Shown: piece by piece, positions 1 to 64,000 of the stretch
How positions within the stretch are numbered: position 1 is the stretch's first letter
How the letters are laid out: each line of letters starts with the position of its first letter
Assembly (NCBI RefSeq): GCF_009455635.1
Contig: NZ_QPER01000001.1
Location: forward strand, 3,844,001-3,908,000
Origin: Paraburkholderia agricolaris
Lineage (GTDB): Bacteria > Pseudomonadota > Gammaproteobacteria > Burkholderiales > Burkholderiaceae
DNA: 64,000 nt
Reading direction: 5' to 3'
Program-made: the position numbers and the translations under genes
The notes under the pieces: model-generated
The model's database searches: none
Told to the model about the DNA's origin: nothing
Seen by the model: the letters and a program-made list of their open reading frames with translations, nothing else

Positions 1-129
1 TCACCTAATGTCGCCGTCAAGCTGCGTTTGTATGCCGCCAGTGCTGGGTTCGATCATCCCGGGCAACAGAAATCCGTGCATGGGACCGGACAGAACTGCA
101 ATCGATCGGGTGCCCGGCTGAACCTTCGG

Positions 130-1290
130 TCAGGGCACAGCTCGCCGCCTTTTCAATGCCCGCAGTGGCGCGGTCACGCGCCAACTGGTCGAGGCGAGCA
201 ACTCGGAGATGTTGCCCTGTAGCTTGTCAATTCTTTCGTCGCGAACGCGGAGTTGTTCGTCCTTCTCGCGAAGCTGTTCGTCCTTGCCGTGAAGTTGTTC
301 GCTCTTCTCGCGTAGCTGTTCATTCAACGCATGAAGCTGCTCGTCGACGGCATGCAGTCTTTCCTCCTTGCTACGCAACTCCGATTCGAGCGTACCGATG
401 TAAGTCCGTGCTTCCGCCAATTCAATCTCCTTGAGCATTGCTGCATCGAACGCCTCTTCGTCGAACTCTTCTGCTGCTCGAATTCGTGGTGCAGGGAAGC
501 GATAAACAAGATGCGGATAGGCTTGCTCCGCGCGCAACCCAATCGCCTGAATCATGTCTTCGACCGCTTCCAGCGCACCAAGACACGTCGGCTGAAGGGA
601 ATCATCGAATGCCAGGTAGCCGCCCGCCGGATGCATCTTGGGCCGAACCACCTCGGTCGAAAATTTCACCGCGGAGTAAATGTCGCAATCGATATGCGCA
701 AGCGTGACCGCAGCAATCTTTTCGAGCAGCGCAGGCGCTGTGTCTTCGAACAACCCCTGCACAGGGATCAGATTCACCAACTGATTCTTCTCGGCAAATG
801 CGCGCAATGCATCGATGGAGGTGTCGTTGAAATCACCCGCGACATGCAGATCACGCGCCACATCCGTCTCTGGCATTCCCTGAAAAGTATCCAGCGCATA
901 GATTCTGGCTTTCATCCCGAGCCGGCGCGCAACGTTCGCCATGAAGACCGCCGAGCCGCCCTTGTAACTCCCGAATTCGACGATATCGCCCTCGACCCCC
1001 GTCAGACCGTATTTCATGATCAGGAACAGGTTCATGAGCTTGTGTTCGGCGACCACGGTCAAGCCCCTCGCCAGCTCCATGCTCTCCCGGTAGATGGGAT
1101 CCTGCTCGATGGCGGAGGCGATTCCTTCGGGAGAATAAAGTCCCCACGATCGTATGTAGCCAGCCGTCACATTTCTGCCGCCGACAACGTTCTTCGACGT
1201 ATTGACGTGGAGCTGTCTGAGCGCGCGCTCGAGCTCGGGTCCATAAGGGCGATTCCTGAGGAGCGAAATTTCGGCAAGATGGGAATTCAC
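130..1290 (-). CDS. TylF/MycF-type O-methyltransferase with C-terminal coiled coil
   Basis: Predicted SAM-dependent methyltransferase of the TylF/macrocin O-methyltransferase family, common in polysaccharide loci, where members methylate sugar hydroxyls. The catalytic half (about residues 60-260) has a GDIVEFGSYKGGSA SAM loop, LDTFQGMPETD, and HIDCDIYSA with its metal/SAM-region acidic residues. Residues about 300-365 form a heptad-repeat coiled coil rich in EQL. The last 25 residues carry SWRVTAPLRAL, a tail I associate with glycan-locus enzymes of Burkholderiales. The start is GTG at 1290. It is transcribed towards the left edge, divergently from gmhA, and probably belongs to an O-antigen unit continuing outside the window. 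The acceptor sugar is unknown. Confidence 0.8.
   Translation of the reverse strand: MNSHLAEISLLRNRPYGPELERALRQLHVNTSKNVVGGRNVTAGYIRSWGLYSPEGIASAIEQDPIYRESMELARGLTVVAEHKLMNLFLIMKYGLTGVEGDIVEFGSYKGGSAVFMANVARRLGMKARIYALDTFQGMPETDVARDLHVAGDFNDTSIDALRAFAEKNQLVNLIPVQGLFEDTAPALLEKIAAVTLAHIDCDIYSAVKFSTEVVRPKMHPAGGYLAFDDSLQPTCLGALEAVEDMIQAIGLRAEQAYPHLVYRFPAPRIRAAEEFDEEAFDAAMLKEIELAEARTYIGTLESELRSKEERLHAVDEQLHALNEQLREKSEQLHGKDEQLREKDEQLRVRDERIDKLQGNISELLASTSWRVTAPLRALKRRRAVP
250..354 (-). repeat. Five degenerate 21-bp tandem repeats encoding coiled-coil heptads
   Basis: Five 21-bp units (starting at 250, 271, 292, 313 and 334) share the core GCTGTTCGTCC and encode successive EQLxxxx heptads in the methyltransferase tail. 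Slippage here would change coiled-coil length without a frameshift. Confidence 0.7.
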
Positions 1291-2021
1291 GGTCCAGGCA
1301 CCTTAGATGTCAATGCATAAAGACTGCTCGCCACGCGCGAAGATACTCCAGCAGACGCAGGGCAGCCGGGTTTGGGGAATGCTTCGTGAAAAGAGACTGT
1401 GGAGCAGCCAAGAGTCTCTGGCGGCCGCCGTTGTGCCACCACCGCAAAAGCAGCATGTCGGGTGCGCAGCGTAAAAACGTTGCTTACGATCTCTGATGTG
1501 TCCGATATAAGAATGATTGACCGTCGGCACGGCCGGTTGTCAGTGTGCCAAGCCCACGACTGCTCCGCAAGTGATCGGCAGCAGCTATCTTGAGAGATTT
1601 ATCGCCTCCGGCCCCGCAAGGATATGGCGGTCGACGTGAGCCTCGATAGCGCGGTCGAGTTCGGTTTAGACTGCGCTGATGACGCGTGCGCACATTGGGC
1701 GAAACCGAAGACCACGCCGCCCCCGAACTAGGCGGAAAGCCGAGTAAGTCATACAATCGATACACCATCGGCGGAAAGCGGCCCTGAATACCTACCCCGC
1801 ATACAAATCCGAACGGCCTTGCCGCAAGGCGATGCGCCGCGCGAGGGGCGGCTTTTCATGCCGGCAAAGCGGGACCAATTTGCTCCCTGCCGCAGCGCGT
1901 TAAACAGCGCCGAAACGTGTCAAAAAATCGCGATTTCCAGTACGCGATGTTTCGCCGTTTCGCGTTTCACACGAACTGTTACATCGATTACGTTTTTGAA
2001 TCAAAGCTGCACCAACTCCCG
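1291..2021. other. Intergenic, no gene seen
   Basis: This 730-bp stretch separates the divergent methyltransferase and gmhA. No open frame shows a recognisable protein or a good ribosome binding site. It should hold both promoters, but I could not assign -35/-10 boxes with confidence. Confidence 0.5.
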
Positions 2022-2639
2022 ATGACTACCCCCATGACAAGTACCAGCCACCTCGTCGATATTCTCCAAACAAACGTCGCCCAATCCATCCAGGCAAAGG
2101 AAGCGCTACTCAAAGATGCCCGTTTGCTTGAAACCTTTTCGAAGGCAACGGCACACGTGATCGAGTGCTACAAGGCGGGAGGGCGGCTTTACATTGCTGG
2201 CAACGGCGGCTCCGCAGCCGACTCGCAGCACCTGGCCGCGGAATTCGTCAGCAAGCTCGCGCGGGACAGAAACCCGCTCCCCGCCGAGTCCCTGACGACT
2301 GATACGTCCATTCTCACCGCGATAGGCAACGATTACGGCTACGAACACGTATTTTCCAGACAATTGATTGCAAAACTGAAGCCCAACGATGTTTTTCTGG
2401 GCATCACGACGTCCGGACAATCGAAGAACATCCTGTCAGCCTTGCAGGTGTGCAAGGAAGTTGGAGTGAAGTCGATTGTCTTCACCGGCTTTGGCGGGGG
2501 CGCAGCCGCAACGCTGGCGGACTATCCGTTGATCGCCCCCGGCGACCGGACCAGCACCATCCAGGAGTTGCACATTTTGCTGGCGCACAGCGTGTGCGAA
2601 GCGGTCGAACTGGCGCTCTTCCCTGTCGAGACGGTCTGA
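2022..2639 (+). CDS. gmhA: Phosphoheptose isomerase (sedoheptulose 7-phosphate isomerase)
   Basis: SIS-domain enzyme converting sedoheptulose 7-phosphate to D-glycero-D-manno-heptose 7-phosphate, the first step to LPS heptose. The diagnostic segment GNGGSAADSQHLAAEF gives the phosphate-binding loop and catalytic Glu; ITTSGQSKNI and ELHILLAHSVCE give further substrate loops and the catalytic His. The open frame extends upstream to 1917, but ATG 2022 (or 2034) gives about 205 residues, near the usual family length, and the upstream part has no family similarity. It is separated by 600 bp from the ddh operon, so its pairing with hddC and the heptokinase at 7.5-9.6 kb is by function rather than by operon. 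Confidence 0.88.
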   Translation: MTTPMTSTSHLVDILQTNVAQSIQAKEALLKDARLLETFSKATAHVIECYKAGGRLYIAGNGGSAADSQHLAAEFVSKLARDRNPLPAESLTTDTSILTAIGNDYGYEHVFSRQLIAKLKPNDVFLGITTSGQSKNILSALQVCKEVGVKSIVFTGFGGGAAATLADYPLIAPGDRTSTIQELHILLAHSVCEAVELALFPVETV

Positions 2640-3243
2640 TCCAAGGCGTGACGCGCTCGCCAAGTCCTGCCGTCACGCTCAAAAGACCTGGAGCGGCTGC
2701 AAAATCCACCCTCAATCGCCGGCCAGCATGGGCGGCGCCGCTGCTGATGAGAAACGCTTCACTGGCACGCGCCCCTGCTGTACCATTACGCAGCATCACA
2801 TTTCGCCAGCTTACGTTTAGTTTAATTCGCTTACAAGACCTACGATATTTCGGATGCTGCCGGCTTTGGCGCTTCAGCCATCTTCAGCAAAACAGCCATC
2901 CGCCCGGATGCCCGACTCAAGTCGGATGTCGACATCGCGCCGCACCTTGGGCGAGACGACGCGGGCTGAGGCACCCGATATCAACAGCAGGGAACGGCTC
3001 AAACAGCCTTCTGACGAGCCGCATTACCGCACTCGGCAATCTCCCCGCTTATGTGAGAACGGCGCCTGAATTGTGCTGTGTGGCCCGTGACTCTGATCAT
3101 ACAATCCCGGGATTCGATACCACTACGCGCCGGACTTCCTGAAACGGGAAGTTAGCCATAGCGGCGCGAATTTTTACTTCCGGCGATCGTTAGTAGACAA
3201 TATGGGATTGCCCGATCAATATTTCCGAAGGAGCTATGCTTAG
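2640..3243. other. Intergenic, probable promoter of the ddh operon
   Basis: No supported gene. AAGGAG lies about 12 bp before ddhA, a long spacing. The rest of the 600 bp shows no recognisable protein or repeat and probably contains the operon promoter. Confidence 0.45.
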
Positions 3244-4011
3244 ATGAAAGTTGTATTGCTTGCAGGGGGTCTAGGTACCCGAATTTCGGAAGAGACGTCT
3301 GTCCGTCCAAAGCCGATGGTCGAGGTCGGCGGCAAGCCCATTCTCTGGCATATCATGAAGATTTATGCCGCGCACGGATTGACTGATTTTATTGTTTGTT
3401 GCGGCTACAAAGGATATCTGATCAAGGAATACTTCGCCAACTATTTCTTGCACATGTCCGACGTCACGATCGATCTCGGCAAAAACTCCCTGGAAGTGCA
3501 TCAGAAAAAGGCTGAGCCCTGGCGCGTGACGTTGGTCGACACCGGCGAAACCACGCAGACAGGCGGCCGTCTGCGTCGTGTGCGGGACTATATCGACGGC
3601 GATTTTTGCATGACGTATGGCGACGGTGTGGGCTCCGTCAACATCACTGATTTGCTGTCCTTCCATCGCACGCATGGCAAGCAGGCAACGATGACTGCCG
3701 TTCAGCCTCCAGGCCGGTTTGGCGCGCTGGAGATGAATGGCACGCAAGTCCGTTCCTTCATGGAAAAACCGACCGGCGACGGCGGCTGGATCAATGGTGG
3801 TTTCTTCGTTCTGAATCCGTCTGTGATCGACCTGATCGAAGGCGACGAAACCCTCTGGGAACGTCAACCGCTTGAAGCGCTCGCAAAGAACGATCAGTTG
3901 CAAGCTTACTTCCACCACGGCTTCTGGCAGCCAATGGACACGCTGCGTGACAAGACCCACCTCGAAGAGTTGTGGACGTCGGGCAATGCGCCGTGGAAAA
4001 AGTGGGAGTGA
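3244..4011 (+). CDS. ddhA: Glucose-1-phosphate cytidylyltransferase
   Basis: Makes CDP-D-glucose from glucose 1-phosphate and CTP, the entry to CDP-3,6-dideoxyhexoses (RfbF/DdhA/AscA). The N-terminus has the nucleotidyltransferase signature [12 protein letters not shown] with [13 protein letters not shown], typical of cytidylyltransferases; MTYGDGVG supplies the metal-binding Asp region, and WINGGFFV follows. At 255 residues it is full length. It is the first gene of an eight-gene cluster with gaps or overlaps no larger than 28 bp; ddhB starts 2 bp downstream. Confidence 0.93.
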
Positions 4012-4013
4012 CG

Positions 4014-5114
4014 ATGGTAGTTGATCCTGCGTTCTGGCGTGGCAAGCGAGTTTTCCTGACCGGCCATACCGGCTTCAAAGGCGGCTGGATGTCGCTGTGG
4101 CTGGCATCCATGGGTGCAAAGCTGGCGGGTTACTCGCTGCAGCCGAGCACGCAACCGAATCTCTTTGAAGCAGCCAACATTGCGCCGCTTCTGGAAGAGA
4201 ACCACATCGGCGACATTTGCGATCGCGAGAAGCTAACGGCCGCCATGGTTGGCTTCCGTCCCGACGTTGTGATTCACATGGCGGCGCAGGCTCTGGTCCG
4301 TCCGTCGTATACGGCACCCGCCGAAACGTACGCGACCAATGTGATGGGCACCGTCCACGTGCTGGATGCCATCCGGCAGTGCAATACGGTCCGCGCCGCA
4401 GTCATGGTTACGTCCGACAAGTGTTATCAGAACAATGAATGGCCCTGGGGCTATCGTGAAAACGAACCCATGGGCGGCTACGACCCGTACAGCAATAGCA
4501 AGGGCTGCGCGGAACTGGTGACGTCGGCCTATCGGCAATCGTTCTTCCCGGCGGAGCGTTACGCGGATCACGGCGTAGCCATTGCGTCCGGACGAGCGGG
4601 CAATGTGATCGGTGGAGGCGACTGGTCTGCGGATCGGCTGGTCCCCGACGCCGTTGCAGCGTTCCAGAAGGGCACGCCGCTGATGATTCGCAGCCCCGGT
4701 GCGATCCGCCCCTGGCAACACGCGCTGGAACCCATCTCGGGGTATCTGGTATTGGCGCAAGCCTTGGCGGATCAAGGCCCCGCATTCTGCGGCGGCTGGA
4801 ACTTCGGCCCCAATGACACGGATGCACGGAGCGTGCGAGAAGTCGTCGAGCTCGTCATCGACAAATGGGGTGGCCCCGCGAGCTGGCAACAGGACGGCGC
4901 TGAACAACCCCACGAAGCCAATTTCCTGAAACTGGATTGCTCGAAAGCTAAACAGCACCTGGGCTGGACGCCGAGCTGGGATTTGTCGAAGGCAATTGAG
5001 GCAACGGTTGCATGGCATCGCGCCAGGATGAGCGGCGAAGACATGCAACAAGTTTGTCTTGCCCAGATTCAAAGCTATTCAGACGCCGCGCAAAAGCGTG
5101 CGGCGAAAAAGTAA
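4014..5114 (+). CDS. ddhB: CDP-glucose 4,6-dehydratase
   Basis: Extended SDR enzyme that converts CDP-glucose to CDP-4-keto-6-deoxyglucose (RfbG/DdhB). The Rossmann motif is [16 protein letters not shown] near the N-terminus, with GHTGFKG characteristic of CDP-glucose dehydratases. The catalytic region is YDPYSNSKG with Tyr and Lys in the YxxxK arrangement, and [12 protein letters not shown] follows. ATG 4014, behind GGGAG, is chosen over an upstream in-frame start that would overlap ddhA by 40 bp; this gives 366 residues, the usual length. Confidence 0.93.
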
Positions 5115-5142
5115 ATCAAAAGATTCCCAAGAGGTCTCCACT

Positions 5143-6486
5143 ATGGTTATCGACATCATCGATTCTGGCAAACAGGCGCAAGCCGAACTACGTAACAAGA
5201 TCGCAGCGCTCGTTGACGAGTATGCCGCGCTCGCCTATGCGGACAAGCCCTTCGTTCCCGGACAAACAACGATTCCTCCGTCGGGCAAAGTCATCGGTGC
5301 GCCAGAACTCAAGAACATGGTCGAAGCGTCGCTCGACGGCTGGCTGACAACAGGCCGCTTCAACGACGAGTTTGAAAAGCGCCTCGCCCAGTATCTGGGT
5401 GTTAATCACCTGATCACCGTCAACTCGGGCTCCTCGGCCAACCTGGTGGCGTTCAGCACGCTCACGTCGCCGAAGCTCGGCGAGCGCGCGATTCTGCCGG
5501 GCGACGAAGTGATTGGCGTGGCAGCGGGATTCCCGACAACGGTCAATCCGATTCTCCAGTTCGGCGCCGTGCCTGTCTTCGTCGACGTCGAACTCGGCAC
5601 CTACAATATCGACGCATCGAAGATCGAGGCCGCGCTCTCCAGCAAAACCAAGGCCATCATGCTGGCCCACACGCTGGGCAATCCGTACAACCTGGGTGTC
5701 ATCAAGGATATCTGCGAGCGCCACAACCTGTGGTTGATCGAAGACTGCTGCGATGCACTGGGCGCGACCTACAACGGGCAGAAGGTCGGCACGTTCGGCG
5801 ACATCGGCACGCTGAGCTTCTATCCGGCTCACCACATCACCATGGGTGAAGGCGGCGCGGTTTTCACCAACAATCTCGAACTCAAGATGATCGCGGAGTC
5901 GTTCCGCGATTGGGGACGCGACTGCTATTGCGCTCCGGGCAAGGACAACACGTGTAACAAGCGTTTCTGCTGGAAGCTCGGCAACCTGCCCGAAGGATAC
6001 GACCACAAATATACGTATTCGCATCTCGGCTACAACCTGAAGATCACCGACATGCAGGCAGCTTGCGCCTTGTCGCAGCTTGATCGTATCGACGACTTCA
6101 TCGCGAAGCGCCGCGCCAACTTCGACTTCCTGAAGGGGCGTCTCGCGTCCTGCGAGGAGTTCCTGTTGCTGCCGCATGCCACGGAAAACTCCGACCCTTC
6201 CTGGTTCGGCTTCCCGATCACGCTGAAAGACAACGCGCCCGTCAGCCGTCTCGAACTGTTGACCTATCTCGACCAGAACAAGATCGGCACCCGTCTGCTG
6301 TTCGCCGGCAACCTCACGCGCCAGCCGTACATGCTGGGCCGGAACTACCGCGTGGTGGGCGAGCTGACCAACAGCGATATCGTCATGAACCAGACGTTCT
6401 GGCTTGGCATCTATCCGGGGCTGACGTCCGAACACCTCGAATACGTGGCGACCAAGATCGAAAACTACCTTGGCGTAGGGTTCTGA
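5143..6486 (+). CDS. ddhC: CDP-4-keto-6-deoxyglucose 3-dehydrase (E1, PMP/[2Fe-2S])
   Basis: PLP-fold enzyme using pyridoxamine phosphate and a [2Fe-2S] cluster to remove the C3 hydroxyl (RfbH/E1). Two hallmarks are visible in the 447-residue product. The usual PLP lysine is replaced by His (FYPAHH, His230). Cys203, Cys261, Cys263 and Cys271 reproduce the E1 spacing C-X57-C-X-C-X7-C. An E3-type reductase partner is not seen in the window and would have to be supplied elsewhere. It lies 28 bp after ddhB and 2 bp before the next SDR. ATG 5143 has AGAGG upstream. Its product, CDP-4-keto-3,6-dideoxyglucose, is the acceptor for branched-sugar chemistry. Confidence 0.94.
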
Positions 6487-6488
6487 GC

Positions 6489-7559
6489 ATGACGTCGCGC
6501 GATGACATGCACGCTTCGCAAAAGCCGTTTCTGGAGATAGCCAGCGCCGACTTTGCAAGGTTGGCGCAGCACATCGACAGCCAGGATTTCGCCGGCAAAA
6601 CCATCCTGGTCTCCGGCGCGACCGGTTTTTTCGGCATGTGGATACTTGCGCTGTTCGCATGGATGCAAAAGACGCGTGACGTTCAGTTCCGCGTGCTTGC
6701 CATTTCGCGCAACCCGCGGAATTTTCAGGCGAGGCATCCCTGGATCGAAGGCGCCGAGTGGTTGCAGTGGATCACCGGCGACATCCAGGATTTCACCTTT
6801 CCCGAGGCAACCGTCGATTGCGTCATTCATGCGGCAACCGATACATCCGCAGCCGCCGGGAGATCGCCGGGCCTGCTGCTGAACTCTATCGTGCGCGGCA
6901 CTGAACGCATTCTTGCTTGCGCCAAGGCCTGCCACGCAAAGCGCATCCTGCTGGTGAGTTCCGGCGGCGCCTATGGCGGACAAGCAGTCGAGACACCTCG
7001 TCTGCTCGAATCTTTGAGAACCGCGCCCTCGACGATGGACCTGGGGAGCGCCTACGGCGAAGGCAAGCGCGTCATGGAGCTCCTCGGGGCGATCCATGCA
7101 CATGAGAACGAGTGCGACGTGGTCATCGCCCGATGCTTCGCATTCGTTGGCGCGGGCCTGCCGCTGGACGGCCACTTTGCGATCGGCAACTTCATCCGCG
7201 ACGCGCTCACGCAGGAGCGGATCGTCATTCGCGGCGATGGCAAGGGCGTTCGCTCCTATCTTTACGCGGCCGATCTTGCTGTCTGGCTGATGCGCCTGCT
7301 GTCAAACGGACAGAACCGGGAAATTTACAACGTCGGTTCTGATCAGGAAGTCACGATCGCGGAACTGGCGCGCCAGGTCATTGCGTCGCTGGCACCGGAG
7401 AAGACTGTCGTTGTCGAAGGTGCCAGCAATAGCCCCGGCGCCGGCAATCGCTACGTCCCGTCAATCGACCAGGCCCGCGAACGGCTCGGCCTGGACGTTT
7501 GGACTCCGTTGCCGCTGGCGATTCACAACACTGCCCTTTGGTCTTCGAAGAACTCATGA
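6489..7559 (+). CDS. Extended SDR: NDP-sugar epimerase/reductase
   Basis: NAD(P)-dependent sugar-nucleotide enzyme. The Rossmann loop SGATGFFGMWIL is near residue 42, HAATDTSAAA follows, and the catalytic pair is in SAYGEGK (YxxxK). Family knowledge allows a 4-reductase, an epimerase, or a YerF-like reductase of the keto group on a branched CDP-sugar. Its place between ddhC and the heptose-type genes, with a ThDP enzyme in the same operon, favours reduction of a newly formed ketone, but this is inference. It ends in an ATGA overlap with hddC. Confidence 0.75.
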   Translation: MTSRDDMHASQKPFLEIASADFARLAQHIDSQDFAGKTILVSGATGFFGMWILALFAWMQKTRDVQFRVLAISRNPRNFQARHPWIEGAEWLQWITGDIQDFTFPEATVDCVIHAATDTSAAAGRSPGLLLNSIVRGTERILACAKACHAKRILLVSSGGAYGGQAVETPRLLESLRTAPSTMDLGSAYGEGKRVMELLGAIHAHENECDVVIARCFAFVGAGLPLDGHFAIGNFIRDALTQERIVIRGDGKGVRSYLYAADLAVWLMRLLSNGQNREIYNVGSDQEVTIAELARQVIASLAPEKTVVVEGASNSPGAGNRYVPSIDQARERLGLDVWTPLPLAIHNTALWSSKNS

Positions 7560-8245
7560 AAGCATTGATACTGTGTGGAGGATTGGGTAGCCGCCTGCGT
7601 AGTGTGATCGGAGCATCGCAAAAGGCAGTGGTCGATATCGACGGGCGCCCCTTCCTTTATTACGTCATCGAACAGCTTGCGAAAGCCGGCATTCGTGACC
7701 TCGTTTTTTGTACTCACTTCCAGTCTGAGCAGGTGGAAAGCGTCGTGGCGGATCTACCCGCCGACCCCGCACGGAACGTAGCAATCGTGCGCGAGCCTTC
7801 TGCGATGGGAACGGGTGGCGCCGTGCTGTACGCGCTGTCCCAGCTTCAGTATGAAGGTCCGTTTATCGCCCTTAATGCGGACACCTATCTTGATGCCAGC
7901 GCCTATCAAAGCGCGGCGGAGGCTGCGCCGCCCGTGATCGTCGTCACGCCGATTGACGATTGCGAGCGGTACGGCGCGGTGCAAATGGATGAGAATCGCC
8001 GGGTTCAAGCCGTGACCGAAAAAGGCAAGATCGGCCCGGGTCTGATCAGCGCCGGCGTTTACGGTCTGCATACTCGCCATCTCACCACCTTCCCTGTCGA
8101 GACGTTATCGATGGAACAGGACATCATTCCAGCGCTGATCTCGCAGCAGCTTCTGACGGCGCAGGTGTATGAGGGTCCTTTCCTGGATATCGGCACGCCT
8201 GACAGCCTGAAATTCATTCGCGAACAAGGTGTGCAGAAACTGTAA
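7556..8245 (+). CDS. hddC: HddC-type sugar-1-phosphate nucleotidyltransferase
   Basis: 229-residue nucleotidyltransferase resembling D-glycero-D-manno-heptose 1-phosphate guanylyltransferase. LCGGLGSRLRSV, with KAVVDIDGRPFLYYV, is the NTP-binding loop; ALNADTYLD is the metal-binding acidic motif; YGAVQMDENRRV and DIGTPDSL are typical of HddC. ATG 7556 overlaps the SDR stop as ATGA and the stop overlaps the kinase start as TAATG. With the adjoining kinase it would activate a heptose or similar sugar as an NDP-sugar; GDP is expected by family. Confidence 0.8.
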   Translation: MKALILCGGLGSRLRSVIGASQKAVVDIDGRPFLYYVIEQLAKAGIRDLVFCTHFQSEQVESVVADLPADPARNVAIVREPSAMGTGGAVLYALSQLQYEGPFIALNADTYLDASAYQSAAEAAPPVIVVTPIDDCERYGAVQMDENRRVQAVTEKGKIGPGLISAGVYGLHTRHLTTFPVETLSMEQDIIPALISQQLLTAQVYEGPFLDIGTPDSLKFIREQGVQKL

Positions 8246-9609
8246 TGAAAGATCATTTCACAAATCTTGTCGTAAACCACAATCAACCCGTCGTGGATGC
8301 GATTGCAGCCATCGAGCGCGGCCCGACCCAGATCGCACTGGTGGTCGACGCAGATGAGGTATTGGTAGGCGTACTCACCAATGGTGACCTGCGGCGCTTC
8401 CTGGTGAACGGCGGCCAAACGTCGACCCCGGTTCGCGAATGCATGAATCGCAAATTCCATGCGCTGCCTCACGGGACTTCGCGCGAAGAACTATTGAAGC
8501 TATTCGATCTGGGCTATAACGCGGTTCCTCTGCTCGATCCGCATGGCAAGCTCGTCGAATTCGCTACTCCGGATTTTTTCCCGCCAGCGAAGGAAGTGGC
8601 GGTGCTGTCGCGCGCAAGGGCGCCAGTGCGTATCAGCTTCTCCGGCGGCGGGACCGACCTCACCTATTACTTCATGAAGAACGGCGGTGTCGTTCTGAAT
8701 GCATCGATCGCACTGTACGCGCACGCCACGCTGATTCCGTCCGCAGGACCGGAAATCAATATCATCTCGCATGATATCGATCGCCACGAGCACTATCCGA
8801 CGCTGCGCAGTCTGCTGGACAGCCTGGATAAGGGGCTTCTGTCCTCCGTGGTGTCGGTGATCCGCCCGGACTTCGGCTTCGATCTGTTTGTGCATTCCGA
8901 CTTCCCGGTAGGCTCCGGCCTCGGCGGCTCGTCCGCCGTGGCAACAAGCGTCGTAGCCGCGTTTAACGAACTGCGGCTGGATAAATGGAGCACCTATGAA
9001 ATCGCCGAACTCGCGTTCCAGGCCGAGCGGCTCTGCTTCGCGATTTCCGGTGGCTGGCAGGATCAATATGCCTCGGCGTTCGGCGGCTTCAACCTGATCG
9101 AATTCGACGGCAAGCGCAACATGGTTCATTCGCTGCGCCTCGAGTCCGCGATCGGCCACGAGCTGGAAGAATGCCTGATACTGTGCAATACCGGCATTGA
9201 GCACAACTCCGGCAAGATCCACGAGCAGCAGCGTGAAGACTTCAACAAGGTCGACCGCAACCAGCAGTTGCTCGATATGGTGGACCTTTGCCGGCGCATG
9301 CACAAACACCTGATTCGCGGCGACCTCAATGATTTCGGCACCAGCCTGCATGAGGCGTGGACAATCAAACATGGCCTGTCGAGCGCAATTAGCGGTAACG
9401 CCCTGGACGCGATCTACCAGGCGGCACTGGATGCCGGCGCGCTGGGCGGCAAGTTGCTGGGCGCGGGCGGCGGTGGCTTCTTCCTGTTCTATGTACAACC
9501 GCGCCACCGCGCTTCGGTGTCGGCCAAGCTCAAATCACTGGGCTGCACATTGAGCACCGTCCGTTTCGAACAAGAAGGCGTAACTTCGTGGAGAACCAAA
9601 GTAGCATGA
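8245..9609 (+). CDS. CBS-pair fused to GHMP kinase (HddA-like heptokinase)
   Basis: 454-residue two-part protein. Residues about 1-120 form a tandem CBS pair (LVGVLTNGDLRRF and YNAVPLLDPHG are CBS core strands). Residues about 130-454 are an HddA-like GHMP kinase: ARAPVRISFSGGGTDL, the ATP loop PVGSGLGGSSA, GGWQDQYASAFGG, and a C-terminal LGAGGGGFFLF. HddA phosphorylates D-glycero-D-manno-heptose 7-phosphate at O1. CBS pairs usually sense adenine nucleotides and in nonulosonate loci are more often attached to the nucleotidyltransferase, so their attachment to the kinase is unusual. It overlaps hddC by one base and the NeuB gene by four. Confidence 0.82.
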   Translation: MKDHFTNLVVNHNQPVVDAIAAIERGPTQIALVVDADEVLVGVLTNGDLRRFLVNGGQTSTPVRECMNRKFHALPHGTSREELLKLFDLGYNAVPLLDPHGKLVEFATPDFFPPAKEVAVLSRARAPVRISFSGGGTDLTYYFMKNGGVVLNASIALYAHATLIPSAGPEINIISHDIDRHEHYPTLRSLLDSLDKGLLSSVVSVIRPDFGFDLFVHSDFPVGSGLGGSSAVATSVVAAFNELRLDKWSTYEIAELAFQAERLCFAISGGWQDQYASAFGGFNLIEFDGKRNMVHSLRLESAIGHELEECLILCNTGIEHNSGKIHEQQREDFNKVDRNQQLLDMVDLCRRMHKHLIRGDLNDFGTSLHEAWTIKHGLSSAISGNALDAIYQAALDAGALGGKLLGAGGGGFFLFYVQPRHRASVSAKLKSLGCTLSTVRFEQEGVTSWRTKVA

Positions 9610-11507
9610 ACGAATCGACATTCAAGATTGGCGATTTTACTGTCGGGGGCCCACGCACGTTCGTGATCTCTGAAATCGGCAACAATCACAACGGCAGCCT
9701 GGCACTGGCGAAAGAACTGGTGGATGCGTCGATCGACGCCGGTGCGGATTGCGTCAAGTTTCAGATCAGAAACCGCGCTGCGCTCTATCGAACGGCTCCA
9801 GGGGCCGAGGGCTCCGAGGATCTGGGTGTCGAGTACATTCAGGACCTGCTGAACAAGGTCGAGCTGACGAACGACGAGCACCGGGAACTGCGCGAATATT
9901 GCGCGCAGAAGAACATCACCTATATGTGCACGCCGTGGGACGAACCCAGCGTCGACGTGCTGGCAGGATTCGACGTGCCGGCACTCAAGCTCGCATCGGC
10001 CGACCTGACGAACCCCTATCTGATCCGCAAAGCGGCCAGCCTGGGCAAGCCGCTGATCCTCTCCACCGGCATGTCGCTCGAGCCCGAAATCGAGGCCGCG
10101 GCGAAACTGGTCAAGAGTCTGGGCGTGCCGTTTGCGATGCTTCATTGCAATAGCACCTATCCCGCTCCGGAAGCCGACATTCATCTCGGCTACATCAAGC
10201 GCCTGCAGGAAATTCACAGCGTAATTGGCTATTCCGGTCACGAACGCGGCACGGCGGTGACCATTGCCGCCGTGGCCCTGGGCGCAAAGGTGGTCGAACG
10301 GCACATCACGCTCGACCGCAACATGGAAGGTCCCGATCACGCTGCGAGTCTCGAACCGGCCGAATTCAAGGCGCTGGTCGACGGCATTCGCCAGGTCGAT
10401 CAGGCACTGCCCTGGACAGGTCCTGGCCGGCAAGCCAGCCAGGGTGAGCTACTCAATCGCGAAAACCTGAGCAAGAGCGTCATCGCCGCGCGCGCCATCA
10501 AGCAGGGCGAAACCTTCACCGAGGAAAGCCTGCGTGTCGCAAGTCCCGGTCAAGGTCTGGCACCGTACCGCCTGCCCGATCTGCTCGGTAAGGTCGCGCA
10601 TCGTGATATCCGTATCGGCGACTTCCTGTATGAAGGCGACCTGACCGGCCAGAAAACGGTGAAGCGCTCATACCAGTTCCCGGGATATTGGGGGGTGCCG
10701 GTTCGCTATCACGATTTCGAGCAATACGTCGCCATGATCGATCCGGACCTCTATGAGTTCCATCTGTCATATCGTGACCTGTCGCTGAAGCCGGCTAATT
10801 ATCTTAAGCAGGTTGACTGCAAGCGTCTGGTCGTTCACGCGCCCGAACTGTTCGAGAACAGCGAGTTGCTCGATCTGACCTCGGATGATCTGGCCTACCG
10901 TCAACGCTCCATCGACAACCTCAAGCGGGTGGTCGAGGCGACCGAGGAGATGCGCAGCTTCTTCCCCGCAGCGGATTCGGCATTGATCGTGGCGAACGTC
11001 GGCGGCTTTTCGATGGATGCGCCCTTCCCGCTTGCGCATCGCGCCGAGCTGTATAACCGCTTCGCCGAATCGTGCGCGAAGATCGACTTCGGCTCCACCG
11101 AACTGACGCCGCAGAACATGGCGCCGTTCCCTTGGCATTTCGGCGGGCAGCGTCACCAGAACATCTTCATGATGCCGGACGAGCTGGCTGAGAAAGCGAA
11201 GGAACTCAAGCTGCGCTATTGCACCGACCTGTCGCATCTGCAAATGACCTGCAGTCATTTCGGACTCGACTTCCAGGATGCATTGGCGAAGCTGTTGCCG
11301 CACAGCGCGCACCTGCACGTGGCCGATGCGCTTGGCGTCAACGGCGAAGGCGTTGTGATCGGCACTGGCGACGTCAACTGGCCTGAAACCTGGAAGAAGG
11401 TCTCGGCATACCCGTCCGTCAGCTTCATCCCCGAAGTGTGGCAAGGCCACAAAGACCACGGCGCCGGCTTTTGGCACGCGCTGGACTTCCTCACCAAGCT
11501 CAACTAG
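9606..11507 (+). CDS. NeuB-family synthase + SAF domain + C-terminal TIM barrel
   Basis: 633-residue fusion. Residues about 1-280 match N-acetylneuraminate/pseudaminate synthase: SEIGNNHNG, KFQIRN, STGMS, HCNSTYPAPEAD, GYSGHERG and the metal-binding ERHITLDRNMEGPDH. Residues about 285-345 are the SAF/antifreeze-like domain (VIAARAIKQGETF). Residues about 355-633 look like a xylose-isomerase/endonuclease-IV-type TIM barrel with His, Glu and Asp clusters (VVHAPELF, LHVADALG, IPEVWQGH). NeuB enzymes condense PEP with an aldose to give a 2-keto-3-deoxy acid. No CMP-nonulosonate cytidylyltransferase is nearby, so the acid may be used directly. ATG 9606 (ATGA overlap) is preferred to GTG 9588. Confidence 0.85.
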   Translation: MNESTFKIGDFTVGGPRTFVISEIGNNHNGSLALAKELVDASIDAGADCVKFQIRNRAALYRTAPGAEGSEDLGVEYIQDLLNKVELTNDEHRELREYCAQKNITYMCTPWDEPSVDVLAGFDVPALKLASADLTNPYLIRKAASLGKPLILSTGMSLEPEIEAAAKLVKSLGVPFAMLHCNSTYPAPEADIHLGYIKRLQEIHSVIGYSGHERGTAVTIAAVALGAKVVERHITLDRNMEGPDHAASLEPAEFKALVDGIRQVDQALPWTGPGRQASQGELLNRENLSKSVIAARAIKQGETFTEESLRVASPGQGLAPYRLPDLLGKVAHRDIRIGDFLYEGDLTGQKTVKRSYQFPGYWGVPVRYHDFEQYVAMIDPDLYEFHLSYRDLSLKPANYLKQVDCKRLVVHAPELFENSELLDLTSDDLAYRQRSIDNLKRVVEATEEMRSFFPAADSALIVANVGGFSMDAPFPLAHRAELYNRFAESCAKIDFGSTELTPQNMAPFPWHFGGQRHQNIFMMPDELAEKAKELKLRYCTDLSHLQMTCSHFGLDFQDALAKLLPHSAHLHVADALGVNGEGVVIGTGDVNWPETWKKVSAYPSVSFIPEVWQGHKDHGAGFWHALDFLTKLN

Positions 11508-11516
11508 AACGCCACA

Positions 11517-13262
11517 ATGAACGTCGCTGAATTTATTCTTTCGAACATCCAGAAACTGGGCACGGATACCGCATTTTGCTTGACCGGCGGCATGGCGATG
11601 CACATCAATCGCGCGGCGGACGAGTCCGCCCTGCGGATGATCTACTGCAATCATGAGCAGGCAGTCGCCGCCGCTGCGGACGGCTACGCAAAAGCGAAAG
11701 ACTACGTCGTCCCGGGTCTCGCGATCGTCACATCGGGTCCTGGCGTGACGAACACCATCACGTCGGTGGCTTCCGCCTACTACGACTCGGTGCCGATGTT
11801 CGTGCTCGCCGGGCAGGTCAAGCGGGCTGACATCAACGCGCATGGCGTCCGCAGCCGCGGGGCGCAAGAAACGCCGCATCTGGAATTGATGCAGCAGGTC
11901 ACGAAATGCGCGTTCCGTTACCAGCCGTCAGAGGTCGACGACGCAACGCTGGCGGCGAATCTGGCTCAAGCCGTCACGGGCCGTAAGGGCCCGGTGTTCA
12001 TCGACATCCCGCTTGACGTGCAAGCCGAGGTTGTCCCCGACGCCGAAGCCCGTCTCGAGAAAATCGCTGCATTGATCGCCGCAGCCGTGCACAAGGATCA
12101 CGAGATTCCCGAGGCCGCAGTCTCGGCGATCATCGAGGGTCTGCAAACCGCGCGCAAGCCGGTGCTGGTAGTGGGCAATGCGTTGCGTATCGCCGGCATT
12201 TCCCGCGCGTCGATCAAGGAGCTGGTCGAGAAGATTGGCGTCCCCACGCTGTTCACCTGGGCCAGCTTCGATCTGTTGGCACACGATCACCCGTTGAACT
12301 TCGGTTGCGCCGGCGGCTTGGCCCCGACGCATTCGAACCAGATCATGCAGTCGGCCGACTATGTCGTCTTCCTCGGCACGCGCCTCGATCTGTTGACCAC
12401 GGCATTCAATCCGGCCAACTACGGCAAAAATGCACGCCGGATTGTCGTGGAGCTGGACGAGAAAGAAATTGCCAAGAATGCAGGCCTGCCGAACACCACG
12501 TTCTTCAACGACAATGTCGCCGGCGTTGTAGATGCTCTGCTGGTGCGTGCTCCTGCAATCGATACGAAAGACTGGCTGGCGCATTGCAAAACCTTGCTCG
12601 CCAAGGATCGTGAAGACGAGCAAGCCGCTTTCGGCACGCCCCGACTGACCACCTACCAGATCTCGAATGTCCTCTCGGCTTCCCGCGTAGGAAAGTACGT
12701 GGTGCCGACCGCGTCCGGATACGCAATTGAAGGCATTGCGCGCTTCTTTAAGCCGACGGAAGGCGCCAGCTTCGCCTGGGCAGGCCACGTGCTCGGTTCC
12801 ATGGGTCTGGGCTTGCCGACCGCCGTGGGCGCCGTTGCGGCGCTGAAACAGCCCGTGGTGTGCCTGGAAGGTGACGGTGGACTGCTGCTGAACGTTCAGG
12901 AACTGTTCACGTTGGCTGCGAATCCGGATCTGCCGTTGACGATCATCGTGCTGAACAACCGCGGTTATCAATCGATCATCAAGTCGCAGGCGCGTGCGTT
13001 CGGCAAGGAGTTCGGCGCCTCGGCAACGTCCGGTTTGTATGAACTCCAGTTCGAACTGCTGGCCAAGCTGGCTGGCCTGCCTTACGAGAAGTGCGACACC
13101 CTGGCACAACTCGAAGCGAGCCTGAACAGCGGCGCACCGCGGCGTTTGATTGACGTATCCGTCGAGGAAGACGGCTATCGCGGCCCGTCCGTGACCACGA
13201 AGTTCGACGAGAACGGCAAGCCTTACTCGACGGACATCGCGGACGTCACCTGGGCGCGATAA
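11517..13262 (+). CDS. ThDP-dependent acetolactate-synthase-like enzyme (YerE-like role)
   Basis: 581-residue thiamine-diphosphate enzyme. Glu47 in CNHEQAVAAAADGY is the ThDP-activating residue; GDGG at 452-455 and NN at 480-481 give the GDG-X25-NN cofactor motif; the central domain is of acetolactate-synthase type. The family decarboxylates 2-keto acids and transfers the acyl anion to a carbonyl. YerE of Yersinia uses pyruvate to put a two-carbon branch on C4 of CDP-4-keto-3,6-dideoxyglucose. With ddhABC and a 2-keto-acid synthase in the same operon, a YerE-like role is likely; the donor is unknown. It is the last gene of the operon, 9 bp after the NeuB fusion. Confidence 0.83.
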   Translation: MNVAEFILSNIQKLGTDTAFCLTGGMAMHINRAADESALRMIYCNHEQAVAAAADGYAKAKDYVVPGLAIVTSGPGVTNTITSVASAYYDSVPMFVLAGQVKRADINAHGVRSRGAQETPHLELMQQVTKCAFRYQPSEVDDATLAANLAQAVTGRKGPVFIDIPLDVQAEVVPDAEARLEKIAALIAAAVHKDHEIPEAAVSAIIEGLQTARKPVLVVGNALRIAGISRASIKELVEKIGVPTLFTWASFDLLAHDHPLNFGCAGGLAPTHSNQIMQSADYVVFLGTRLDLLTTAFNPANYGKNARRIVVELDEKEIAKNAGLPNTTFFNDNVAGVVDALLVRAPAIDTKDWLAHCKTLLAKDREDEQAAFGTPRLTTYQISNVLSASRVGKYVVPTASGYAIEGIARFFKPTEGASFAWAGHVLGSMGLGLPTAVGAVAALKQPVVCLEGDGGLLLNVQELFTLAANPDLPLTIIVLNNRGYQSIIKSQARAFGKEFGASATSGLYELQFELLAKLAGLPYEKCDTLAQLEASLNSGAPRRLIDVSVEEDGYRGPSVTTKFDENGKPYSTDIADVTWAR

Positions 13263-13274
13263 GCGGATGTTCCG

Positions 13275-13311
13275 TGTCCCCACCGGGCAGCCTCTCGCTC
13301 TGGTGGGGACA
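13275..13311 (+). terminator. Stem-loop after the ThDP gene
   Basis: Perfect 10-bp inverted repeat TGTCCCCACC/GGTGGGGACA with a 17-nt loop, 13 bp after the stop codon, followed by a weak GTTTC. It is a plausible end of the ddh operon, and it lies between convergent transcripts. Confidence 0.55.
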
Positions 13312-13414
13312 GTTTCAGACAGTGAATAGCGTGCCGATCTGGCCGGCATGCCTAGGGAACGGCAGAGCCGCATCCCTTTGCTCACCGGCTGACCAGCGCC
13401 AGCTCAGTTGCCGC

Positions 13415-15067
13415 CTAGACCTCGACGGGCGACAACGAAGACATGTGCCGCATCACGTAGCGCTGCACGTCGTTGCATAGCTCCGTTCTGTCGCTCGACA
13501 GAAACAGCAGAGGAGCACGTTGAACCGTTGTGTCCAGCAACGAGAGGTCGACGCCATGAAGCACTGCCATGTATTGGCCATCCGCTTCGTGGATGTCATA
13601 GCCCCACAGTTCCCCTTCGCCACCAATGACAAGCGCCTTGTGATACGAGTTGCGCGCCTTTGCCGTGGGCTGCAGCACGACCTTTCCCTCATTCACGATA
13701 CTCAGGCTGGACGTATCAATTCCGATATGCTCGGCAATACGACGCGCATGCCCAACCGGATCGGCAACGAGATCTTCGTAAGAAAGCTTGTATGGAGAGA
13801 TATTGTGTTCACTGAAGAAGCTCAGGAAAAACTTTTCTACGCCCAGGAGAAAATTGACCTTCTCAATAAGCGTCGCTCTCGATATATAGCGGAATTTCTC
13901 GTCCTGAGGCGAACCTGAGAAATTGTGCCAGACGCCTGTGTCGATCGATATCTGATAGGAAATCGCCTGGGCAAGGACATCTTCTCGCCAGATGTAAACA
14001 TGGCGCCAATCTTTGACGTCGGAGAAAAATTCCGGCTCCTGCACGAAGCGCTCCGACTCAATCTCGATCCCATATACGCCGTTCTCGGAACGATGCCTGG
14101 AGACAAGAAATTCGTCATAGGAAGAAAAAACGTCGGAGAATGCGAGCGAAAATGTCCTGACCACATCCGGGACAAAAGACTCACCAGGAAATCCAAGCTT
14201 GCGAGTGCTAGCCAGAAGTTCCGTTAGAAGTGTAGATCCCGAACGGGGAACCATGAAGATGCAATACTTCAGCGCAGCTTCCTGATTGTTCTTTAAGAAA
14301 GTCTCGACCAGTTCTTTTGGCGTTCGTTGATATTGCGATTTTATATACTCAATAGACAGCGTCCACTCCTTCTCCAATATTTCAACCCGATCTGCAACGC
14401 TGACTTGCGGAGCGTGAAGGTCAATTGGGTGAAAGGCCGTTTCCGAGTGAAGCTGGACTATCCGACTCTCATCCAAACCAGAAGCACGGTCGTCACATCG
14501 GAGTGTCAGCTGGCCTGTTGCATCATCGCATTGCGCGACACCGTACTGGAGAAACGCGCGGCATGGAACCGTCTGCCCGGCCTTTTCAGCGTTTATCGCG
14601 AAGTCGACAAACCCCGGCGACGTGAAGCGCAAAAATACAGAATATTGAGGATTCGCTTCAGTATTTGATATACGGTCGTCCCAAAGGCGTTTGCCATTTG
14701 CACAAACCGAGACGGTATATTCGCCCTCAAAAACAACAGGAACAAAAGATACCGCTATGAAATAGGTACCCGGAGACGCGATATGGACCCGGGCAGCCAT
14801 TGTCTCGAAGGAATGGGAAACAAGGACGACCCGGTTAGGCGGAACGGGAACGTGCTCATAGACAGTGGTCCCAGATCCCAGATTGGCAGCCGCGAAACCC
14901 GTTCCTTCGTTTGGACGGCCGGCCAGCGTCCACGCATACCAGCGTTTGATCCCTTGTTCCGTGAAGGTATATTTTCGGAGCGGCGCAAAAAAATAATCCC
15001 CGACCTTCTCTCCATACTGAGTTAGAAGCGTTTCTGACGAACTCGGGAGCAGGTTTGCGTTGTGCAT
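13415..15067 (-). CDS. Sulfotransferase family protein with N-terminal beta-rich domain
   Basis: About 550 residues. The C-terminal half has the PAPS 5'-phosphosulfate loop in IFMVPRSGSTLLTELL, an ESFVPDVVR segment, and WREDVLAQAISY, as in Stf0-type sulfotransferases. The N-terminal 220 residues look like a beta-sandwich of unknown role, perhaps substrate recognition. It probably sulfates a glycan of this locus. ATG 15067 is taken, with GAGG about 11 bp upstream; a TTG 21 bp earlier is possible. The gene and its 5' flank look AT-richer than the neighbouring core genes, suggesting transfer. It faces the ddh operon tail to tail and lies upstream of neither wzt nor wzm. Confidence 0.78.
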   Translation of the reverse strand: MHNANLLPSSSETLLTQYGEKVGDYFFAPLRKYTFTEQGIKRWYAWTLAGRPNEGTGFAAANLGSGTTVYEHVPVPPNRVVLVSHSFETMAARVHIASPGTYFIAVSFVPVVFEGEYTVSVCANGKRLWDDRISNTEANPQYSVFLRFTSPGFVDFAINAEKAGQTVPCRAFLQYGVAQCDDATGQLTLRCDDRASGLDESRIVQLHSETAFHPIDLHAPQVSVADRVEILEKEWTLSIEYIKSQYQRTPKELVETFLKNNQEAALKYCIFMVPRSGSTLLTELLASTRKLGFPGESFVPDVVRTFSLAFSDVFSSYDEFLVSRHRSENGVYGIEIESERFVQEPEFFSDVKDWRHVYIWREDVLAQAISYQISIDTGVWHNFSGSPQDEKFRYISRATLIEKVNFLLGVEKFFLSFFSEHNISPYKLSYEDLVADPVGHARRIAEHIGIDTSSLSIVNEGKVVLQPTAKARNSYHKALVIGGEGELWGYDIHEADGQYMAVLHGVDLSLLDTTVQRAPLLFLSSDRTELCNDVQRYVMRHMSSLSPVEV

Positions 15068-15550
15068 TTCCAGTTTACCTCGAAGCAAATTTCTAATTTT
15101 TCAAAATCTCTTGGCCAATAGACGGCGGCCTCGGCGGGATGCGAGTGAACTGCATCGGGCGACGTGTGCGAACGCAATGGGTTTTGGAGTCGGCCATCCC
15201 TTTGCCCGCCGGTTACGCACGAGTTCCGTGCGTCGGAGCAACGAACGTGTGCCAATAGGAGAAGTTTGCTCAAAGTGCCGGAGGTCGGCAACCCGAATTA
15301 ATTTTCCGTTACAACTGCAGATAATAAATAATCTGCGGGAATTTTATGCAAGCGCGTTGCTGGCCATAAAGTGGGATCGTTGCACCGCAGGTGGTCAAAA
15401 TCCAAACAACGGATCAGCTATTCCGTGGAAAGTTGCCGGAATAGCCCCAATCTCACGCAAGGAAAGGCCGTATAGCCGGCAATCGCTCGTCGTCCACCAG
15501 ACATCGAGTTGCGGCTATACGAGCGCAAGCGGGCGGGAACAGCTCGTGCG
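15068..15550. other. Intergenic, AT-rich
   Basis: No supported gene in 480 bp between the wzt stop and the sulfotransferase start. A small inverted repeat, GCAGAT-N8-ATCTGC, lies at 15317-15336 in an AT-rich patch; it may belong to the sulfotransferase promoter. Confidence 0.4.
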
Positions 15551-16252
15551 TCAGGAAGTGGAAACGATCCTACCGTGTTCCATCGTGATACGGCGATTCG
15601 CAAGCCGCTCTGCCAGACCGTGATCATGCGTTGCAATCACGAGGATGCCGGCATCGCTCACGAACTGTTCGAGACGTTGCTCGGCTTTGTGCTTGAAGTG
15701 TTCGTCGCCGACACTCATCCATTCGTCCATCAGCAAAACTTCGGGCTTGATAATAGTCGAAATCGAAAAGGCGAGACGCAGTGTCATACCCGATGAATAG
15801 GTACGCACGGGCACGTTCAGGAAATCGCCAAGCTCACTGAATTCAGCGATCTCATCCGACAATGCCGCGATCTGCTTGGCCTTGAGGCCAAGAAACAGTC
15901 CGCGCAGATACATGTTCTCGTAGCCGGTGGATTCCAGATCCATACCGAGCATAGAGTCCAGCAAGCTGGTGACACGGCCCTTTACCTGAACGGTGCCTTC
16001 CTCGGGGTGGTACACGCCGGCAAGCACTCGCAGCAAGGTCGTTTTGCCCGCCCCGTTACCGCCAAGCAGCGCGACCCGATCACCCTCGGCGATCTCCAGA
16101 TTAATCTCGTGCAGCGCCTCAACAACAGTGTGCCCTGACTTGCCAACAAATTGGCCGCCGGTCGCGGCTGCCATCACTGCACGCTTGAACGACCGCTGCT
16201 TCGCGTCGTAAATGGGAAAGCGTACGCTCACGTTCTCAAGAGAGATATGCAT
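15551..16252 (-). CDS. wzt: O-antigen/polysaccharide ABC exporter, ATP-binding subunit
   Basis: Inner-membrane ATPase driving export of an undecaprenyl-linked polysaccharide with Wzm. Walker A is GGNGAGKTTLL, the ABC signature YSSGMTLRL, Walker B VLLMDEW, and the switch His is in IATHDH. ATG 16252 starts MHISLENV, the normal beginning, giving 233 residues. There is no C-terminal carbohydrate-binding domain of the kind that recognises capped O-chains in E. coli O8/O9a Wzt, so export is probably not coupled to terminal-residue recognition in this protein. It lies 13 bp after wzm. Confidence 0.9.
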   Translation of the reverse strand: MHISLENVSVRFPIYDAKQRSFKRAVMAAATGGQFVGKSGHTVVEALHEINLEIAEGDRVALLGGNGAGKTTLLRVLAGVYHPEEGTVQVKGRVTSLLDSMLGMDLESTGYENMYLRGLFLGLKAKQIAALSDEIAEFSELGDFLNVPVRTYSSGMTLRLAFSISTIIKPEVLLMDEWMSVGDEHFKHKAEQRLEQFVSDAGILVIATHDHGLAERLANRRITMEHGRIVSTS

Positions 16253-16265
16253 TCGAACGCTCCCT

Positions 16266-17054
16266 TTAAAGCCAGTATGTAACGCGATGCCGGCACTTGC
16301 CGAGCATATACAGCGCCAATGCGGTTCCAACCACCGCCATTCCCGTGGCCCGAATCCAGATATCAGGCGCCGGCATCATACCAAGCAAGGGTTCACGCAA
16401 AAGTTCCAGAAGGTAGAAGAACGGATTGAGGTGAATCAGGTGTTGCCGCTCGGGGGATAACTGCTCAGCTTTCCAGATAATGGGCGTCACGAAGAACATG
16501 ACCTGCACCAGATTACCGATCACCGGCTGCATGTCGCGATACCGCGTGCAAAAGATACTCGTGATAATGCCAATCCAAAAAAGATTGACTAGCACGAGGA
16601 GTATGGAAAACGGCAAAACCAACAGGCTCGCATTCAAATGGACCGGCAAAATCGCCCAGATGACGACAAAAACGATGATGTTGTGAGCAAGGATGATCGA
16701 GTGCCGGTACATCACTCGAAGCACGAACATCGAGAGCGGCAGCTTCATTTGCCGCAGGTAATTCGTCGAATTCGAAAACGCTTCTCCGAAATCGCCGATC
16801 TGTCCGGCAATAAAGCCCCAGAAAATCAATCCGAGTGCCAGGTGCGGGATAAAGGACGCAGCGTTATATCCAAACAGCGACCCGTACAGCGGCCCCATGG
16901 CGCCGATCATCACACCCATACTGATCGTCAGCCAGAACGGCCCCAGCAGCGAGCGGCGATAGCGTTGGCGGATATCCTGCATGCCGAGCGCGAGCCACAA
17001 CTCGCGGCTACGCAAACCATCCCGGACATCATTTACGGCGTTCAAATACTTCAC
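16266..17054 (-). CDS. wzm: O-antigen/polysaccharide ABC exporter, permease
   Basis: 262-residue ABC-2-type permease with about six membrane segments. The N-terminal cytosolic region LWLALGMQDIRQRYRRSLLGPFWL is typical of Wzm/KpsM proteins, and VMFFVTPIIW and NPFFYLLELLREPLLG mark the C-terminal half. It forms the export channel with Wzt; polymer is assembled on the cytosolic face, so no Wzx/Wzy is required. The glycosyltransferases for this polymer are not in the window and presumably lie to the left. Confidence 0.9.
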   Translation of the reverse strand: MKYLNAVNDVRDGLRSRELWLALGMQDIRQRYRRSLLGPFWLTISMGVMIGAMGPLYGSLFGYNAASFIPHLALGLIFWGFIAGQIGDFGEAFSNSTNYLRQMKLPLSMFVLRVMYRHSIILAHNIIVFVVIWAILPVHLNASLLVLPFSILLVLVNLFWIGIITSIFCTRYRDMQPVIGNLVQVMFFVTPIIWKAEQLSPERQHLIHLNPFFYLLELLREPLLGMMPAPDIWIRATGMAVVGTALALYMLGKCRHRVTYWL

Positions 17055-17417
17055 ACTCGACGACTCGAAAGATCAGTCCGCTGGACTGTATTTGTTCAAC
17101 TGGGAATGGAGCAAACAGAGTGTGGCGCCATTCGCCACACATTGAAATCAGCCGCCTGCACTACCCTGCTGCAGGTGGCGACTGCGCTCCTCTGCTCATC
17201 GTTCTTGCCGCGGGCTCAGCGAGGCTTATCACTTCGACGAACCGCCCTGAAGGCCTGAAACGGGGGACACACTGAAAGAAGCAATCCCCAAAATTATAGC
17301 CCGGCGAGTATCCCGCACATATATCACCTTGTCAACGCGTCGCGGTCGGCGCGAACCGGAGCCGCCTTCGCGTCTAACAATCGAAGCAACTTACCGTGCG
17401 TTGCAGGGCGTTGCGGG
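17055..17417. other. Intergenic, upstream of wzm
   Basis: No supported gene in 360 bp between wzm and nudK. It probably holds the wzm-wzt promoter. Confidence 0.4.
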
Positions 17418-18020
17418 TTAAGAGCCCACATCCTGCCCACTCCGGAACAAATGCAGCGCCGCATACTGCAGCAGAATGATCGTTTTGCCATCCACAATCT
17501 CGCCGCTCTCAATCATCCGCAACGCTTCGTCGATCGATAGTTCGACCACCGAAATATCCTCACCCTCTTCCAGCAGGCCGCCGCCGGCCGCGATCTTGTC
17601 TTCCGGCGTATACGGCGCGACGAAACCGTACACCGTATGGGTCACGCAACCCGGCACCATCAACGCCTCGCACACCTTCTTTACCGAAGACACGCGATAG
17701 CCGGCTTCCTCCATGATCTCTTCGCGTACACGATCTTCCGGCGAAGCGCCGTCCAGAAAACCGGCTGCCGCCTCGAGCGTAAATCCGCTCGAACCCTGCA
17801 GGTAGGCAGGCAAACGGAATTGCCGCACCAGCACCACGGTACCGCGCGCAACGTCATAGAGCAGCCCGGCGGCACCGTCGTTCACGCTGTATATCTCGTT
17901 GGTGAGCAGTTGCGTGCTGCCGTCGCTACGGTCATATTCGTAGGTCAGCTTCTCCAGCCGCCGCCGTTCATTCGACAACGTTTCTCTGGCCGTCACACGA
18001 ATACGCTCGCGGTCTGACAT
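17418..18020 (-). CDS. nudK: NUDIX hydrolase, GDP-mannose pyrophosphatase type
   Basis: 200-residue NUDIX protein. The Nudix box is GFLDGASPEDRVREEIMEEAGY (in full at about residues 88-110), with the catalytic REx2EE core. The tail (AGGGLLEEGEDISVVEL and IVDGKTIILLQY) is close to what I know of E. coli NudK, which hydrolyses GDP-mannose and related sugar nucleotides. It may limit sugar nucleotide pools for the O-antigen locus, or serve general housekeeping. It lies 59 bp after rmlD on the same strand. Confidence 0.8.
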   Translation of the reverse strand: MSDRERIRVTARETLSNERRRLEKLTYEYDRSDGSTQLLTNEIYSVNDGAAGLLYDVARGTVVLVRQFRLPAYLQGSSGFTLEAAAGFLDGASPEDRVREEIMEEAGYRVSSVKKVCEALMVPGCVTHTVYGFVAPYTPEDKIAAGGGLLEEGEDISVVELSIDEALRMIESGEIVDGKTIILLQYAALHLFRSGQDVGS

Positions 18021-18079
18021 CTTCCTGCTCCTGCCTCAGATTTGAGTAAGCGGTGCACCGACGTTTGCCTGTACGGCAC

Positions 18080-18976
18080 TCACCGCGCCGCCATGCAAAG
18101 ACTCAACGCATCGCGCCAGTCCGGCGCACGAACGCCGAATGTGCTCGCAAGCTTGTCATTCGAAAGACGCGAATTGGCCGGTCTCGCGGCAGCAGTGGGA
18201 TAGGACGCGGCGGGCAGCGGCATGACTCGAGGTTTCGCGGCCAGACCGGACAGCTCGAAAATAGCCTGCGCGAACCCATACCAGGACGTCTCGCCCGAAG
18301 CGGTCAAATGGTAGACGCCTGAATACGACGACCACCAGTCGTCCCAATCTCCCGCCCGTAGCGCTGCCGTCTGCGCAAGCACGTTTGAAGTCAGGGCCGC
18401 AATAGTATTCGCCCATGTGGGGGCGCCATACTGGTCGGCCACCACGCTTAGCTCGCTGCGCTCCGCGCCGAGGCGCAGCATGGTCAACAGGAAGTTTTTG
18501 CCGCGTGTTCCGTAGACCCAACTGGTGCGAAAAATCAGATGCGCGCAACCCGACTCGATAATCGCCTGTTCACCCTCGAGCTTGGTGCGCCCGTACACAT
18601 TCTGCGGATTCGGCTCATCGTCTTCGACATACGCCGTGGCCTTCTTTCCGTCAAACACGTAGTCGGTTGAATAGTGGACAAGCGCAGCGCCAAGCCGCTT
18701 CGCCTCTTCGGCCAGCACACGAGGTGCGTCGAGGTTGAGCTGCGTAGCACCCGCCACGTCGGATTCCGCTGCGTCGACCGCCGTGTACGCGGCCGGGTTG
18801 ACGATCAACGCCGGTTTGGTTGCGCGCACAACCTCGCGAATCTGCTGCGGGTCGCGCAGGTCCAACCGGCTGCGATCGAGCGCAACGATTTTGCCCAGCC
18901 CCTGCAAACTGCGTTGCAATTCGAAACCGACCTGACCGTTGGTGCCGGTCAGCAATACGACGCGCTGCTCGCTCAT
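18080..18976 (-). CDS. rmlD: dTDP-4-dehydrorhamnose reductase
   Basis: Last step of dTDP-L-rhamnose synthesis, reducing dTDP-4-keto-L-rhamnose. The N-terminal Rossmann loop is GTNGQVGFELQ; VNPAAYTAVDAAE is a classic RmlD signature; the catalytic region is STDYVFDGKK followed by NVYGRTKLEGE (YxxxK). 298 residues, full length. It is fourth in the minus-strand order rmlB-A-C-D, 12 bp after rmlC. Confidence 0.95.
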   Translation of the reverse strand: MSEQRVVLLTGTNGQVGFELQRSLQGLGKIVALDRSRLDLRDPQQIREVVRATKPALIVNPAAYTAVDAAESDVAGATQLNLDAPRVLAEEAKRLGAALVHYSTDYVFDGKKATAYVEDDEPNPQNVYGRTKLEGEQAIIESGCAHLIFRTSWVYGTRGKNFLLTMLRLGAERSELSVVADQYGAPTWANTIAALTSNVLAQTAALRAGDWDDWWSSYSGVYHLTASGETSWYGFAQAIFELSGLAAKPRVMPLPAASYPTAAARPANSRLSNDKLASTFGVRAPDWRDALSLCMAAR

Positions 18977-18988
18977 GGCCCGCCTCCC

Positions 18989-19540
18989 TCAGTCCGGCAA
19001 TTCGGCGTCGGCCAAAAGCGGCGCGGCAGCGTCTTTCGTGGCCAGTAGCGCTTCACCGTCGAGCGGCCATTCGATCCCAATCTGCGGATCATCCCACCGC
19101 ATGCAGCGCTCGTGTTCCGCAAACCAGTAGTCGGTCGTCTTGTAGAGGAACTCGGCCTGCTCCGACAACACGGCGAAGCCATGCGCGAAGCCAGCCGGAA
19201 TCCACATCTGCCGCTTGTTCTCCGCGCTCAGCCGCTCGCCCACCCATTGACCGAAAGTCGGCGAGCCCTTGCGGATATCGACCGCGACGTCGAACACCTC
19301 GCCCGATACGACGCGCACGAGTTTGCCCTGCGGCCGCACGAGCTGATAGTGCAAACCGCGTACGACGTTCTTCGCGGACAACGAATGGTTATCCTGCACG
19401 AACTCGACGTTCACGCCGAGCGCCTGCGCAAATTCGTTCGCATTGAAACTTTCGAAGAAAAACCCGCGGGCATCCGCAAACACCTTGGGTTCGATGATTT
19501 TCACTTCCGGCAGCGAAGTCGGAATAACGTTGAGTTTCAT
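18989..19540 (-). CDS. rmlC: dTDP-4-dehydrorhamnose 3,5-epimerase
   Basis: 183-residue cupin-fold epimerase acting at C3 and C5 of dTDP-4-keto-6-deoxyglucose. [32 protein letters not shown] (catalytic His region) and [10 protein letters not shown] are RmlC signatures, and [12 protein letters not shown] is the substrate loop. Its start overlaps the end of rmlA by 4 bp. Confidence 0.95.
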
Positions 19541-20418
19541 GCGAGAGGATCCGAAACGAGCTTGAGCAAATATTTACCGTAGGCATTCTTCGCGAGGGGT
19601 CTCGCGAGCCGCTCGACCTGTTCCGCGCCGATCCAGCGCTGACGGAACGCCACCTCTTCAGGACACGCGACCACCAGGCCCTGGCGTTTCTGCAAGGTCG
19701 CGATAAAAGTCGCCGCATCGATCAGCGAATCGTGCGTGCCGGTATCGAGCCATGCATAGCCGCGGCCCATCAGCTCGACGCTGAGCCTGCCCGACTTCAG
19801 GTACGTCGAATTGACGTCGGTGATTTCGAGCTCGCCGCGCGCGGACGGCTTGATGTCGGCGGCGATGTCGCAGACGTCGCGATCGTAGAAGTAAAGACCG
19901 GTGACCGCGTAATTCGAGCGTGGCGTGAGCGGCTTTTCCTCGATCGACAGCGCGCGAAAATTCTTGTCGAATTCGACTACGCCGTATCGTTCGGGATCCT
20001 GCACGTGATACGCGAATACGGTTGCGCCGTCGGTGCGATGGTTCGCGTGGCCGAGCTGGGTCGCGAGGTCGTGGCCGTAGAAGATGTTGTCGCCAAGAAT
20101 CAGCGCCGACGGATCATTGCCCACAAAATCGCGGCCAATGATGAACGCCTGCGCGAGCCCGTCCGGCGACGGCTGCACGGCGTACTGAAAATTCATTCCC
20201 CACTGGCTGCCGTCGCCGAGCATCGACGCGAAACGCGGTGTGTCTTCGGGTGTCGAAATGATCAGCACGTCGCGAATGCCGGCGATCATCAGCGTTGACA
20301 GCGGGTAGTAGATCATTGGCTTGTCGTACACCGGCAGGAGTTGCTTCGATACAACCTGCGTGATCGGGTACAAGCGAGTGCCGGAACCGCCGGCGAGAAT
20401 AATGCCCTTGCGCGCCAT
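19537..20418 (-). CDS. rmlA: Glucose-1-phosphate thymidylyltransferase
   Basis: Makes dTDP-glucose from glucose 1-phosphate. [20 protein letters not shown] at the N-terminus is the RmlA signature, followed by [23 protein letters not shown] and [12 protein letters not shown] 20418 gives 293 residues, the usual length; a longer in-frame reading to 20616 overlaps rmlB and has no family similarity. It is the second gene of rmlBACD. Confidence 0.96.
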
Positions 20419-20428
20419 CTCGAACCCC

Positions 20429-21490
20429 TTATGACCGTTGGGAGTAGTTCGTCTCGACCCACTTCCGATATTCGCCGGAAGCCACTTCGTCGACCCACGT
20501 CTGGTGGTCGAGATACCAACGAACTGTTTTCGCGAGTCCGGTCTCGAAGGTTTCCGCCGGCTTCCAGCCGAGTTCGCGTTCGAGCTTGCGCGCGTCGATC
20601 GCGTAGCGGCGGTCATGACCCGGACGGTCGGTCACATAGGTGATCTGGTCGCGGTACGAGGCACCCGCCTTCGGGCGCAGTTGATCGAGCAGGTCACACA
20701 GTGTATGTACAACGTCGAGGTTCTTCTTTTCGTTCCAGCCGCCGATGTTGTATGTCTCGCCCGGCGTGCCGCGCGCGAGTACTTCGCGGATCGCGCTGCA
20801 ATGGTCGCCGACATATAACCAGTCGCGCACATTCTGACCGTCGCCATACACAGGCAGCGCCTTGCCGGCAAGCGCGTTGGCGATCATCAGCGGAATCAGT
20901 TTCTCGGGAAACTGATACGGACCGTAGTTGTTCGAGCAGTTCGTGGTGAGCACCGGCAGGCCGTACGTGTGATGGTAGGCCCGCACCAGATGATCGGAAC
21001 CTGCCTTGGTGGCCGAATAGGGACTATTCGGCGCGTACGGCGTGGTTTCGGAGAATTGCGGATCGGTAGCGGACAGCGAGCCGAACACTTCGTCGGTCGA
21101 CACATGCAGGAAACGGAATGCGGCCTTGTCGGCCTCGCCGAGCGTGTTCCAGTACCGACGAGCGGCTTCGAGCAAGGTAAAGGTGCCGACCACGTTGGTC
21201 TGCACAAAATCCGCCGGGCCATGAATCGAACGGTCCACATGGCTTTCGGCGGCAAAGTGCAGCACGGCGCGCGGCTTGTGCTCGGCGAAAAGCACGTCGA
21301 GCGCGGTGCGATCGCAGATATCGGCACGAACAAAGATATGGCGAGGATTGCCCTGCTGCGATTTGAGCGTGCCCAGATTGCCGGCGTAGGTCAGCTTGTC
21401 GACGTTCAATACCGCTTCGTCCGACGTACCGAGCCAGTCGAGCACGAAATTGGCGCCGATAAAGCCCGCACCGCCCGTTACCAGGATCAT
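20429..21490 (-). CDS. rmlB: dTDP-glucose 4,6-dehydratase
   Basis: Extended SDR of 353 residues, first gene of rmlBACD. The start is set at ATG 21490 ([16 protein letters not shown]). STDEVFGSL and [15 protein letters not shown] carry the Thr/Asp/Glu and YxxxK catalytic residues, and [17 protein letters not shown] is characteristic. About 260 bp separate it from the rmd-like gene, probably with the operon promoter. L-rhamnose is a common O-antigen sugar in Burkholderia. Confidence 0.96.
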
Positions 21491-21752
21491 GAAATTTCCT
21501 TCTAGATGGTAGTGGCGGATCAACTCGGCCTGCTGATCCGTTCACCTCGCGTTGTGGTGTTCACTCTGTGTCGACGCCCGCGGCAACCCCTGCCCCTCGT
21601 GGACAGACGCTGAAACGCCGATCTTATTGAGTCACGATTATAAAGCCGCGCCGATGAAAACCCGAACCCTGGCAACCCGGAGCAGCCTGACAGAACCGCC
21701 TGGCTGTAAGGTGAGCGCAGGACGATTGGGCATCCGCCGCCGCAAATTTTCC

Positions 21753-22664
21753 TTAAGCCGCCAACATCCAGCGCAGCGTATCCATAAACGGAATGGCCTC
21801 GACCTTCGGCACCAGCGAACGCAGCTTGGCTGGCGACCCGGCCAGCATCTTCACGTCGGTTTGACGCACGAAAGCCGGATTGACCTGAATCTCGATCTCG
21901 TGCCCGGTCAGATCACTCGCCGCCGACAGAATCTCGCGCAGCGTGTACGGCGTGCCGGTGCAGACGTTGACCGTTTCGGCCGCGGCCGCCGAGTCGAGCA
22001 AAGCTTCATAGGCGCTCGCCACGTAGCGCACGTCCGAGAAATCGCGCGCCACGTCGATATTGCCGAGTTCGATAGCCGGTTCGCGCCGTGCAAAATGCTC
22101 GACGATCTTCGGCACGAGGAAATTGGATGCCTGCCCGCGGCCGGTGTAGTTGAACGGCCGCACGATCAGAATGGGCAGCCGGTCGAACCAGGTCCGGACC
22201 ATTGTTTCCATCGCCGCCTTGCTGGCGGCATAGTGGTTCACCGGCGTGACCGGGAACGTTTCGTCGATAGCATCGCTTGTGACATTGCCGTACACGTTCG
22301 CGCTGCTCGCGATCAACAGCTTGCGGGGCGTATGGCCAACGGCTGCGCAGGCCTCCAGCAGATTCAGCGTACCGAGCACATTGACGCGATAAAAATCGAG
22401 CGGATCGTTATGGCCTACGAAGCTGATCGCCGCCAGATGCACGATGTAGTCGGGCCGCACGGTTTCGATCACACGCCGGCACATATCGGGCGACGTAATG
22501 TCGAGCCTGACGCGTGTCGGCGTTTCCGGTTCGTTACGCCCAGCCACGGTTTCAATCACGGTATGACCGCGGCCGAGCAGGTTGTCGACCAGATAGCGGC
22601 CCGTGAAGCCACTCGCCCCGGTGACGAGCGTGCGGATAGGTTGCTGTGCATGAATAGACGGCAT
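21753..22664 (-). CDS. rmd: GDP-6-deoxy-D-lyxo-4-hexulose reductase-like SDR
   Basis: 303-residue SDR resembling Rmd, which reduces GDP-4-keto-6-deoxymannose to GDP-D-rhamnose. Rossmann loop TGASGFTGRYLV; SSANVYG and VNHYAASKAAMET (YxxxK) form the catalytic site; PFNYTGRGQASNFLVPKI is typical of GDP-sugar reductases. ATG 22664 is preferred because GGAGAAAGC precedes it; an earlier ATG at 22688 has a poor site. The gmd dehydratase supplying its substrate is not in the window. The substrate assignment is by family only. Confidence 0.75.
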   Translation of the reverse strand: MPSIHAQQPIRTLVTGASGFTGRYLVDNLLGRGHTVIETVAGRNEPETPTRVRLDITSPDMCRRVIETVRPDYIVHLAAISFVGHNDPLDFYRVNVLGTLNLLEACAAVGHTPRKLLIASSANVYGNVTSDAIDETFPVTPVNHYAASKAAMETMVRTWFDRLPILIVRPFNYTGRGQASNFLVPKIVEHFARREPAIELGNIDVARDFSDVRYVASAYEALLDSAAAAETVNVCTGTPYTLREILSAASDLTGHEIEIQVNPAFVRQTDVKMLAGSPAKLRSLVPKVEAIPFMDTLRWMLAA

Positions 22665-22888
22665 GCTTTCTCCGTTCACGAGGGTCATCCTGTTGTGGTG
22701 CAATATCGCGCGCGCCGGCAGCGGTACGTCTGAGCTCACCCCGGGCAGCGCCGTTGCTGGCGGCTCCGGGCGGCGCATACTGCGATATCCGTGCTTCAAA
22801 CGGGCTATTATGTCACGCTAACTTGCTGCACCGCCCAACGCGGCACGCCTTGTTCGTAACCGCGTGTATCGAACTGCACCGACTTCCG

Positions 22889-23800
22889 ATGACATCCTCC
22901 ACCGCCTCCACCTCTTCCACCACCGCTTCTGCCGCCACCGCCAGCGCCGTCCGGCAGCCGCACCCGCTGCCGCTCGCTTTCGGCGACCTGCAAGGCTGCC
23001 GCACGCCGTTCCAGCAGTTGCTGGCCAAAGCCGCGCCGCCCGCGGACACGCCGCTGTGGTTCGCCGGCGACCTGATCAACCGGGGTTCCGAATCGCTCGC
23101 CACGCTGCGCGACATCATCGCGCTGGGAGAGCGCGCAGTGCCGGTGCTGGGCAACCACGACCTGCATCTGCTGTCGGTGTCGGCGGGAATCCGCAAATCG
23201 AAGAAAGGCGACACGATCAACGACATTCTTTCCGCACCGGATGCCGCCGATCTGCTCGAATGGGTCCGCCACCGTCCGCTCGCGCATTTCGATAACGGCA
23301 TGCTGATGGTCCATGCGGGCGTGCTGCCGCAATGGGACGCCGCGCTGACCATGGAGCTGGCCGACGAGTTGCAGCGGGCGCTGCGCGCGCCGAACTGGAA
23401 GGAAACGCTCGCGGGACTCTACGGCAATGAGCCGAATCGCTGGACACCCGGCCTCAAGGGCATCGAGCGGCTGCGCCTTACGTGCAGCGCACTGACGCGC
23501 ATCCGCTTCTGCAATGCCGAAGGCGCAATGGATTTCAGCAGCAGTGGCGGCCTGAATTCCGCCCCTCCGGGCAGCATGCCGTGGTTCGACGTGCCGTCGC
23601 GCAAGACCGCGGACGTGACGATGGTGTTCGGCCATTGGGCCGCGCTCGGTTTGACCTTGCGCGACAATCTGATCGGGCTGGATTCCGGCTGCGTATGGGG
23701 CGAGAAGCTCTCCGCCGTGCGCCTCGCGCAAAATCCCGCGGAGCGCACGCTGACCCAGGTCGACTGCGAGACCTGCCGCGCGCCGGCCGGCGGCAACTAG
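22889..23800 (+). CDS. apaH: Diadenosine tetraphosphatase (symmetrical)
   Basis: Hydrolyses Ap4A to two ADP and also removes Np4 caps from RNA. Metallophosphatase motifs are in order: FGDLQGC (GDxxG), FAGDLINRGSES (GDLxxRG), VLGNHDLHLL (GNHD), MLMVHAGVLPQWD and FGHWAALG. ATG 22889 gives 303 residues with a Ser/Thr/Ala-rich N-terminal extension of about 25 residues before the domain. It stands alone on the plus strand between the O-antigen locus and plsC, the position apaH holds in other Burkholderia O-antigen regions. Confidence 0.92.
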   Translation: MTSSTASTSSTTASAATASAVRQPHPLPLAFGDLQGCRTPFQQLLAKAAPPADTPLWFAGDLINRGSESLATLRDIIALGERAVPVLGNHDLHLLSVSAGIRKSKKGDTINDILSAPDAADLLEWVRHRPLAHFDNGMLMVHAGVLPQWDAALTMELADELQRALRAPNWKETLAGLYGNEPNRWTPGLKGIERLRLTCSALTRIRFCNAEGAMDFSSSGGLNSAPPGSMPWFDVPSRKTADVTMVFGHWAALGLTLRDNLIGLDSGCVWGEKLSAVRLAQNPAERTLTQVDCETCRAPAGGN

Positions 23801-23814
23801 AAAGCCGGCTTCTT

Positions 23815-23876
23815 AAACCGACCGGCTAAACCGACCGGCGAGACCGGTCAAGCCGACCGGCCGGACCGATCGGCGG
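23815..23876. repeat. Degenerate tandem CCGACCGGC repeats at a convergent gene junction
   Basis: Successive units AAACCGACCGGCT (23815), AAACCGACCGGCG (23828), AGACCGGTCA (23841) and AGCCGACCGGCCG (23851) lie between the apaH and acyltransferase 3' ends. They overlap the last codons of the acyltransferase. GC-rich self-complementary units may form overlapping hairpins. Confidence 0.5.
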
Positions 23877-24708
23877 GCTCGATCAACGCTGCCGGGGCGT
23901 TGGAAGCATTGGCGTCGTTAGCAGCGGCAGGCGAGGAAATCGACGCCGCGATCGCGGCACCGGAATTCGTCGCACCGCCCTGCATCTCCCGCAACGCCGC
24001 GGCAATCACCCTTTCCGCCTCGGCTGCCAGCGTACGCCGGTCCGCACCCGGCGCAAGCGCCGCGCCGACATACACGTGCGCGGTCAACGGGCCGCCGCGC
24101 AGCAACATATTCAGCGAGTCGGCCAGCGTCAGATCGTCGATATAGGCAGGCGCGGTGGATTGCCGGCCCTGCGCATCTTCGTACATGATGCACAGCGGCT
24201 GCACCGGTGCCGAGGCCGACACGGCGGCCTGGAACATATTCGCGTGAAACGGCAGCAGCGCCAGACCGTTCGACGTCGTCCCTTCAGGAAACACGCACAT
24301 CAGCTCGCCCGCGCTCAGACGGTCGGACAGTTCGTGCATGATGCGCTTCGCGTCGCTGCGCTTCTCGCGCTGGATGAACACCGTATCCAATTGCTGCGCC
24401 AGCCAGCCGACCACCGGCCACTGCCGGATCTCGGCCTTCGAGACGAACGGTGTGGGCCGCCACGCATTGATCACATAGATGTCAATCCATGAGATGTGAT
24501 TGGCGACCACCAGCGCGCCACGGTCGAGCCGTGCGCTGTCGTTATGCACGACGAGCTGCATGCCGCATAGACGCAGCATTTTCAGCGACCATTCGCGATT
24601 GAGTGTCAGCCGCCCTTCAGCGCCGGCTTTGTGAAAGCGCGTCGCGACGATCCACATGCCGTGCAGCAGATGCGCGATGAGACGGGCTTTGCGTAACGCG
24701 AGCTTCAT
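23848..24708 (-). CDS. 1-acyl-sn-glycerol-3-phosphate acyltransferase (PlsC family)
   Basis: 286-residue lysophospholipid acyltransferase at the inner membrane. The catalytic motif is NHISWID (HX4D), FIQREKR is motif II, and FPEGTTSNG is motif III. The N-terminus has a hydrophobic helix. The C-terminal 35 residues are low-complexity Ala/Ser/Asn and run into a DNA repeat. ATG 24708 gives MKLALRKARL, 37 bp after pyrC', so it is probably the last gene of the pyr operon. Which acyl acceptor it uses cannot be told; it may be a secondary PlsC or an ornithine-lipid-type acyltransferase. Confidence 0.85.
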   Translation of the reverse strand: MKLALRKARLIAHLLHGMWIVATRFHKAGAEGRLTLNREWSLKMLRLCGMQLVVHNDSARLDRGALVVANHISWIDIYVINAWRPTPFVSKAEIRQWPVVGWLAQQLDTVFIQREKRSDAKRIMHELSDRLSAGELMCVFPEGTTSNGLALLPFHANMFQAAVSASAPVQPLCIMYEDAQGRQSTAPAYIDDLTLADSLNMLLRGGPLTAHVYVGAALAPGADRRTLAAEAERVIAAALREMQGGATNSGAAIAASISSPAAANDANASNAPAALIEPADRSGRSA

Positions 24709-24745
24709 TGTCGGAGCTTTCCGTAACTGGGCATTGCCGCGGATA

Positions 24746-26026
24746 TTAGCGCTGTTCGAATGCAACGTGACCGGACACGATGGTCGCGCGCACACGCGCC
24801 GGCAGTTCATAGCCGAGGAACGGCGTGTTGTGTCCCTGGCTCTTCAGTGCGCGCGGTTCAACGCGCCAATATGCGTGGCGGTCGAACACACAAAGATCGG
24901 CGACCGAGCCCACGGCGATGCGGCCCGCCGCACCCAGCTTCAACACGTCGGCCGGCGCCGTGGTGATGCGGTTCAGCGCCTTGGCCAACGGCACGCGCGC
25001 CTCGTCGGCCCACTTGACCGTCAGCGACAGGAACAACTCGAGCCCGGTCGCACCAGGTGTGGCTTCGGCGAACGGCAGGAGTTTTTCGTCGTCGTCGACC
25101 GGCGTGTGGTCGGAGCAGATCGCGTCGATCGTGCCGTCGACGAGACCCGCGCGTATCGCTTCGCGATCGCGCTGCTGGCGCAACGGCGGATCGAGCCGGA
25201 ATTGCGCGTCGAAGTAGCCAATGTCGAGGTCGATCAGATGCACATGGTTCACGGTGACGTCGCACGACACCGGCAAGCCTTCGGCCTTGGCCGCACGCAT
25301 CAATTCGATGCCCGCCGCCGAGGACACATGCGACAGATGCACCCGTGCCCCCGTCACGCGAACCAGTTCGAAGATCGTATGCAGCGCGATCGTCTCAGCC
25401 GACACCGGCACGCCCGACAATCCAAGCCGCGACGCCAGCGCGCCGCTCGCGGCCACGCCACCCTTGCCGAGATAGGCATCGACCGGACGCAGCCACACCG
25501 TGAAGCCGTAGGTCTTCGCGTACTGCAGCGCACGCATCAGCACCTGCGTGTCGACCACCGGCACGTCGGCCTGCGAAAAGCCGATGCAACCCGCCTCCGT
25601 CAATTCAACCATCTCGGTGATGACCTGGCCTTTCAGACCGACGGTCAACGCGCCGAGCGGATACACATGCGCCTGGTTCAGATTGCGCGCGCGGAACTTG
25701 AGCATCTCGACGAGGCCCGGTTCATCGAGCGTCGGATCGGTGTCCGGCGGACACACCAGACTCGTCACACCGCCCGCGAGCGCGGCGGCCATTTCGGATT
25801 CGAGCGTCGCCTTGTGTTCGTAGCCGGGTTCGCGCAAGCGCGCGGACAGGTCGACCAGACCAGGCGCAATCGAGAGGCCTTTGGCATCGATCGTCTTCGC
25901 GGCATTGAAATCAGCGGGTGCGTTGCCAATGGCAACGATCTTGCCCGCCGCAATAAAAATGTCCTGCTGCTGTTCGGTGCCCGCTGCCGGATCGATCAGC
26001 GTGCCACCCTGAATATGAATCTTCAT
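24746..26026 (-). CDS. pyrC': Dihydroorotase-like PyrC' lacking metal ligands
   Basis: 426-residue class I dihydroorotase homologue that is almost surely inactive. Where active enzymes read DLHVHLREPG this one reads DLSARLREPG, losing both zinc-binding His. CMPNTNP is replaced by CPPDTDP, and the DHAPH segment is DHTPV. In Pseudomonas such PyrC' proteins are structural partners that assemble with PyrB into a dodecameric aspartate carbamoyltransferase. The adjacent pyrB, 14 bp upstream, supports this. A separate functional PyrC must exist elsewhere in the genome. Confidence 0.9.
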   Translation of the reverse strand: MKIHIQGGTLIDPAAGTEQQQDIFIAAGKIVAIGNAPADFNAAKTIDAKGLSIAPGLVDLSARLREPGYEHKATLESEMAAALAGGVTSLVCPPDTDPTLDEPGLVEMLKFRARNLNQAHVYPLGALTVGLKGQVITEMVELTEAGCIGFSQADVPVVDTQVLMRALQYAKTYGFTVWLRPVDAYLGKGGVAASGALASRLGLSGVPVSAETIALHTIFELVRVTGARVHLSHVSSAAGIELMRAAKAEGLPVSCDVTVNHVHLIDLDIGYFDAQFRLDPPLRQQRDREAIRAGLVDGTIDAICSDHTPVDDDEKLLPFAEATPGATGLELFLSLTVKWADEARVPLAKALNRITTAPADVLKLGAAGRIAVGSVADLCVFDRHAYWRVEPRALKSQGHNTPFLGYELPARVRATIVSGHVAFEQR

Positions 26027-26040
26027 GCGCTGCCTTATTT

Positions 26041-27066
26041 TTAGTCGTGATTGCCGGCGACAATTCCCATCACCGCCATGCGCACCGCGATACCGAACGT
26101 CACCTGGTTCAGGATCACCGATTGCGGGCCGTCAGCCACCTGCGAATCGATTTCGACGCCGCGGTTCATCGGACCCGGGTGCATCACGATCGCGTCGGGT
26201 TTGGCGAGCGCAAGGCGCTCCGGCGTCAAACCCCAACTCTTGAAGTACTCCTGCGCCGACGGCAGCAGCGCGCCGCTCATCCGCTCGTTTTGCAGACGCA
26301 GCATGATGATCACGTCGACGTCTTTCAGGCCTTCGTCGAGGTTATGGAATACGCGCACGCCCATCTGCTCCAGGCCACCCGGCAACAGCGTGCGCGGACC
26401 GATTGCGCGCACTTCCGGCACGCCAAGCGTGGTCAGCGCATGAATGTCCGAACGCGCGACCCGCGAATGCAGAATGTCGCCGACAATCGCCACGCGCAGA
26501 TTGGTGAAATCCTTCTTGTAGTGGCGAATCGTGTACATGTCGAGCAGACCCTGGGTCGGGTGTGCGTGACGGCCGTCGCCGGCGTTGATCACATGCACGT
26601 GCGGTGCGCAGTGCTGGGCGATCAGATACGGTGCGCCGCTCGACGCATGGCGCACGACGAACATATCGGCATGCATCGCCGAGAGATTGTTGATCGTGTC
26701 GAGCAGCGACTCACCCTTGCTCGTCGAAGAAGCATTGATGTTCAGATTCAGCACGTCCGCCGACAAACGCGTCGCGGCGATTTCGAAGGTCGTGCGCGTG
26801 CGCGTCGAGTTCTCGAAGAACAGATTGAACACCGACTTGCCGCGCAACAGCGGCACTTTCTTCACTTCGCGATCGGTCACGCTGACGAACTGGTCGGCGG
26901 TATCGAGAATGTGATTGACGATCGCCTTCGGCAAGCCTTCGATCGACAACAGATGTTTGAGCTCGCCGTTTTTCGTGAGCTGCGGATTGCCCTTCAGAAA
27001 GCCATAGCGGAAGCGCTCGGTGGCGCCTTCGGCTGAATCCTGGGAGGCCTGGGTGGCGGTGTTCAT
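26041..27066 (-). CDS. pyrB: Aspartate carbamoyltransferase catalytic chain
   Basis: Second step of UMP synthesis, forming carbamoyl-aspartate. [16 protein letters not shown] holds the carbamoyl-phosphate loop, STSKGES the mobile loop, and [12 protein letters not shown] and MLRLQNERM the aspartate-binding residues. At 341 residues it includes an N-terminal extension of about 25 residues typical of PyrB proteins that pair with PyrC'. It lies in the order pyrR-pyrB-pyrC'. Confidence 0.96.
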
Positions 27067-27082
27067 GGTGTACCTGCTTATT

Positions 27083-27112
27083 GCTCAATGCGGCTCAATG
27101 CGGCTCGATGCG
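27083..27112. repeat. Three 10-bp tandem repeats between pyrR and pyrB
   Basis: GCTCAATGCG, GCTCAATGCG and GCTCGATGCG follow head to tail in the 57-bp pyrR-pyrB gap. No known regulatory role; replication slippage is the simplest origin. Confidence 0.6.
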
Positions 27113-27123
27113 CAAAGCCGCGT

Positions 27124-27666
27124 TCAATCGACGCGGGCTTCGGTGTGAAAGGTGAAACGCTGATTGCCGTGCGCGCCGCCCTCTTCGCGGCTCAGCACGA
27201 GCGTCGTCTCGGCGGGCACTTGCACCACGCCGCCGACGAAGCGGGCCGCCACCGGCAACTCGCGTCCACCGCGATCCGCCAGCACCGCCAGTTCGACCGA
27301 TGCCGGCCGCCCGTAGTCGTACAGTTCGTTCAGTGCCGCGCGAATCGTGCGGCCGGTGTATAGCACGTCGTCCACCAGCACGATGCGGCGCTTGTCCACG
27401 GAAAACGGCAGTGAGGTCGGGCTCGCCTGCGAGTGCAAGCCTTTTTTAGCGTAATCGTCACGATGTAGCGCGACATTCACTACGCCGAAGCTCGGCACGT
27501 GCAGGTCGCGCGCGAGGCGCTCGGCAAGCCACGCGCCACCACTGTAAATACCGGCCAGCACGGCGCCTTCCGCACTGTCTGGCCCGGCGCCGAGCTTGTC
27601 GCCATAGGCAGCACGAATCTGCTCGAGCAAAGCGCTGTAGAGCGCTTCGGCGTCAATGGAACTCAT
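27124..27666 (-). CDS. pyrR: PyrR-type uracil phosphoribosyltransferase/regulator
   Basis: 180-residue type I phosphoribosyltransferase. The PRPP motif is [20 protein letters not shown], preceded by [14 protein letters not shown]. In Gram-positive bacteria PyrR attenuates pyr operons by binding mRNA; in proteobacteria its role beyond weak UPRTase activity is less clear. It starts within the last 14 bp of ruvX and precedes pyrB, so it is part of the pyr operon. Confidence 0.88.
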
Positions 27667-28093
27667 GATCGTCGGAAAGTCCGTCTAGATATTGCTGGAG
27701 AATAATGCTGGCGGCTTCGGCGTCGAGCATGTCGGCGCGGCCGTTACCGGCGCGAATTTCCGCCTTCGCTTCGACTGACGAATAACGCTCGTCGATCCAC
27801 GTCACCGGCAGATTGAAGCGGCCATTCAGCTGATTGCCGAAGCGCTTCGCGAGTTGGGTCATTTCGTGCGGCGTGCCGTCCGGGTGCATCGGCAAGCCGA
27901 CCACCAGCGCGTCCGGCTTCCATTCGGCGATCAGCTTGCCGATCGCCTCGAAACGGTATTCGCGGCTGCGGTTCTGCACGATCACGAGCGCCCGTGCACT
28001 GCGGGTGAGCGAGTTGCCCACCGCCACGCCGATCCGCTTTTCACCATAGTCGAACGCAAGCAGCGTCGCCTCACGTCCGGCCGGCGGACTCAT
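27653..28093 (-). CDS. ruvX: Putative Holliday junction resolvase / pre-16S rRNA nuclease
   Basis: 146-residue YqgF/RuvX RNase-H-fold protein. [17 protein letters not shown] carries the first catalytic Asp, [16 protein letters not shown] and [12 protein letters not shown] the Glu/Asp region, and [15 protein letters not shown] the last catalytic acidic residue. Homologues process 16S rRNA 5' ends. It lies between yqgE and pyrR on the same strand, a common arrangement. Confidence 0.92.
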
Positions 28094-28103
28094 ACGTTAC
28101 CTT

Positions 28104-28682
28104 TCATGCGTGACCTGCTTCGCCCGACAGCATCGACAGCGAAATACCGAGCAGCGCGAGCGCGGCTTCCAGACGTTGTTCGGCAGGCACGTCGAAAACG
28201 ATTTTCGGGTCGGCTTCAACCGTGAGCCAGCCGTTCTTGGAAATCTCTTCCTCGAGTTGACCCGCGGCCCAGCCGGCATGACCGAGCGTGAGCAGGAAGC
28301 GTTCCGGACCGGTGCCGCTCGCGACGGCTTCGAGCACGTCTTTCGAGGTGGTCATTTCAAGGCCGCCCGGCACCGACATGGACGACGTGTACGCATTGCC
28401 GTCTTTCGGATCGTGCAGCACGAAGCCACGCTCGGTTTGCACCGGGCCACCGAAATACACGGGCACATGAAGAAGGGGTTCGATCTCGAGCTTGAGATCG
28501 ATGCGACTGAAGAGCGCTTCAAGATCGATATCGGTCGGCCGGTTGATCACGAGGCCGAGCGCACCGCGCTCACTGTGATCGCAAAGGTAGACCACCGTTC
28601 CTGAAAACGTGGGATCGGCCATGCTCGGCATGGCGATCAGGAACTGGTTGGTCAGATTGATGCGATCGGTACTCTTGGACAT
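28104..28682 (-). CDS. yqgE: YqgE/AlgH family protein
   Basis: 192-residue member of the UPF0301/AlgH family, of unknown biochemical function. NQFLIAMPSMADPTFSGTVVYLCDHSERGALGLVINRP is the conserved N-terminus in sense (positions about 8-45), and YFGGPVQTERGFVLH and GHAGWAAGQLEEEI follow. ATG 28682 is chosen, giving MSKSTDRINL; an earlier in-frame start at 28739 is not conserved. It is the first gene of the yqgE-ruvX-pyrR-pyrB-pyrC' run. Confidence 0.9.
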   Translation of the reverse strand: MSKSTDRINLTNQFLIAMPSMADPTFSGTVVYLCDHSERGALGLVINRPTDIDLEALFSRIDLKLEIEPLLHVPVYFGGPVQTERGFVLHDPKDGNAYTSSMSVPGGLEMTTSKDVLEAVASGTGPERFLLTLGHAGWAAGQLEEEISKNGWLTVEADPKIVFDVPAEQRLEAALALLGISLSMLSGEAGHA

Positions 28683-28948
28683 AGTTCGAATTTTAGCAAA
28701 GACGATGCAGGATGGCGGGCTTTGAGCGCTGGACCGCAATGTGCGCGATGAAGAGCGCCGCGAGCCATCGACGGCGAATCAAGTTGCACTCTATCACGCA
28801 CGCAGGCCTTGTCCACGGTGCGTTAGGGGTGTTTTGCGACACGCTGGGCGCGCGCCGCCGGGTCCGAACCTTGCTCCCCGTGGCGGCCGGCAGAGGATGC
28901 TTGCCGGCGCACGGGACAGGCTGCCAATTGTGCCAATTGCGCCGCCGC

Positions 28949-30370
28949 TCAGGCGCCGCCCTGCTCGATCGCGCGCGTCAATGCGGCCAGCGCGGTGTTA
29001 CTGCCGGTCGGCGCGACGCCGGCAGCAACTTTGTGCAGCATCGCGCGCAACGCCTCGGCAGCCTGCTCGAGCGTGCTCGCCGCAGGTGCTCCGACGATGA
29101 CGTGGGAGCGCACTGCCGGCGTGGAAACGCCGGCATGCGCGCGGCGGCGCCACGCCAGCCCGAGCGCGTCGGCTACCACCGCCACGTGGCCAAGGCCCAG
29201 CGCGCACGCGGCAGCGCCGAGCCGGTAGGCGGCATCGCCCGCCTGCAGCGCTTCGCTCGGATCGGCTTTCTCGGGCTGATCGGCCGCGCGGGCGTGTTCG
29301 GTCAGCGCCGAAATCGACGCATCCGCCGTCTGCAGGAAATCTTCATAAGCGTGCGCGTTGACGGTCAGCACGCCCAGCTCACGCGTCAGCGAACTGCGAG
29401 TCGCGCTGATCGCCTGCGCCTGCACGGCGCCCGCCTCCCAAAGCATTTCGGATGCCTGCGTGCCGGCGACATGCCAATCGACCGTCAGGCCGTAGTCGTG
29501 TAGCACTTCGACCTGATCGGCATCTTCCGCTGCAGCGCCGAATAGCGCGTAGTCGCGCCACAGCAGCGCCAGCGTCGCGCGCACCAGCGAACGCGGCGCG
29601 CGCTCGATGCCGCGTGCGTGATCGGCCAGCGTGAGATTGCAGCGCGCATAGAAACGCCGCGCGTCGGCTTCTCCGGTAGCGCGGCCGCTGACGCGCAGCG
29701 CCTTCGCGCACGCTTTGGCGAGACGCCAGAAATCGTAGGGATCCGGGCCGGCGAGTTCGGACAGGACTGCGTCCAGTTCGTCGAGCGCGGCATTGGTGAA
29801 CGCAAGCGCGGCACCGCTGTTATCGGGCTGCGCGCGCAACACGGGCAGCAGCGCGCGCTCATAGCGCGCCCGCAAATGAGCCAGTTGATCCACGGGCTGA
29901 GCGTGCAGCGACACCGGCGGTACCGGACGTGAGGTCAGCGCGAGGTCTTCGAACGCGGCGGTTGAACCTGGCGTGTGCTCCGACAGATGGGTGCAGAGCG
30001 CGCGATAGTGCCTGAACAGAGTGGGCGAGCAGGATAGCTCGTGCAGATTGTGACGCTCGAGCGCCGCGCGGAAATCGCGCAACGCCGCACCGAACACGGA
30101 CCGCGCGTTGTCCGCGTCTGCCGGGTTCGCCGGACTCTCCTCGTCGGCCAAAGGCGAAAGCCGCACCAGTGCGTCCGCGAAGCGCTGCGCGCTCAGCCAG
30201 CCTGCCTCGCGCAACGCGTGCGACGCACGCAATAACGCCGAGGTGCTCTCGCTATGTTGCTCGAACGCCAGCAGCGCTTCGGCCAGCGCCAGCTCTGCGG
30301 AACGGACAGCGCCGCCGCGCGGATTCGGCAAGGCATCGAAGGAATCAGGTGCAGCGGATCGAAGAGTCAT
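28949..30370 (-). CDS. Uncharacterised Ala-rich helical protein
   Basis: 473 residues, strongly Ala/Leu/Arg/Asp-rich and predicted mostly helical, without signal peptide, membrane segment or a motif I can name. Helical repeats with His-containing segments are faintly like the N-terminal region of PilL/ChpA chemotaxis kinases, which in related genomes can lie near rubredoxin, but I see no CheA kinase, CheW or receiver domain. The frame is open to 30733, but residues upstream of ATG 30370 are Arg/Pro-rich and not protein-like. It is followed by yqgE and preceded by rubredoxin on the same strand. Confidence 0.55.
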   Translation of the reverse strand: MTLRSAAPDSFDALPNPRGGAVRSAELALAEALLAFEQHSESTSALLRASHALREAGWLSAQRFADALVRLSPLADEESPANPADADNARSVFGAALRDFRAALERHNLHELSCSPTLFRHYRALCTHLSEHTPGSTAAFEDLALTSRPVPPVSLHAQPVDQLAHLRARYERALLPVLRAQPDNSGAALAFTNAALDELDAVLSELAGPDPYDFWRLAKACAKALRVSGRATGEADARRFYARCNLTLADHARGIERAPRSLVRATLALLWRDYALFGAAAEDADQVEVLHDYGLTVDWHVAGTQASEMLWEAGAVQAQAISATRSSLTRELGVLTVNAHAYEDFLQTADASISALTEHARAADQPEKADPSEALQAGDAAYRLGAAACALGLGHVAVVADALGLAWRRRAHAGVSTPAVRSHVIVGAPAASTLEQAAEALRAMLHKVAAGVAPTGSNTALAALTRAIEQGGA

Positions 30371-30638
30371 GGGCTGGCGACAGGAAGCTGACGGGCCGCC
30401 GCCCGGCGCTGCACGAGAAACTGATCGGCTAACGCGCGAACTGGCGACAGAACAATGACAGACTACCGCTGCGACACGGTGCAACCGGGGACGTTCCGCA
30501 TCGACGCGTCGGGGCGGCGTTCCGAACGCACGAATCGCGTTCGATCCGGGCGGCACCGTCTGCAAAGCGCCGCGCGGCGGACGCACGACATGGCGCCCAG
30601 TCAGACAACGCCGGGCACCGCCGTTTGCCCCTCGAATC

Positions 30639-30809
30639 TCAGATCTGGACCATCTCGAAGTCTTCCTTGCGCGCTCCGCATTCCGGGCAGGTCCAGTTAA
30701 TGGGAACGTCCTCCCAGCGAGTGCCCGGCGCAATGCCTTCGTCCGGCAAACCGGCTTCTTCGTCGTAAATCCAGCCGCAAATCAGGCACATCCAGCTTTG
30801 ATATTCCAT
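30639..30809 (-). CDS. rubA: Rubredoxin
   Basis: 56-residue one-iron electron carrier. The two CxxC pairs are CLICGWIYDEEAG and CPECGARKEDFE, with PDEGIAPGTRWEDVP between them. ATG 30809 begins MEYQSWMCLICG; an in-frame extension to 30968 is not rubredoxin-like. It is divergent from thiD, a usual neighbour in Burkholderiales. Confidence 0.96.
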   Translation of the reverse strand: MEYQSWMCLICGWIYDEEAGLPDEGIAPGTRWEDVPINWTCPECGARKEDFEMVQI

Positions 30810-31145
30810 TCTTGTGTCGCGTCGTAGAGTCCGTGGAAACGGGAGCCATGATGGTACCGTGTTGCCGCCCCAATGCCTAGCAATCAGAAACGCGCAAATC
30901 GCAGCGTGCGACGGCCTTCGGCGATGCCGGGCGGGTCGCTGCGTGGCACGCTTGCGGCGTAGTGCCACTGCATGACCGATTCGTCCCTGCGCCCGGATTT
31001 GCCGCCTGCTCGCCAGATAGCCGCTGCCGGCTTGCAGCCGGACATCGAAGAATGCGAAAAAACGCCTTCATGACAGTTTAGGCCGCATAATTGAGTCGAT
31101 TGCGCACCGTCTGCGCCTAAATACAGCCCCTTTTTGCAAATTTTC
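30810..31145. other. Divergent rubredoxin/thiD intergenic region
   Basis: 335 bp with no gene. I looked for a THI-box (TPP riboswitch) before thiD and saw no recognisable CTGAGA core. Confidence 0.45.
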
Positions 31146-32006
31146 ATGCCCAGCGACACGCCTCCGATCGTCCTCACCTTCGGCCTTTCCGATCCCACCG
31201 GCGGCTCCGGCCTGCAAGCCGACCTGATGACGCTTGCCAGCATGGGTTGCCATGGCGTCTCCGTACTCACCGGCTATACCGTGCGCGACTCGGCAAGCTG
31301 CGACGAAGTCACCGGGCTCGACCCTGAAGTGGTCGCGACCCAGGCTCGGATGCTGCTCGAAGATATGCCGATCGCCGCGTTCAAGGTCGGCGCATGCACG
31401 CGTGCGGAAGTGGTGAGCGCGATTGCCGAGGTGGTCGCCGATTACGACGATATCCCGCTGATCCTCGCGCCCGACTTCACGCTCGACGACGAACACGTGC
31501 TCGCCGCCGACGAACTACGCGAAGCGATTGCCGACTTGCTGGCGCCGCAAACCACCCTGCTGGTCGCCGATTCGGCCACGCTGCTCGCGCTCGCCCAACC
31601 GGACGGCGACGCCGAGGCGCCAAGCCTCGACGCAGCGATCTCGCATTTGCTGTCGCAAGGTTGCGAGTACATTCTGTCGACGGAAACCGGCACGCACCGG
31701 CTCGTCAATACGCTGTTCAGCGAAGACGGCCAACTTCGCCAGGATATGTGGGACCGCGGCAGTCACAGGATCATGGGCATCACGGACACGCTCGGTTCCG
31801 CGATTGCGGCGTTGCTGGCCAATGGCCAGGAACCGGCCGAAGCCGTGCGCGAAGCACAGGAGTACCTGTATCAGGCAGTGCGCAGCGCATTTCGGCCAGG
31901 AATGGGCGCGTATATGCCGGATCGCTTCTTCTGGGCCCGCAGCAGCGACGACGATACGCCGCCGGCAGCGGGTAAGGACGCGGCGCCAGGTGAAGCGCGT
32001 CATTAA
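31146..32006 (+). CDS. thiD: Hydroxymethylpyrimidine/phosphomethylpyrimidine kinase
   Basis: Thiamine pyrimidine-branch kinase of the ribokinase fold, 286 residues. VLTFGLSDPTGGSGLQADLMTLASMGCHGVSVLTGYTVRDS is the conserved N-terminus in order (positions about 8-48); ITDTLGSAIAALLANG corresponds to the GTGC-type anion hole, though the usual catalytic Cys is Ala here (LGSAIAA). The C-terminus has an acidic low-complexity tail. ATG 31146 is taken rather than an in-frame TTG 12 bp upstream. Confidence 0.88.
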   Translation: MPSDTPPIVLTFGLSDPTGGSGLQADLMTLASMGCHGVSVLTGYTVRDSASCDEVTGLDPEVVATQARMLLEDMPIAAFKVGACTRAEVVSAIAEVVADYDDIPLILAPDFTLDDEHVLAADELREAIADLLAPQTTLLVADSATLLALAQPDGDAEAPSLDAAISHLLSQGCEYILSTETGTHRLVNTLFSEDGQLRQDMWDRGSHRIMGITDTLGSAIAALLANGQEPAEAVREAQEYLYQAVRSAFRPGMGAYMPDRFFWARSSDDDTPPAAGKDAAPGEARH

Positions 32007-32083
32007 AATTCGACGCGAAGCACCAGCGGCATGAGCGACAAGCGCATGGCGAGCATTACAGCCGTCACCAGGCAGCGCCCATT

Positions 32084-32109
32084 AAAAACCCGCATTTCTG
32101 CGGGTTTTT
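32084..32109. terminator. Intrinsic terminator after thiD
   Basis: AAAAACCCGC - ATTTCT - GCGGGTTTTT: a strong stem with a T tract on both strands, 78 bp after thiD. Its core is identical to the one after cysC. Confidence 0.9.
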
Positions 32110-32235
32110 CTTTTTGAACAATCCTCTGGCCGCCCTTTCGGGCGCATACCCACTTTCAAACTTGTAATCAAACGTTACAACGAACGTTTTATCGTCAGGT
32201 TAGACTTTCGATTCGTAATTCTGTCATATAGCTCT

Positions 32236-32907
32236 ATGTCGTCGCCGACGCCCATTCCCTTACCAGCCGGTGCTTCGGACGACTCCCGCGCCTTCCTGCA
32301 ACGCTGCCGCGGCGAAGTTACCACCCGCGACAGGATGCAAATGTTCCGCCACAAGCCGGTTACGATCTGGCTGACGGGATTGTCCGGGGCGGGCAAATCA
32401 ACCATCGCTTTCGAACTCGAGCAGCAGCTCGTAGCGCTAGGCCACGCGTGCTATGTCCTCGACGGCGACAATGTCCGCCACGGCTTGGCAAGCGATCTTG
32501 GCTTTGACAGCAAAGACCGGCGTGAAAATATTCGCCGGGTGGCGCACGTGGCGCAATTGATGAACGACGCGGGCCTGATCGTCATTACGGCTCTGATCTC
32601 GCCCATGCGCGAAGACCGGGCAATGGCGCGCGAAATCATCGGCCCCGGCAATTTCATCGAAACCTACCTGTCGGCCTCTGTCGACGCTTGCTCCCGCCGC
32701 GATCCAAAAGGTCTCTATGCCAAAGCCCGGAATGGCGAGATTCCGTCGTTCACCGGAGTATCGGCGCCCTATGAGGTCCCAACCGGTCCCGAGCTGAATA
32801 TAGACACCACAACGCTGACGCCGGCCGAAAGCGTTGGGAAACTGTTCGCCTACTTGCACGACAACTGCCTGACGGATCCCTGCTGCGCAGCGCGCACGCA
32901 ATATTGA
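32236..32907 (+). CDS. cysC: Adenylylsulfate kinase
   Basis: Phosphorylates APS to PAPS, the donor for sulfotransferases and for PAPS reductase. P-loop GLSGAGKST (about residues 46-54), DGDNVRHGLASDLGF and SPMREDRAMAREI are CysC hallmarks, and FTGVSAPYEVP is the lid region. 223 residues, with an N-terminal extension of about 30 residues. It stands alone between two near-identical terminators, convergent with groEL. Because most Burkholderiales assimilate sulfate from APS directly, a separate CysC suggests a dedicated need for PAPS, for example the sulfotransferase at 13.4-15.1 kb. Confidence 0.94.
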   Translation: MSSPTPIPLPAGASDDSRAFLQRCRGEVTTRDRMQMFRHKPVTIWLTGLSGAGKSTIAFELEQQLVALGHACYVLDGDNVRHGLASDLGFDSKDRRENIRRVAHVAQLMNDAGLIVITALISPMREDRAMAREIIGPGNFIETYLSASVDACSRRDPKGLYAKARNGEIPSFTGVSAPYEVPTGPELNIDTTTLTPAESVGKLFAYLHDNCLTDPCCAARTQY

Positions 32908-32940
32908 GCGTTCCTCAGAGCAGCACCGCTCGCCCCAAAA

Positions 32941-32970
32941 GCAAAAACCCGCATTTCTGCGGGTTTTTGC
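32941..32970. terminator. Bidirectional terminator between cysC and groEL
   Basis: GCAAAAACCCGC - ATTTCT - GCGGGTTTTTGC is a perfect 12-bp stem with A and T tracts on opposite sides, able to end both cysC (plus) and groEL (minus). Confidence 0.93.
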
Positions 32971-33045
32971 TTTTGAGAAGCACGCCTCGCGGCGCACTTC
33001 CCCATGTGTTTCGAACTGAGCCTCTCATGAGAGGCCCAACCGAAA

Positions 33046-34689
<1,644 letters not shown>

Positions 34690-34740
34690 CTAACTCCTTG
34701 AATTCTTGGGATATAACCGGGTAAGTAGCGATTTTCTCGC

Positions 34741-35031
34741 TTACTTCTGCACCACGGCCATGATGTCTTCTTCGCGCATCACGAGCAGTTCGTTGCCGTC
34801 GACCTTAACGGTCTGGCCTGCGTACTTGCCGAACAGGACGCGGTCACCAACCTTCACGTCGAGTGCGATTTGTGCACCCTTGTCGTCACGCTTGCCCGGG
34901 CCGACTGCCAGGATTTCGCCTTGATCCGGCTTTTCCGCTGCGGCTTCGGGGATCACGATGCCCGACGCAGTCTTGGTTTCTTGATCCAGACGTTTGACGA
35001 TCACGCGATCATGCAAAGGACGAAGGTTCAT
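34741..35031 (-). CDS. groES: Co-chaperonin GroES (10 kDa)
   Basis: 96 residues; [40 protein letters not shown] is the standard N-terminus in sense, with the mobile loop at about 17-32, and [15 protein letters not shown] closes the protein. First gene of groES-groEL. Confidence 0.98.
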
Positions 35032-35103
35032 ACATACTCCTCTCTTGATTGAGACTGAAGAACGCTGAGAAAACCCGGCTGGCTAAGCCAACCGGCGATG
35101 TTG

Positions 35104-35130
35104 TTAGCACTCTCGTGCAGCGAGTGCTAA
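35104..35130. promoter_or_regulatory. CIRCE operator (HrcA site)
   Basis: Perfect TTAGCACTC-N9-GAGTGCTAA, 73 bp upstream of groES. HrcA binding here represses groESL until heat shock. Its distal end touches the -10 box. Confidence 0.97.
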
Positions 35131-35158
35131 TTATATGGACGGGTGGTGACAAATTCAA
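35130..35158 (-). promoter_or_regulatory. groESL promoter (sigma70, possibly overlapping sigma32)
   Basis: On the minus strand TTGAAT (35158-35153) and TATAAT (35135-35130) are separated by exactly 17 bp. The same DNA reads CTTGAA ... CCATATAA, resembling a sigma32 promoter. The -10 box abuts CIRCE. Confidence 0.8.
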
Positions 35159-35495
35159 GAAGGGATGTGGAGATCGATGCTGGTGTCGAGATTCGCTCAA
35201 CTTTGAACTTTGTTCGCTTAAGTCTGAACTCTTAGCCGCGCACGATCGCCACAATGATATTAAATATCTTTTAAAACAATGGCTTATTGTTCCCCTAGCT
35301 GATTCACAGCGTCGCGCGCGCAGTGCAACTGCACGGTCCTCAGTGACGACATCTGTTCGCAAGTCCTAGTGACTCAGGCCAAATTTAGGGAAAACCCCAC
35401 CAGAGGTCGCAATCGCTGCTCTCCTTCAGGCAGATCGAAGAACACGATCCGGCACGGCGCGTGCCGGTGCGGTGACCCCGAGTTCACGTGCTCAA
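35159..35495. other. Intergenic between groES promoter and IS remnant
   Basis: No supported gene. An open stretch reading out of the transposase in another frame (about 35393-35560, minus) is not recognisable. The sequence quality fits degenerate accessory DNA. Confidence 0.4.
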
Positions 35496-36125
35496 TCAAG
35501 TCGTCGCCGAGCAATGCGATAGCAGCTGCATAAAGATACTGAGTTGAGGCAGGTTCCAGCTAAAAGCTGAGCAGGGTCGCTCGCGTTCGCGCGTGGGCTG
35601 AGGGCTGTTTTCCACCCGGTTATTGAACCGCGCGCTGGCTTTGACGAAAACGTGCTTGACGTGAGCCAGTTCGGGGATCTCGGCTTTCGCCGCCGGATAG
35701 CCGCGCAGCTGCTCGGTCACGATCTTGCGCGGCGCCTCAGTACACGAGGCAAGCACGTGCTTGAAAAACCGCTTCGCTGCAGCCTTGTCACGGCGCTGCT
35801 GTAGCAAGATGTCGAGTTCGGCACCGTGTTGATCGACGGTGCGCCACAACAGGTAAGGCTCTCCGCGTAGCGTCACAAATACTTCGTCAAGGTGCCACGT
35901 GGTGCCGGGCCTGCGACGCAGCGCTTTCACATGGTGTGCGAAGCACGCACCGAACTTATCGCACCAGCGTCGGACCGTTTCGTAGCTGACGATAACCCCA
36001 CGCTCGAACAGCAGTTCCTCGACATCACGCAGGCTGAGCTGAAACCTGAAATACCAGCGTACGGCGCAACTGATGACTACCGTCGGAAAGCGATGACCGT
36101 GGTAAAGCCAGTTCGCATTCTTCAT
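35496..36125 (-). pseudogene. IS6-family transposase, 3' end disrupted
   Basis: N-terminal 175 of 209 residues match IS6/IS26-type transposases: RWYFRFQLSLRDVEELL (HTH region), VSYETVRRWCDKFG, WHLDEVFVTLRG with the first catalytic Asp, and ARFNNRVENSPQPTRERER with the catalytic Glu. The second catalytic residue, normally VTDxLRSY, reads VTEQLRGY. After RERER the expected C-terminus is lost. A GGCACTGTCAC terminal sequence resembling the IS26 end lies upstream at 36166-36156, but no matching end is found on the other side. It is probably inactive. Confidence 0.75.
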
Positions 36126-36203
36126 CCCACGAGCTTACTCGGCCATCTCCTCAACGTGACAGTGCCCATGGCCGCGTTGCTCGGAATGAGATTAACTGAC
36201 GGC

Positions 36204-36542
36204 TCAATGAATCTGGGGCCGGATAATGGCGTCTTTCGGAGGCGTCCGATCTGTTAGCGTCTCGTCGGTTGGCTCCAGCGCATCGATGCTCGTGTCGGTA
36301 CGGTTAAGCATCGTGCGGGCCTTGTTCATATCGAGCGCCCCCTCCCATCGAGCGACCACAATCGTCGCCACCCCATTACCGATCAGGTTCGTGACTGCAC
36401 GTGCTTCGTTGAGGAAGCGATCAACACCTAACAGAAGCACCAGCCCAGACACCGGGATTTTATGCATCGAGGCCAGCGTGGCTGCCAGCGCGACGAATCC
36501 GGCCCCCGCCACACCCGCAGACCCTTTGGACTTACCGACGCG
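36204..36542 (-). pseudogene. dctA: 3' remnant of a C4-dicarboxylate transporter (dctA)
   Basis: About 110 codons reading [19 protein letters not shown] through [36 protein letters not shown] (in sense), which is the C-terminal region of DctA Na+/H+:C4-dicarboxylate symporters. The preceding 300 or so residues of the transporter are absent, and unrelated sequence precedes the fragment. It sits next to the IS6 remnant, so loss of the 5' part probably accompanied transposition or deletion. Confidence 0.85.
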
Positions 36543-36857
36543 CTGACTTCTCCTCGCTGGGTTCGCAACTGTTCTGCAGGTGCCCTTTCAGAGACTGCTA
36601 TCGAACTGTGAGGTAACGACGGGTGCGTTGCTCCGTTTGGAGACACGATGACATGAACGGAGAAATGTGACGCGACAGCCCAAAAGTCTCTCATCAACGC
36701 AGTGTCGATCGTGGAGTGCAACAGCAGGTTAACCTCCGATTCGGCAAGTAATGGCACTCGGCACCCTGTTGCTTGAGAAAGACCTCGATAGAGCGGGGCG
36801 TCAGGCAAAAATAAGGAGACCATCGTCCAGGTATGCACGAACAACCCGAGATTCTCG
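36543..36857. other. No recognisable gene
   Basis: An open frame crosses this stretch on the minus strand, but it has no family resemblance I can name and overlaps the dctA remnant. It is treated as rearranged DNA between the dctA fragment and the 3' end of the 2-hydroxycarboxylate carrier. Confidence 0.4.
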
Positions 36858-38216
36858 TCAAGTACAGAATCTGAGAAAAGCCAGCGCACATAAGATTGTG
36901 CCCATCCCGCCAACCCGGGTGGCAATCTGCGCGAACGGCATCAGCGTCATACGGTTGGCGGCCGTCAGAATCGCAACATCGCCACCACCACCGAGTCCGC
37001 TATGGCAGGCGTTGATAATCGCCGCCTCAACGGGATACATACCGAGCCGCCGACCGCAAACAAAGCCAACCACAATTAGCGTGATGACCGTAGCGACAAT
37101 CGTCGCGATGTTGGCCAGCGTGATCGCTGCCATTAGTTTGTCCCACGGCGTCCAGAATGCACCGATCCCGAACAGCAGCGGGAATGTAGTAACTCGAGCA
37201 AAAAAACGATGTAGTTGATGAGCCCCCGTATGCAGCGTGCCGGACACCCCGTTGGTAAGCTTGAGAGCAAGTGCCAACAACAGCATTGCCACAGCTCCCG
37301 GAAAATCCGTCCACCGCTGGATGACCATGCCGACGAAATAGAGGGCGATGCCGGTATAGCCTGCGTAACAGAGGCTGCGAATATCGAAGGTGTCGGTTTC
37401 GATCTTTGTTGACGTCGCAGGTTCGTCGGCTGAAGAAGCATCGATTCGCCCGTTACCCGTCAGGTGCGGCCGTTTCTTGGTATACGCATTGAGCAAACCA
37501 CAGCAAATGATCGCGCACAGATTGGCGAGCATGATCACTGGGATGACTCTTGCAAGAACCTCACCTTGCGTAGTGTGCATGAGCAGGGCGTAGCCGATCG
37601 ATAGCGGAATCGCACCTTCGCCCAGACCACCAGCCATAATCGGCACGGCAATAAAGAAAATAATCTCATGAACACTCAAGCCAAGGGCCGATCCGACGGC
37701 GAGCGCGGCAAACATGGCGGCGATCGATCCAAATAACAGTGGCACGAAGATCTTCGCAAAGCCTTTGATGAGTTGTTGCCGGTTCATGCTTAGAATGCTG
37801 CCGACTACCACGGCAAGCACGAACAGCGAGAGAGGATTGTCATTCTTCCAGAACGCCGCTATCGGCGCCAGGAGAGGCTCTGGTATGAGCTTGTGATAGA
37901 CCAGATAGGACGGAACAAAGCCAGCGAGAAGGACCGGGCCACCAAGCATACGCAACAACGGAATTCGCGACCCTAATTCTGCAAGGAGAAACCCCGATAC
38001 CGAGAGCACGGCGATCACGGTAGTCAGATCGCGTGGTAGCGACTTTGTATAAGCGTCAATCAACAACGCAGCGAAGATGGCTATAAATGCGGGGGCCGGT
38101 ACGAGCCCGATTGACGCGCCAAACATGCTTGATATCCACGCCGGCAGAGTCCGCCGACGAGCCCTTCTGCCCGGGGACGTCTCCACCCGGGGCTTGCACA
38201 ATTTGGCGTCCAGCAT
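36858..38216 (-). CDS. 2-hydroxycarboxylate transporter (CitS/MaeN family)
   Basis: 452-residue secondary carrier with about 11 membrane segments. It has both reentrant-loop signatures of the 2-HCT family: GGLGEGAIPLSIGYA in the first half and ACHSGLGGGGDVAILTAANRM in the second. The family symports citrate, malate, citramalate or lactate-type 2-hydroxy acids with Na+ or H+. ATG 38216 has GGAGA 6 bp before it. It follows a CoA-transferase and a CitE-like lyase on the same strand, so its substrate is probably what they degrade. Confidence 0.88.
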   Translation of the reverse strand: MLDAKLCKPRVETSPGRRARRRTLPAWISSMFGASIGLVPAPAFIAIFAALLIDAYTKSLPRDLTTVIAVLSVSGFLLAELGSRIPLLRMLGGPVLLAGFVPSYLVYHKLIPEPLLAPIAAFWKNDNPLSLFVLAVVVGSILSMNRQQLIKGFAKIFVPLLFGSIAAMFAALAVGSALGLSVHEIIFFIAVPIMAGGLGEGAIPLSIGYALLMHTTQGEVLARVIPVIMLANLCAIICCGLLNAYTKKRPHLTGNGRIDASSADEPATSTKIETDTFDIRSLCYAGYTGIALYFVGMVIQRWTDFPGAVAMLLLALALKLTNGVSGTLHTGAHQLHRFFARVTTFPLLFGIGAFWTPWDKLMAAITLANIATIVATVITLIVVGFVCGRRLGMYPVEAAIINACHSGLGGGGDVAILTAANRMTLMPFAQIATRVGGMGTILCALAFLRFCT

Positions 38217-38258
38217 GATGTCTCCATGAATATTTATGTTTTGTTTACTCGAGGCGCT

Positions 38259-39116
38259 TCAACTCACAGAAACACCGTCCAGGTAACGCAGCGCTCTTGC
38301 CACGACAGGCGCGTCTATCATCCGCCCGTCAACCGTCGTCACGGCTTCCCCCGCTTCGGCTGCGCGACGCTGCGCTTGTACTACCCGACGAGCCCACGCG
38401 AGCTGATCGGCACTCGGACTGAATCCGGTATTCAAGGTTGCTATCTGATCGGGATGAAGGGCGACGCTACCCGAAAACCCTAGCGCGCGCGACGTACGTA
38501 CAAGTTCCGTGTAAGCCGCGGCGTCCGAGAATCCCGCAACGCTTCCGGCAAGACCAATCGCAGGCAGTCCATATGCGCTCGCCGCAATCACCACTTGCTG
38601 CGCGGGGAATCGCAATGCTTCGGTCGTGGGTTCAATCCCCATTGCAGCGCTGAAATCCTCTGACCCGAAAGCGATAGCCGCGAGATGGTTCGAGGACTGT
38701 GCAATTTTTTCCACTGAAAGCAGCGCTTTTGGTGTTTCGATCGTGGGTATAAATCTCACGCCACACAGATCAGCTGGCGCTCGCTTGCGCCAAAGCGATT
38801 CTGCATACTGCACATCTTCACCATCTTCTACTTTTGGGAGCATGATGGCGGCGATCACCTGCATCGGAATCGACGCCATATCCAGTTCGAGCAGATCACG
38901 TGCCGCATTGACCCGCACGATGACCGTCGCGCCCTCATCGCTTAGAGTGCGAGCAGCAGCTGCAGCCAGACGGCGGGCTTCGTCCTTGCGATTCGACGCC
39001 ACCGAATCTTCAAGGTCGAGTATCAATGCGTCGGCGCCTCGCCGCACAGCCTTAGCGAAATGGCGTTCGGCCGTAGCAGGCAAAAAAAGCAGGGATCGCA
39101 GCCGGGTTAGAGACAT
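38259..39116 (-). CDS. HpcH/HpaI-CitE family acyl-CoA lyase
   Basis: 285-residue TIM-barrel lyase of the CitE/malyl-CoA/citramalyl-CoA type. RSLLFLPATAERHFAKA, LILDLEDSVASNRKDEAR (metal/CoA region), IVRVNA, IMLPKVE, PTIETPKALLSVEKIA and IAFGSEDFSAAMG occur in the expected order, with Arg, Glu and Asp catalytic positions intact. It cleaves a 3-hydroxy-acyl-CoA such as citramalyl-CoA to acetyl-CoA and pyruvate, or malyl-CoA to glyoxylate. Its start overlaps the CoA-transferase stop by 10 bp. Confidence 0.87.
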   Translation of the reverse strand: MSLTRLRSLLFLPATAERHFAKAVRRGADALILDLEDSVASNRKDEARRLAAAAARTLSDEGATVIVRVNAARDLLELDMASIPMQVIAAIMLPKVEDGEDVQYAESLWRKRAPADLCGVRFIPTIETPKALLSVEKIAQSSNHLAAIAFGSEDFSAAMGIEPTTEALRFPAQQVVIAASAYGLPAIGLAGSVAGFSDAAAYTELVRTSRALGFSGSVALHPDQIATLNTGFSPSADQLAWARRVVQAQRRAAEAGEAVTTVDGRMIDAPVVARALRYLDGVSVS

Positions 39117-40336
39117 TCGACGATCCCTTTGCGAATGAATACATCAATCGCTTCGCTCTCAACGCCCGCGGCGGACAATATCTCACGCGAATGCTCTCCC
39201 AGCTTCGGCGCCATGTGCCGGACCACGCCGGGCGTACGGCTCATCCTCGGCGTAGGTTGATGCATGAACACCGCTCGGTCTGTCCCGCCTTGTTGCTTCA
39301 CGAAGGCGTGACGCTCAACGATATGGGTGTCTGCGACCAGTCCTTCGACGTCGTAGATCGGACCGACGGTGATACTCCTATTCCGGAAATAGGCCAGACA
39401 TTCCTCACGTGACCGCCCCGAGACGAAAGCATTGATATAGGTATCAATCTCCGCATCGCGCCCCAGTCGTCCGGCATTCGAGCGAAAATCTGGATCTGAT
39501 TCATAAAGTTCGCCGCATCCGATCGCGATGAATACGCGCTCGGCCATTTTCTCCGTCGAACCCGACAGCGAAATCCACTTTCCGTCACCGCACCGGAACA
39601 CGCCGCGGGGAGACGCGATCTTGGTGCGTGGATCAGGCAGCACTCCCGTTCTCGCCCACGCAGTTGCTTGTGGTCCCATCACAGCAAGCATCGGTTCAAG
39701 CAGTGAAAGATCGATGACCTGACCCCGACCGTCGCCCTGCTCGACCTGTCGGAGTGCCGCCATCGTGGCGAACGCCCCCGTCAAACCGGCAACCATGTCG
39801 GCAAGCGCCATATTCGGCAGCGTCGGCTTGCCGTCTATCGTCATATGGCTATTTGCGAAACCGCACATGCCTTCAATGAGACTGCCGAAGCCGGGCAGCC
39901 CGCTATACGGCCCAGTCTGCCCCCATCCGGATACGCGGACAATCACGAGCCTGTCATACCGATCCAGCAGTTCATCAGGAGCAAGCCCCATGCTTTCGAG
40001 CGTGCCCGGCTTGAAGCTTTCCACCAGCACATCAGCAAGCTCGAGCAGCGACAGAAGAATCTCGCGCGCAGCGTCGGAACGCAAGTTCAGCGACAGGCTT
40101 CGTTTGTTGCGACCGTAGACCTGCCACCACGAGTCGAATGACTCGTCGCTGCCGGGTGCACATGAGAGCCAGTGGCGCAACGGATCGCCCGTACCAATCG
40201 CCTCGACCTTGATCACCTCGGCACCGAAATCCGCTAACTGGAGCGTTAGCATGTTGCCGGCCACCAGCCGGCTGAGATCCACTACGCGAAGACCGGCAAG
40301 CGGCGCCTGTGTGTTACGGGGCTTTGTCTCATTCAT
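39107..40336 (-). CDS. Family III CoA-transferase (CaiB/BaiF)
   Basis: 409 residues. GLRVVDLSRLVAGNMLTLQLADFGAEVIKVE is the family N-terminus in sense; YGRNKRSLSLNL, SGWGQTGPYSGLPGFG and MALADMVAGLTGAFA (catalytic Asp) follow. Such enzymes move CoA from succinyl- or acetyl-CoA onto carboxylates including citramalate, itaconate and malate. ATG 40336 gives MNETKPRN; ATG 40357 is an alternative. It is the first gene of the CoA-transferase-lyase-carrier operon, divergent from marR. Confidence 0.86.
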   Translation of the reverse strand: MNETKPRNTQAPLAGLRVVDLSRLVAGNMLTLQLADFGAEVIKVEAIGTGDPLRHWLSCAPGSDESFDSWWQVYGRNKRSLSLNLRSDAAREILLSLLELADVLVESFKPGTLESMGLAPDELLDRYDRLVIVRVSGWGQTGPYSGLPGFGSLIEGMCGFANSHMTIDGKPTLPNMALADMVAGLTGAFATMAALRQVEQGDGRGQVIDLSLLEPMLAVMGPQATAWARTGVLPDPRTKIASPRGVFRCGDGKWISLSGSTEKMAERVFIAIGCGELYESDPDFRSNAGRLGRDAEIDTYINAFVSGRSREECLAYFRNRSITVGPIYDVEGLVADTHIVERHAFVKQQGGTDRAVFMHQPTPRMSRTPGVVRHMAPKLGEHSREILSAAGVESEAIDVFIRKGIVECL

Positions 40337-40516
40337 TGATGTTTTCGTTTCTCGCATGCCAGGGGCACTATCGTATCGACTGCCTCCTGCAGCCGAACTG
40401 GCGTTCTCGCTTCGACCTATCGTTTCGCCGATACAATGAGTCCGGACCGAAAGATATGGCTCACCGCTCGCCAGAAGCACCCGGCGTCACCAGCCATTGC
40501 AGGATAGATCGAAACA

Positions 40517-40548
40517 ATTTGCTACGTCAAATTATTTTATTTGCTATG
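40517..40548. promoter_or_regulatory. Direct repeat in the marR/CoA-transferase intergenic region
   Basis: ATTTGCTACG (40517-40526) and ATTTGCTATG (40539-40548) are 22 bp apart, about two helical turns, just before the regulator start. They could be operator half-sites for the MarR protein; no function is shown. Confidence 0.3.
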
Positions 40549-41040
40549 ACAAACAAAATGGAAGAACCCGTACTGGCTGAGGAGTCAATTCCTGAGGACC
40601 TCCTGACATTCCGGTTTTCGGTGCTGTCGCAGCTACTCGCACGTGTCGTCGAGGCATCGGTATCAGAAAAGCTTGGCCTGTCGGCTCGTCAGTGGCGCTT
40701 CCTGATGACGCTCAATCGCATCGGAAAGTCGACCTCTGGCGAAATCGCGCAGTTCTCCCATCTCGACTACAGCCAGGTTAGCCGAGCCGGCGCCGAACTG
40801 GTCAAGAAGGAACTGGTCGTATACGTAGTTGACGCCAAAGACAAACGCAAGGCGTACGTCAGTCTGAGTTCCAAAGGCAAGCGACTGATCGCAAAAGGCC
40901 TGGGGCGTGCGTTGGAGCGCCAGGCAAGACTTAAGGGCGCGCTAACGGCCGAAGAATATCAACTGCTCGGCTCCATCCTCACCAAGCTCACGGCGGAGGC
41001 CCGCCAGATGCTGACGAACGAGAAATCAGAAATTAAATGA
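40546..41040 (+). CDS. MarR-family transcriptional regulator
   Basis: 164-residue winged-helix dimer. QLLARVVEASVSEKLGLSARQWRFLMTLNRIG, TSGEIAQFSHLDYSQVSRAGAELVKKELV (recognition helix, about 62-90) and the DAKDKRKAYVSLSSKGKRL wing are typical, each in order. ATG 40546 is chosen because the upstream open sequence overlaps the divergent CoA-transferase. It probably controls that operon in response to its substrate or a CoA ester. Confidence 0.88.
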   Translation: MTNKMEEPVLAEESIPEDLLTFRFSVLSQLLARVVEASVSEKLGLSARQWRFLMTLNRIGKSTSGEIAQFSHLDYSQVSRAGAELVKKELVVYVVDAKDKRKAYVSLSSKGKRLIAKGLGRALERQARLKGALTAEEYQLLGSILTKLTAEARQMLTNEKSEIK

Positions 41041-41106
41041 GGTCGAAACCCGGTAGCTATCTGCTACGCGATGTGCCACACGAGTCGCTTGCATTGCCGG
41101 GTATTT

Positions 41107-41436
41107 CTAGTTTGTCCTTCGGAAATGACAGCAGACCTTGACTAGTCGCGCGATTTCTTCAGCCACGGCGTTGGCACCCTCCGCTCGATGCAAGACGTAA
41201 TAGTCAACCGATGGCGGTGCAGGCTCCGTCCTGGCGATCTGCAGCGTTCCGCGTGAGATGTCCTGTTTGAAATAATCGAGCGGCAGCGCGCTGATACCTA
41301 ACCCTGCCGCGGTCAACTGCCCAATGACTGGCAGACTGTTGGTCCGAAGCGCCTCTTTCGTCGATACACCATGTTCCCTGAGCCAGTCTTCATGCAGCTT
41401 GGCAACAGCGGACGTCGGAGACTGCATGAGTAGCGG
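41107..41436 (-). pseudogene. 3' remnant of a LysR-type regulator
   Basis: About 110 codons encode the C-terminal effector-binding half of a LysR regulator: LLMQSPTSAVAKLHEDWL, NSLPVIGQLTAAGLGISALPLDYF and VDYYVLHRAEGANAVAEEIARLV. The HTH and first half are missing; the frame instead reads into transposase sequence upstream. Not expected to function. Confidence 0.85.
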
Positions 41437-41655
41437 GTACCCGTAGATGTAGATCTTGAGCATCACGCCTGGGTGATACGACGGGCGGCCCGTGATCGCC
41501 GGTGTGGTACCGCTGAAACCAGGGTCCGCAAGGTCCAACTCGTCGACGAAGGCGTCTATGACTCTGACCGGGTTGTCCTGTCCGATCTAGTCATCGACAC
41601 ATTCGGGAAGTAGTGCGACCTGCCTGCGGTCATCGCCTTCAACGAATCGCTTCAT
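41437..41655 (-). pseudogene. 5' remnant of an IS1182-type transposase with internal stop
   Basis: Reading from ATG 41655: MKRFVEGDDRRQVALLPEC, an in-frame TAG at 41589-41587, then DNPVRVIDAFVDELDL and AITGRPSYHPGVMLKIYIYGY. This is the start of IS1182/IS5-like transposases. It stops at GY, exactly where the LysR remnant takes over in the same frame. Confidence 0.85.
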
Positions 41656-42190
41656 GAGTCACCCGGTCTCAGTGCGCTGATTCAGTTTAGGCGATCAATG
41701 CGTTTTCACACACTCTGCTCCGGAAGCGGCCATACGGTTCACCTTTGTGAACGGCGCATCGTCAGCCCTATCTGTCATGCAAATACGGGTGTGAATGAAA
41801 TGGCTCCAGGACGCATCCCTGCCATTCGCATCTCGACACCCACAAATGCCGGCCGTCACTTTAAGCTGAGGGGTACTTGTGTCTCGCATTGTCTAACGCC
41901 TCCCCAGACGCTCGTCGCGCATTCATTACAGGGCATTGGACAAAGACAGGGGGCGACTCGGCTTCAATTGGTCTCGCATCCAGGTCGAACCCGGCGTTGG
42001 CGCGGAATTCCTTTTGCGCTTCCTGTGGCGTAAGTGTCGCCGATCCAGGTAAGCGGCAAGCTCGGCAATCTTCTTTGAACATCCGAAACAGACGTCTGGA
42101 CAAGTCCGAACCGGCATGCCGGGTAAACGACTATGTCGAGTTCTCCGTCGTCATTATTGACACCCCTAGCAATTATGCTAGATTTCATCC
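41656..42190. other. Intergenic, degenerate
   Basis: No supported gene in 535 bp. Short frames on both strands lack ribosome sites and recognisable motifs. It includes the upstream region of the porin. Confidence 0.4.
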
Positions 42191-42213
42191 TTAATTGATG
42201 CAGTCTCAATAAG
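42191..42213. promoter_or_regulatory. Putative TetR operator before the porin
   Basis: TTAATTGA-N7-TCAATAAG matches the palindrome at 44398-44420 in the left arm and spacing, with two differences in the right arm. It lies 77 bp before the porin start. Confidence 0.55.
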
Positions 42214-42289
42214 CGTCAATGACAGACACGGTTTCGTACGAGGAACCTCGTTACATAAAATTAGTATAACTACTTATATGGAGACAAAA

Positions 42290-43519
42290 ATGCGATGGAG
42301 ATACCTTGCGGCCGGTTCGATTACCGCCGCACTCGCGTTGCCGGTCCATGCCCAAAGCTCGGTTACGCTATACGGCATCATCGATCTGGGACTTACCTAC
42401 ACCAACATTGCGCAAACGGCCAAAGTTGGGAACAGGCTGATCGGAGCCTCTCAATTTGCCCTGACGGACGCTCACGCGACTGGATTGAGCGGTAGTCGCT
42501 GGGGATTACGCGGTGCTGAGGACCTCGGTGGCGGCATGAAGGCGATCTTTGTGCTCGAAAATGGATTTATGGCCAATACCGGCGCCCTCGCGCAAGGGGG
42601 CGCCGAATTCGGAAGGCAAGCCTACGTAGGGGTCTCCAGTAACTACGGGACGGTGACAGCGGGACGGCAATATGACCCCCTGATCGACTTCGTGCAGCAG
42701 TTTTCTGCGTCGGGTTCGTGGGCGGGATATATGGGCGCGCACCCTGACGATCTCGACAATCTGACTAACACCAACCGCATCAATAATTCGGTCAAGTTTA
42801 CGACCGCGAAGTATGGCGGTTTTAGCGCCGCTGCGTTGTACAGCTTTGGAGGTGTTGCCGGAAGCGAGACGCAAAACCAGATCTGGGGTGCCGGACTGGG
42901 CTACACGGGCGGCTCGTTTGCGCTAGCCGCGGGCTATCTCAACGCACGTGATCCGAACGTCTCGTTTTACGGCAATACGCCAAACAAAGGAACATCCACA
43001 GCCAATAATATTGGCTCCGGGGGGAGCGCTACCGCGCCTCAATCCAATCCGGTTTTCGCCGGATATGCTTCGGCCAAGACGCTCCAGATTATCGGCGGCG
43101 GCGCCTCCTACACGGCTGGCAGCGCCATCTTCTCGCTTGCGGCAACCAGCACCCGGTTCGATTCACTTGGATCGGCATCCGGACCCAATCCTTTGGGCTA
43201 CAGCGGCGACGCAGTATTCACGAGCCTCGATTTCAATGTCCGGTATCGGCTGACCCCTGCTCTACAGTTAGGCACCGGCATCGACTATACCCATCGGAAC
43301 TCCGTGAAAAACGATCAGGGTGCGAAGTACCTTCAACTTGATCTTGGCGCGGACTACAACGTTTCAAAGCGTACAGATCTCTATCTGTTGACAGTCCTGC
43401 AGCGCGCCATAGGACGTGACTCGTTGGGTCAGTCTGCAGTCGCTTCGATCGCAGGCTTCAGCCCGTCGACCACAGACAAGCAGATTGGCGTACGCCTGGG
43501 CATCCGGCACAAATTCTGA
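42290..43519 (+). CDS. General porin (Burkholderiales trimeric type)
   Basis: 409-residue outer-membrane beta-barrel. A signal peptide of about 20 residues ends at PVHAQSS, then SVTLYGIIDLGLTY, the standard first strand. GSRWGLRGAEDLGGGMKAIF and RQAYVGVSSNYGTVTAGRQYDPL follow, and the C-terminal Phe (RLGIRHKF) is the BAM signal. ATG 42290 is chosen because GGAGA lies 7 bp upstream; ATG 42278 is less likely. It shares an operator-like palindrome with the TetR-catabolic operon and probably admits that pathway's substrate. Confidence 0.92.
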   Translation: MRWRYLAAGSITAALALPVHAQSSVTLYGIIDLGLTYTNIAQTAKVGNRLIGASQFALTDAHATGLSGSRWGLRGAEDLGGGMKAIFVLENGFMANTGALAQGGAEFGRQAYVGVSSNYGTVTAGRQYDPLIDFVQQFSASGSWAGYMGAHPDDLDNLTNTNRINNSVKFTTAKYGGFSAAALYSFGGVAGSETQNQIWGAGLGYTGGSFALAAGYLNARDPNVSFYGNTPNKGTSTANNIGSGGSATAPQSNPVFAGYASAKTLQIIGGGASYTAGSAIFSLAATSTRFDSLGSASGPNPLGYSGDAVFTSLDFNVRYRLTPALQLGTGIDYTHRNSVKNDQGAKYLQLDLGADYNVSKRTDLYLLTVLQRAIGRDSLGQSAVASIAGFSPSTTDKQIGVRLGIRHKF

Positions 43520-43526
43520 CCAGTCG

Positions 43527-44348
43527 TCAATTGCCTTCGGCCACGCGCTTTCTTCGGGTAGTGCGTGGCACGGCAGCCTTCGTACTCTCTGCTTCTGCTT
43601 GCTCCAGCCATGCCTCGAACCCGTTCAGGAGGAGGTGTAAGCCTTCGTCAAACGCGCGATCCGCACTTAGTTCGGAGAATGCCTTACCAACCAGCTTCGC
43701 CGCCGGATAGCGATCATCGGGTGCGGAGTCAAACTTACCGCGGATGTAGGCAGAGTGATCTGCCGGTGATTGTCTTCCAGCGGCCGAAATACTCGACGAC
43801 AACAAATACTGCGCGAGCAGGTGATACGCAAGCGCAGCCCGGTCAGGCACGAAGCCCCCCTGAAGGAAGGCAGAAGTTGTGTGATTGAAAAGCGCCATAC
43901 CGTAATCGACCTCTCCGGGCGCGACGGATTGGAACAGGCGAAAGCGGTTATGCGACGCAATGTATAGGCTGATTCCAGGCATTTCCCGAGCCAGCGAGAA
44001 AGCCACCCGCGCTATCTTTTCGACATCCGCGCGCCAGTTGCCGGTCAAGGCCGGCAATGCCTCGAGACGCTGCCTGTAGTAGCCGTTGAGTACGCCGGAG
44101 ATCAGGTCGTCGCGGCTGCCCAGGTAATAGTGAATCAGTCCCGGCGCAACACCAAACTCCCTGGCAAGCTGAACCATCGATACCTGATCGAGCGGCATCG
44201 CTTTTGCCATCTGACTTGCGCGTTCGATGATGACATTGCGCGAAAGAATAGGCTCCGCTCCGATCGCAGATGCAGTTTTCGGTGGCCGACCGCGTCTTCG
44301 TGGCGCGATTTCGTTGGTTGATTCCAGTTTATTTTTGGGTGCAGCCAT
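43527..44348 (-). CDS. TetR-family transcriptional regulator
   Basis: 273 residues with a basic N-terminal extension (RRRGRPPK, AT-hook-like) before the HTH (about 38-85: IIERASQMAKAMPLDQVSMVQLAREFGVAPGLIHYYLGSRDDL in sense). The C-terminal ligand domain is long, with TetR_C-like helices. It is divergent from the catabolic operon and convergent with the porin stop (8 bp). A perfect palindrome lies between its start and the operon, 50 bp away. Confidence 0.9.
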   Translation of the reverse strand: MAAPKNKLESTNEIAPRRRGRPPKTASAIGAEPILSRNVIIERASQMAKAMPLDQVSMVQLAREFGVAPGLIHYYLGSRDDLISGVLNGYYRQRLEALPALTGNWRADVEKIARVAFSLAREMPGISLYIASHNRFRLFQSVAPGEVDYGMALFNHTTSAFLQGGFVPDRAALAYHLLAQYLLSSSISAAGRQSPADHSAYIRGKFDSAPDDRYPAAKLVGKAFSELSADRAFDEGLHLLLNGFEAWLEQAEAESTKAAVPRTTRRKRVAEGN

Positions 44349-44397
44349 CGCCGTTAGTGTGCTGGTCGGGAAAGTACCGACAGTCTAACTCCAAATT

Positions 44398-44420
44398 TTA
44401 ATTGACACTATCTCAATTAA
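44398..44420. promoter_or_regulatory. Putative TetR operator at the divergent promoter
   Basis: Perfect inverted repeat TTAATTGA-N7-TCAATTAA between the tetR start and the operon's first gene. Placement suggests autorepression and repression of the operon. Confidence 0.65.
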
Positions 44421-44461
44421 TTTCTAATCTGACTGCACGGAATTCAATTTTTGGAGCAGAC

Positions 44462-45721
44462 GTGGCAGAGACGGATAAAGCAGTCATCACTGCGGGCTTG
44501 CGCGGCGCGAACTGGGACCCTGCGTTAATGCAACGGCCTTACAAGGTCGTGCCTTACGCGTTGCAAACAGCGGATGGTCAAAAGACGCTGGGGTTCCTCT
44601 TCACGACGACGGGAACTGAAAAGACGGTGGTCTCGATCATGCATCCCCGCGAGATGTCGGTTACGCATTATCTGGTTCCCGCCGTGCTCGATGCCGATTG
44701 TGCGTGCTGGGTGCAGGGGCCTCGTTCGATCGGTAACGACCTGAGACTGGAGCACGAGATCGCGCTGCTCGATGTAGCGGCGGGGATGCAACATCTACGC
44801 TCGCTCGGTTACCAGGACGTCGTCCTTCTCGGCAACTCCGGAGGCGGCTCGCTCTACGCGTTCTATAACCAGCAAGCCCGTCTGGCGCCGGAAAGCCGGA
44901 TAGCCAGGACGCCGGCGGGTAGGTCCACGGGACTTGGCGAGGCCGAGATGCCGACGGTCGACGGATTCATACTTGTGTCTCCTCATCCTGGTCAGGGAGC
45001 AATCCTGCTGCGTGGGCTAGATCCAAGCGTCGTGGACGAAAATGATCCGATGTCCGTCGACCCGGCTCTCGATCCGTTTTCTGTCGAAAACGGTTACGAC
45101 ATGGAGACGCGTACCGCGAAATACATGCCGGAATTCCTGGACCGCTACCACGCAGCACAGATCGAGCGCGCAAAGCGGCTCGATATTCGCGCACGGGAAT
45201 TGCTCTCCGCGAGGCAGCAGGCACGCAAGCGTGTCAAGGACGGCTCCAGCAGTCCATCGGACCGCCGCATCGCTGCATACGCGCCGATCCTTCATGTCTG
45301 GCGTACGGATGCGGACCCGCGGGCATGGGACACGTCCATTGATCCGTCAGACCGGAAACCCGGGTCCCTATGGGGAAATGATCCGTTTGCGTCCAACTGG
45401 GGCAGCGTCGGATTTGGGCGGGTCGTGACGCCTGACTCGTGGCTATCCACCTGGTCGGGGCTTGCAACCAATGCGTCGTTCGAGAAGTGTGCTGCTTCGA
45501 TCGCCGCACCCACATTGCTGATCGAATACACGGGCGACCAGTGTGCGTTCCCCAAGGACCTCGAAACGATCTACGAGGATATTGCTGCTGCCGACAAGCA
45601 GCGTGTCAGGGTGCGCGGTAACCACCACGGCATGGCATTGAGTCGGGGCGAGCCTTCCGGTCGCGACGTTGTGGCCGAACATATTGGCAAGTGGCTGCGC
45701 GAGCGTTTTTGCGTGGCATGA
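44462..45721 (+). CDS. Alpha/beta-hydrolase fold protein
   Basis: About 419 residues. GNSGGGSLYAFY holds the nucleophile elbow (GxSxG, Ser in NSG), a late Asp is in LLIEYTGDQCAFP, and the His is in VRGNHHGMALS. The large insert (about 190-320) is a cap. No signal peptide. GTG 44462 is chosen because GGAG lies 5 bp upstream and because a TTG at 44402 would overlap the operator. It may release an aromatic acid from an ester or amide before activation by the next gene product. Substrate unknown. Confidence 0.72.
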   Translation: MAETDKAVITAGLRGANWDPALMQRPYKVVPYALQTADGQKTLGFLFTTTGTEKTVVSIMHPREMSVTHYLVPAVLDADCACWVQGPRSIGNDLRLEHEIALLDVAAGMQHLRSLGYQDVVLLGNSGGGSLYAFYNQQARLAPESRIARTPAGRSTGLGEAEMPTVDGFILVSPHPGQGAILLRGLDPSVVDENDPMSVDPALDPFSVENGYDMETRTAKYMPEFLDRYHAAQIERAKRLDIRARELLSARQQARKRVKDGSSSPSDRRIAAYAPILHVWRTDADPRAWDTSIDPSDRKPGSLWGNDPFASNWGSVGFGRVVTPDSWLSTWSGLATNASFEKCAASIAAPTLLIEYTGDQCAFPKDLETIYEDIAAADKQRVRVRGNHHGMALSRGEPSGRDVVAEHIGKWLRERFCVA

Positions 45722-45734
45722 AAAAGTGACTAGC

Positions 45735-47444
45735 ATGCAGGAGATAACGTTGGAACAGTCTCGGTTCAGACCAAAGTCCCCTTTACCGGGAGTACGGTAT
45801 CCCGACCTCGACAGGTTAAAGCACTACGTCGAAGAAGGTACATTAGGCAATCAGTCGCTGATCTCGGCGCTTCGTTCGTCGTTTCGGGAAAACGCAGACA
45901 AGAAGGCATTTGTGGGTCCCGAAGGAGAGGTCACCTACGCAGAACTTGACTCTCTGACAGACCGCTTCGGTGCCGCCCTGATCAGGCTCGGAGCACGGCC
46001 TCTTGATCGGGTGATTCTCCAGTGTGGTAACTGCAACGAGTTACTTCTGGCTTTCATTGGTTGCCTGAAGGCGTCCCTGATTCCGCTGTGCGCGTTGCAG
46101 GCGTTTCGCAAGCACGAGATAACTTACCTCGGCAACCTGTGCGAAGCGACCGTGCATTTTGTGCAAGGTGACGACGCGAAATTCGACGATGTCGCTTTTG
46201 CGACGGAGATGCAAGAGTTTGTCCCTACTCTCAAGCTCATCGTTCAGGCACGCGGTGACGCCCGTGGGAGCGCAACCGGTTTCTCATCGCTCGTCCACAG
46301 CATCAGCCGGGAGGAAGCGCTGCAGATTCTCGCGGGCATTGACGACGACCCATTTCAGGCCGCCGTATTTCAACTGTCGGGCGGCACGACAGGCGTGCCA
46401 AAGATCATCCCGCGTTTTCAGAACGAGTATCTGTACAACATGCGCGCCGTGGCCGAATGGAATCGCTACTCGAGCGCAGACGTCCTTTTCATGCCGACCC
46501 CGTTCATGCACAACATGAATATGGTGTGCTTCTTCGGACCCATGTTGCTCGTCGGGGCGAGCATCGCTGTTTGCCCCGACATCAGGCAGGAGACGCTTGC
46601 CGACGCTATTGCGAAATACAGCCCGACGTGGTTTGGGCTAGCCGGCCCGATTCTGTCTCGAGTCTCTGAGCAAATGAAGTTGGCTTCCCCAGAGGAAAAA
46701 ATCCGCCGAAAGCTCATTGGGCCCAAAAACGCTCCACGCTTGCGCGAGATGCTTGGTTCGCCCTGTTATCACATCTTTGGAATGACGGAAGGCGTGATTA
46801 TGTTTGCGCGCGAAGGCGATCCGACTTTCGTGCTTGATGAATCGGTGGGACGCCCGGTGTCGTCGCAAGATGAAGTAAAAATTGTCGAACCGGGCACGGA
46901 CGTGGAATTGGCCGACGGAGAAGTTGGCGAAGCGCTGTTTCGAGGGCCCTATACCATCCGCGGCTACTACAAGTCCGAACAGGAAGATGTTCATCGATTT
47001 ACGCCCGACGGTTATTACCGGTCTGGCGATCTGATGATGGCGCAGACATTCGCAGGGCAGCGCTACTTTTTCTTCCGTGGCCGCACGAAAGACGTCGTCG
47101 ACCGCGGTGGCGAAAAGATCAATGCGGAAGAACTCGAAAATATTATCAACACCTTTCCCAAGGTGCATGCGTCGGCCGTGGTTGGTATGCCGGACCCCGT
47201 CTATGGCGAGAAGGTCTGCGTTTTCGTTATCCCTGATCCCGGCAGCGAAGTGATTTCACTGGCGGAACTGACTTCGTTCCTGGAACAGGCAGGCCTCGCG
47301 AAATTCAAGTGGCCTGAGCGCCTGGAAGTGATTGCCGAATTTCCGGTTACCGCATCAGGCAAGCGCAGCAAGATCCTTCTCCGACAACAACTGATCGAGC
47401 GCCTTCGGCAAGAAGCCGTTGCGAAAATCGTCACTCAGGGTTAA
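45735..47444 (+). CDS. Aryl-AMP ligase (DhbE/EntE-like acyl adenylase)
   Basis: 569-residue ANL-superfamily enzyme resembling 2,3-dihydroxybenzoate/salicylate-AMP ligases. The P-loop-like motif is QLSGGTTGVPKIIPR, A5 is HIFGMTEGVIMF, A7 YRSGDLM, A8 GRTKDVVDRGGEKINAEELE, and the A10 Lys lies in FPVTASGKRSK. PTPFMHNMNMVCFFGPML lines the aryl pocket. It likely activates an aromatic acid to the adenylate and CoA thioester. ATG 45735 follows the hydrolase stop by 13 bp. Confidence 0.85.
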   Translation: MQEITLEQSRFRPKSPLPGVRYPDLDRLKHYVEEGTLGNQSLISALRSSFRENADKKAFVGPEGEVTYAELDSLTDRFGAALIRLGARPLDRVILQCGNCNELLLAFIGCLKASLIPLCALQAFRKHEITYLGNLCEATVHFVQGDDAKFDDVAFATEMQEFVPTLKLIVQARGDARGSATGFSSLVHSISREEALQILAGIDDDPFQAAVFQLSGGTTGVPKIIPRFQNEYLYNMRAVAEWNRYSSADVLFMPTPFMHNMNMVCFFGPMLLVGASIAVCPDIRQETLADAIAKYSPTWFGLAGPILSRVSEQMKLASPEEKIRRKLIGPKNAPRLREMLGSPCYHIFGMTEGVIMFAREGDPTFVLDESVGRPVSSQDEVKIVEPGTDVELADGEVGEALFRGPYTIRGYYKSEQEDVHRFTPDGYYRSGDLMMAQTFAGQRYFFFRGRTKDVVDRGGEKINAEELENIINTFPKVHASAVVGMPDPVYGEKVCVFVIPDPGSEVISLAELTSFLEQAGLAKFKWPERLEVIAEFPVTASGKRSKILLRQQLIERLRQEAVAKIVTQG

Positions 47445-47447
47445 GCC

Positions 47448-48317
47448 ATGAACCAGACTGTTTCCCCTCACGTCCAAAATAATCCTGTTCTGCGCGGCGT
47501 TCATCACACCGCACGCCCGACGTGGAAGCTGGAAGAGACTGTCCATTTTTATCGGGATCTTCTGGGGTTGCCTCTCGTCCACGCGATTTCGGCACGAGGT
47601 TGGGGTCCCGCCGATCACGCAGATTTTCTTCATTTTTTCTTCGACAGCGGCAATGGCAGCACGATCGCATTCTTCTACTACATCGGTACTGAACGTCCGG
47701 AAAAACTGACGCCGACTGACCATTACCAGGACCGCGCGACTCACACAGCGTGGCTGGTTTCGAACCAGGAAGAACTTGCGGCGTGGCGGTCGCACGTTGA
47801 GGGAGCCGGGATACCGCTGCGTTATCAAGTACGCCATGAAGTCATCGAGTCGATCTATTTCAACGACCCGAATGGTTATCCGATCGAAATCACTTATCAG
47901 ACGCGTCCGTTCGACGACAAAGATACGGGCGACGCGGCTCGGACCATTCAGGCAGCGGTCGATATGGAGCGCCAAAACGCGCAAGGCAAGCCATTCAAGT
48001 CGATCGATTCGGTATGGAAGAGTAAGGGAAGCCGGCTCAACGATACGAGCGCAAACGATGTTGCGTCCGTATTCGTTCTCGATGTACCCGAGTTCAGACC
48101 GCTCGTAGACGCGGTGGAAACACGCGAAGGATACCGGTCGACCCACGTGACCGGCGGCTACATCCGTATTGATGGCAATCCGGGCATCGCGTTCACCCGC
48201 AAGGACCTGGGATTCAAGCCCGCAGTGTGGTACGGCGCGCTGACGGGTGGCCTGGTCGGCGACATCAAGCAGTTCGATACGGATAGCCTGATTATCAGTC
48301 CGTTGGTGCAATCATGA
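47448..48317 (+). CDS. VOC-family (glyoxalase/extradiol-type) protein
   Basis: 289 residues with two vicinal-oxygen-chelate modules. Module one: GVHHTARPTWKLEETVHFYRDLLGLPLV (first His ligand) ... ATHTAWLVSN (second His) ... NDPNGYPIEITYQT (Glu ligand). Module two, from about 200, is weaker. Members are ring-cleaving dioxygenases, isomerases or lyases. Within an aryl-CoA operon lacking any cupin gentisate dioxygenase it is the best candidate for ring cleavage, but this is inference. It starts 3 bp after the ligase and ends in an ATGA overlap. Confidence 0.78.
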   Translation: MNQTVSPHVQNNPVLRGVHHTARPTWKLEETVHFYRDLLGLPLVHAISARGWGPADHADFLHFFFDSGNGSTIAFFYYIGTERPEKLTPTDHYQDRATHTAWLVSNQEELAAWRSHVEGAGIPLRYQVRHEVIESIYFNDPNGYPIEITYQTRPFDDKDTGDAARTIQAAVDMERQNAQGKPFKSIDSVWKSKGSRLNDTSANDVASVFVLDVPEFRPLVDAVETREGYRSTHVTGGYIRIDGNPGIAFTRKDLGFKPAVWYGALTGGLVGDIKQFDTDSLIISPLVQS

Positions 48318-49471
48318 AGATCGACATTGTTGGTGGTGGTCCAGCGGGCCTTTTTCTGGCAATTCTGCTGGCGCGACAGGCGCCGGATGTATCCGTCGAA
48401 GTGTTCGAGCAGAACGAGGCCGATGCAACATTCGGATTTGGTGTCGTACTGGCCGACACCGGTCTGTCAAGGTTGAACGACGCAGCGCCGGATGTATGCG
48501 CCGATCTCGTGAAGGCGATGAAGTTCAGCACCCAGCAGACGATAATTTCCCGCGAAACGCCGATCGTAATTCAGCGTCCAGGACAGGGCGGTGGTGCAAT
48601 TCCGCGGCTGAAATTGCTGAGCGTCCTTCAGGATCATGCTGCGCGATTGCGCATTCCGGTGACGTACTCGTCCAGGGTAACCGATCTCACATCCCTTCAA
48701 GGCGATGTTGTCGTAGGGGCTGATGGTGTCAATTCAAGAGTCCGTTGCAGCGATGAAAATGGCTTCGGAACAACCCGCTACGATCTGACGAATCATTTCG
48801 CATGGTTTGGCGTTGAAAAGCCGTTTAGTTGTCCTGCACTGGTATTCCGGAAGTTTGAGGGCGGCTACTTCGTTGCTCACTACTATCCGTACTCTGACCA
48901 TATGAGCACGTTCGTTGCGGAATGTGACCATAAGACGTGGCGGGATCTTGGCTTCGAAAATGCGACTGCCGATGAGCGGCGTGCGGTGTTCGAGCGAGCA
49001 TTTGCGCCCGAACTCGATGGGTTCGGCCTTGTGTCGAACAACTCTGTGTGGCGCCAGTTCCCCGTGATCCGCAATGCAAACTGGTATAGCGGTAATCGTG
49101 TATTGGTGGGCGACGCGCTCGCCAGCGCGCATTTTTCGATTGGGTCCGGCACCCGCATCGCCATGGAAGATTCAATCGCGCTTGCGCAGGCCATCGCCGC
49201 CAACACGAACGATGCCTCGCTGGCTCTTGCAAACTACGTCGACTTGCGGCGTGAATCGAAGGACCGCCTGATCGGCGCGTCCGAGGCGTCGTATCAGTGG
49301 TACGAGTCAATTCGTGACTGGATGGGGCAATACACGCCACACGAATTCATCTACCAGTTTATGACTCGTACGGGCCGCGTCGACGCGGCACGGCTTCGCG
49401 AACAGTATCCAGCGCTTGTCGCCGAACTGGAGGTCGCGGGGGCGATTCCGGCCAACGAGGCGCACCCATGA
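48314..49471 (+). CDS. FAD-dependent aryl-CoA hydroxylase (salicylyl-CoA 5-hydroxylase-like)
   Basis: 385-residue class A flavin monooxygenase. GGGPAGLFLAILLAR is the FAD dinucleotide loop, VVGADGVNSRVR the NAD(P)H/FAD DG motif, and NRVLVGDALASAHFSIGSGTRIAMEDSIALAQA the second FAD motif in the form seen in salicylyl-CoA 5-hydroxylase (SdgC) and 2-aminobenzoyl-CoA monooxygenase, in which HFSIGSGT is characteristic. It should hydroxylate an aromatic CoA thioester made by the ligase. Overlaps its neighbours by ATGA at both ends. Confidence 0.85.
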   Translation: MKIDIVGGGPAGLFLAILLARQAPDVSVEVFEQNEADATFGFGVVLADTGLSRLNDAAPDVCADLVKAMKFSTQQTIISRETPIVIQRPGQGGGAIPRLKLLSVLQDHAARLRIPVTYSSRVTDLTSLQGDVVVGADGVNSRVRCSDENGFGTTRYDLTNHFAWFGVEKPFSCPALVFRKFEGGYFVAHYYPYSDHMSTFVAECDHKTWRDLGFENATADERRAVFERAFAPELDGFGLVSNNSVWRQFPVIRNANWYSGNRVLVGDALASAHFSIGSGTRIAMEDSIALAQAIAANTNDASLALANYVDLRRESKDRLIGASEASYQWYESIRDWMGQYTPHEFIYQFMTRTGRVDAARLREQYPALVAELEVAGAIPANEAHP

Positions 49472-49947
49472 TCCGAAGTTACGAATACATATTGAGCGAA
49501 CTGCCTTTCGTGGTCCGCCGCACGGTTCGTTGGGGGGACTGTGATCCCGCCGGCGTCGTCTATACCGGGCGCTTTCCAGAATATGTACTCGGTGCGCTCG
49601 CGCTGTTCAAGGAGCACATTGCGCGTGCAAGTAATGATGACAGGTCTTTTCTCGGAAAACAGCATGGCGTCGGATTGCCTTGCCGCGGTATGTCTTTCGA
49701 TTTCTCCGGCACGTTGTGGCCACATAACGAGGTCGACATCGAATGTTTTGTTGGAGACATCCGCACCCGGACCTTCGACATGCATTGCGTTGGACGCCGT
49801 CCAACTGGCGAGCCTGTCTTCGACGCGAGATTTTCGCCAATCTGCGTACGCGCCGACGCGCGCATCAGCACCGACATTCCGGAATCGCTGCGCTCGACGC
49901 TGCAGCGCTTCACACGGTTGACTTCAGAGGGAACGGAGAAAGCATGA
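49468..49947 (+). CDS. Hotdog-fold acyl-CoA thioesterase (4HBT type)
   Basis: 159 residues. RWGDCDPAGVVYTGRFPEYV is the 4-hydroxybenzoyl-CoA thioesterase signature with the catalytic Asp in DPAG. It would free the hydroxylated aromatic acid, for example gentisate from gentisyl-CoA, after the FAD hydroxylase step. Start and stop both overlap neighbours as ATGA. Confidence 0.88.
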   Translation: MIRSYEYILSELPFVVRRTVRWGDCDPAGVVYTGRFPEYVLGALALFKEHIARASNDDRSFLGKQHGVGLPCRGMSFDFSGTLWPHNEVDIECFVGDIRTRTFDMHCVGRRPTGEPVFDARFSPICVRADARISTDIPESLRSTLQRFTRLTSEGTEKA

Positions 49948-50699
49948 ATTACCGAATTGGCCAGATTGTGCCGAGTTCTAACATCACGATGGAGAAAGAG
50001 ATCCCGGCGATGTTCGCCTCTCTGATGCGTCGAAACCCGGAGCATTCATTCACGTTTCATTCAAGCCGCGTACGCATGCATCGCGTTGTGGTGGAGGAAC
50101 TGGAGCAAATGAACCGCGATATGGATCGATGTGCGATCGAGCTGGCCGACGCAAGAGTTGATGTGCTCAGTACGGCGTGTCTGGTTGCGATCATGTGCAT
50201 GGGACCTGGATACCATCGGATAGCTGCGGAGACCCTCCGACGCGCGATAAATGGCAGCGGAGCAAACACCGAAGTGATGACGTCAGCCGGAGCGCTGGTG
50301 GAGGAACTGAAGAGTTTCGGCGCGAAACGGATTTCGTTAATGGCGCCATACACGGACGCCTTGACTCGAAGGGTTGTCGAGTACATCGAGGGCGAAGGCA
50401 TCGAAGTTCAGGACGCAATCAATTTTTCGATCGAAGACAACCTCGATGTCGGCGCTCGTGACCCCATGAAGTTGCTAGAAGACGTCAAGCACCTGAATGT
50501 CAGGAACGTAGACACGGTCGTGCTATCCGCCTGCGTCCAGATGCCCTCTTTGCCGGCAATCCAGAAGGCGCAGGAGATGCTTGGAATTCCGGTGACTTCC
50601 ACCGCTGCGTGCACGGTCCGTCAGATGCTGAAGCTTCTGAAACTCGAGCCTTCGCTACCCGGCGCGGGAGCGTATCTCGGAGATTGGGGCGGCGTGTAG
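49944..50699 (+). CDS. Maleate cis-trans isomerase / Asp-Glu racemase superfamily
   Basis: 251 residues of the maleate isomerase/arylmalonate decarboxylase type. RIGQIVPSSNITMEKEIPAM, STACLVAIMCMGPGYH (first catalytic Cys), ISLMAPYTDALT and VVLSACVQMPSLPAI (second catalytic Cys) fit the two-Cys mechanism. Maleate to fumarate conversion is the end step of nicotinate and some gentisate-type routes. ATG 49944 has GGAGAAAGC upstream. This makes a C4-dicarboxylate end product of the operon plausible. Confidence 0.82.
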   Translation: MNYRIGQIVPSSNITMEKEIPAMFASLMRRNPEHSFTFHSSRVRMHRVVVEELEQMNRDMDRCAIELADARVDVLSTACLVAIMCMGPGYHRIAAETLRRAINGSGANTEVMTSAGALVEELKSFGAKRISLMAPYTDALTRRVVEYIEGEGIEVQDAINFSIEDNLDVGARDPMKLLEDVKHLNVRNVDTVVLSACVQMPSLPAIQKAQEMLGIPVTSTAACTVRQMLKLLKLEPSLPGAGAYLGDWGGV

Positions 50700-50753
50700 G
50701 GGGCGTTCGATGCTCACGACGGCAGTTCAAACAAAATGACCAGGAGACGACAA

Positions 50754-52013
50754 ATGGAAACGGAATCAGGACGCGACGGCGGCCCAGCAACGAGCATCAT
50801 CAACGTTTGCGGGGCAGCACTGGGGATGGCCGTTGGTTTCGCTGCAATCTTTATCTCGACCAATGGTGTCTTCATCCCTGCGGTCCTGCGCGATTTTCAT
50901 TGGGGGCGGGCCCAGGCGGCCCAATCCTATGCAGCTTCGATGTTGGGGCTCGCGCTAGTCAGTCCGCTGATTGGCATACTGATGGACCGTTTTGGGGTCA
51001 GGAAGGTGGTGCTCATCTCAGCGTTGGTCTTTGCCGTCGCAATGGCGTGCATGGGTCTGCAGGACGGCAACAAGGTATGGTGGATCGGTCTCTCGCTGAT
51101 CATCGGAATGTCAGGTGCGGCAACCTCGGTGCTTGGCTACCTTGCCATTCTCCCGCAATGGTTCGACAGGCGTCTCGGTCTCGCAATCGGATTTGCCATG
51201 GTGGGCCTGGGTGTCGGTACGATCGTTCTCCCTGCTCTGTCTGCAAAGCTGATCGCCATGTGGGGCTGGCGGACCGCATACCAGGTGCTAGCTGCTATAT
51301 CGCTGGCAGGGGCATTGCTTGCCTTTCTTATGCTCCGGGAAAACCGGAAGGTACATCGGCCAATGGGGGCAGTGACTCACGGGACACCGACTGGTCCTGT
51401 CGTGCGCCATAGGGGCCTCAAGGTTTTCATCATCTTCCTGGGTGCTTTTCTCGCCTCAAGCGCCGTGCTGTCGCTTGGTCCGCATCTTCCGGCGCTGCTG
51501 ATGGATCGAGGAATATCTGCTCAGGATGCAGCAAAGAGCGCCTCACTGATTGGTCTCGGTATTCTTGTGGGCCGTTTGAGTTCAGGCTTTCTTGTCGATC
51601 GGGTTCACGCTCCGTTTGTCGCCTGTTGCTATTTTTTGTGTGGCGCAGCTGGATTCATTCTGCTGGGACAGATTGACAGCTATGAGGGCGCGTTGTTCGC
51701 TTCCGTGCTGGTCGGGCTCGCTATTGGCGCGGAGGGCGATCTGCTTTCGTATCTGGTGCGCGCCTACATCGGCCTCGAGAGGTTCGGTCTGTTCTATGGG
51801 ACTGTGTTTTCGGGCTATTCGCTGGGTGCCGTAGTTGGTCCGGTCGTCACCGGTCACTACTTCGACACGCACAAGAATTACTCGCTGCCATTACAGGCAG
51901 GACCGGTTCTCCTGGTTGTCGCCAGTCTCCTGTTTGTAAGTCTGGGGCGGTATATGAGACCAGGCTTGCGTCACGGCGATTCGATGCATCAGGTTGCTAT
52001 TGCGGGCGAGTGA
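50754..52013 (+). CDS. MFS transporter
   Basis: About 419 residues with 12 membrane segments. The A-like loop between TM2 and TM3 is GILMDRFGVRKVV, and GLGILVGRLSSGFLVDRV is its counterpart in the second half. It resembles monocarboxylate/aromatic acid MFS carriers. ATG 50754 has AGGAG about 8 bp upstream and is preferred over ATG 50736. Last gene of the catabolic operon, 54 bp after the isomerase; it likely imports the aromatic substrate. Confidence 0.87.
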   Translation: METESGRDGGPATSIINVCGAALGMAVGFAAIFISTNGVFIPAVLRDFHWGRAQAAQSYAASMLGLALVSPLIGILMDRFGVRKVVLISALVFAVAMACMGLQDGNKVWWIGLSLIIGMSGAATSVLGYLAILPQWFDRRLGLAIGFAMVGLGVGTIVLPALSAKLIAMWGWRTAYQVLAAISLAGALLAFLMLRENRKVHRPMGAVTHGTPTGPVVRHRGLKVFIIFLGAFLASSAVLSLGPHLPALLMDRGISAQDAAKSASLIGLGILVGRLSSGFLVDRVHAPFVACCYFLCGAAGFILLGQIDSYEGALFASVLVGLAIGAEGDLLSYLVRAYIGLERFGLFYGTVFSGYSLGAVVGPVVTGHYFDTHKNYSLPLQAGPVLLVVASLLFVSLGRYMRPGLRHGDSMHQVAIAGE

Positions 52014-52258
52014 AAACTGGCCCGGAAATGTCGATGCTCGAACAGCAGTTTCCGCCGACAACACGCGAGATGTCACAGACGCTCGGATAGCCGTAGGACC
52101 TCAGAAGCGGCTATTAACCTGGTCCGTCTCAACGGCGGGTTAGGGTCGATTTGGTGCGGTCGCTGTCGGCCCGGGTTCGGCCAATAACGACGAGTCAACA
52201 TCGACCGACCGATCGTCGACAATCGGACCACCGAATCATTCAGAGGGGTGGAAAACTC

Positions 52259-52492
52259 ATGTCGATTGCCATGACCGGAGTCACGACTTCCATCACGCTA
52301 CTCGTCGTATTTTTGCTTTCCACATTCAGTAGAAATGCAGTCGCCGTCGGTTGCCCTGGCGAGGACAGTATTGCAAGGTATGGCGCGCATGAACTTGCCA
52401 TTATCAGGAAGGTGACTGCGGGCATTCCGGTCGGGTTACGGTATGTACCTCAAGAACATTTCGATAATGTCGTGGATTCCCGGTCCTATTGA
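52259..52492 (+). CDS. Small hypothetical protein with signal-like N-terminus
   Basis: 77 residues starting MSIAMTGVTTSITLLVVFLLS, a hydrophobic segment followed by RNAVAVGCPG and a polar tail. GAGGGGTGG lies 7 bp upstream. No family recognised. It is the only supportable frame in 52014-52743; the rest of that 730-bp gap shows nothing. Confidence 0.35.
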   Translation: MSIAMTGVTTSITLLVVFLLSTFSRNAVAVGCPGEDSIARYGAHELAIIRKVTAGIPVGLRYVPQEHFDNVVDSRSY

Positions 52493-52743
52493 CAGAGTCC
52501 AGACACGCCTCCACCTCCCTTTTTCTTCTCGCGGTTTCGAATGTCTAAAAACATTTAGCAGACGAAAATCGGCCTGCTGCTCTGTCGTCCCTCGTGCCTC
52601 ACCGGTTCCGCGGAATAAACGAGCTCGCTGAGAGCTTGATGGCGTGGGGCACAAAGAGAGGACCGGCATGCCACTGACTGGCCATTACTCAACTTCAAAC
52701 ACTTGCCCCTGATTTTCCTTATTCCAGCAAGCTGGCATATTGG

Positions 52744-53907
52744 TCACGGTGCCACAATGCTCGCCGATTTGCCCTCCCACAGTAGGAGCTGAACAGAGGC
52801 AATCGCCTTTCCCTGCTGGTTCTCGCCGCCGACCAGAAGTACACCGTCATCAACCATGAAAGACAGACCATAGGCTCTCGCCCCGGGCAAATGTCCGGCC
52901 GTCTGCCACTTTCCGTCGATCAACGCGTAGATATCATCGTGCCAGGTTTTCTGCAAACCACGATGCGCGTAATTCTGCCCCTGCCGATACTGGTTCCATG
53001 CACCCGGGAAATTGGCGCCGCCGGCCACGAGCAGAACACCGTTGCTATAGCCCGCGAACGCACCCGCCAGTCCTTCCTGCTGCGACTGTCCCACTGGCGC
53101 AACCAGATCCGGCCCGCTCTGCGATGCCACGCTGTTGCCGTCGATCGTCACGCGATTGACCTTGTACGAACGCAATCCCGGCTTTAACTCCCCGTTTATC
53201 AACGTGACTTCATTACCCTTCACTGCTACTGCCGCACCAGCGGTGGGCGGATACGTAACCTTACCGAGGGTTCCCCAGGCGTTCTCGGCCGGTGTATAGC
53301 TCAACACATCAGTTGAAAACAGGTAGTCCTGCGGACGCTTGCCAAAGTACTCGTTCGCGATTTCGCTCTTGCGTTTCTCATCGCTGCCAGCCGCCTTCAG
53401 ATCCTGGAAATAGCCATCGAAGATCGCCTTGTTTACGCCACTGAAGAACAGCACACGCTGCCCGTCGACCGACACAGCCACCGCACCCAGCAAACCGAGT
53501 GGGCTGCGTGTCTCCAGTTTTCGCCAGTTGTTGGCCACCGGGTCGAAGCAGTAAACATCCGAGAACATTATCGTGTCCACGGTGTTGTCGGACCGCTTGA
53601 TCTCCCCCGCACCACCGAAGATATAGATCTTTCCGTCGACAGCCGCGGCGACGCTCTGGTCGCGGGGCTCAGCTGGGAAGTCCGCAAGACGTTGCCACCT
53701 CGGCTCAGGCGCAGAGAGATCGATTGAGAACCAATCCTTCCCTGCCGACCCGAGCCCCGCGTAAATGACCTGCCCGACCTTGACGCCTGCTCCGTTCTTG
53801 AGCGGAACGGGAAACGCCGGATAGGTTGTTACCGCGTAGGTGGTCGCGCTACTGAGAATAGTCATAAAAATGCTAACCCTTAAAAATCGGTATAAGAAAT
53901 TAACCAT
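52744..53907 (-). CDS. nanM: N-acetylneuraminate epimerase (mutarotase), Kelch-repeat
   Basis: 387 residues with an N-terminal signal peptide (about 1-25, ending TTYA) for periplasmic export. A six-bladed Kelch propeller is seen in repeats such as DGKIYIFGGAGEI, DGQRVLFFSGVNKAIFDGYF, GVLLVAGGANFPG and DGVLLVGGENQQG. NKAIFDGYFQDL, KRPQDYLFSTDVL and GANFPGAWNQY are NanM signatures. It speeds alpha to beta conversion of sialic acid so uptake is faster. ATG 53907 has GGAGAC upstream. It follows the porin gene by 32 bp, suggesting a porin-nanM transcript. Confidence 0.92.
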   Translation of the reverse strand: MVNFLYRFLRVSIFMTILSSATTYAVTTYPAFPVPLKNGAGVKVGQVIYAGLGSAGKDWFSIDLSAPEPRWQRLADFPAEPRDQSVAAAVDGKIYIFGGAGEIKRSDNTVDTIMFSDVYCFDPVANNWRKLETRSPLGLLGAVAVSVDGQRVLFFSGVNKAIFDGYFQDLKAAGSDEKRKSEIANEYFGKRPQDYLFSTDVLSYTPAENAWGTLGKVTYPPTAGAAVAVKGNEVTLINGELKPGLRSYKVNRVTIDGNSVASQSGPDLVAPVGQSQQEGLAGAFAGYSNGVLLVAGGANFPGAWNQYRQGQNYAHRGLQKTWHDDIYALIDGKWQTAGHLPGARAYGLSFMVDDGVLLVGGENQQGKAIASVQLLLWEGKSASIVAP

Positions 53908-53939
53908 GTTGTCTCCATGTTTCCCGCGTATTCAGGATT

Positions 53940-55007
53940 TCAGAAATGATGACTCATGCCCACGTCCCATCCTGCTCTGCCACTCGGCGCCCGTCTGTCG
54001 TAGACAAGATCCGCATAGAGAAAGGTCGCCTTCGACAGGTAATACTGGTAACCCGCTCCCAACTTGCGTGAAATCCAGGGGTAGGTGGTATACGAGTCGT
54101 ATCCTCCCGCGGCATTGAGCGTTTTCGTGTTCAGTACGTCATAGGAAAATAGCCAGGTTCCGGTGCCCATCGGCACGTAGAGTCCAGCCAGCATATTGAT
54201 TGCTTTGACCTGCATTTTGTCGGTGCCAGGCGCCGTGTATCCACCAGCCTGTACGCCAAACGACGCTTTGACAATTCCCCAGTCGTAAATTGCGGTGGCA
54301 CCTAGTGCCTTCGTGCTGTAGGCGGTTGCCTCGTAGCCCACGCCGAAGTAGACAGGTCCCTTGCTGTAGCCCGCCGCCGCACTCACCGGGAGCGAACCCG
54401 TCACGGTGATGTTTTTGACAAGCGCCGTCTGGATAACAGGTGGTGTCGCCCAGACCACCTTGGGATCGCTCTGGGCGACCTGAACACTTGCAAAGAATCC
54501 GTCGTAGTTGAGATTCACGCTGCCTGCATTCTGGTTGCGCGCTGAGCTAAAAAGATGATTGGCATGCAGTCCGGCATTGTTACGAGAAACGTACGAGTAG
54601 GTTCCCCATGGGTCTCCCATCAGGAACACTACCCACGCAGGTGTGAGCTTGCGTCCTGCGTCGATTGATCCGTATTCATTTTGCACCCCGATAATGGATT
54701 TTGAATCGAAGAACCCCGCCGGGCCGTTAACCCCTGTGCCTCCGGTTTGCACTCCATTCTGCAGCGTGATGCTGGACTGCAGGTCAAAGAAAACGGAATA
54801 TCCACCGCCGAGATCTTCCTTACCTTTGAAACCCAGCAGACTCCCCTCTCCCTGCCCCTCACGAAACTGACCGTTGCTATCGATTTCCCTGCCGATACTG
54901 GCGTCGGCCCGCCCGTACATCGTCAACGACGATTGTGCAATTGAGAATGAAGCGGTCGAGCCGAGACACACGGCGATTGATAATTTCAGTGCTTTCCGGG
55001 TTTTCAT
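53940..55007 (-). CDS. Porin, sialate-locus copy 1
   Basis: 355-residue outer-membrane porin. The signal peptide ends at SIAQSS and is followed by SLTMYGRADASIG; GFKGKEDLGGGYSVFFDLQSS and NEYGSIDAGRKLTPAW are family strands, and the C-terminal Phe is in DVGMSHHF. No clear Shine-Dalgarno precedes ATG 55007. It probably lets sialic acid or its oligosaccharides into the periplasm for NanM. An operator-like palindrome lies 290 bp upstream. Confidence 0.9.
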   Translation of the reverse strand: MKTRKALKLSIAVCLGSTASFSIAQSSLTMYGRADASIGREIDSNGQFREGQGEGSLLGFKGKEDLGGGYSVFFDLQSSITLQNGVQTGGTGVNGPAGFFDSKSIIGVQNEYGSIDAGRKLTPAWVVFLMGDPWGTYSYVSRNNAGLHANHLFSSARNQNAGSVNLNYDGFFASVQVAQSDPKVVWATPPVIQTALVKNITVTGSLPVSAAAGYSKGPVYFGVGYEATAYSTKALGATAIYDWGIVKASFGVQAGGYTAPGTDKMQVKAINMLAGLYVPMGTGTWLFSYDVLNTKTLNAAGGYDSYTTYPWISRKLGAGYQYYLSKATFLYADLVYDRRAPSGRAGWDVGMSHHF

Positions 55008-55579
55008 GTATATGATTTTTTCGTTGCCTGGGTAGAGGAGATCTCGTTAACCTGGGTATTTCCGTACCATTTTCATATCATCTATTTCGCAGTACTTATT
55101 TAATTATTGACTGCTATTTCACATGAATCAGTTACCTCAAAACAGACAATGTTTCGACGTTCGATCTCCCACTATGACGCCAATGTCGCGCGGGGCTCCC
55201 TGTCATCGAAACGAGCACCAGCCTCACATGTCCAGCAAGGGCGCCTTCAGGCAGTCATGCGAAAGTTCACTCAGGCACTGACCTTGCATTTTAGTATGCC
55301 AGATATCTGATATCAAATGTGAGCGGCGAAATCCTAACACATCAAGATTTGTGGAAGATTGGTATTTGCCCTGGACGTGCGCTGACCGGTTTGCAATGCC
55401 CCCCCCTTTGAGCTCTGTGTCTGGAGCGCGAATCGCGAGAAGGGTTTTGGCGAGCAATGCCGCCGGGGGGACAGCAGGAGGAAAAGCACCCGGACGGGGC
55501 GATGGGCACTGTCCAGGCGTTCTATGAGCGTGTGTGGGTACAACGTGTGGCGCAAGGCCAGCGGGGGGACACCGTTACC
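55008..55579. other. Porin upstream region with operator
   Basis: 572 bp without a supported gene, between the porin start and the stop of the upstream regulator. It contains the palindrome at 55298-55311. The remainder shows nothing recognisable. Confidence 0.45.
55298..55311. promoter_or_regulatory. Operator-like palindrome, copy 1
   Basis: Core CAGATATCTG, then ATATC: the same element as ATCAGATATCTGAT at two other promoters, with the first bases changed. Upstream of porin-nanM. Confidence 0.6.
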
Positions 55580-56281
55580 TCAGGACGCTTCCCTGATCAT
55601 CGGAGACGCGTCCATCCGGGAAAATATCGTGTTGAAGTGCCTTTCGTACGCACTCATCAATCCGTTCAGGTCCCTGGCCTCAATCATCTTTACGATATCA
55701 GCATGGTCACGCGCAGACGCCTCCATCGCCTTGCGCGTGGGCGGCAGTTCGCTGTGATTCATGCGATTGAATACACGCCAGAAAAGATCGGTCAGCGTGC
55801 CCAGAAACGCATTGCCAAGGCAACGGTACATCGTAGCGTGAAACTGCCGGTCCTCTTCTTCGAAAAGCTCTCCGATTTTCGCCTTCTTCACCATCCTGCT
55901 CGCGAGCTCTCGTAGCTCCTGAACATCGGCAGACGGAATTTGCCGCAGAACCGCTGGAACGGAGCCAAGTTCGATCGCTGCCCTAACCTGCAGCAGATCT
56001 CTAACGCTGCGGCCGCTGGCGACGAATGCATAAGGGAGGTTCTCGATAATCGAATCGAAGGAGAACGCCTTTACGTAGATACCTTCACCGTGACGAGACT
56101 CCACAATGCCAAGCGACTCCAGGCTCTTCACAGCTTCCCGCAATGACGGCCGGCTAATGCCCAGATCCTGGGCCAACACACCTTCAGGTGGCAGAGGGTC
56201 GCCAAATCGCAACTGATGGTCTTCGATGTATTTCTTGATTTCTATCTGGGCCTGCCGGTAGGCAGGGACACGAGCGGTCAT
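55580..56281 (-). CDS. FadR/NanR-type GntR regulator, copy 1
   Basis: 233 residues. N-terminal winged helix (about 8-75): GDPLPPEGVLAQDLGISRPSLREAVKSLESLGIVESRHGEGIYV in order. C-terminal FCD domain: LLQVRAAIELGSVPAVL, DRQFHATMYRCLGN (metal-binding Asp/His) and a late His in YERHFN. FCD regulators such as NanR bind sugar acids. ATG 56281 starts MTARVPAYRQ, matching the start of its paralogue at 59.8 kb. It lies between the porin-nanM unit and the sialidase. Confidence 0.9.
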   Translation of the reverse strand: MTARVPAYRQAQIEIKKYIEDHQLRFGDPLPPEGVLAQDLGISRPSLREAVKSLESLGIVESRHGEGIYVKAFSFDSIIENLPYAFVASGRSVRDLLQVRAAIELGSVPAVLRQIPSADVQELRELASRMVKKAKIGELFEEEDRQFHATMYRCLGNAFLGTLTDLFWRVFNRMNHSELPPTRKAMEASARDHADIVKMIEARDLNGLMSAYERHFNTIFSRMDASPMIREAS

Positions 56282-56386
56282 TTTCATCTCCACCTTCCCA
56301 TGATGTTGGCCTGAGCGCGACAAGCTTTGCGACAGGGCCGCAACGAAGCGCTTGCAACGTAGACTTTTGGAATGCTAGGATAAGAC

Positions 56387-56400
56387 ATCAGATATCTGAT
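56387..56400. promoter_or_regulatory. Operator-like palindrome, copy 2
   Basis: Perfect ATCAGATATCTGAT between regulator 1 (start 106 bp away) and the plus-strand lipoprotein/sialidase unit. Confidence 0.7.
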
Positions 56401-56642
56401 TCTAACACAGTAAAAAATGGACTCCGTCGCTCGCTAACCCGGCTGGGAAAGCACGGGTGATGCGATCGTTTTCCAGCAAGCTTGACAGATTCGCCGTGTT
56501 GCGCCGGCTCCGGAAGTGCCTCGTATGCTCATCTAGCAGACGCAACATTATTATAAGTATACCTAATTAAATAGAGACATTCGCGTTTGGTACGGGTTAA
56601 TGCAGGCACGCAACCCGTCCTTACACCCAAACAGGAGGAAAT

Positions 56643-56795
56643 ATGGCAAACCCGTCGATTGCGTACCGGGTCGCAAGGTGGTTTCTTGCACCGCTTGCAC
56701 TCATTGCGATGACGTCTCTGTTGAGTGCGTGCGGCGGCGACACAGGAACAGCCAGCGCGCCGCCCGCTCAGAGTTCGCCCTCGCCCAATTCGTAG
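56643..56795 (+). CDS. 50-residue lipoprotein
   Basis: A short gene with a perfect AGGAGG 5 bp before its ATG. The product has an Arg-containing start, a hydrophobic stretch (FLAPLALIAMTSLL) and the lipobox LLSAC with the lipid-bearing Cys about residue 30, then a Gly/Ala/Pro/Ser tail of about 20 residues. It precedes the sialidase by 96 bp on the same strand. No family recognised; the mature peptide would be tiny, like entericidin or LptM-type lipoproteins. Confidence 0.75.
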   Translation: MANPSIAYRVARWFLAPLALIAMTSLLSACGGDTGTASAPPAQSSPSPNS

Positions 56796-56891
56796 TCGCT
56801 ACGTCCCTCGATCACCGCGCAGTAGCCACGGACTCCTCAATCCCGAGGAGCGCCGGATCTCTCGTTGCACCAACCGACGGAAGGGTTTTCA

Positions 56892-58034
56892 ATGAAAATC
56901 TCACTCAGCAAACTTGTAGCCAGCATCTGCCTCCTTGCGGCAAGTACCGTATCGCACGCGGGTATTCCGGCTGTCAGTCTCTACCCCGCATCAGACGCCA
57001 GCACTGCGTGCTACCGCATCCCTGCCCTGCTCACGTTACACGACGGCACCATGCTGGCCTTTGCCGAAGCGCGAATCACCAGTTGCGCGGATTTTGGCAA
57101 TGTAAAGATCATGGTGCGTCGCAGTACCGATCATGGGACCACCTGGTCAACCCAACAGGTCGCAGCCAGTTACGGCACGCTCCAGGCTGACAACGCGGTA
57201 CCTGTCGAGGACACGACGGACCCGAACTACCCGAACGGACGAATATTTCTGTTCTACAACACGGGCAACGCTTCGGAAGCCAGCGTCCGTGCTGGTAACG
57301 GACTGCGCGAACAGTGGTACACCACCTCCGAGGATGGCGGCGTGACCTGGGATGCCCCGGTCAATATCACGGCCCAGACGGCGAAGCTTTCGGCGGCGCC
57401 CTACAACAATCCTGCCGACTGGCGCACACTGGCGATGGGCCCAGGTCACGGCCTCCAGACTTCCTCCGGTCGGATTTTTATTGCCGGCAACCATAGCGCC
57501 GGCGCTCCGCAAAGCAACTATACCGACTACGTAGCGTATGCCTTCTACTCCGACGACCACGGACAAACGTTCAATATCGTCCCCGACATCGCCTATCCGG
57601 GTTCGAACGAATCCACCGCGGCACAACTGAGCGATGGCCGCGTCATGATGAACAGCCGGGATCAGTCCGGCGCCTCCAAAGCCCGCGTCGTATCGATCAC
57701 GAGCGACGTCAATGGCAATGTGTTCGGTACGCCGTACATTGACAAGACACTGATCGACCCGGTCGCTGAGGGAAGCCTGCTTGCCTCCACGGTCAACGGC
57801 CAGCCATACCTGTTCTTCTCGAATCTCGCTAACACCACCACCCGTGCTGACCTGACCCTGCGCGCCAGCAGCGACAACGGCCAGACCTGGGCGAAGTCCC
57901 TGCGCATCACGGGTCTCTCGGCGGGGTATAGCGACATTGCCGTGATCGATGCCAATAACATCGGCATCCTCTATGAGCAGTCTTCGATCAAATTCATGAA
58001 GGTACCGTTCTCCACCCTGCTTGGTACGCCTTAA
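56892..58034 (+). CDS. Secreted exo-alpha-sialidase (GH33)
   Basis: 380 residues; the signal peptide (1-23) ends SHA-G. YRIP at 41-44 is the FRIP equivalent with the first catalytic Arg. Four Asp-boxes are visible: STDHGTTW (78-85), SEDGGVTW (146-153), SDDHGQTF (220-227) and SSDNGQTW (326-333). Arg256 (MMNSRD), an Arg near 318, Glu240 and Tyr346 (GYSD) complete the expected triad and nucleophile. It releases terminal sialic acids. ATG 56892 has GGAAGGG upstream. Single catalytic domain, no lectin module. Confidence 0.93.
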   Translation: MKISLSKLVASICLLAASTVSHAGIPAVSLYPASDASTACYRIPALLTLHDGTMLAFAEARITSCADFGNVKIMVRRSTDHGTTWSTQQVAASYGTLQADNAVPVEDTTDPNYPNGRIFLFYNTGNASEASVRAGNGLREQWYTTSEDGGVTWDAPVNITAQTAKLSAAPYNNPADWRTLAMGPGHGLQTSSGRIFIAGNHSAGAPQSNYTDYVAYAFYSDDHGQTFNIVPDIAYPGSNESTAAQLSDGRVMMNSRDQSGASKARVVSITSDVNGNVFGTPYIDKTLIDPVAEGSLLASTVNGQPYLFFSNLANTTTRADLTLRASSDNGQTWAKSLRITGLSAGYSDIAVIDANNIGILYEQSSIKFMKVPFSTLLGTP

Positions 58035-58043
58035 CGCGCGAGC

Positions 58044-58080
58044 GCAGTCGTGCGAACGATCTTCAGAATCGCACGACTGC
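58044..58080. repeat. Inverted repeat between sialidase and esterase
   Basis: GCAGTCGTGCGA - 13 nt - TCGCACGACTGC, a perfect 12-bp stem starting 10 bp after the sialidase stop, with no T tract. It may stabilise the upstream mRNA or reduce read-through to the esterase gene. Confidence 0.6.
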
Positions 58081-58201
58081 CAGGCAGATTGGAACTGTCC
58101 GGGGCATCCCGGCGCATCTGGGTCTCGTGACCGATCCGTACGCTGCCCCGTCACGAATCACCTTTACCTCTACTTCTCAAAGAAAGCGACAAGAGAATCT
58201 C

Positions 58202-59530
58202 ATGTCACGACTATTTTCAGCACTGCGTCCACTGACCGTTGCCGTTCCCATTGCTCTTTCAATCACGGCGTGCGGCGGAGGTTCAGATCTATCCGTTCCC
58301 CAGGTGGCGCAGACCTGGGAGCAGGTCATGACCGACAATGGCATCACCGGCCTCTTCACCCAGCCCGTCACACTCCGCCAGTACGCACGGACCAGCGCGG
58401 CTGGAAACAGTGTCAGGATCAGGCTATCGAACGTTTATTCGTCGAAGCCACTTGATATCGGTTCCGCGAACGTCGCGCTACGCGACGACACGTCGTCGGA
58501 AGGGTCCGCCATACAGCCTGGAACACTTCACGTCGTCACATTCAATGGCGGAAGTCGCAGTGTGCAGATTCCAGCTGGCGCGGTTATTGAAAGCGATCCG
58601 GTTGCAATGAGTCTCACATCCGAAGCCGATCTGCTGGTAAGCATGTATTTTCCCTACTCCCCCAACCTCGAGGACATCCATGCTTACGAAGGTGGCAACC
58701 CAACTACGGCGGTACCGGAAATCTCCTATCTGGTTGCAGGCGGAGACGTCACCGCAAACACGGCCCTCAACCCGGCCCAGTACACGCAGGTACCTTCAAA
58801 ATACATTCTGACCGGTGTGGACATTACGCCCGCAGCGACTATCCGGACAATGGTCGCATTTGGTGACTCGATCACCGACCACGCCCACGTTTCCGCACCC
58901 AATAAGGATTACCCGAGCCAGCTTGGTGCCATCATGAATTCGTCAGACGCAGCGTCCGGGCTCGCAGTTGGAAACGCAGGGATCAGCGGCAATGAACTCC
59001 TGGTCGATCAACCGGCCACTCCCACGAACGGACAGGCAGGCATTTCGCGATTCAAGCGCGATGTACTGGATCGTCCCGGTGTAACGGATGTGGTCGTACT
59101 GGAGGGAACCAATGATCTTCACAAAGGTTTTTCGAACTGGACGACCGATCCGAATGCCGTGGCAGACAACACTGCCCAGCTTATCGCCGGATACAGGAAC
59201 CTTATTAGCCAGGCGCATCAGCACAGCATCAGGATCTATGGAGGGACCATCATGCCCGTGGGCAGCTGGTACAACAACACCCAGGCGGACAGTGCGCGTC
59301 AGGCGGTAAACGCATGGATCAGAACATCGAATGAGTTTGATGGTGTCGTCGATTTCGATCTGGCGACCCGCGATCCGTCCAATCCATCAGTGTTGGCAGC
59401 GGGCTGCGGGAGCAACGACGGGATTCACCCGACTGACCCGGGCACTCTCGTGATGGCCAATCTGACCGCGAGCGTCGTGTTCAATCGGAAGACGGACCCA
59501 AAGCTGTTGTCCTGTTCTGGTACGTCGTAA
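58202..59530 (+). CDS. SGNH/GDSL-family esterase lipoprotein
   Basis: 442 residues. Lipobox ITAC with Cys24. Residues about 30-205 form a beta-rich domain; the SGNH hydrolase follows: GDSIT (221-225, nucleophile Ser), GNAGISGN (block II Gly), GTND (302-305, block III Asn), and DGIHP (406-410, catalytic Asp and His). Beside a sialidase and NanM, a sialate O-acetylesterase acting outside or at the membrane is the likely role, because O-acetyl groups hinder sialidases. Rhamnogalacturonan or other glycan deacetylation is an alternative. ATG 58202 with AGAGA upstream. Confidence 0.85.
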   Translation: MSRLFSALRPLTVAVPIALSITACGGGSDLSVPQVAQTWEQVMTDNGITGLFTQPVTLRQYARTSAAGNSVRIRLSNVYSSKPLDIGSANVALRDDTSSEGSAIQPGTLHVVTFNGGSRSVQIPAGAVIESDPVAMSLTSEADLLVSMYFPYSPNLEDIHAYEGGNPTTAVPEISYLVAGGDVTANTALNPAQYTQVPSKYILTGVDITPAATIRTMVAFGDSITDHAHVSAPNKDYPSQLGAIMNSSDAASGLAVGNAGISGNELLVDQPATPTNGQAGISRFKRDVLDRPGVTDVVVLEGTNDLHKGFSNWTTDPNAVADNTAQLIAGYRNLISQAHQHSIRIYGGTIMPVGSWYNNTQADSARQAVNAWIRTSNEFDGVVDFDLATRDPSNPSVLAAGCGSNDGIHPTDPGTLVMANLTASVVFNRKTDPKLLSCSGTS

Positions 59531-59802
59531 GGCGGTTTATCTTCGGTGATGGCAATCAGGTACAAGGGGTCGTTTCCGAAGACGACCCCGAACGCAGTCC
59601 GTCAAATTTTTCTGCGACCACACACGCGCCATGAGGACCCGCGCTCCGTCAAACCAATACGCGGCAATGTACGAACGCCCACATCTCCCATCCGCCAACC
59701 GGTTCACCAATGACCTCTGCAGGAGCATCTTCGTCTGCGCGCGTTCATACGAAACGTGACGGGGAGGAATCCGAGGGCAACAGGGCTGGTCGCTGGCGCC
59801 CC

Positions 59803-60495
59803 TCACGCCGCCAGCGACGACGTATCCATCCGCGCAAAGATCGTATTGAAGTGCTTTCTGTACGCCTTCGCGAGTCCCTCGAGGTTGCGAGCCTCGATCA
59901 TTTTGACGATCTCCATGTGGTCAACTGCCGTCGCCTCGACAAGCCAGTGCTCCGGCTGTCCTGTCGAGGAATTGAGGCGGTGAAACACCTGCCAGAACAG
60001 ATCGGTCAGTGTGCTCAGGAACGGATTCTGAAGACGCCGGTACATCGTTGCGTGAAATTCGCGGTCCTCCTGTTCGTATAGCTGATGAGCCTGCGCTTTT
60101 TCGAGCATCCTGGCGGCCAGCTCGCGCAACGCGCGGGTGTCGTCCGCTGTGATGCGTTCGAGGATAACCGGTACCGCGCCCAGCTCGATTGCCGCGCGAA
60201 CTTCCAGCAGGTCTCGCAGACTATGGCCGTCCGCGATAAAAGCATAGGGAAGGTTGTCGATGATCGAATCGAATGAAAACGCCTTCACGTAGATGCCTTC
60301 GCCATGCCGTGATTCGACCACACCAAGCGATTCGAGACTCTTCATCGCCTCACGCAAAGACGGGCGACTCATTCCCAGTTCCTGCGCGAGCTGCCCCTCC
60401 GGGGGGAGCGCATCGCCAAAGCGCAACCGATGCTGCTCGATGTACTTCTTGATCTCGACCTGGGCCTGCCGGTAGGCCGGTATGCGTGCCGTCAT
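59803..60495 (-). CDS. FadR/NanR-type GntR regulator, copy 2
   Basis: 230 residues, clearly paralogous to copy 1 throughout (MTARIPAYRQAQVEIKKYIE, SRPSLREAMKSLESLGVVESRHGEG, VKAFSFDSIIDNLPYAF). FCD metal residues are retained (DREFHATMY, YRKHFN). GGAGAG precedes ATG 60495. It is divergent from the second porin with the same palindrome between them. Conserved recognition helices and sites suggest the two proteins bind overlapping operators. Confidence 0.9.
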   Translation of the reverse strand: MTARIPAYRQAQVEIKKYIEQHRLRFGDALPPEGQLAQELGMSRPSLREAMKSLESLGVVESRHGEGIYVKAFSFDSIIDNLPYAFIADGHSLRDLLEVRAAIELGAVPVILERITADDTRALRELAARMLEKAQAHQLYEQEDREFHATMYRRLQNPFLSTLTDLFWQVFHRLNSSTGQPEHWLVEATAVDHMEIVKMIEARNLEGLAKAYRKHFNTIFARMDTSSLAA

Positions 60496-60658
60496 TGTTG
60501 CTCTCCACTCAAGCGGCTCAATCGCCTGTTCGGTCCATCCCCGTGTTCCGAGACGTGCCGCAACCGCGCAGTCGACTCCTGTCGTTTTCCCTGGGCCGCA
60601 AAACCGCAAAAAGCACTTGCATCGTCGAATTTTGCGGTGCTACGATTTGACCTCAGAT

Positions 60659-60672
60659 ATCAGATATCTGAT
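60659..60672. promoter_or_regulatory. Operator-like palindrome, copy 3
   Basis: Perfect ATCAGATATCTGAT, preceded by CAGAT (an extra half-site), between regulator 2 and porin 2. Followed by TCTAGCAC, similar to TCTAACAC after copy 2. Confidence 0.7.
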
Positions 60673-60821
60673 TCTAGCACGGGTTTCGAGTATGGCGTGA
60701 CAGCGGTGTATCGTTTTGAAAAAGATCTGCAGCTGATTTCGAACGAACACCAAACCATGGCTCAACCATCCCAAAGTAGAAAGACTCAAAACTATTAGCC
60801 ATGATTTGTTTAGGAGATCAG

Positions 60822-61934
60822 ATGATGAAGAAGGCGGGATGGATTGCATGCGCTGCGGCCGCACTCTATGCGTTCTCGACAACGGCCAGTGCGCAATCGA
60901 GCGTCACCTTATCCGGACGCATCGACGCCGGTTTTGCCTATCTGAACAATGTTCAGAGTGCCCCCGGAAAGACCACGTCGCGGTTCGGCATGCAAAGCGG
61001 CGACTGGGGTACCGGCATGTTGAACTTCAGCGGCACCGAAGATCTCGGTGACGGTCTGAAGACGATCTTCTTTCTGTCGGATTCGCTAAAGGCCGTAACC
61101 GGTACAGCCGGCGCTCAGGACCGGAAAGCATATGTGGGTCTGACCAAGGATAACTACGGTACGCTCAAATTCGGTCGAGACCTGTTCATCAGCAATGGTG
61201 TCGCGGCGATCGACCCGTTCGTTCAGGAACTGTTCGGCTCCCCCTCTCTGGTACGCGGACGTAACTGGCAACAGACCAACAATAACGTTTCATATCTGAG
61301 TCCGTCGTATCACGGCTTCGACTTTGCTGGACAATATTCGTTCGGCGGACAGGCAGGCAGTTGGAACGCGACCAACTTCGGGCCGTTCGGCCGCTCCGAC
61401 GGAGTTCAACTGACATATCGCACCGGTCTTTTCGATATTCGCGCCATCTATGATGAACTGCGCGATGCCAACGGGCACTTCAGCAACGTGTTTACCGCTT
61501 CGCGTGAGTTCATCGTCGGTGGAAACGTCAGGCTCGGGCCGTTCACCATTCAGGGCGCAGCGACGCGCATGATCGCACCAGACACCACACCGGGATTGGC
61601 TAGCACGGCGAATCACTACTGGCTCGGCACCAATTATCAGGCCACACCTTATCTTCTGTTGACGATCGGCGCCTATCACGTCGATGTCGGCAATGGCAAC
61701 GGCGACGCAACGCACGATGCTCACGGCCACGCCACGATGTATGAGATCGGCTCGACCTACAACCTGTCGAAGCGGACATTCCTGTATGCCACGGCCGCCT
61801 ATGTGCGCAACAGCGGAAATTCGACTTTTTCGCTCGAACCGAACAATCCGGGCCTGAACAACAGCAATCTGGACAACCCGTTACCGGGCCATTCACAGAC
61901 CGGCGCTTACCTCGGTATCAATCATTCGTTCTGA
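60822..61934 (+). CDS. Porin, sialate-locus copy 2
   Basis: 370-residue outer-membrane porin. The signal peptide ends TASAQSS and is followed by SVTLSGRIDAGFAYL; FSGTEDLGDGLKTIFFLSD and RKAYVGLTKDNYGTLKFGRDLF are family strands; it ends in YLGINHSF with terminal Phe. ATG 60822 has AGGAG 6 bp upstream. Divergent from regulator 2; a strong terminator follows. Likely outer-membrane entry for a product of the sialidase or esterase. Confidence 0.92.
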   Translation: MMKKAGWIACAAAALYAFSTTASAQSSVTLSGRIDAGFAYLNNVQSAPGKTTSRFGMQSGDWGTGMLNFSGTEDLGDGLKTIFFLSDSLKAVTGTAGAQDRKAYVGLTKDNYGTLKFGRDLFISNGVAAIDPFVQELFGSPSLVRGRNWQQTNNNVSYLSPSYHGFDFAGQYSFGGQAGSWNATNFGPFGRSDGVQLTYRTGLFDIRAIYDELRDANGHFSNVFTASREFIVGGNVRLGPFTIQGAATRMIAPDTTPGLASTANHYWLGTNYQATPYLLLTIGAYHVDVGNGNGDATHDAHGHATMYEIGSTYNLSKRTFLYATAAYVRNSGNSTFSLEPNNPGLNNSNLDNPLPGHSQTGAYLGINHSF

Positions 61935-62040
61935 GACCCCGGGCGAGACTTTCGCCTTGCATGAAGTCCGTGAAGCGATACGGTGACGCGACTTTGTCCC
62001 GCTCTGTCTGATCCAGTTTCTTCATGCCGTACCCGCGGCT

Positions 62041-62077
62041 GCCGTGCCGGTCCAGTCTGACCGGCACGGCTTTTTTT
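62041..62077 (+). terminator. Intrinsic terminator after porin 2
   Basis: GCCGTGCCGGTC - CAGTCT - GACCGGCACGGC, a perfect 12-bp stem followed by seven T. It separates the porin from zwf. Confidence 0.93.
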
Positions 62078-62115
62078 GTCACTCGTTTGCAGTCTTTCAC
62101 CGCTGACTCAGAATT

Positions 62116-63585
62116 ATGAAAAACCCACCTCACCTCGACGCCACTTCGTTTGTCCTGTTCGGGGGCACGGGTGATCTGGCGATGCGCAAAATCCTGCCTG
62201 CGCTCTACGAAGCCGAAATGTGCAACAGGCTGCCGTCGGAATTGCGCATTCTCATTGTCGCCCGCAAGTTCGACGTCCGCACGCAGTTGATCGACTGGCT
62301 CAACGACTGCGTTCGCAATCACGTTGCGCACGAACGCTTCGAAGCGGCCGCATGGAAAAGGTTTGTAGAACGCGTCGAGTATGTCCGGCTCGATTTCTCG
62401 CAGGCGAAGGATTTTCCGGCGTTGCGCGACGCGCTGGGGGAGCAGAGCGGCCAGACCATCTTCTATCTAGCGACCGGGCCCGCCTTGTTTGTGCCAATCT
62501 GCCGGGCGCTTGCCGCAGTCGGTCTGAACAGGAAAGCCCGGATCGTCCTCGAAAAACCGCTCGGTTACGATTCACGTTCGTCGCACGAAATCAATGACCA
62601 GGTCAGCGAAATATTTGCCGAGAACCAGATCTACCGGATCGATCACTACCTCGGTAAAGAGTCCGTGCAGAATCTGCTTGCGCTGCGCTTCGGCAACACG
62701 CTGTTCGAGCCGCTATGGCGACGTGAGTGGGTAGAAAGCGTCCAGATTACGATCGCCGAGGAGCTTGGCGTTGAGGGCCGTGGGGAGTTTTACGACAGCA
62801 TCGGTGCACTGCGCGACATGGTCCAGAATCATCTGCTGCAACTGCTTTCGATCATCGCCATGGAGCCTCCGCACTCGATGGATGCAGATGCCGTGCGCGA
62901 CGAAAAGCTGCGGGTGCTCCGGGCTCTCAAGCCCGTGCCGGTCAACGATGTGGATAGTATCGCCGTACGTGGTCAGTACAACCGCGGCGTGATCCGCAGT
63001 TCGCCAGTACCGGCCTACGCCGAAGAGGCCGGCATACCTCGAGCAAGCATGACTGAGACGTTCGTTGCGTTGCAGGTCGAGGTGGAGAACTGGCGCTGGG
63101 CGGGCGTACCGTTCTTCCTCAGAACCGGCAAACGGCTTGCCGACCGCGTCGCCGAAATCGTCATCACTTTCCAGGCGGTTCCGCATTCGGCGCTCGGGTC
63201 TGAATCGGTTCGTTCAGGTTCCAACCGGCTCGTCATCCGGTTGCAGCCCAATGAGGAAATCCGGCTTTACTGTCTGGCCAAGCGTCCTGGCGAGGGGATG
63301 ACACTGCAACCCGTTCACCTGAACATCGATTTCGACCGGTTCTTCGCTCCCGATCGCATGGACGCATATCAACGCCTGCTGATTGATGTGATTCACGGCC
63401 GTCTTGCGCTGTTCGTTCGCCGCGACGAACAGGAAGCCGCGTGGCGATGGGTCGAGCCGATTCTTAACGAATGGTCCATCCGGAACAAACCACCCAGACC
63501 CTACGTGGCGGGCTCGTGGGGACCCGCCGCATCGAGCGCAATGCTGGCTCGCGCGGGGACCTGCTGGTTCGAAGAAGAAAACTGA
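62116..63585 (+). CDS. zwf: Glucose-6-phosphate 1-dehydrogenase
   Basis: 489 residues, full length. [21 protein letters not shown] is the NADP-binding loop, EKPLGYD and [20 protein letters not shown] the active site with catalytic His, and [14 protein letters not shown] the C-terminal signature. It opens the oxidative pentose phosphate and Entner-Doudoroff routes. It follows a terminator with only 38 bp to ATG 62116, so its promoter must overlap or lie near the terminator. No pgl or edd gene follows. Confidence 0.95.
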
Positions 63586-63635
63586 TACGGCAACGCGGGC
63601 GCGCGGCGAACAGCCGCGCCCGCCCGACACAGCAA

Positions 63636-63995
63636 TCAGCGAGGGATGGATACGCCGATCTTGTTGTTGACAGATTTAACGCCGGGAACCGACTGCGCGA
63701 TCGCACCGGCCTTATCGACCTGGTCCGCTGATGAGACCCAGCCGGTCAGCGTGACGGCACCGCCGGACACTCGCACGGAGATCGTCTGCTGGGAGTCGAG
63801 TTGATGGGATTTGGCAAGCGCCTGCAGCACATCGCGCCTGAGCTTCCTGTTGTATGCCTTGATCGTCTTGGCGCTCGATGCAGTCACTGGTACAGATACG
63901 CCTGCGCTGGAGGCATTCGGCTGCGCGGCGGCATTGCAAGCTACCACAATGGCGACTCCTCCACACAACGTCCTGAGCAAGTCTGTCGTTCTCAT
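63636..63995 (-). CDS. Periplasmic BON-domain protein
   Basis: 119 residues with a signal peptide (about 1-24, ending NAAA). One BON domain (about 50-117): LRRDVLQALAKSHQLDSQQTISVRVSGGAVTLTGWVSSADQVDKAGAIAQSVPGVKSVNN in order, with the conserved Gly in LTGWV. OsmY-like proteins of this kind bind membranes and are often stress-induced. Convergent with zwf, 50 bp apart, with an imperfect GC-rich hairpin (63594-63626) between them. Confidence 0.9.
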   Translation of the reverse strand: MRTTDLLRTLCGGVAIVVACNAAAQPNASSAGVSVPVTASSAKTIKAYNRKLRRDVLQALAKSHQLDSQQTISVRVSGGAVTLTGWVSSADQVDKAGAIAQSVPGVKSVNNKIGVSIPR

Positions 63996-64000
63996 GATTT

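Follow-up and report, generated by a model that had tools for sequence, protein, structure and literature searches.

The findings of this analysis suggested, with a probability of roughly 70%, that an eight-gene operon of Paraburkholderia agricolaris makes a CDP-activated, 4-C-branched higher-carbon sugar for surface polysaccharide, with the acid product of a NeuB-TIM synthase as donor for a ThDP-dependent enzyme and SDR reduction as the last step. The operon is set in a surface-polysaccharide locus of the window (the whole 64,000-nucleotide stretch of DNA analysed). The eight-gene run reported in the initial annotation, joined by overlaps or gaps of at most 28 bp, was confirmed at 3244-13262, with all genes on the + strand and every ORF open to its stop codon. 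The features were as follows, including a GmhA-like gene 604 bp upstream of ddhA.

1917..2639, + strand: GmhA-like SIS isomerase (sedoheptulose-7-P isomerase type), from structure and NCBIfam comparison; start codon uncertain
3244..4011, + strand: ddhA, glucose-1-phosphate cytidylyltransferase (TIGR02623, 477.6 bits, cut-off 300.25)
4014..5114, + strand: ddhB, CDP-glucose 4,6-dehydratase, gap of 2 after ddhA (TIGR02622, 501.9 bits, cut-off 278.45)
5143..6486, + strand: ddhC / RfbH, CDP-4-keto-6-deoxyglucose 3-dehydrase (E1), gap of 28 (NF011936, 757.2 bits, cut-off 423)
6489..7559, + strand: extended SDR, proposed to reduce the ketone of the new branch in a YerF-like role, gap of 2 (PF01370)
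7556..8245, + strand: HddC-like sugar-1-phosphate nucleotidyltransferase, overlap of 4 with the SDR gene (PF00483)
8245..9609, + strand: CBS domain plus HddA-like GHMP sugar kinase, overlap of 1 (PF00571+PF00288+PF08544)
9606..11507, + strand: fusion of NeuB and SAF with a xylose isomerase-like TIM domain (NeuB-TIM), proposed to form a 2-keto-3-deoxy acid by condensing PEP, its C-terminal domain resembling sugar isomerases, overlap of 4 (Pfam NeuB+SAF+AP_endonuc_2)
11517..13262, + strand: YerE-like ThDP-dependent decarboxylase/carboligase, gap of 9 after NeuB-TIM (PF02776+PF00205+PF02775)

The same gene set recurred in Paraburkholderia elongata (L011), Burkholderia sp. WAC0059 (L013) and G338 (L031), in changed order in a more distant Burkholderiales genome (G836, L033), and in a Rhodopila MAG (L010), there without the nucleotidyltransferase or SIS gene in the stretch examined. 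Because the set recurs in other genomes, its grouping as an operon is more than chance. In the proposed pathway, DdhABC and a reductase encoded elsewhere would supply CDP-4-keto-3,6-dideoxyglucose, while NeuB-TIM would condense PEP with a non-acetamido aldose, perhaps supplied from a ketose by the TIM domain, to give a 2-keto-3-deoxy acid. This acid would be decarboxylated on ThDP rather than CMP-activated, the acyl anion would join the C4 ketone of the CDP-sugar, and the SDR would then reduce the ketone of the new branch. The length of the branch would depend on which aldose is used.

The scores of ddhA, ddhB and ddhC, all above NCBIfam equivalog cut-offs, identified these genes as members of the CDP-3,6-dideoxyhexose pathway. 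Contrary to the earlier statement, these three genes do not suffice for CDP-4-keto-3,6-dideoxyglucose: the synthesis also requires a DdhD-type reductase, and none was found within the operon. Of ten FAD_binding_6 genes in the genome, the one that was scanned as a ddhD candidate (L062, encoding a 343-aa ferredoxin-FAD-NAD protein) scored above no NCBIfam cut-off. Like the yersiniose pathway of Yersinia pseudotuberculosis (DdhABCD, YerE, YerF), the operon clusters ddhABC with genes for a YerE-like ThDP carboligase and an SDR; it differs by the addition of NeuB-TIM, the CBS-kinase and the nucleotidyltransferase, by the absence of ddhD, and by a donor that is probably not pyruvate. The SDR was likened to YerF by role and by co-occurrence with the ThDP gene rather than by YerF sequence. 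Of the 17 loci with a YerE-like ThDP gene, counting the window, 15 held an SDR homologue; the six NeuB-TIM loci whose examined stretch has no YerE-like gene held none.

NeuB-TIM has the NeuB superfamily fold and shares with the nonulosonate synthases NeuB and PseI the SAF domain and the conserved metal and PEP residues. It lacks their Arg314, having Ser instead, as well as a CMP-synthetase partner, and it carries an isomerase-like TIM domain at its C-terminus. In these synthases, Arg314 contacts the N-acetyl group. Ser319 occupied the Arg314 position in all 47 aligned NeuB-TIM proteins, whereas NeuB (1xuu) and PseI (8h2c) carry Arg; the position was confirmed by the PDB titles 4ipi (R314A) and 4ipj (R314K). 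The protein fell under the NCBIfam equivalog cut-offs (TIGR03569, 319.1 of 399.65; TIGR03586, 239.9 of 340.25), and its sequence shows it to be a NeuB-family synthase with Ser replacing Arg314. For the TIM domain, no PDB sequence match was obtained at E 1 or better, and the fold search barely tested this domain, its match list being filled by the NeuB domain. NeuB-TIM proteins of Pseudomonas were 72-76% identical, and a class-level search gave no further NeuB-TIM at E 1e-180 (1/369, the window's own genome). A plasmid search yielded one full-length NeuB-TIM locus, in Ensifer canadensis, but no CBS-kinase, and no close ThDP relative among the matches listed, the best of which were IlvG-type.

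The product of the last gene has a ThDP decarboxylase-type fold and keeps the catalytic Glu (Glu47) and the ThDP-binding motif (GDG/NN). JanthE (PDB 8rph, 8rpi, 8rpj) was the nearest solved structure by both sequence and fold, scoring 215 bits against 168 bits for AHAS, and its chains took fold ranks 1-6 for the enzyme's model (pLDDT 92.8); identity was 27-28%, and JanthE has a CDG motif where the window enzyme has GDG. In a tree, the window enzyme grouped with JanthE and the ThDP enzymes linked to NeuB-cupin, separately from IlvG and from the AHAS-like protein of the same genome (98/85), with JanthE as a long branch of which just the aligned part was used, and with two genome paralogues (L006 and L008, for which no fitting ORF was picked) and further ThDP paralogues of the genome left aside. 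An ordinary acetolactate synthase that lies here by chance, with NeuB in a nonulosonate pathway, is a very improbable reading. The enzyme's best NCBIfam match was indeed the acetolactate synthase large subunit, but at 233.9 bits against a cut-off of 538.35; the next gene is sulfotransferase-like, on the opposite strand and not a small subunit; JanthE is nearer in sequence, fold and tree; and conservation of the operon in other genomes speaks against chance placement. Acetolactate synthase identity was thus rejected on score, structure and context, and the last gene is classified as YerE-like. From the gene context, we infer that its product adds an acyl unit to the ketone of a CDP-deoxysugar.

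Precedent for a long donor is provided by ErwE (erwiniose, Pectobacterium atrosepticum) and MMAR_2332 (caryophyllose, Mycobacterium marinum), YerE-like enzymes which, in the parts of PMC12247030 consulted, are described as accepting longer hydroxylated 2-keto acids; the likeness to the window enzyme is one of description, and the window differs in having a NeuB-family synthase as the proposed donor source. The words NeuB, sialic, neuraminate, phosphoenolpyruvate and heptose are absent from that review. Likewise, no NeuB in a branched-sugar cluster was found in literature on the O-antigens of Pseudomonas and Oxalobacteraceae and on M. marinum LOS, part of which was searched for the word, and the portions of the literature consulted held no description of where caryophyllose, erwiniose and similar branched sugars get their long donors.

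The core step of the proposal, in which the NeuB product is the donor for a YerE-like enzyme acting on the ddhABC product, had been advanced in the initial annotation and is well supported by comparative gene-neighbourhood evidence together with the ErwE/MMAR_2332 precedent, one genome (G901) standing against it. Around one synthase family, the partner seemed to change from CMP-sugar synthetase to YerE-like enzyme. A PF02348 (CMP-sugar synthetase) gene was present at NeuB-TIM in all six loci without a YerE-like ThDP gene in the stretch examined (about 70 kb in G901, 10,000-79,900 of contig C9; about 57 kb in G294; 20 kb each in G835, G979 and G885; 26 kb in L055), and was absent from the stretches examined in all eight NeuB-TIM genomes with a nearby YerE-like gene; loci inside one clade are not independent in these counts. 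The counts leave out L012 (B. multivorans WS-FJ9), with its fragmented ThDP match and a stretch that begins inside the kinase gene, together with L014, L015, L032, L060 and further short loci from genomes that had been included. G268 carries a NeuB-TIM 89% identical to that of the window, with a different YerE-like ThDP gene 3.5 kb away whose product is 35% identical to the window enzyme and 43% to the Magnetococcales type.

The case in which a CMP-transferase elsewhere activates the NeuB product, raised in the initial annotation as one that would overturn the proposal, was checked genome-wide in the window genome with PF02348. The single gene found was kdsB (TIGR00466, 277 bits, cut-off 155.2), and the CMP-ulosonate reading was rejected. 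As a weaker test, PF02348 matches at E 0.001 numbered one in G325, two in G338 (one under the cut-off), two in G836, one of which belongs to another cluster that includes a further NeuB-like gene (L058), and 4-10 per genome in eight Magnetococcales-type genomes. Outside the window's genome, the lack of a CMP-sugar synthetase is therefore claimed for the stretches examined. In G901, about 15 kb of one contig separates ddhABC from NeuB-TIM, and the 70 kb examined contain no YerE-like gene; ddhABC is followed by a split transketolase and an SDR, and a CMP-synthetase accompanies NeuB-TIM. This genome shows that a YerE-like gene need not accompany ddhABC and a NeuB-TIM synthase in one locus. The rule that ddhABC occurs only with a YerE-like enzyme failed there, and the weaker claim of CMP-synthetase versus YerE-like gene near NeuB-TIM was kept.

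A second and separate pairing involved a different NeuB, fused to a cupin domain, which was found in all nine genomes with the other YerE-like type, adjoining the ThDP gene in six and lying on another contig in three. All nine also carried ddhC. M. canettii likewise has a NeuB-cupin, and we know of no caryophyllose in its lipooligosaccharides. The NeuB-cupin of M. marinum, a caryophyllose maker according to the part of PMC5706390 consulted, was 56% identical to that of L039 and 23% identical to the window's NeuB.

These pairings bear on an alternative, which we consider quite unlikely, in which the ThDP enzyme takes pyruvate to form a yersiniose-type C2 branch and the NeuB product goes elsewhere, for example into a glycan via the Kdo activation enzyme. 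Pyruvate is the preferred donor of YerE itself in the material consulted from PMC12247030, and the operon has ddhABC together with a YerE-like gene and an SDR. Against this stand the mere 9 bp between the NeuB and ThDP genes, the absence of a dedicated CMP-synthetase, and the accompaniment of YerE-like enzymes by two distantly related NeuB types. If the NeuB product is instead the ThDP donor, as we prefer, a group of genes now called "N-acetylneuraminate synthase" would be misnamed, NeuB products would have a second fate beyond CMP activation, and the synthase near a ThDP gene could predict the branch lengths of uncharacterised sugars. The enzyme pair could also be used for tertiary alcohols bearing polyhydroxylated chains.

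Within this preferred reading, the aldose might be a deoxy sugar of four carbons, which would make the product caryophyllose (3,6-dideoxy-4-C-[tetrahydroxyhexyl]-hexose), a sub-case that we hold only tentatively and think doubtful. The carbon count fits the structure given in the consulted part of PMC5706390, with C1' as the former keto carbon, C2' as the CH2 from PEP and C3'-C6' as a 4-deoxytetrose, and a NeuB-family synthase does occur in the known caryophyllose maker M. marinum. That synthase, however, is of the cupin type and so distant from the window's that the substrates may differ, and the operon holds no obvious gene for making a 4-deoxytetrose.

The locus also holds one homologue each of the GDP-D-glycero-D-manno-heptose pathway enzymes (GmhA, HddA, GmhB, HddC), and these heptose-type genes fit none of the four proposed steps. 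The nearest solved structures to the GmhA-like protein were phosphoheptose isomerases, and its gene was conserved upstream of ddhA in L011, L013, L031 and L056. The best solved relatives of the CBS-kinase were named (putative) heptose-phosphate or sugar kinases (177-191 bits), and HddC was the best NCBIfam model for the nucleotidyltransferase. A GmhB-like gene that precedes the window by about 9 kb passed TIGR00213 (178.7 bits, cut-off 149.6) and missed two other GmhB models (173 of 178; 170 of 250). Unlike the GDP-heptose pathway, the GmhA-like (173.1 of 276 and 168.4 of 209.45 bits), HddA-like (229.7 of 600 bits) and HddC-like (110.2 bits, cut-off 300) proteins fell under curated cut-offs, the kinase bears a CBS domain, and the genes are linked to NeuB-TIM.

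This linkage, underweighted in the initial annotation, keeps open the alternative that the aldose is a heptose from these local enzymes, which would give a C10 ulosonic acid and a C15 branched sugar; we judge it unlikely. The CBS-kinase adjoined NeuB-TIM in nine of 13 loci of both ThDP and CMP type (the short contig L009 excluded), and the stretches examined around those nine held SIS genes in seven, nucleotidyltransferase genes in eight and GmhB genes in five. In those nine loci the CBS domain belonged to the kinase; in L035 and L036 (Pfam) and L055 (tblastn) it was part of the NeuB protein, as if kinase and NeuB formed one pathway. On the other side, a free aldose for NeuB needs neither kinase nor nucleotidyltransferase, the sub-threshold scores weaken the assignments, the kinase was absent from four of the 13 loci, and the genes may do no more than supply the same glycan with an NDP-heptose. 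The fullest form of the idea, which is slightly less probable still, would have NeuB-TIM join PEP and heptose and the ThDP enzyme graft a nine-carbon acyl unit onto CDP-4-keto-3,6-dideoxyglucose; more generally, two distant NeuB lines would supply YerE-like enzymes with long donors in parallel to the CMP-ulosonate route. To our knowledge, the resulting C15 branched monosaccharide would be larger than any known.

The initial annotation had placed eight joined genes at 3244-13262 and proposed that a NeuB-type 2-keto-3-deoxy acid serves as donor for a ThDP enzyme, which grafts it onto a CDP-sugar derived from ddhABC, with caryophyllose as the suggested product. The eight-gene observation was sound: all were found there, open, in the same direction and -4 to 28 bp apart, and ddhA, ddhB, and ddhC exceeded the curated cut-offs of their families. 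The core idea, that the NeuB-type product becomes the ThDP donor, is probably right as well; it gained strength from the partner change seen for a single synthase family, from a second pairing of NeuB with a ThDP enzyme, and from the presence of NeuB in an organism that makes caryophyllose. The operon and its surroundings comprised the following features.

130-1290: TylF-type methyltransferase, flank of the operon
1917-2639: GmhA-like gene upstream of the operon; nearest solved structures are phosphoheptose isomerases
3244-13262, + strand: operon of ddhA, ddhB, ddhC, and an SDR gene (extended epimerase/dehydratase type by domain search), then, in this order, HddC-like nucleotidyltransferase, CBS-GHMP kinase, NeuB-SAF-TIM fusion (NeuB-TIM), and ThDP enzyme (YerE-like)
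13415-15088: sulfotransferase-like gene, flank of the operon
15551-17054: ABC transporter genes, flank of the operon
18080-21523: rml-type genes, named by reading
L050 9769-10311, about 9 kb before the window: GmhB-like phosphatase, exceeding one of three GmhB cut-offs

Judged from its methyltransferase, sulfotransferase-like, ABC transporter, and rml-type neighbors, the operon lies in a surface polysaccharide locus.

The neighborhoods of 21 stretches were compared. NeuB-TIM occurred with a YerE-like ThDP gene in eight genomes (the window's own, L009, L010, L011, L013, L031, L033, and L056), with ddhABC alongside in seven, the exception being the 7.3 kb contig L009, and a CMP-sugar synthetase was found in none of the eight within the stretches compared. 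Six further loci (L034, L035, L036, L037, L055, and L057) carried NeuB-TIM without a YerE-like gene in the stretch, and in all six a CMP-sugar synthetase family (PF02348) gene adjoined NeuB-TIM or lay one gene off; these counts of eight and six are not independent, as the loci fall into few clades. The single PF02348 gene of the whole window genome was KdsB by NCBIfam, located between genes reading as lpxK and adk. In genome G268, the genes from SIS to NeuB-TIM were 74-91% identical to the window's, and the ThDP gene in the stretch was a different YerE-like one, 35% identical to the window's and 43% to the Magnetococcales type, lying on the opposite strand 3.5 kb away. It scored 343 bits against the acetolactate synthase model, below the cut-off of 538, and its protein formed a long branch in the ThDP tree.

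The second pairing was observed in a phylum sample of 398 genomes, nine of which, apart from the window's own, encoded a relative of the ThDP enzyme with an E value of 1e-70 or lower. All nine, three of them Magnetococcales, also held ddhC and one NeuB fused to a cupin, which adjoined the ThDP gene in six and was on another contig in three. NeuB-cupin was only 23-28% identical to the window's NeuB-TIM, from which it would follow that NeuB and a YerE-like enzyme became paired either on two occasions or very long ago. Both NeuB types carried a C-terminal domain of a sugar isomerase family, xylose isomerase-like TIM in one and cupin, with a weak match to D-lyxose isomerase, in the other. The G268 arrangement and the co-occurrence of NeuB-cupin with the ThDP enzyme speak for a working link between NeuB and ThDP enzymes. 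Mycobacterium marinum produces caryophyllose, for which PMC5706390 gives the structure; its NeuB-cupin (P0204) was 56% identical to that of L039, a locus of this second type. The NeuB-cupin of Mycobacterium canettii (P0188) was likewise 56% identical.

Among solved structures, the ThDP enzyme matched 8rph best (215 bits), followed by acetolactate synthases (168 bits); a fold search, in which 8rph is named JanthE, returned JanthE chains at the first six ranks. The 8rph chain carries the CDG motif, as given for JanthE in PMC12247030 and PMC12188165. A tree was built from the window protein, 39 relatives, JanthE, E. coli IlvG, and five ThDP proteins of the same genome. In it, the window protein grouped with JanthE and the Magnetococcales-type enzymes, against IlvG and the AHAS-like paralogue (98/85), with JanthE as a long branch represented by its aligned part only. 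According to PMC12247030, which reports more than 200 YerE-like genes identified in silico, pyruvate is the preferred donor of YerE, ErwE prefers functionalized donors longer than C4, and the caryophyllose enzyme MMAR_2332 has a donor preference similar to that of ErwE. A word search of that paper returned none of NeuB, sialic, neuraminate, phosphoenolpyruvate, or heptose. Within open-licence PubMed Central, no paper was found tying NeuB-type synthases to YerE-like enzymes; PMC12247030 cites a Freiburg dissertation that deals with longer-branched sugars and may contain the link.

An SDR homologue (E 1e-8) accompanied the YerE-like gene in 15 of the 17 loci that have one, the window among them, and occurred in none of the six NeuB-TIM loci lacking a YerE-like gene. 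It was missing from L043 and L044, the latter a contig ending just after the ThDP gene. As its presence tracked the ThDP gene, the SDR fits the role of a candidate ketoreductase of the new branch.

The best solved relatives of the CBS-GHMP kinase were named (putative) heptose-phosphate or sugar kinases. Leaving out L009 as too short, this kinase adjoined NeuB-TIM in nine of 13 loci (the window, L010, L011, L013, L031, L033, L056, L034, and L057), whether the partner was a YerE-like gene or a CMP-synthetase. In the stretches compared for these nine, with L050 and L032 credited to their respective genomes, SIS was present in seven, a nucleotidyltransferase in eight, and GmhB in five. The kinase was absent from L035, L036, L037, and L055; in L035 and L036 (Pfam) and L055 (tblastn) a CBS domain was carried by the NeuB-TIM protein itself, beside a CMP-synthetase. 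This linkage, and a CBS domain on either kinase or NeuB, suggests that NeuB-TIM and the heptose-type genes serve one pathway; production of NDP-heptose for the same glycan by these genes would be as good an account. The GmhA-, HddA-, and HddC-like proteins missed their family cut-offs. Together with the L050 phosphatase, their genes form a complete heptose-type set in the locus.

Genome G901 counts against the donor reading, as it shows that the ddhABC and NeuB-TIM modules also occur together without a YerE-like enzyme. Its ddhABC genes, 57-75% identical to the window's and about 15 kb from NeuB-TIM, were followed by two genes that together encode a split transketolase, and then by an SDR (L079 7312-13151), and its NeuB-TIM has a CMP-synthetase. 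The locus can be read as a possible natural control, in which transketolase would make a C2-ketol branch on the CDP-sugar and the ulosonate would be kept for CMP. At E 1e-80, ddhC was not found in G294, G835, G979, or G885.

The system was rare. In the family, the ThDP enzyme occurred in three of 398 genomes, its own included (E 1e-150), and NeuB-TIM in five of 398 (E 1e-120), made up of these three plus G268 and G294, the last being of the CMP type. Across the order, 6 of 300 genomes had NeuB-TIM. In Burkholderia multivorans WS-FJ9 (L012 3170-4826), the ThDP gene match was in separate pieces, through decay or sequencing error. Pseudomonas chlororaphis, P. protegens, and P. saponiphila had NeuB-TIM proteins (P0270, P0271, P0276, P0279, and others) 72-76% identical to the window's and annotated "N-acetylneuraminate synthase family protein". 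Between its NeuB-TIM and nucleotidyltransferase genes, a distant version of the cluster in G836 (L033 11358-17016) carried, besides the ThDP gene, genes for a methyltransferase, an aldo-keto reductase, and two classical SDRs, as would suit a branched sugar that undergoes further modification.
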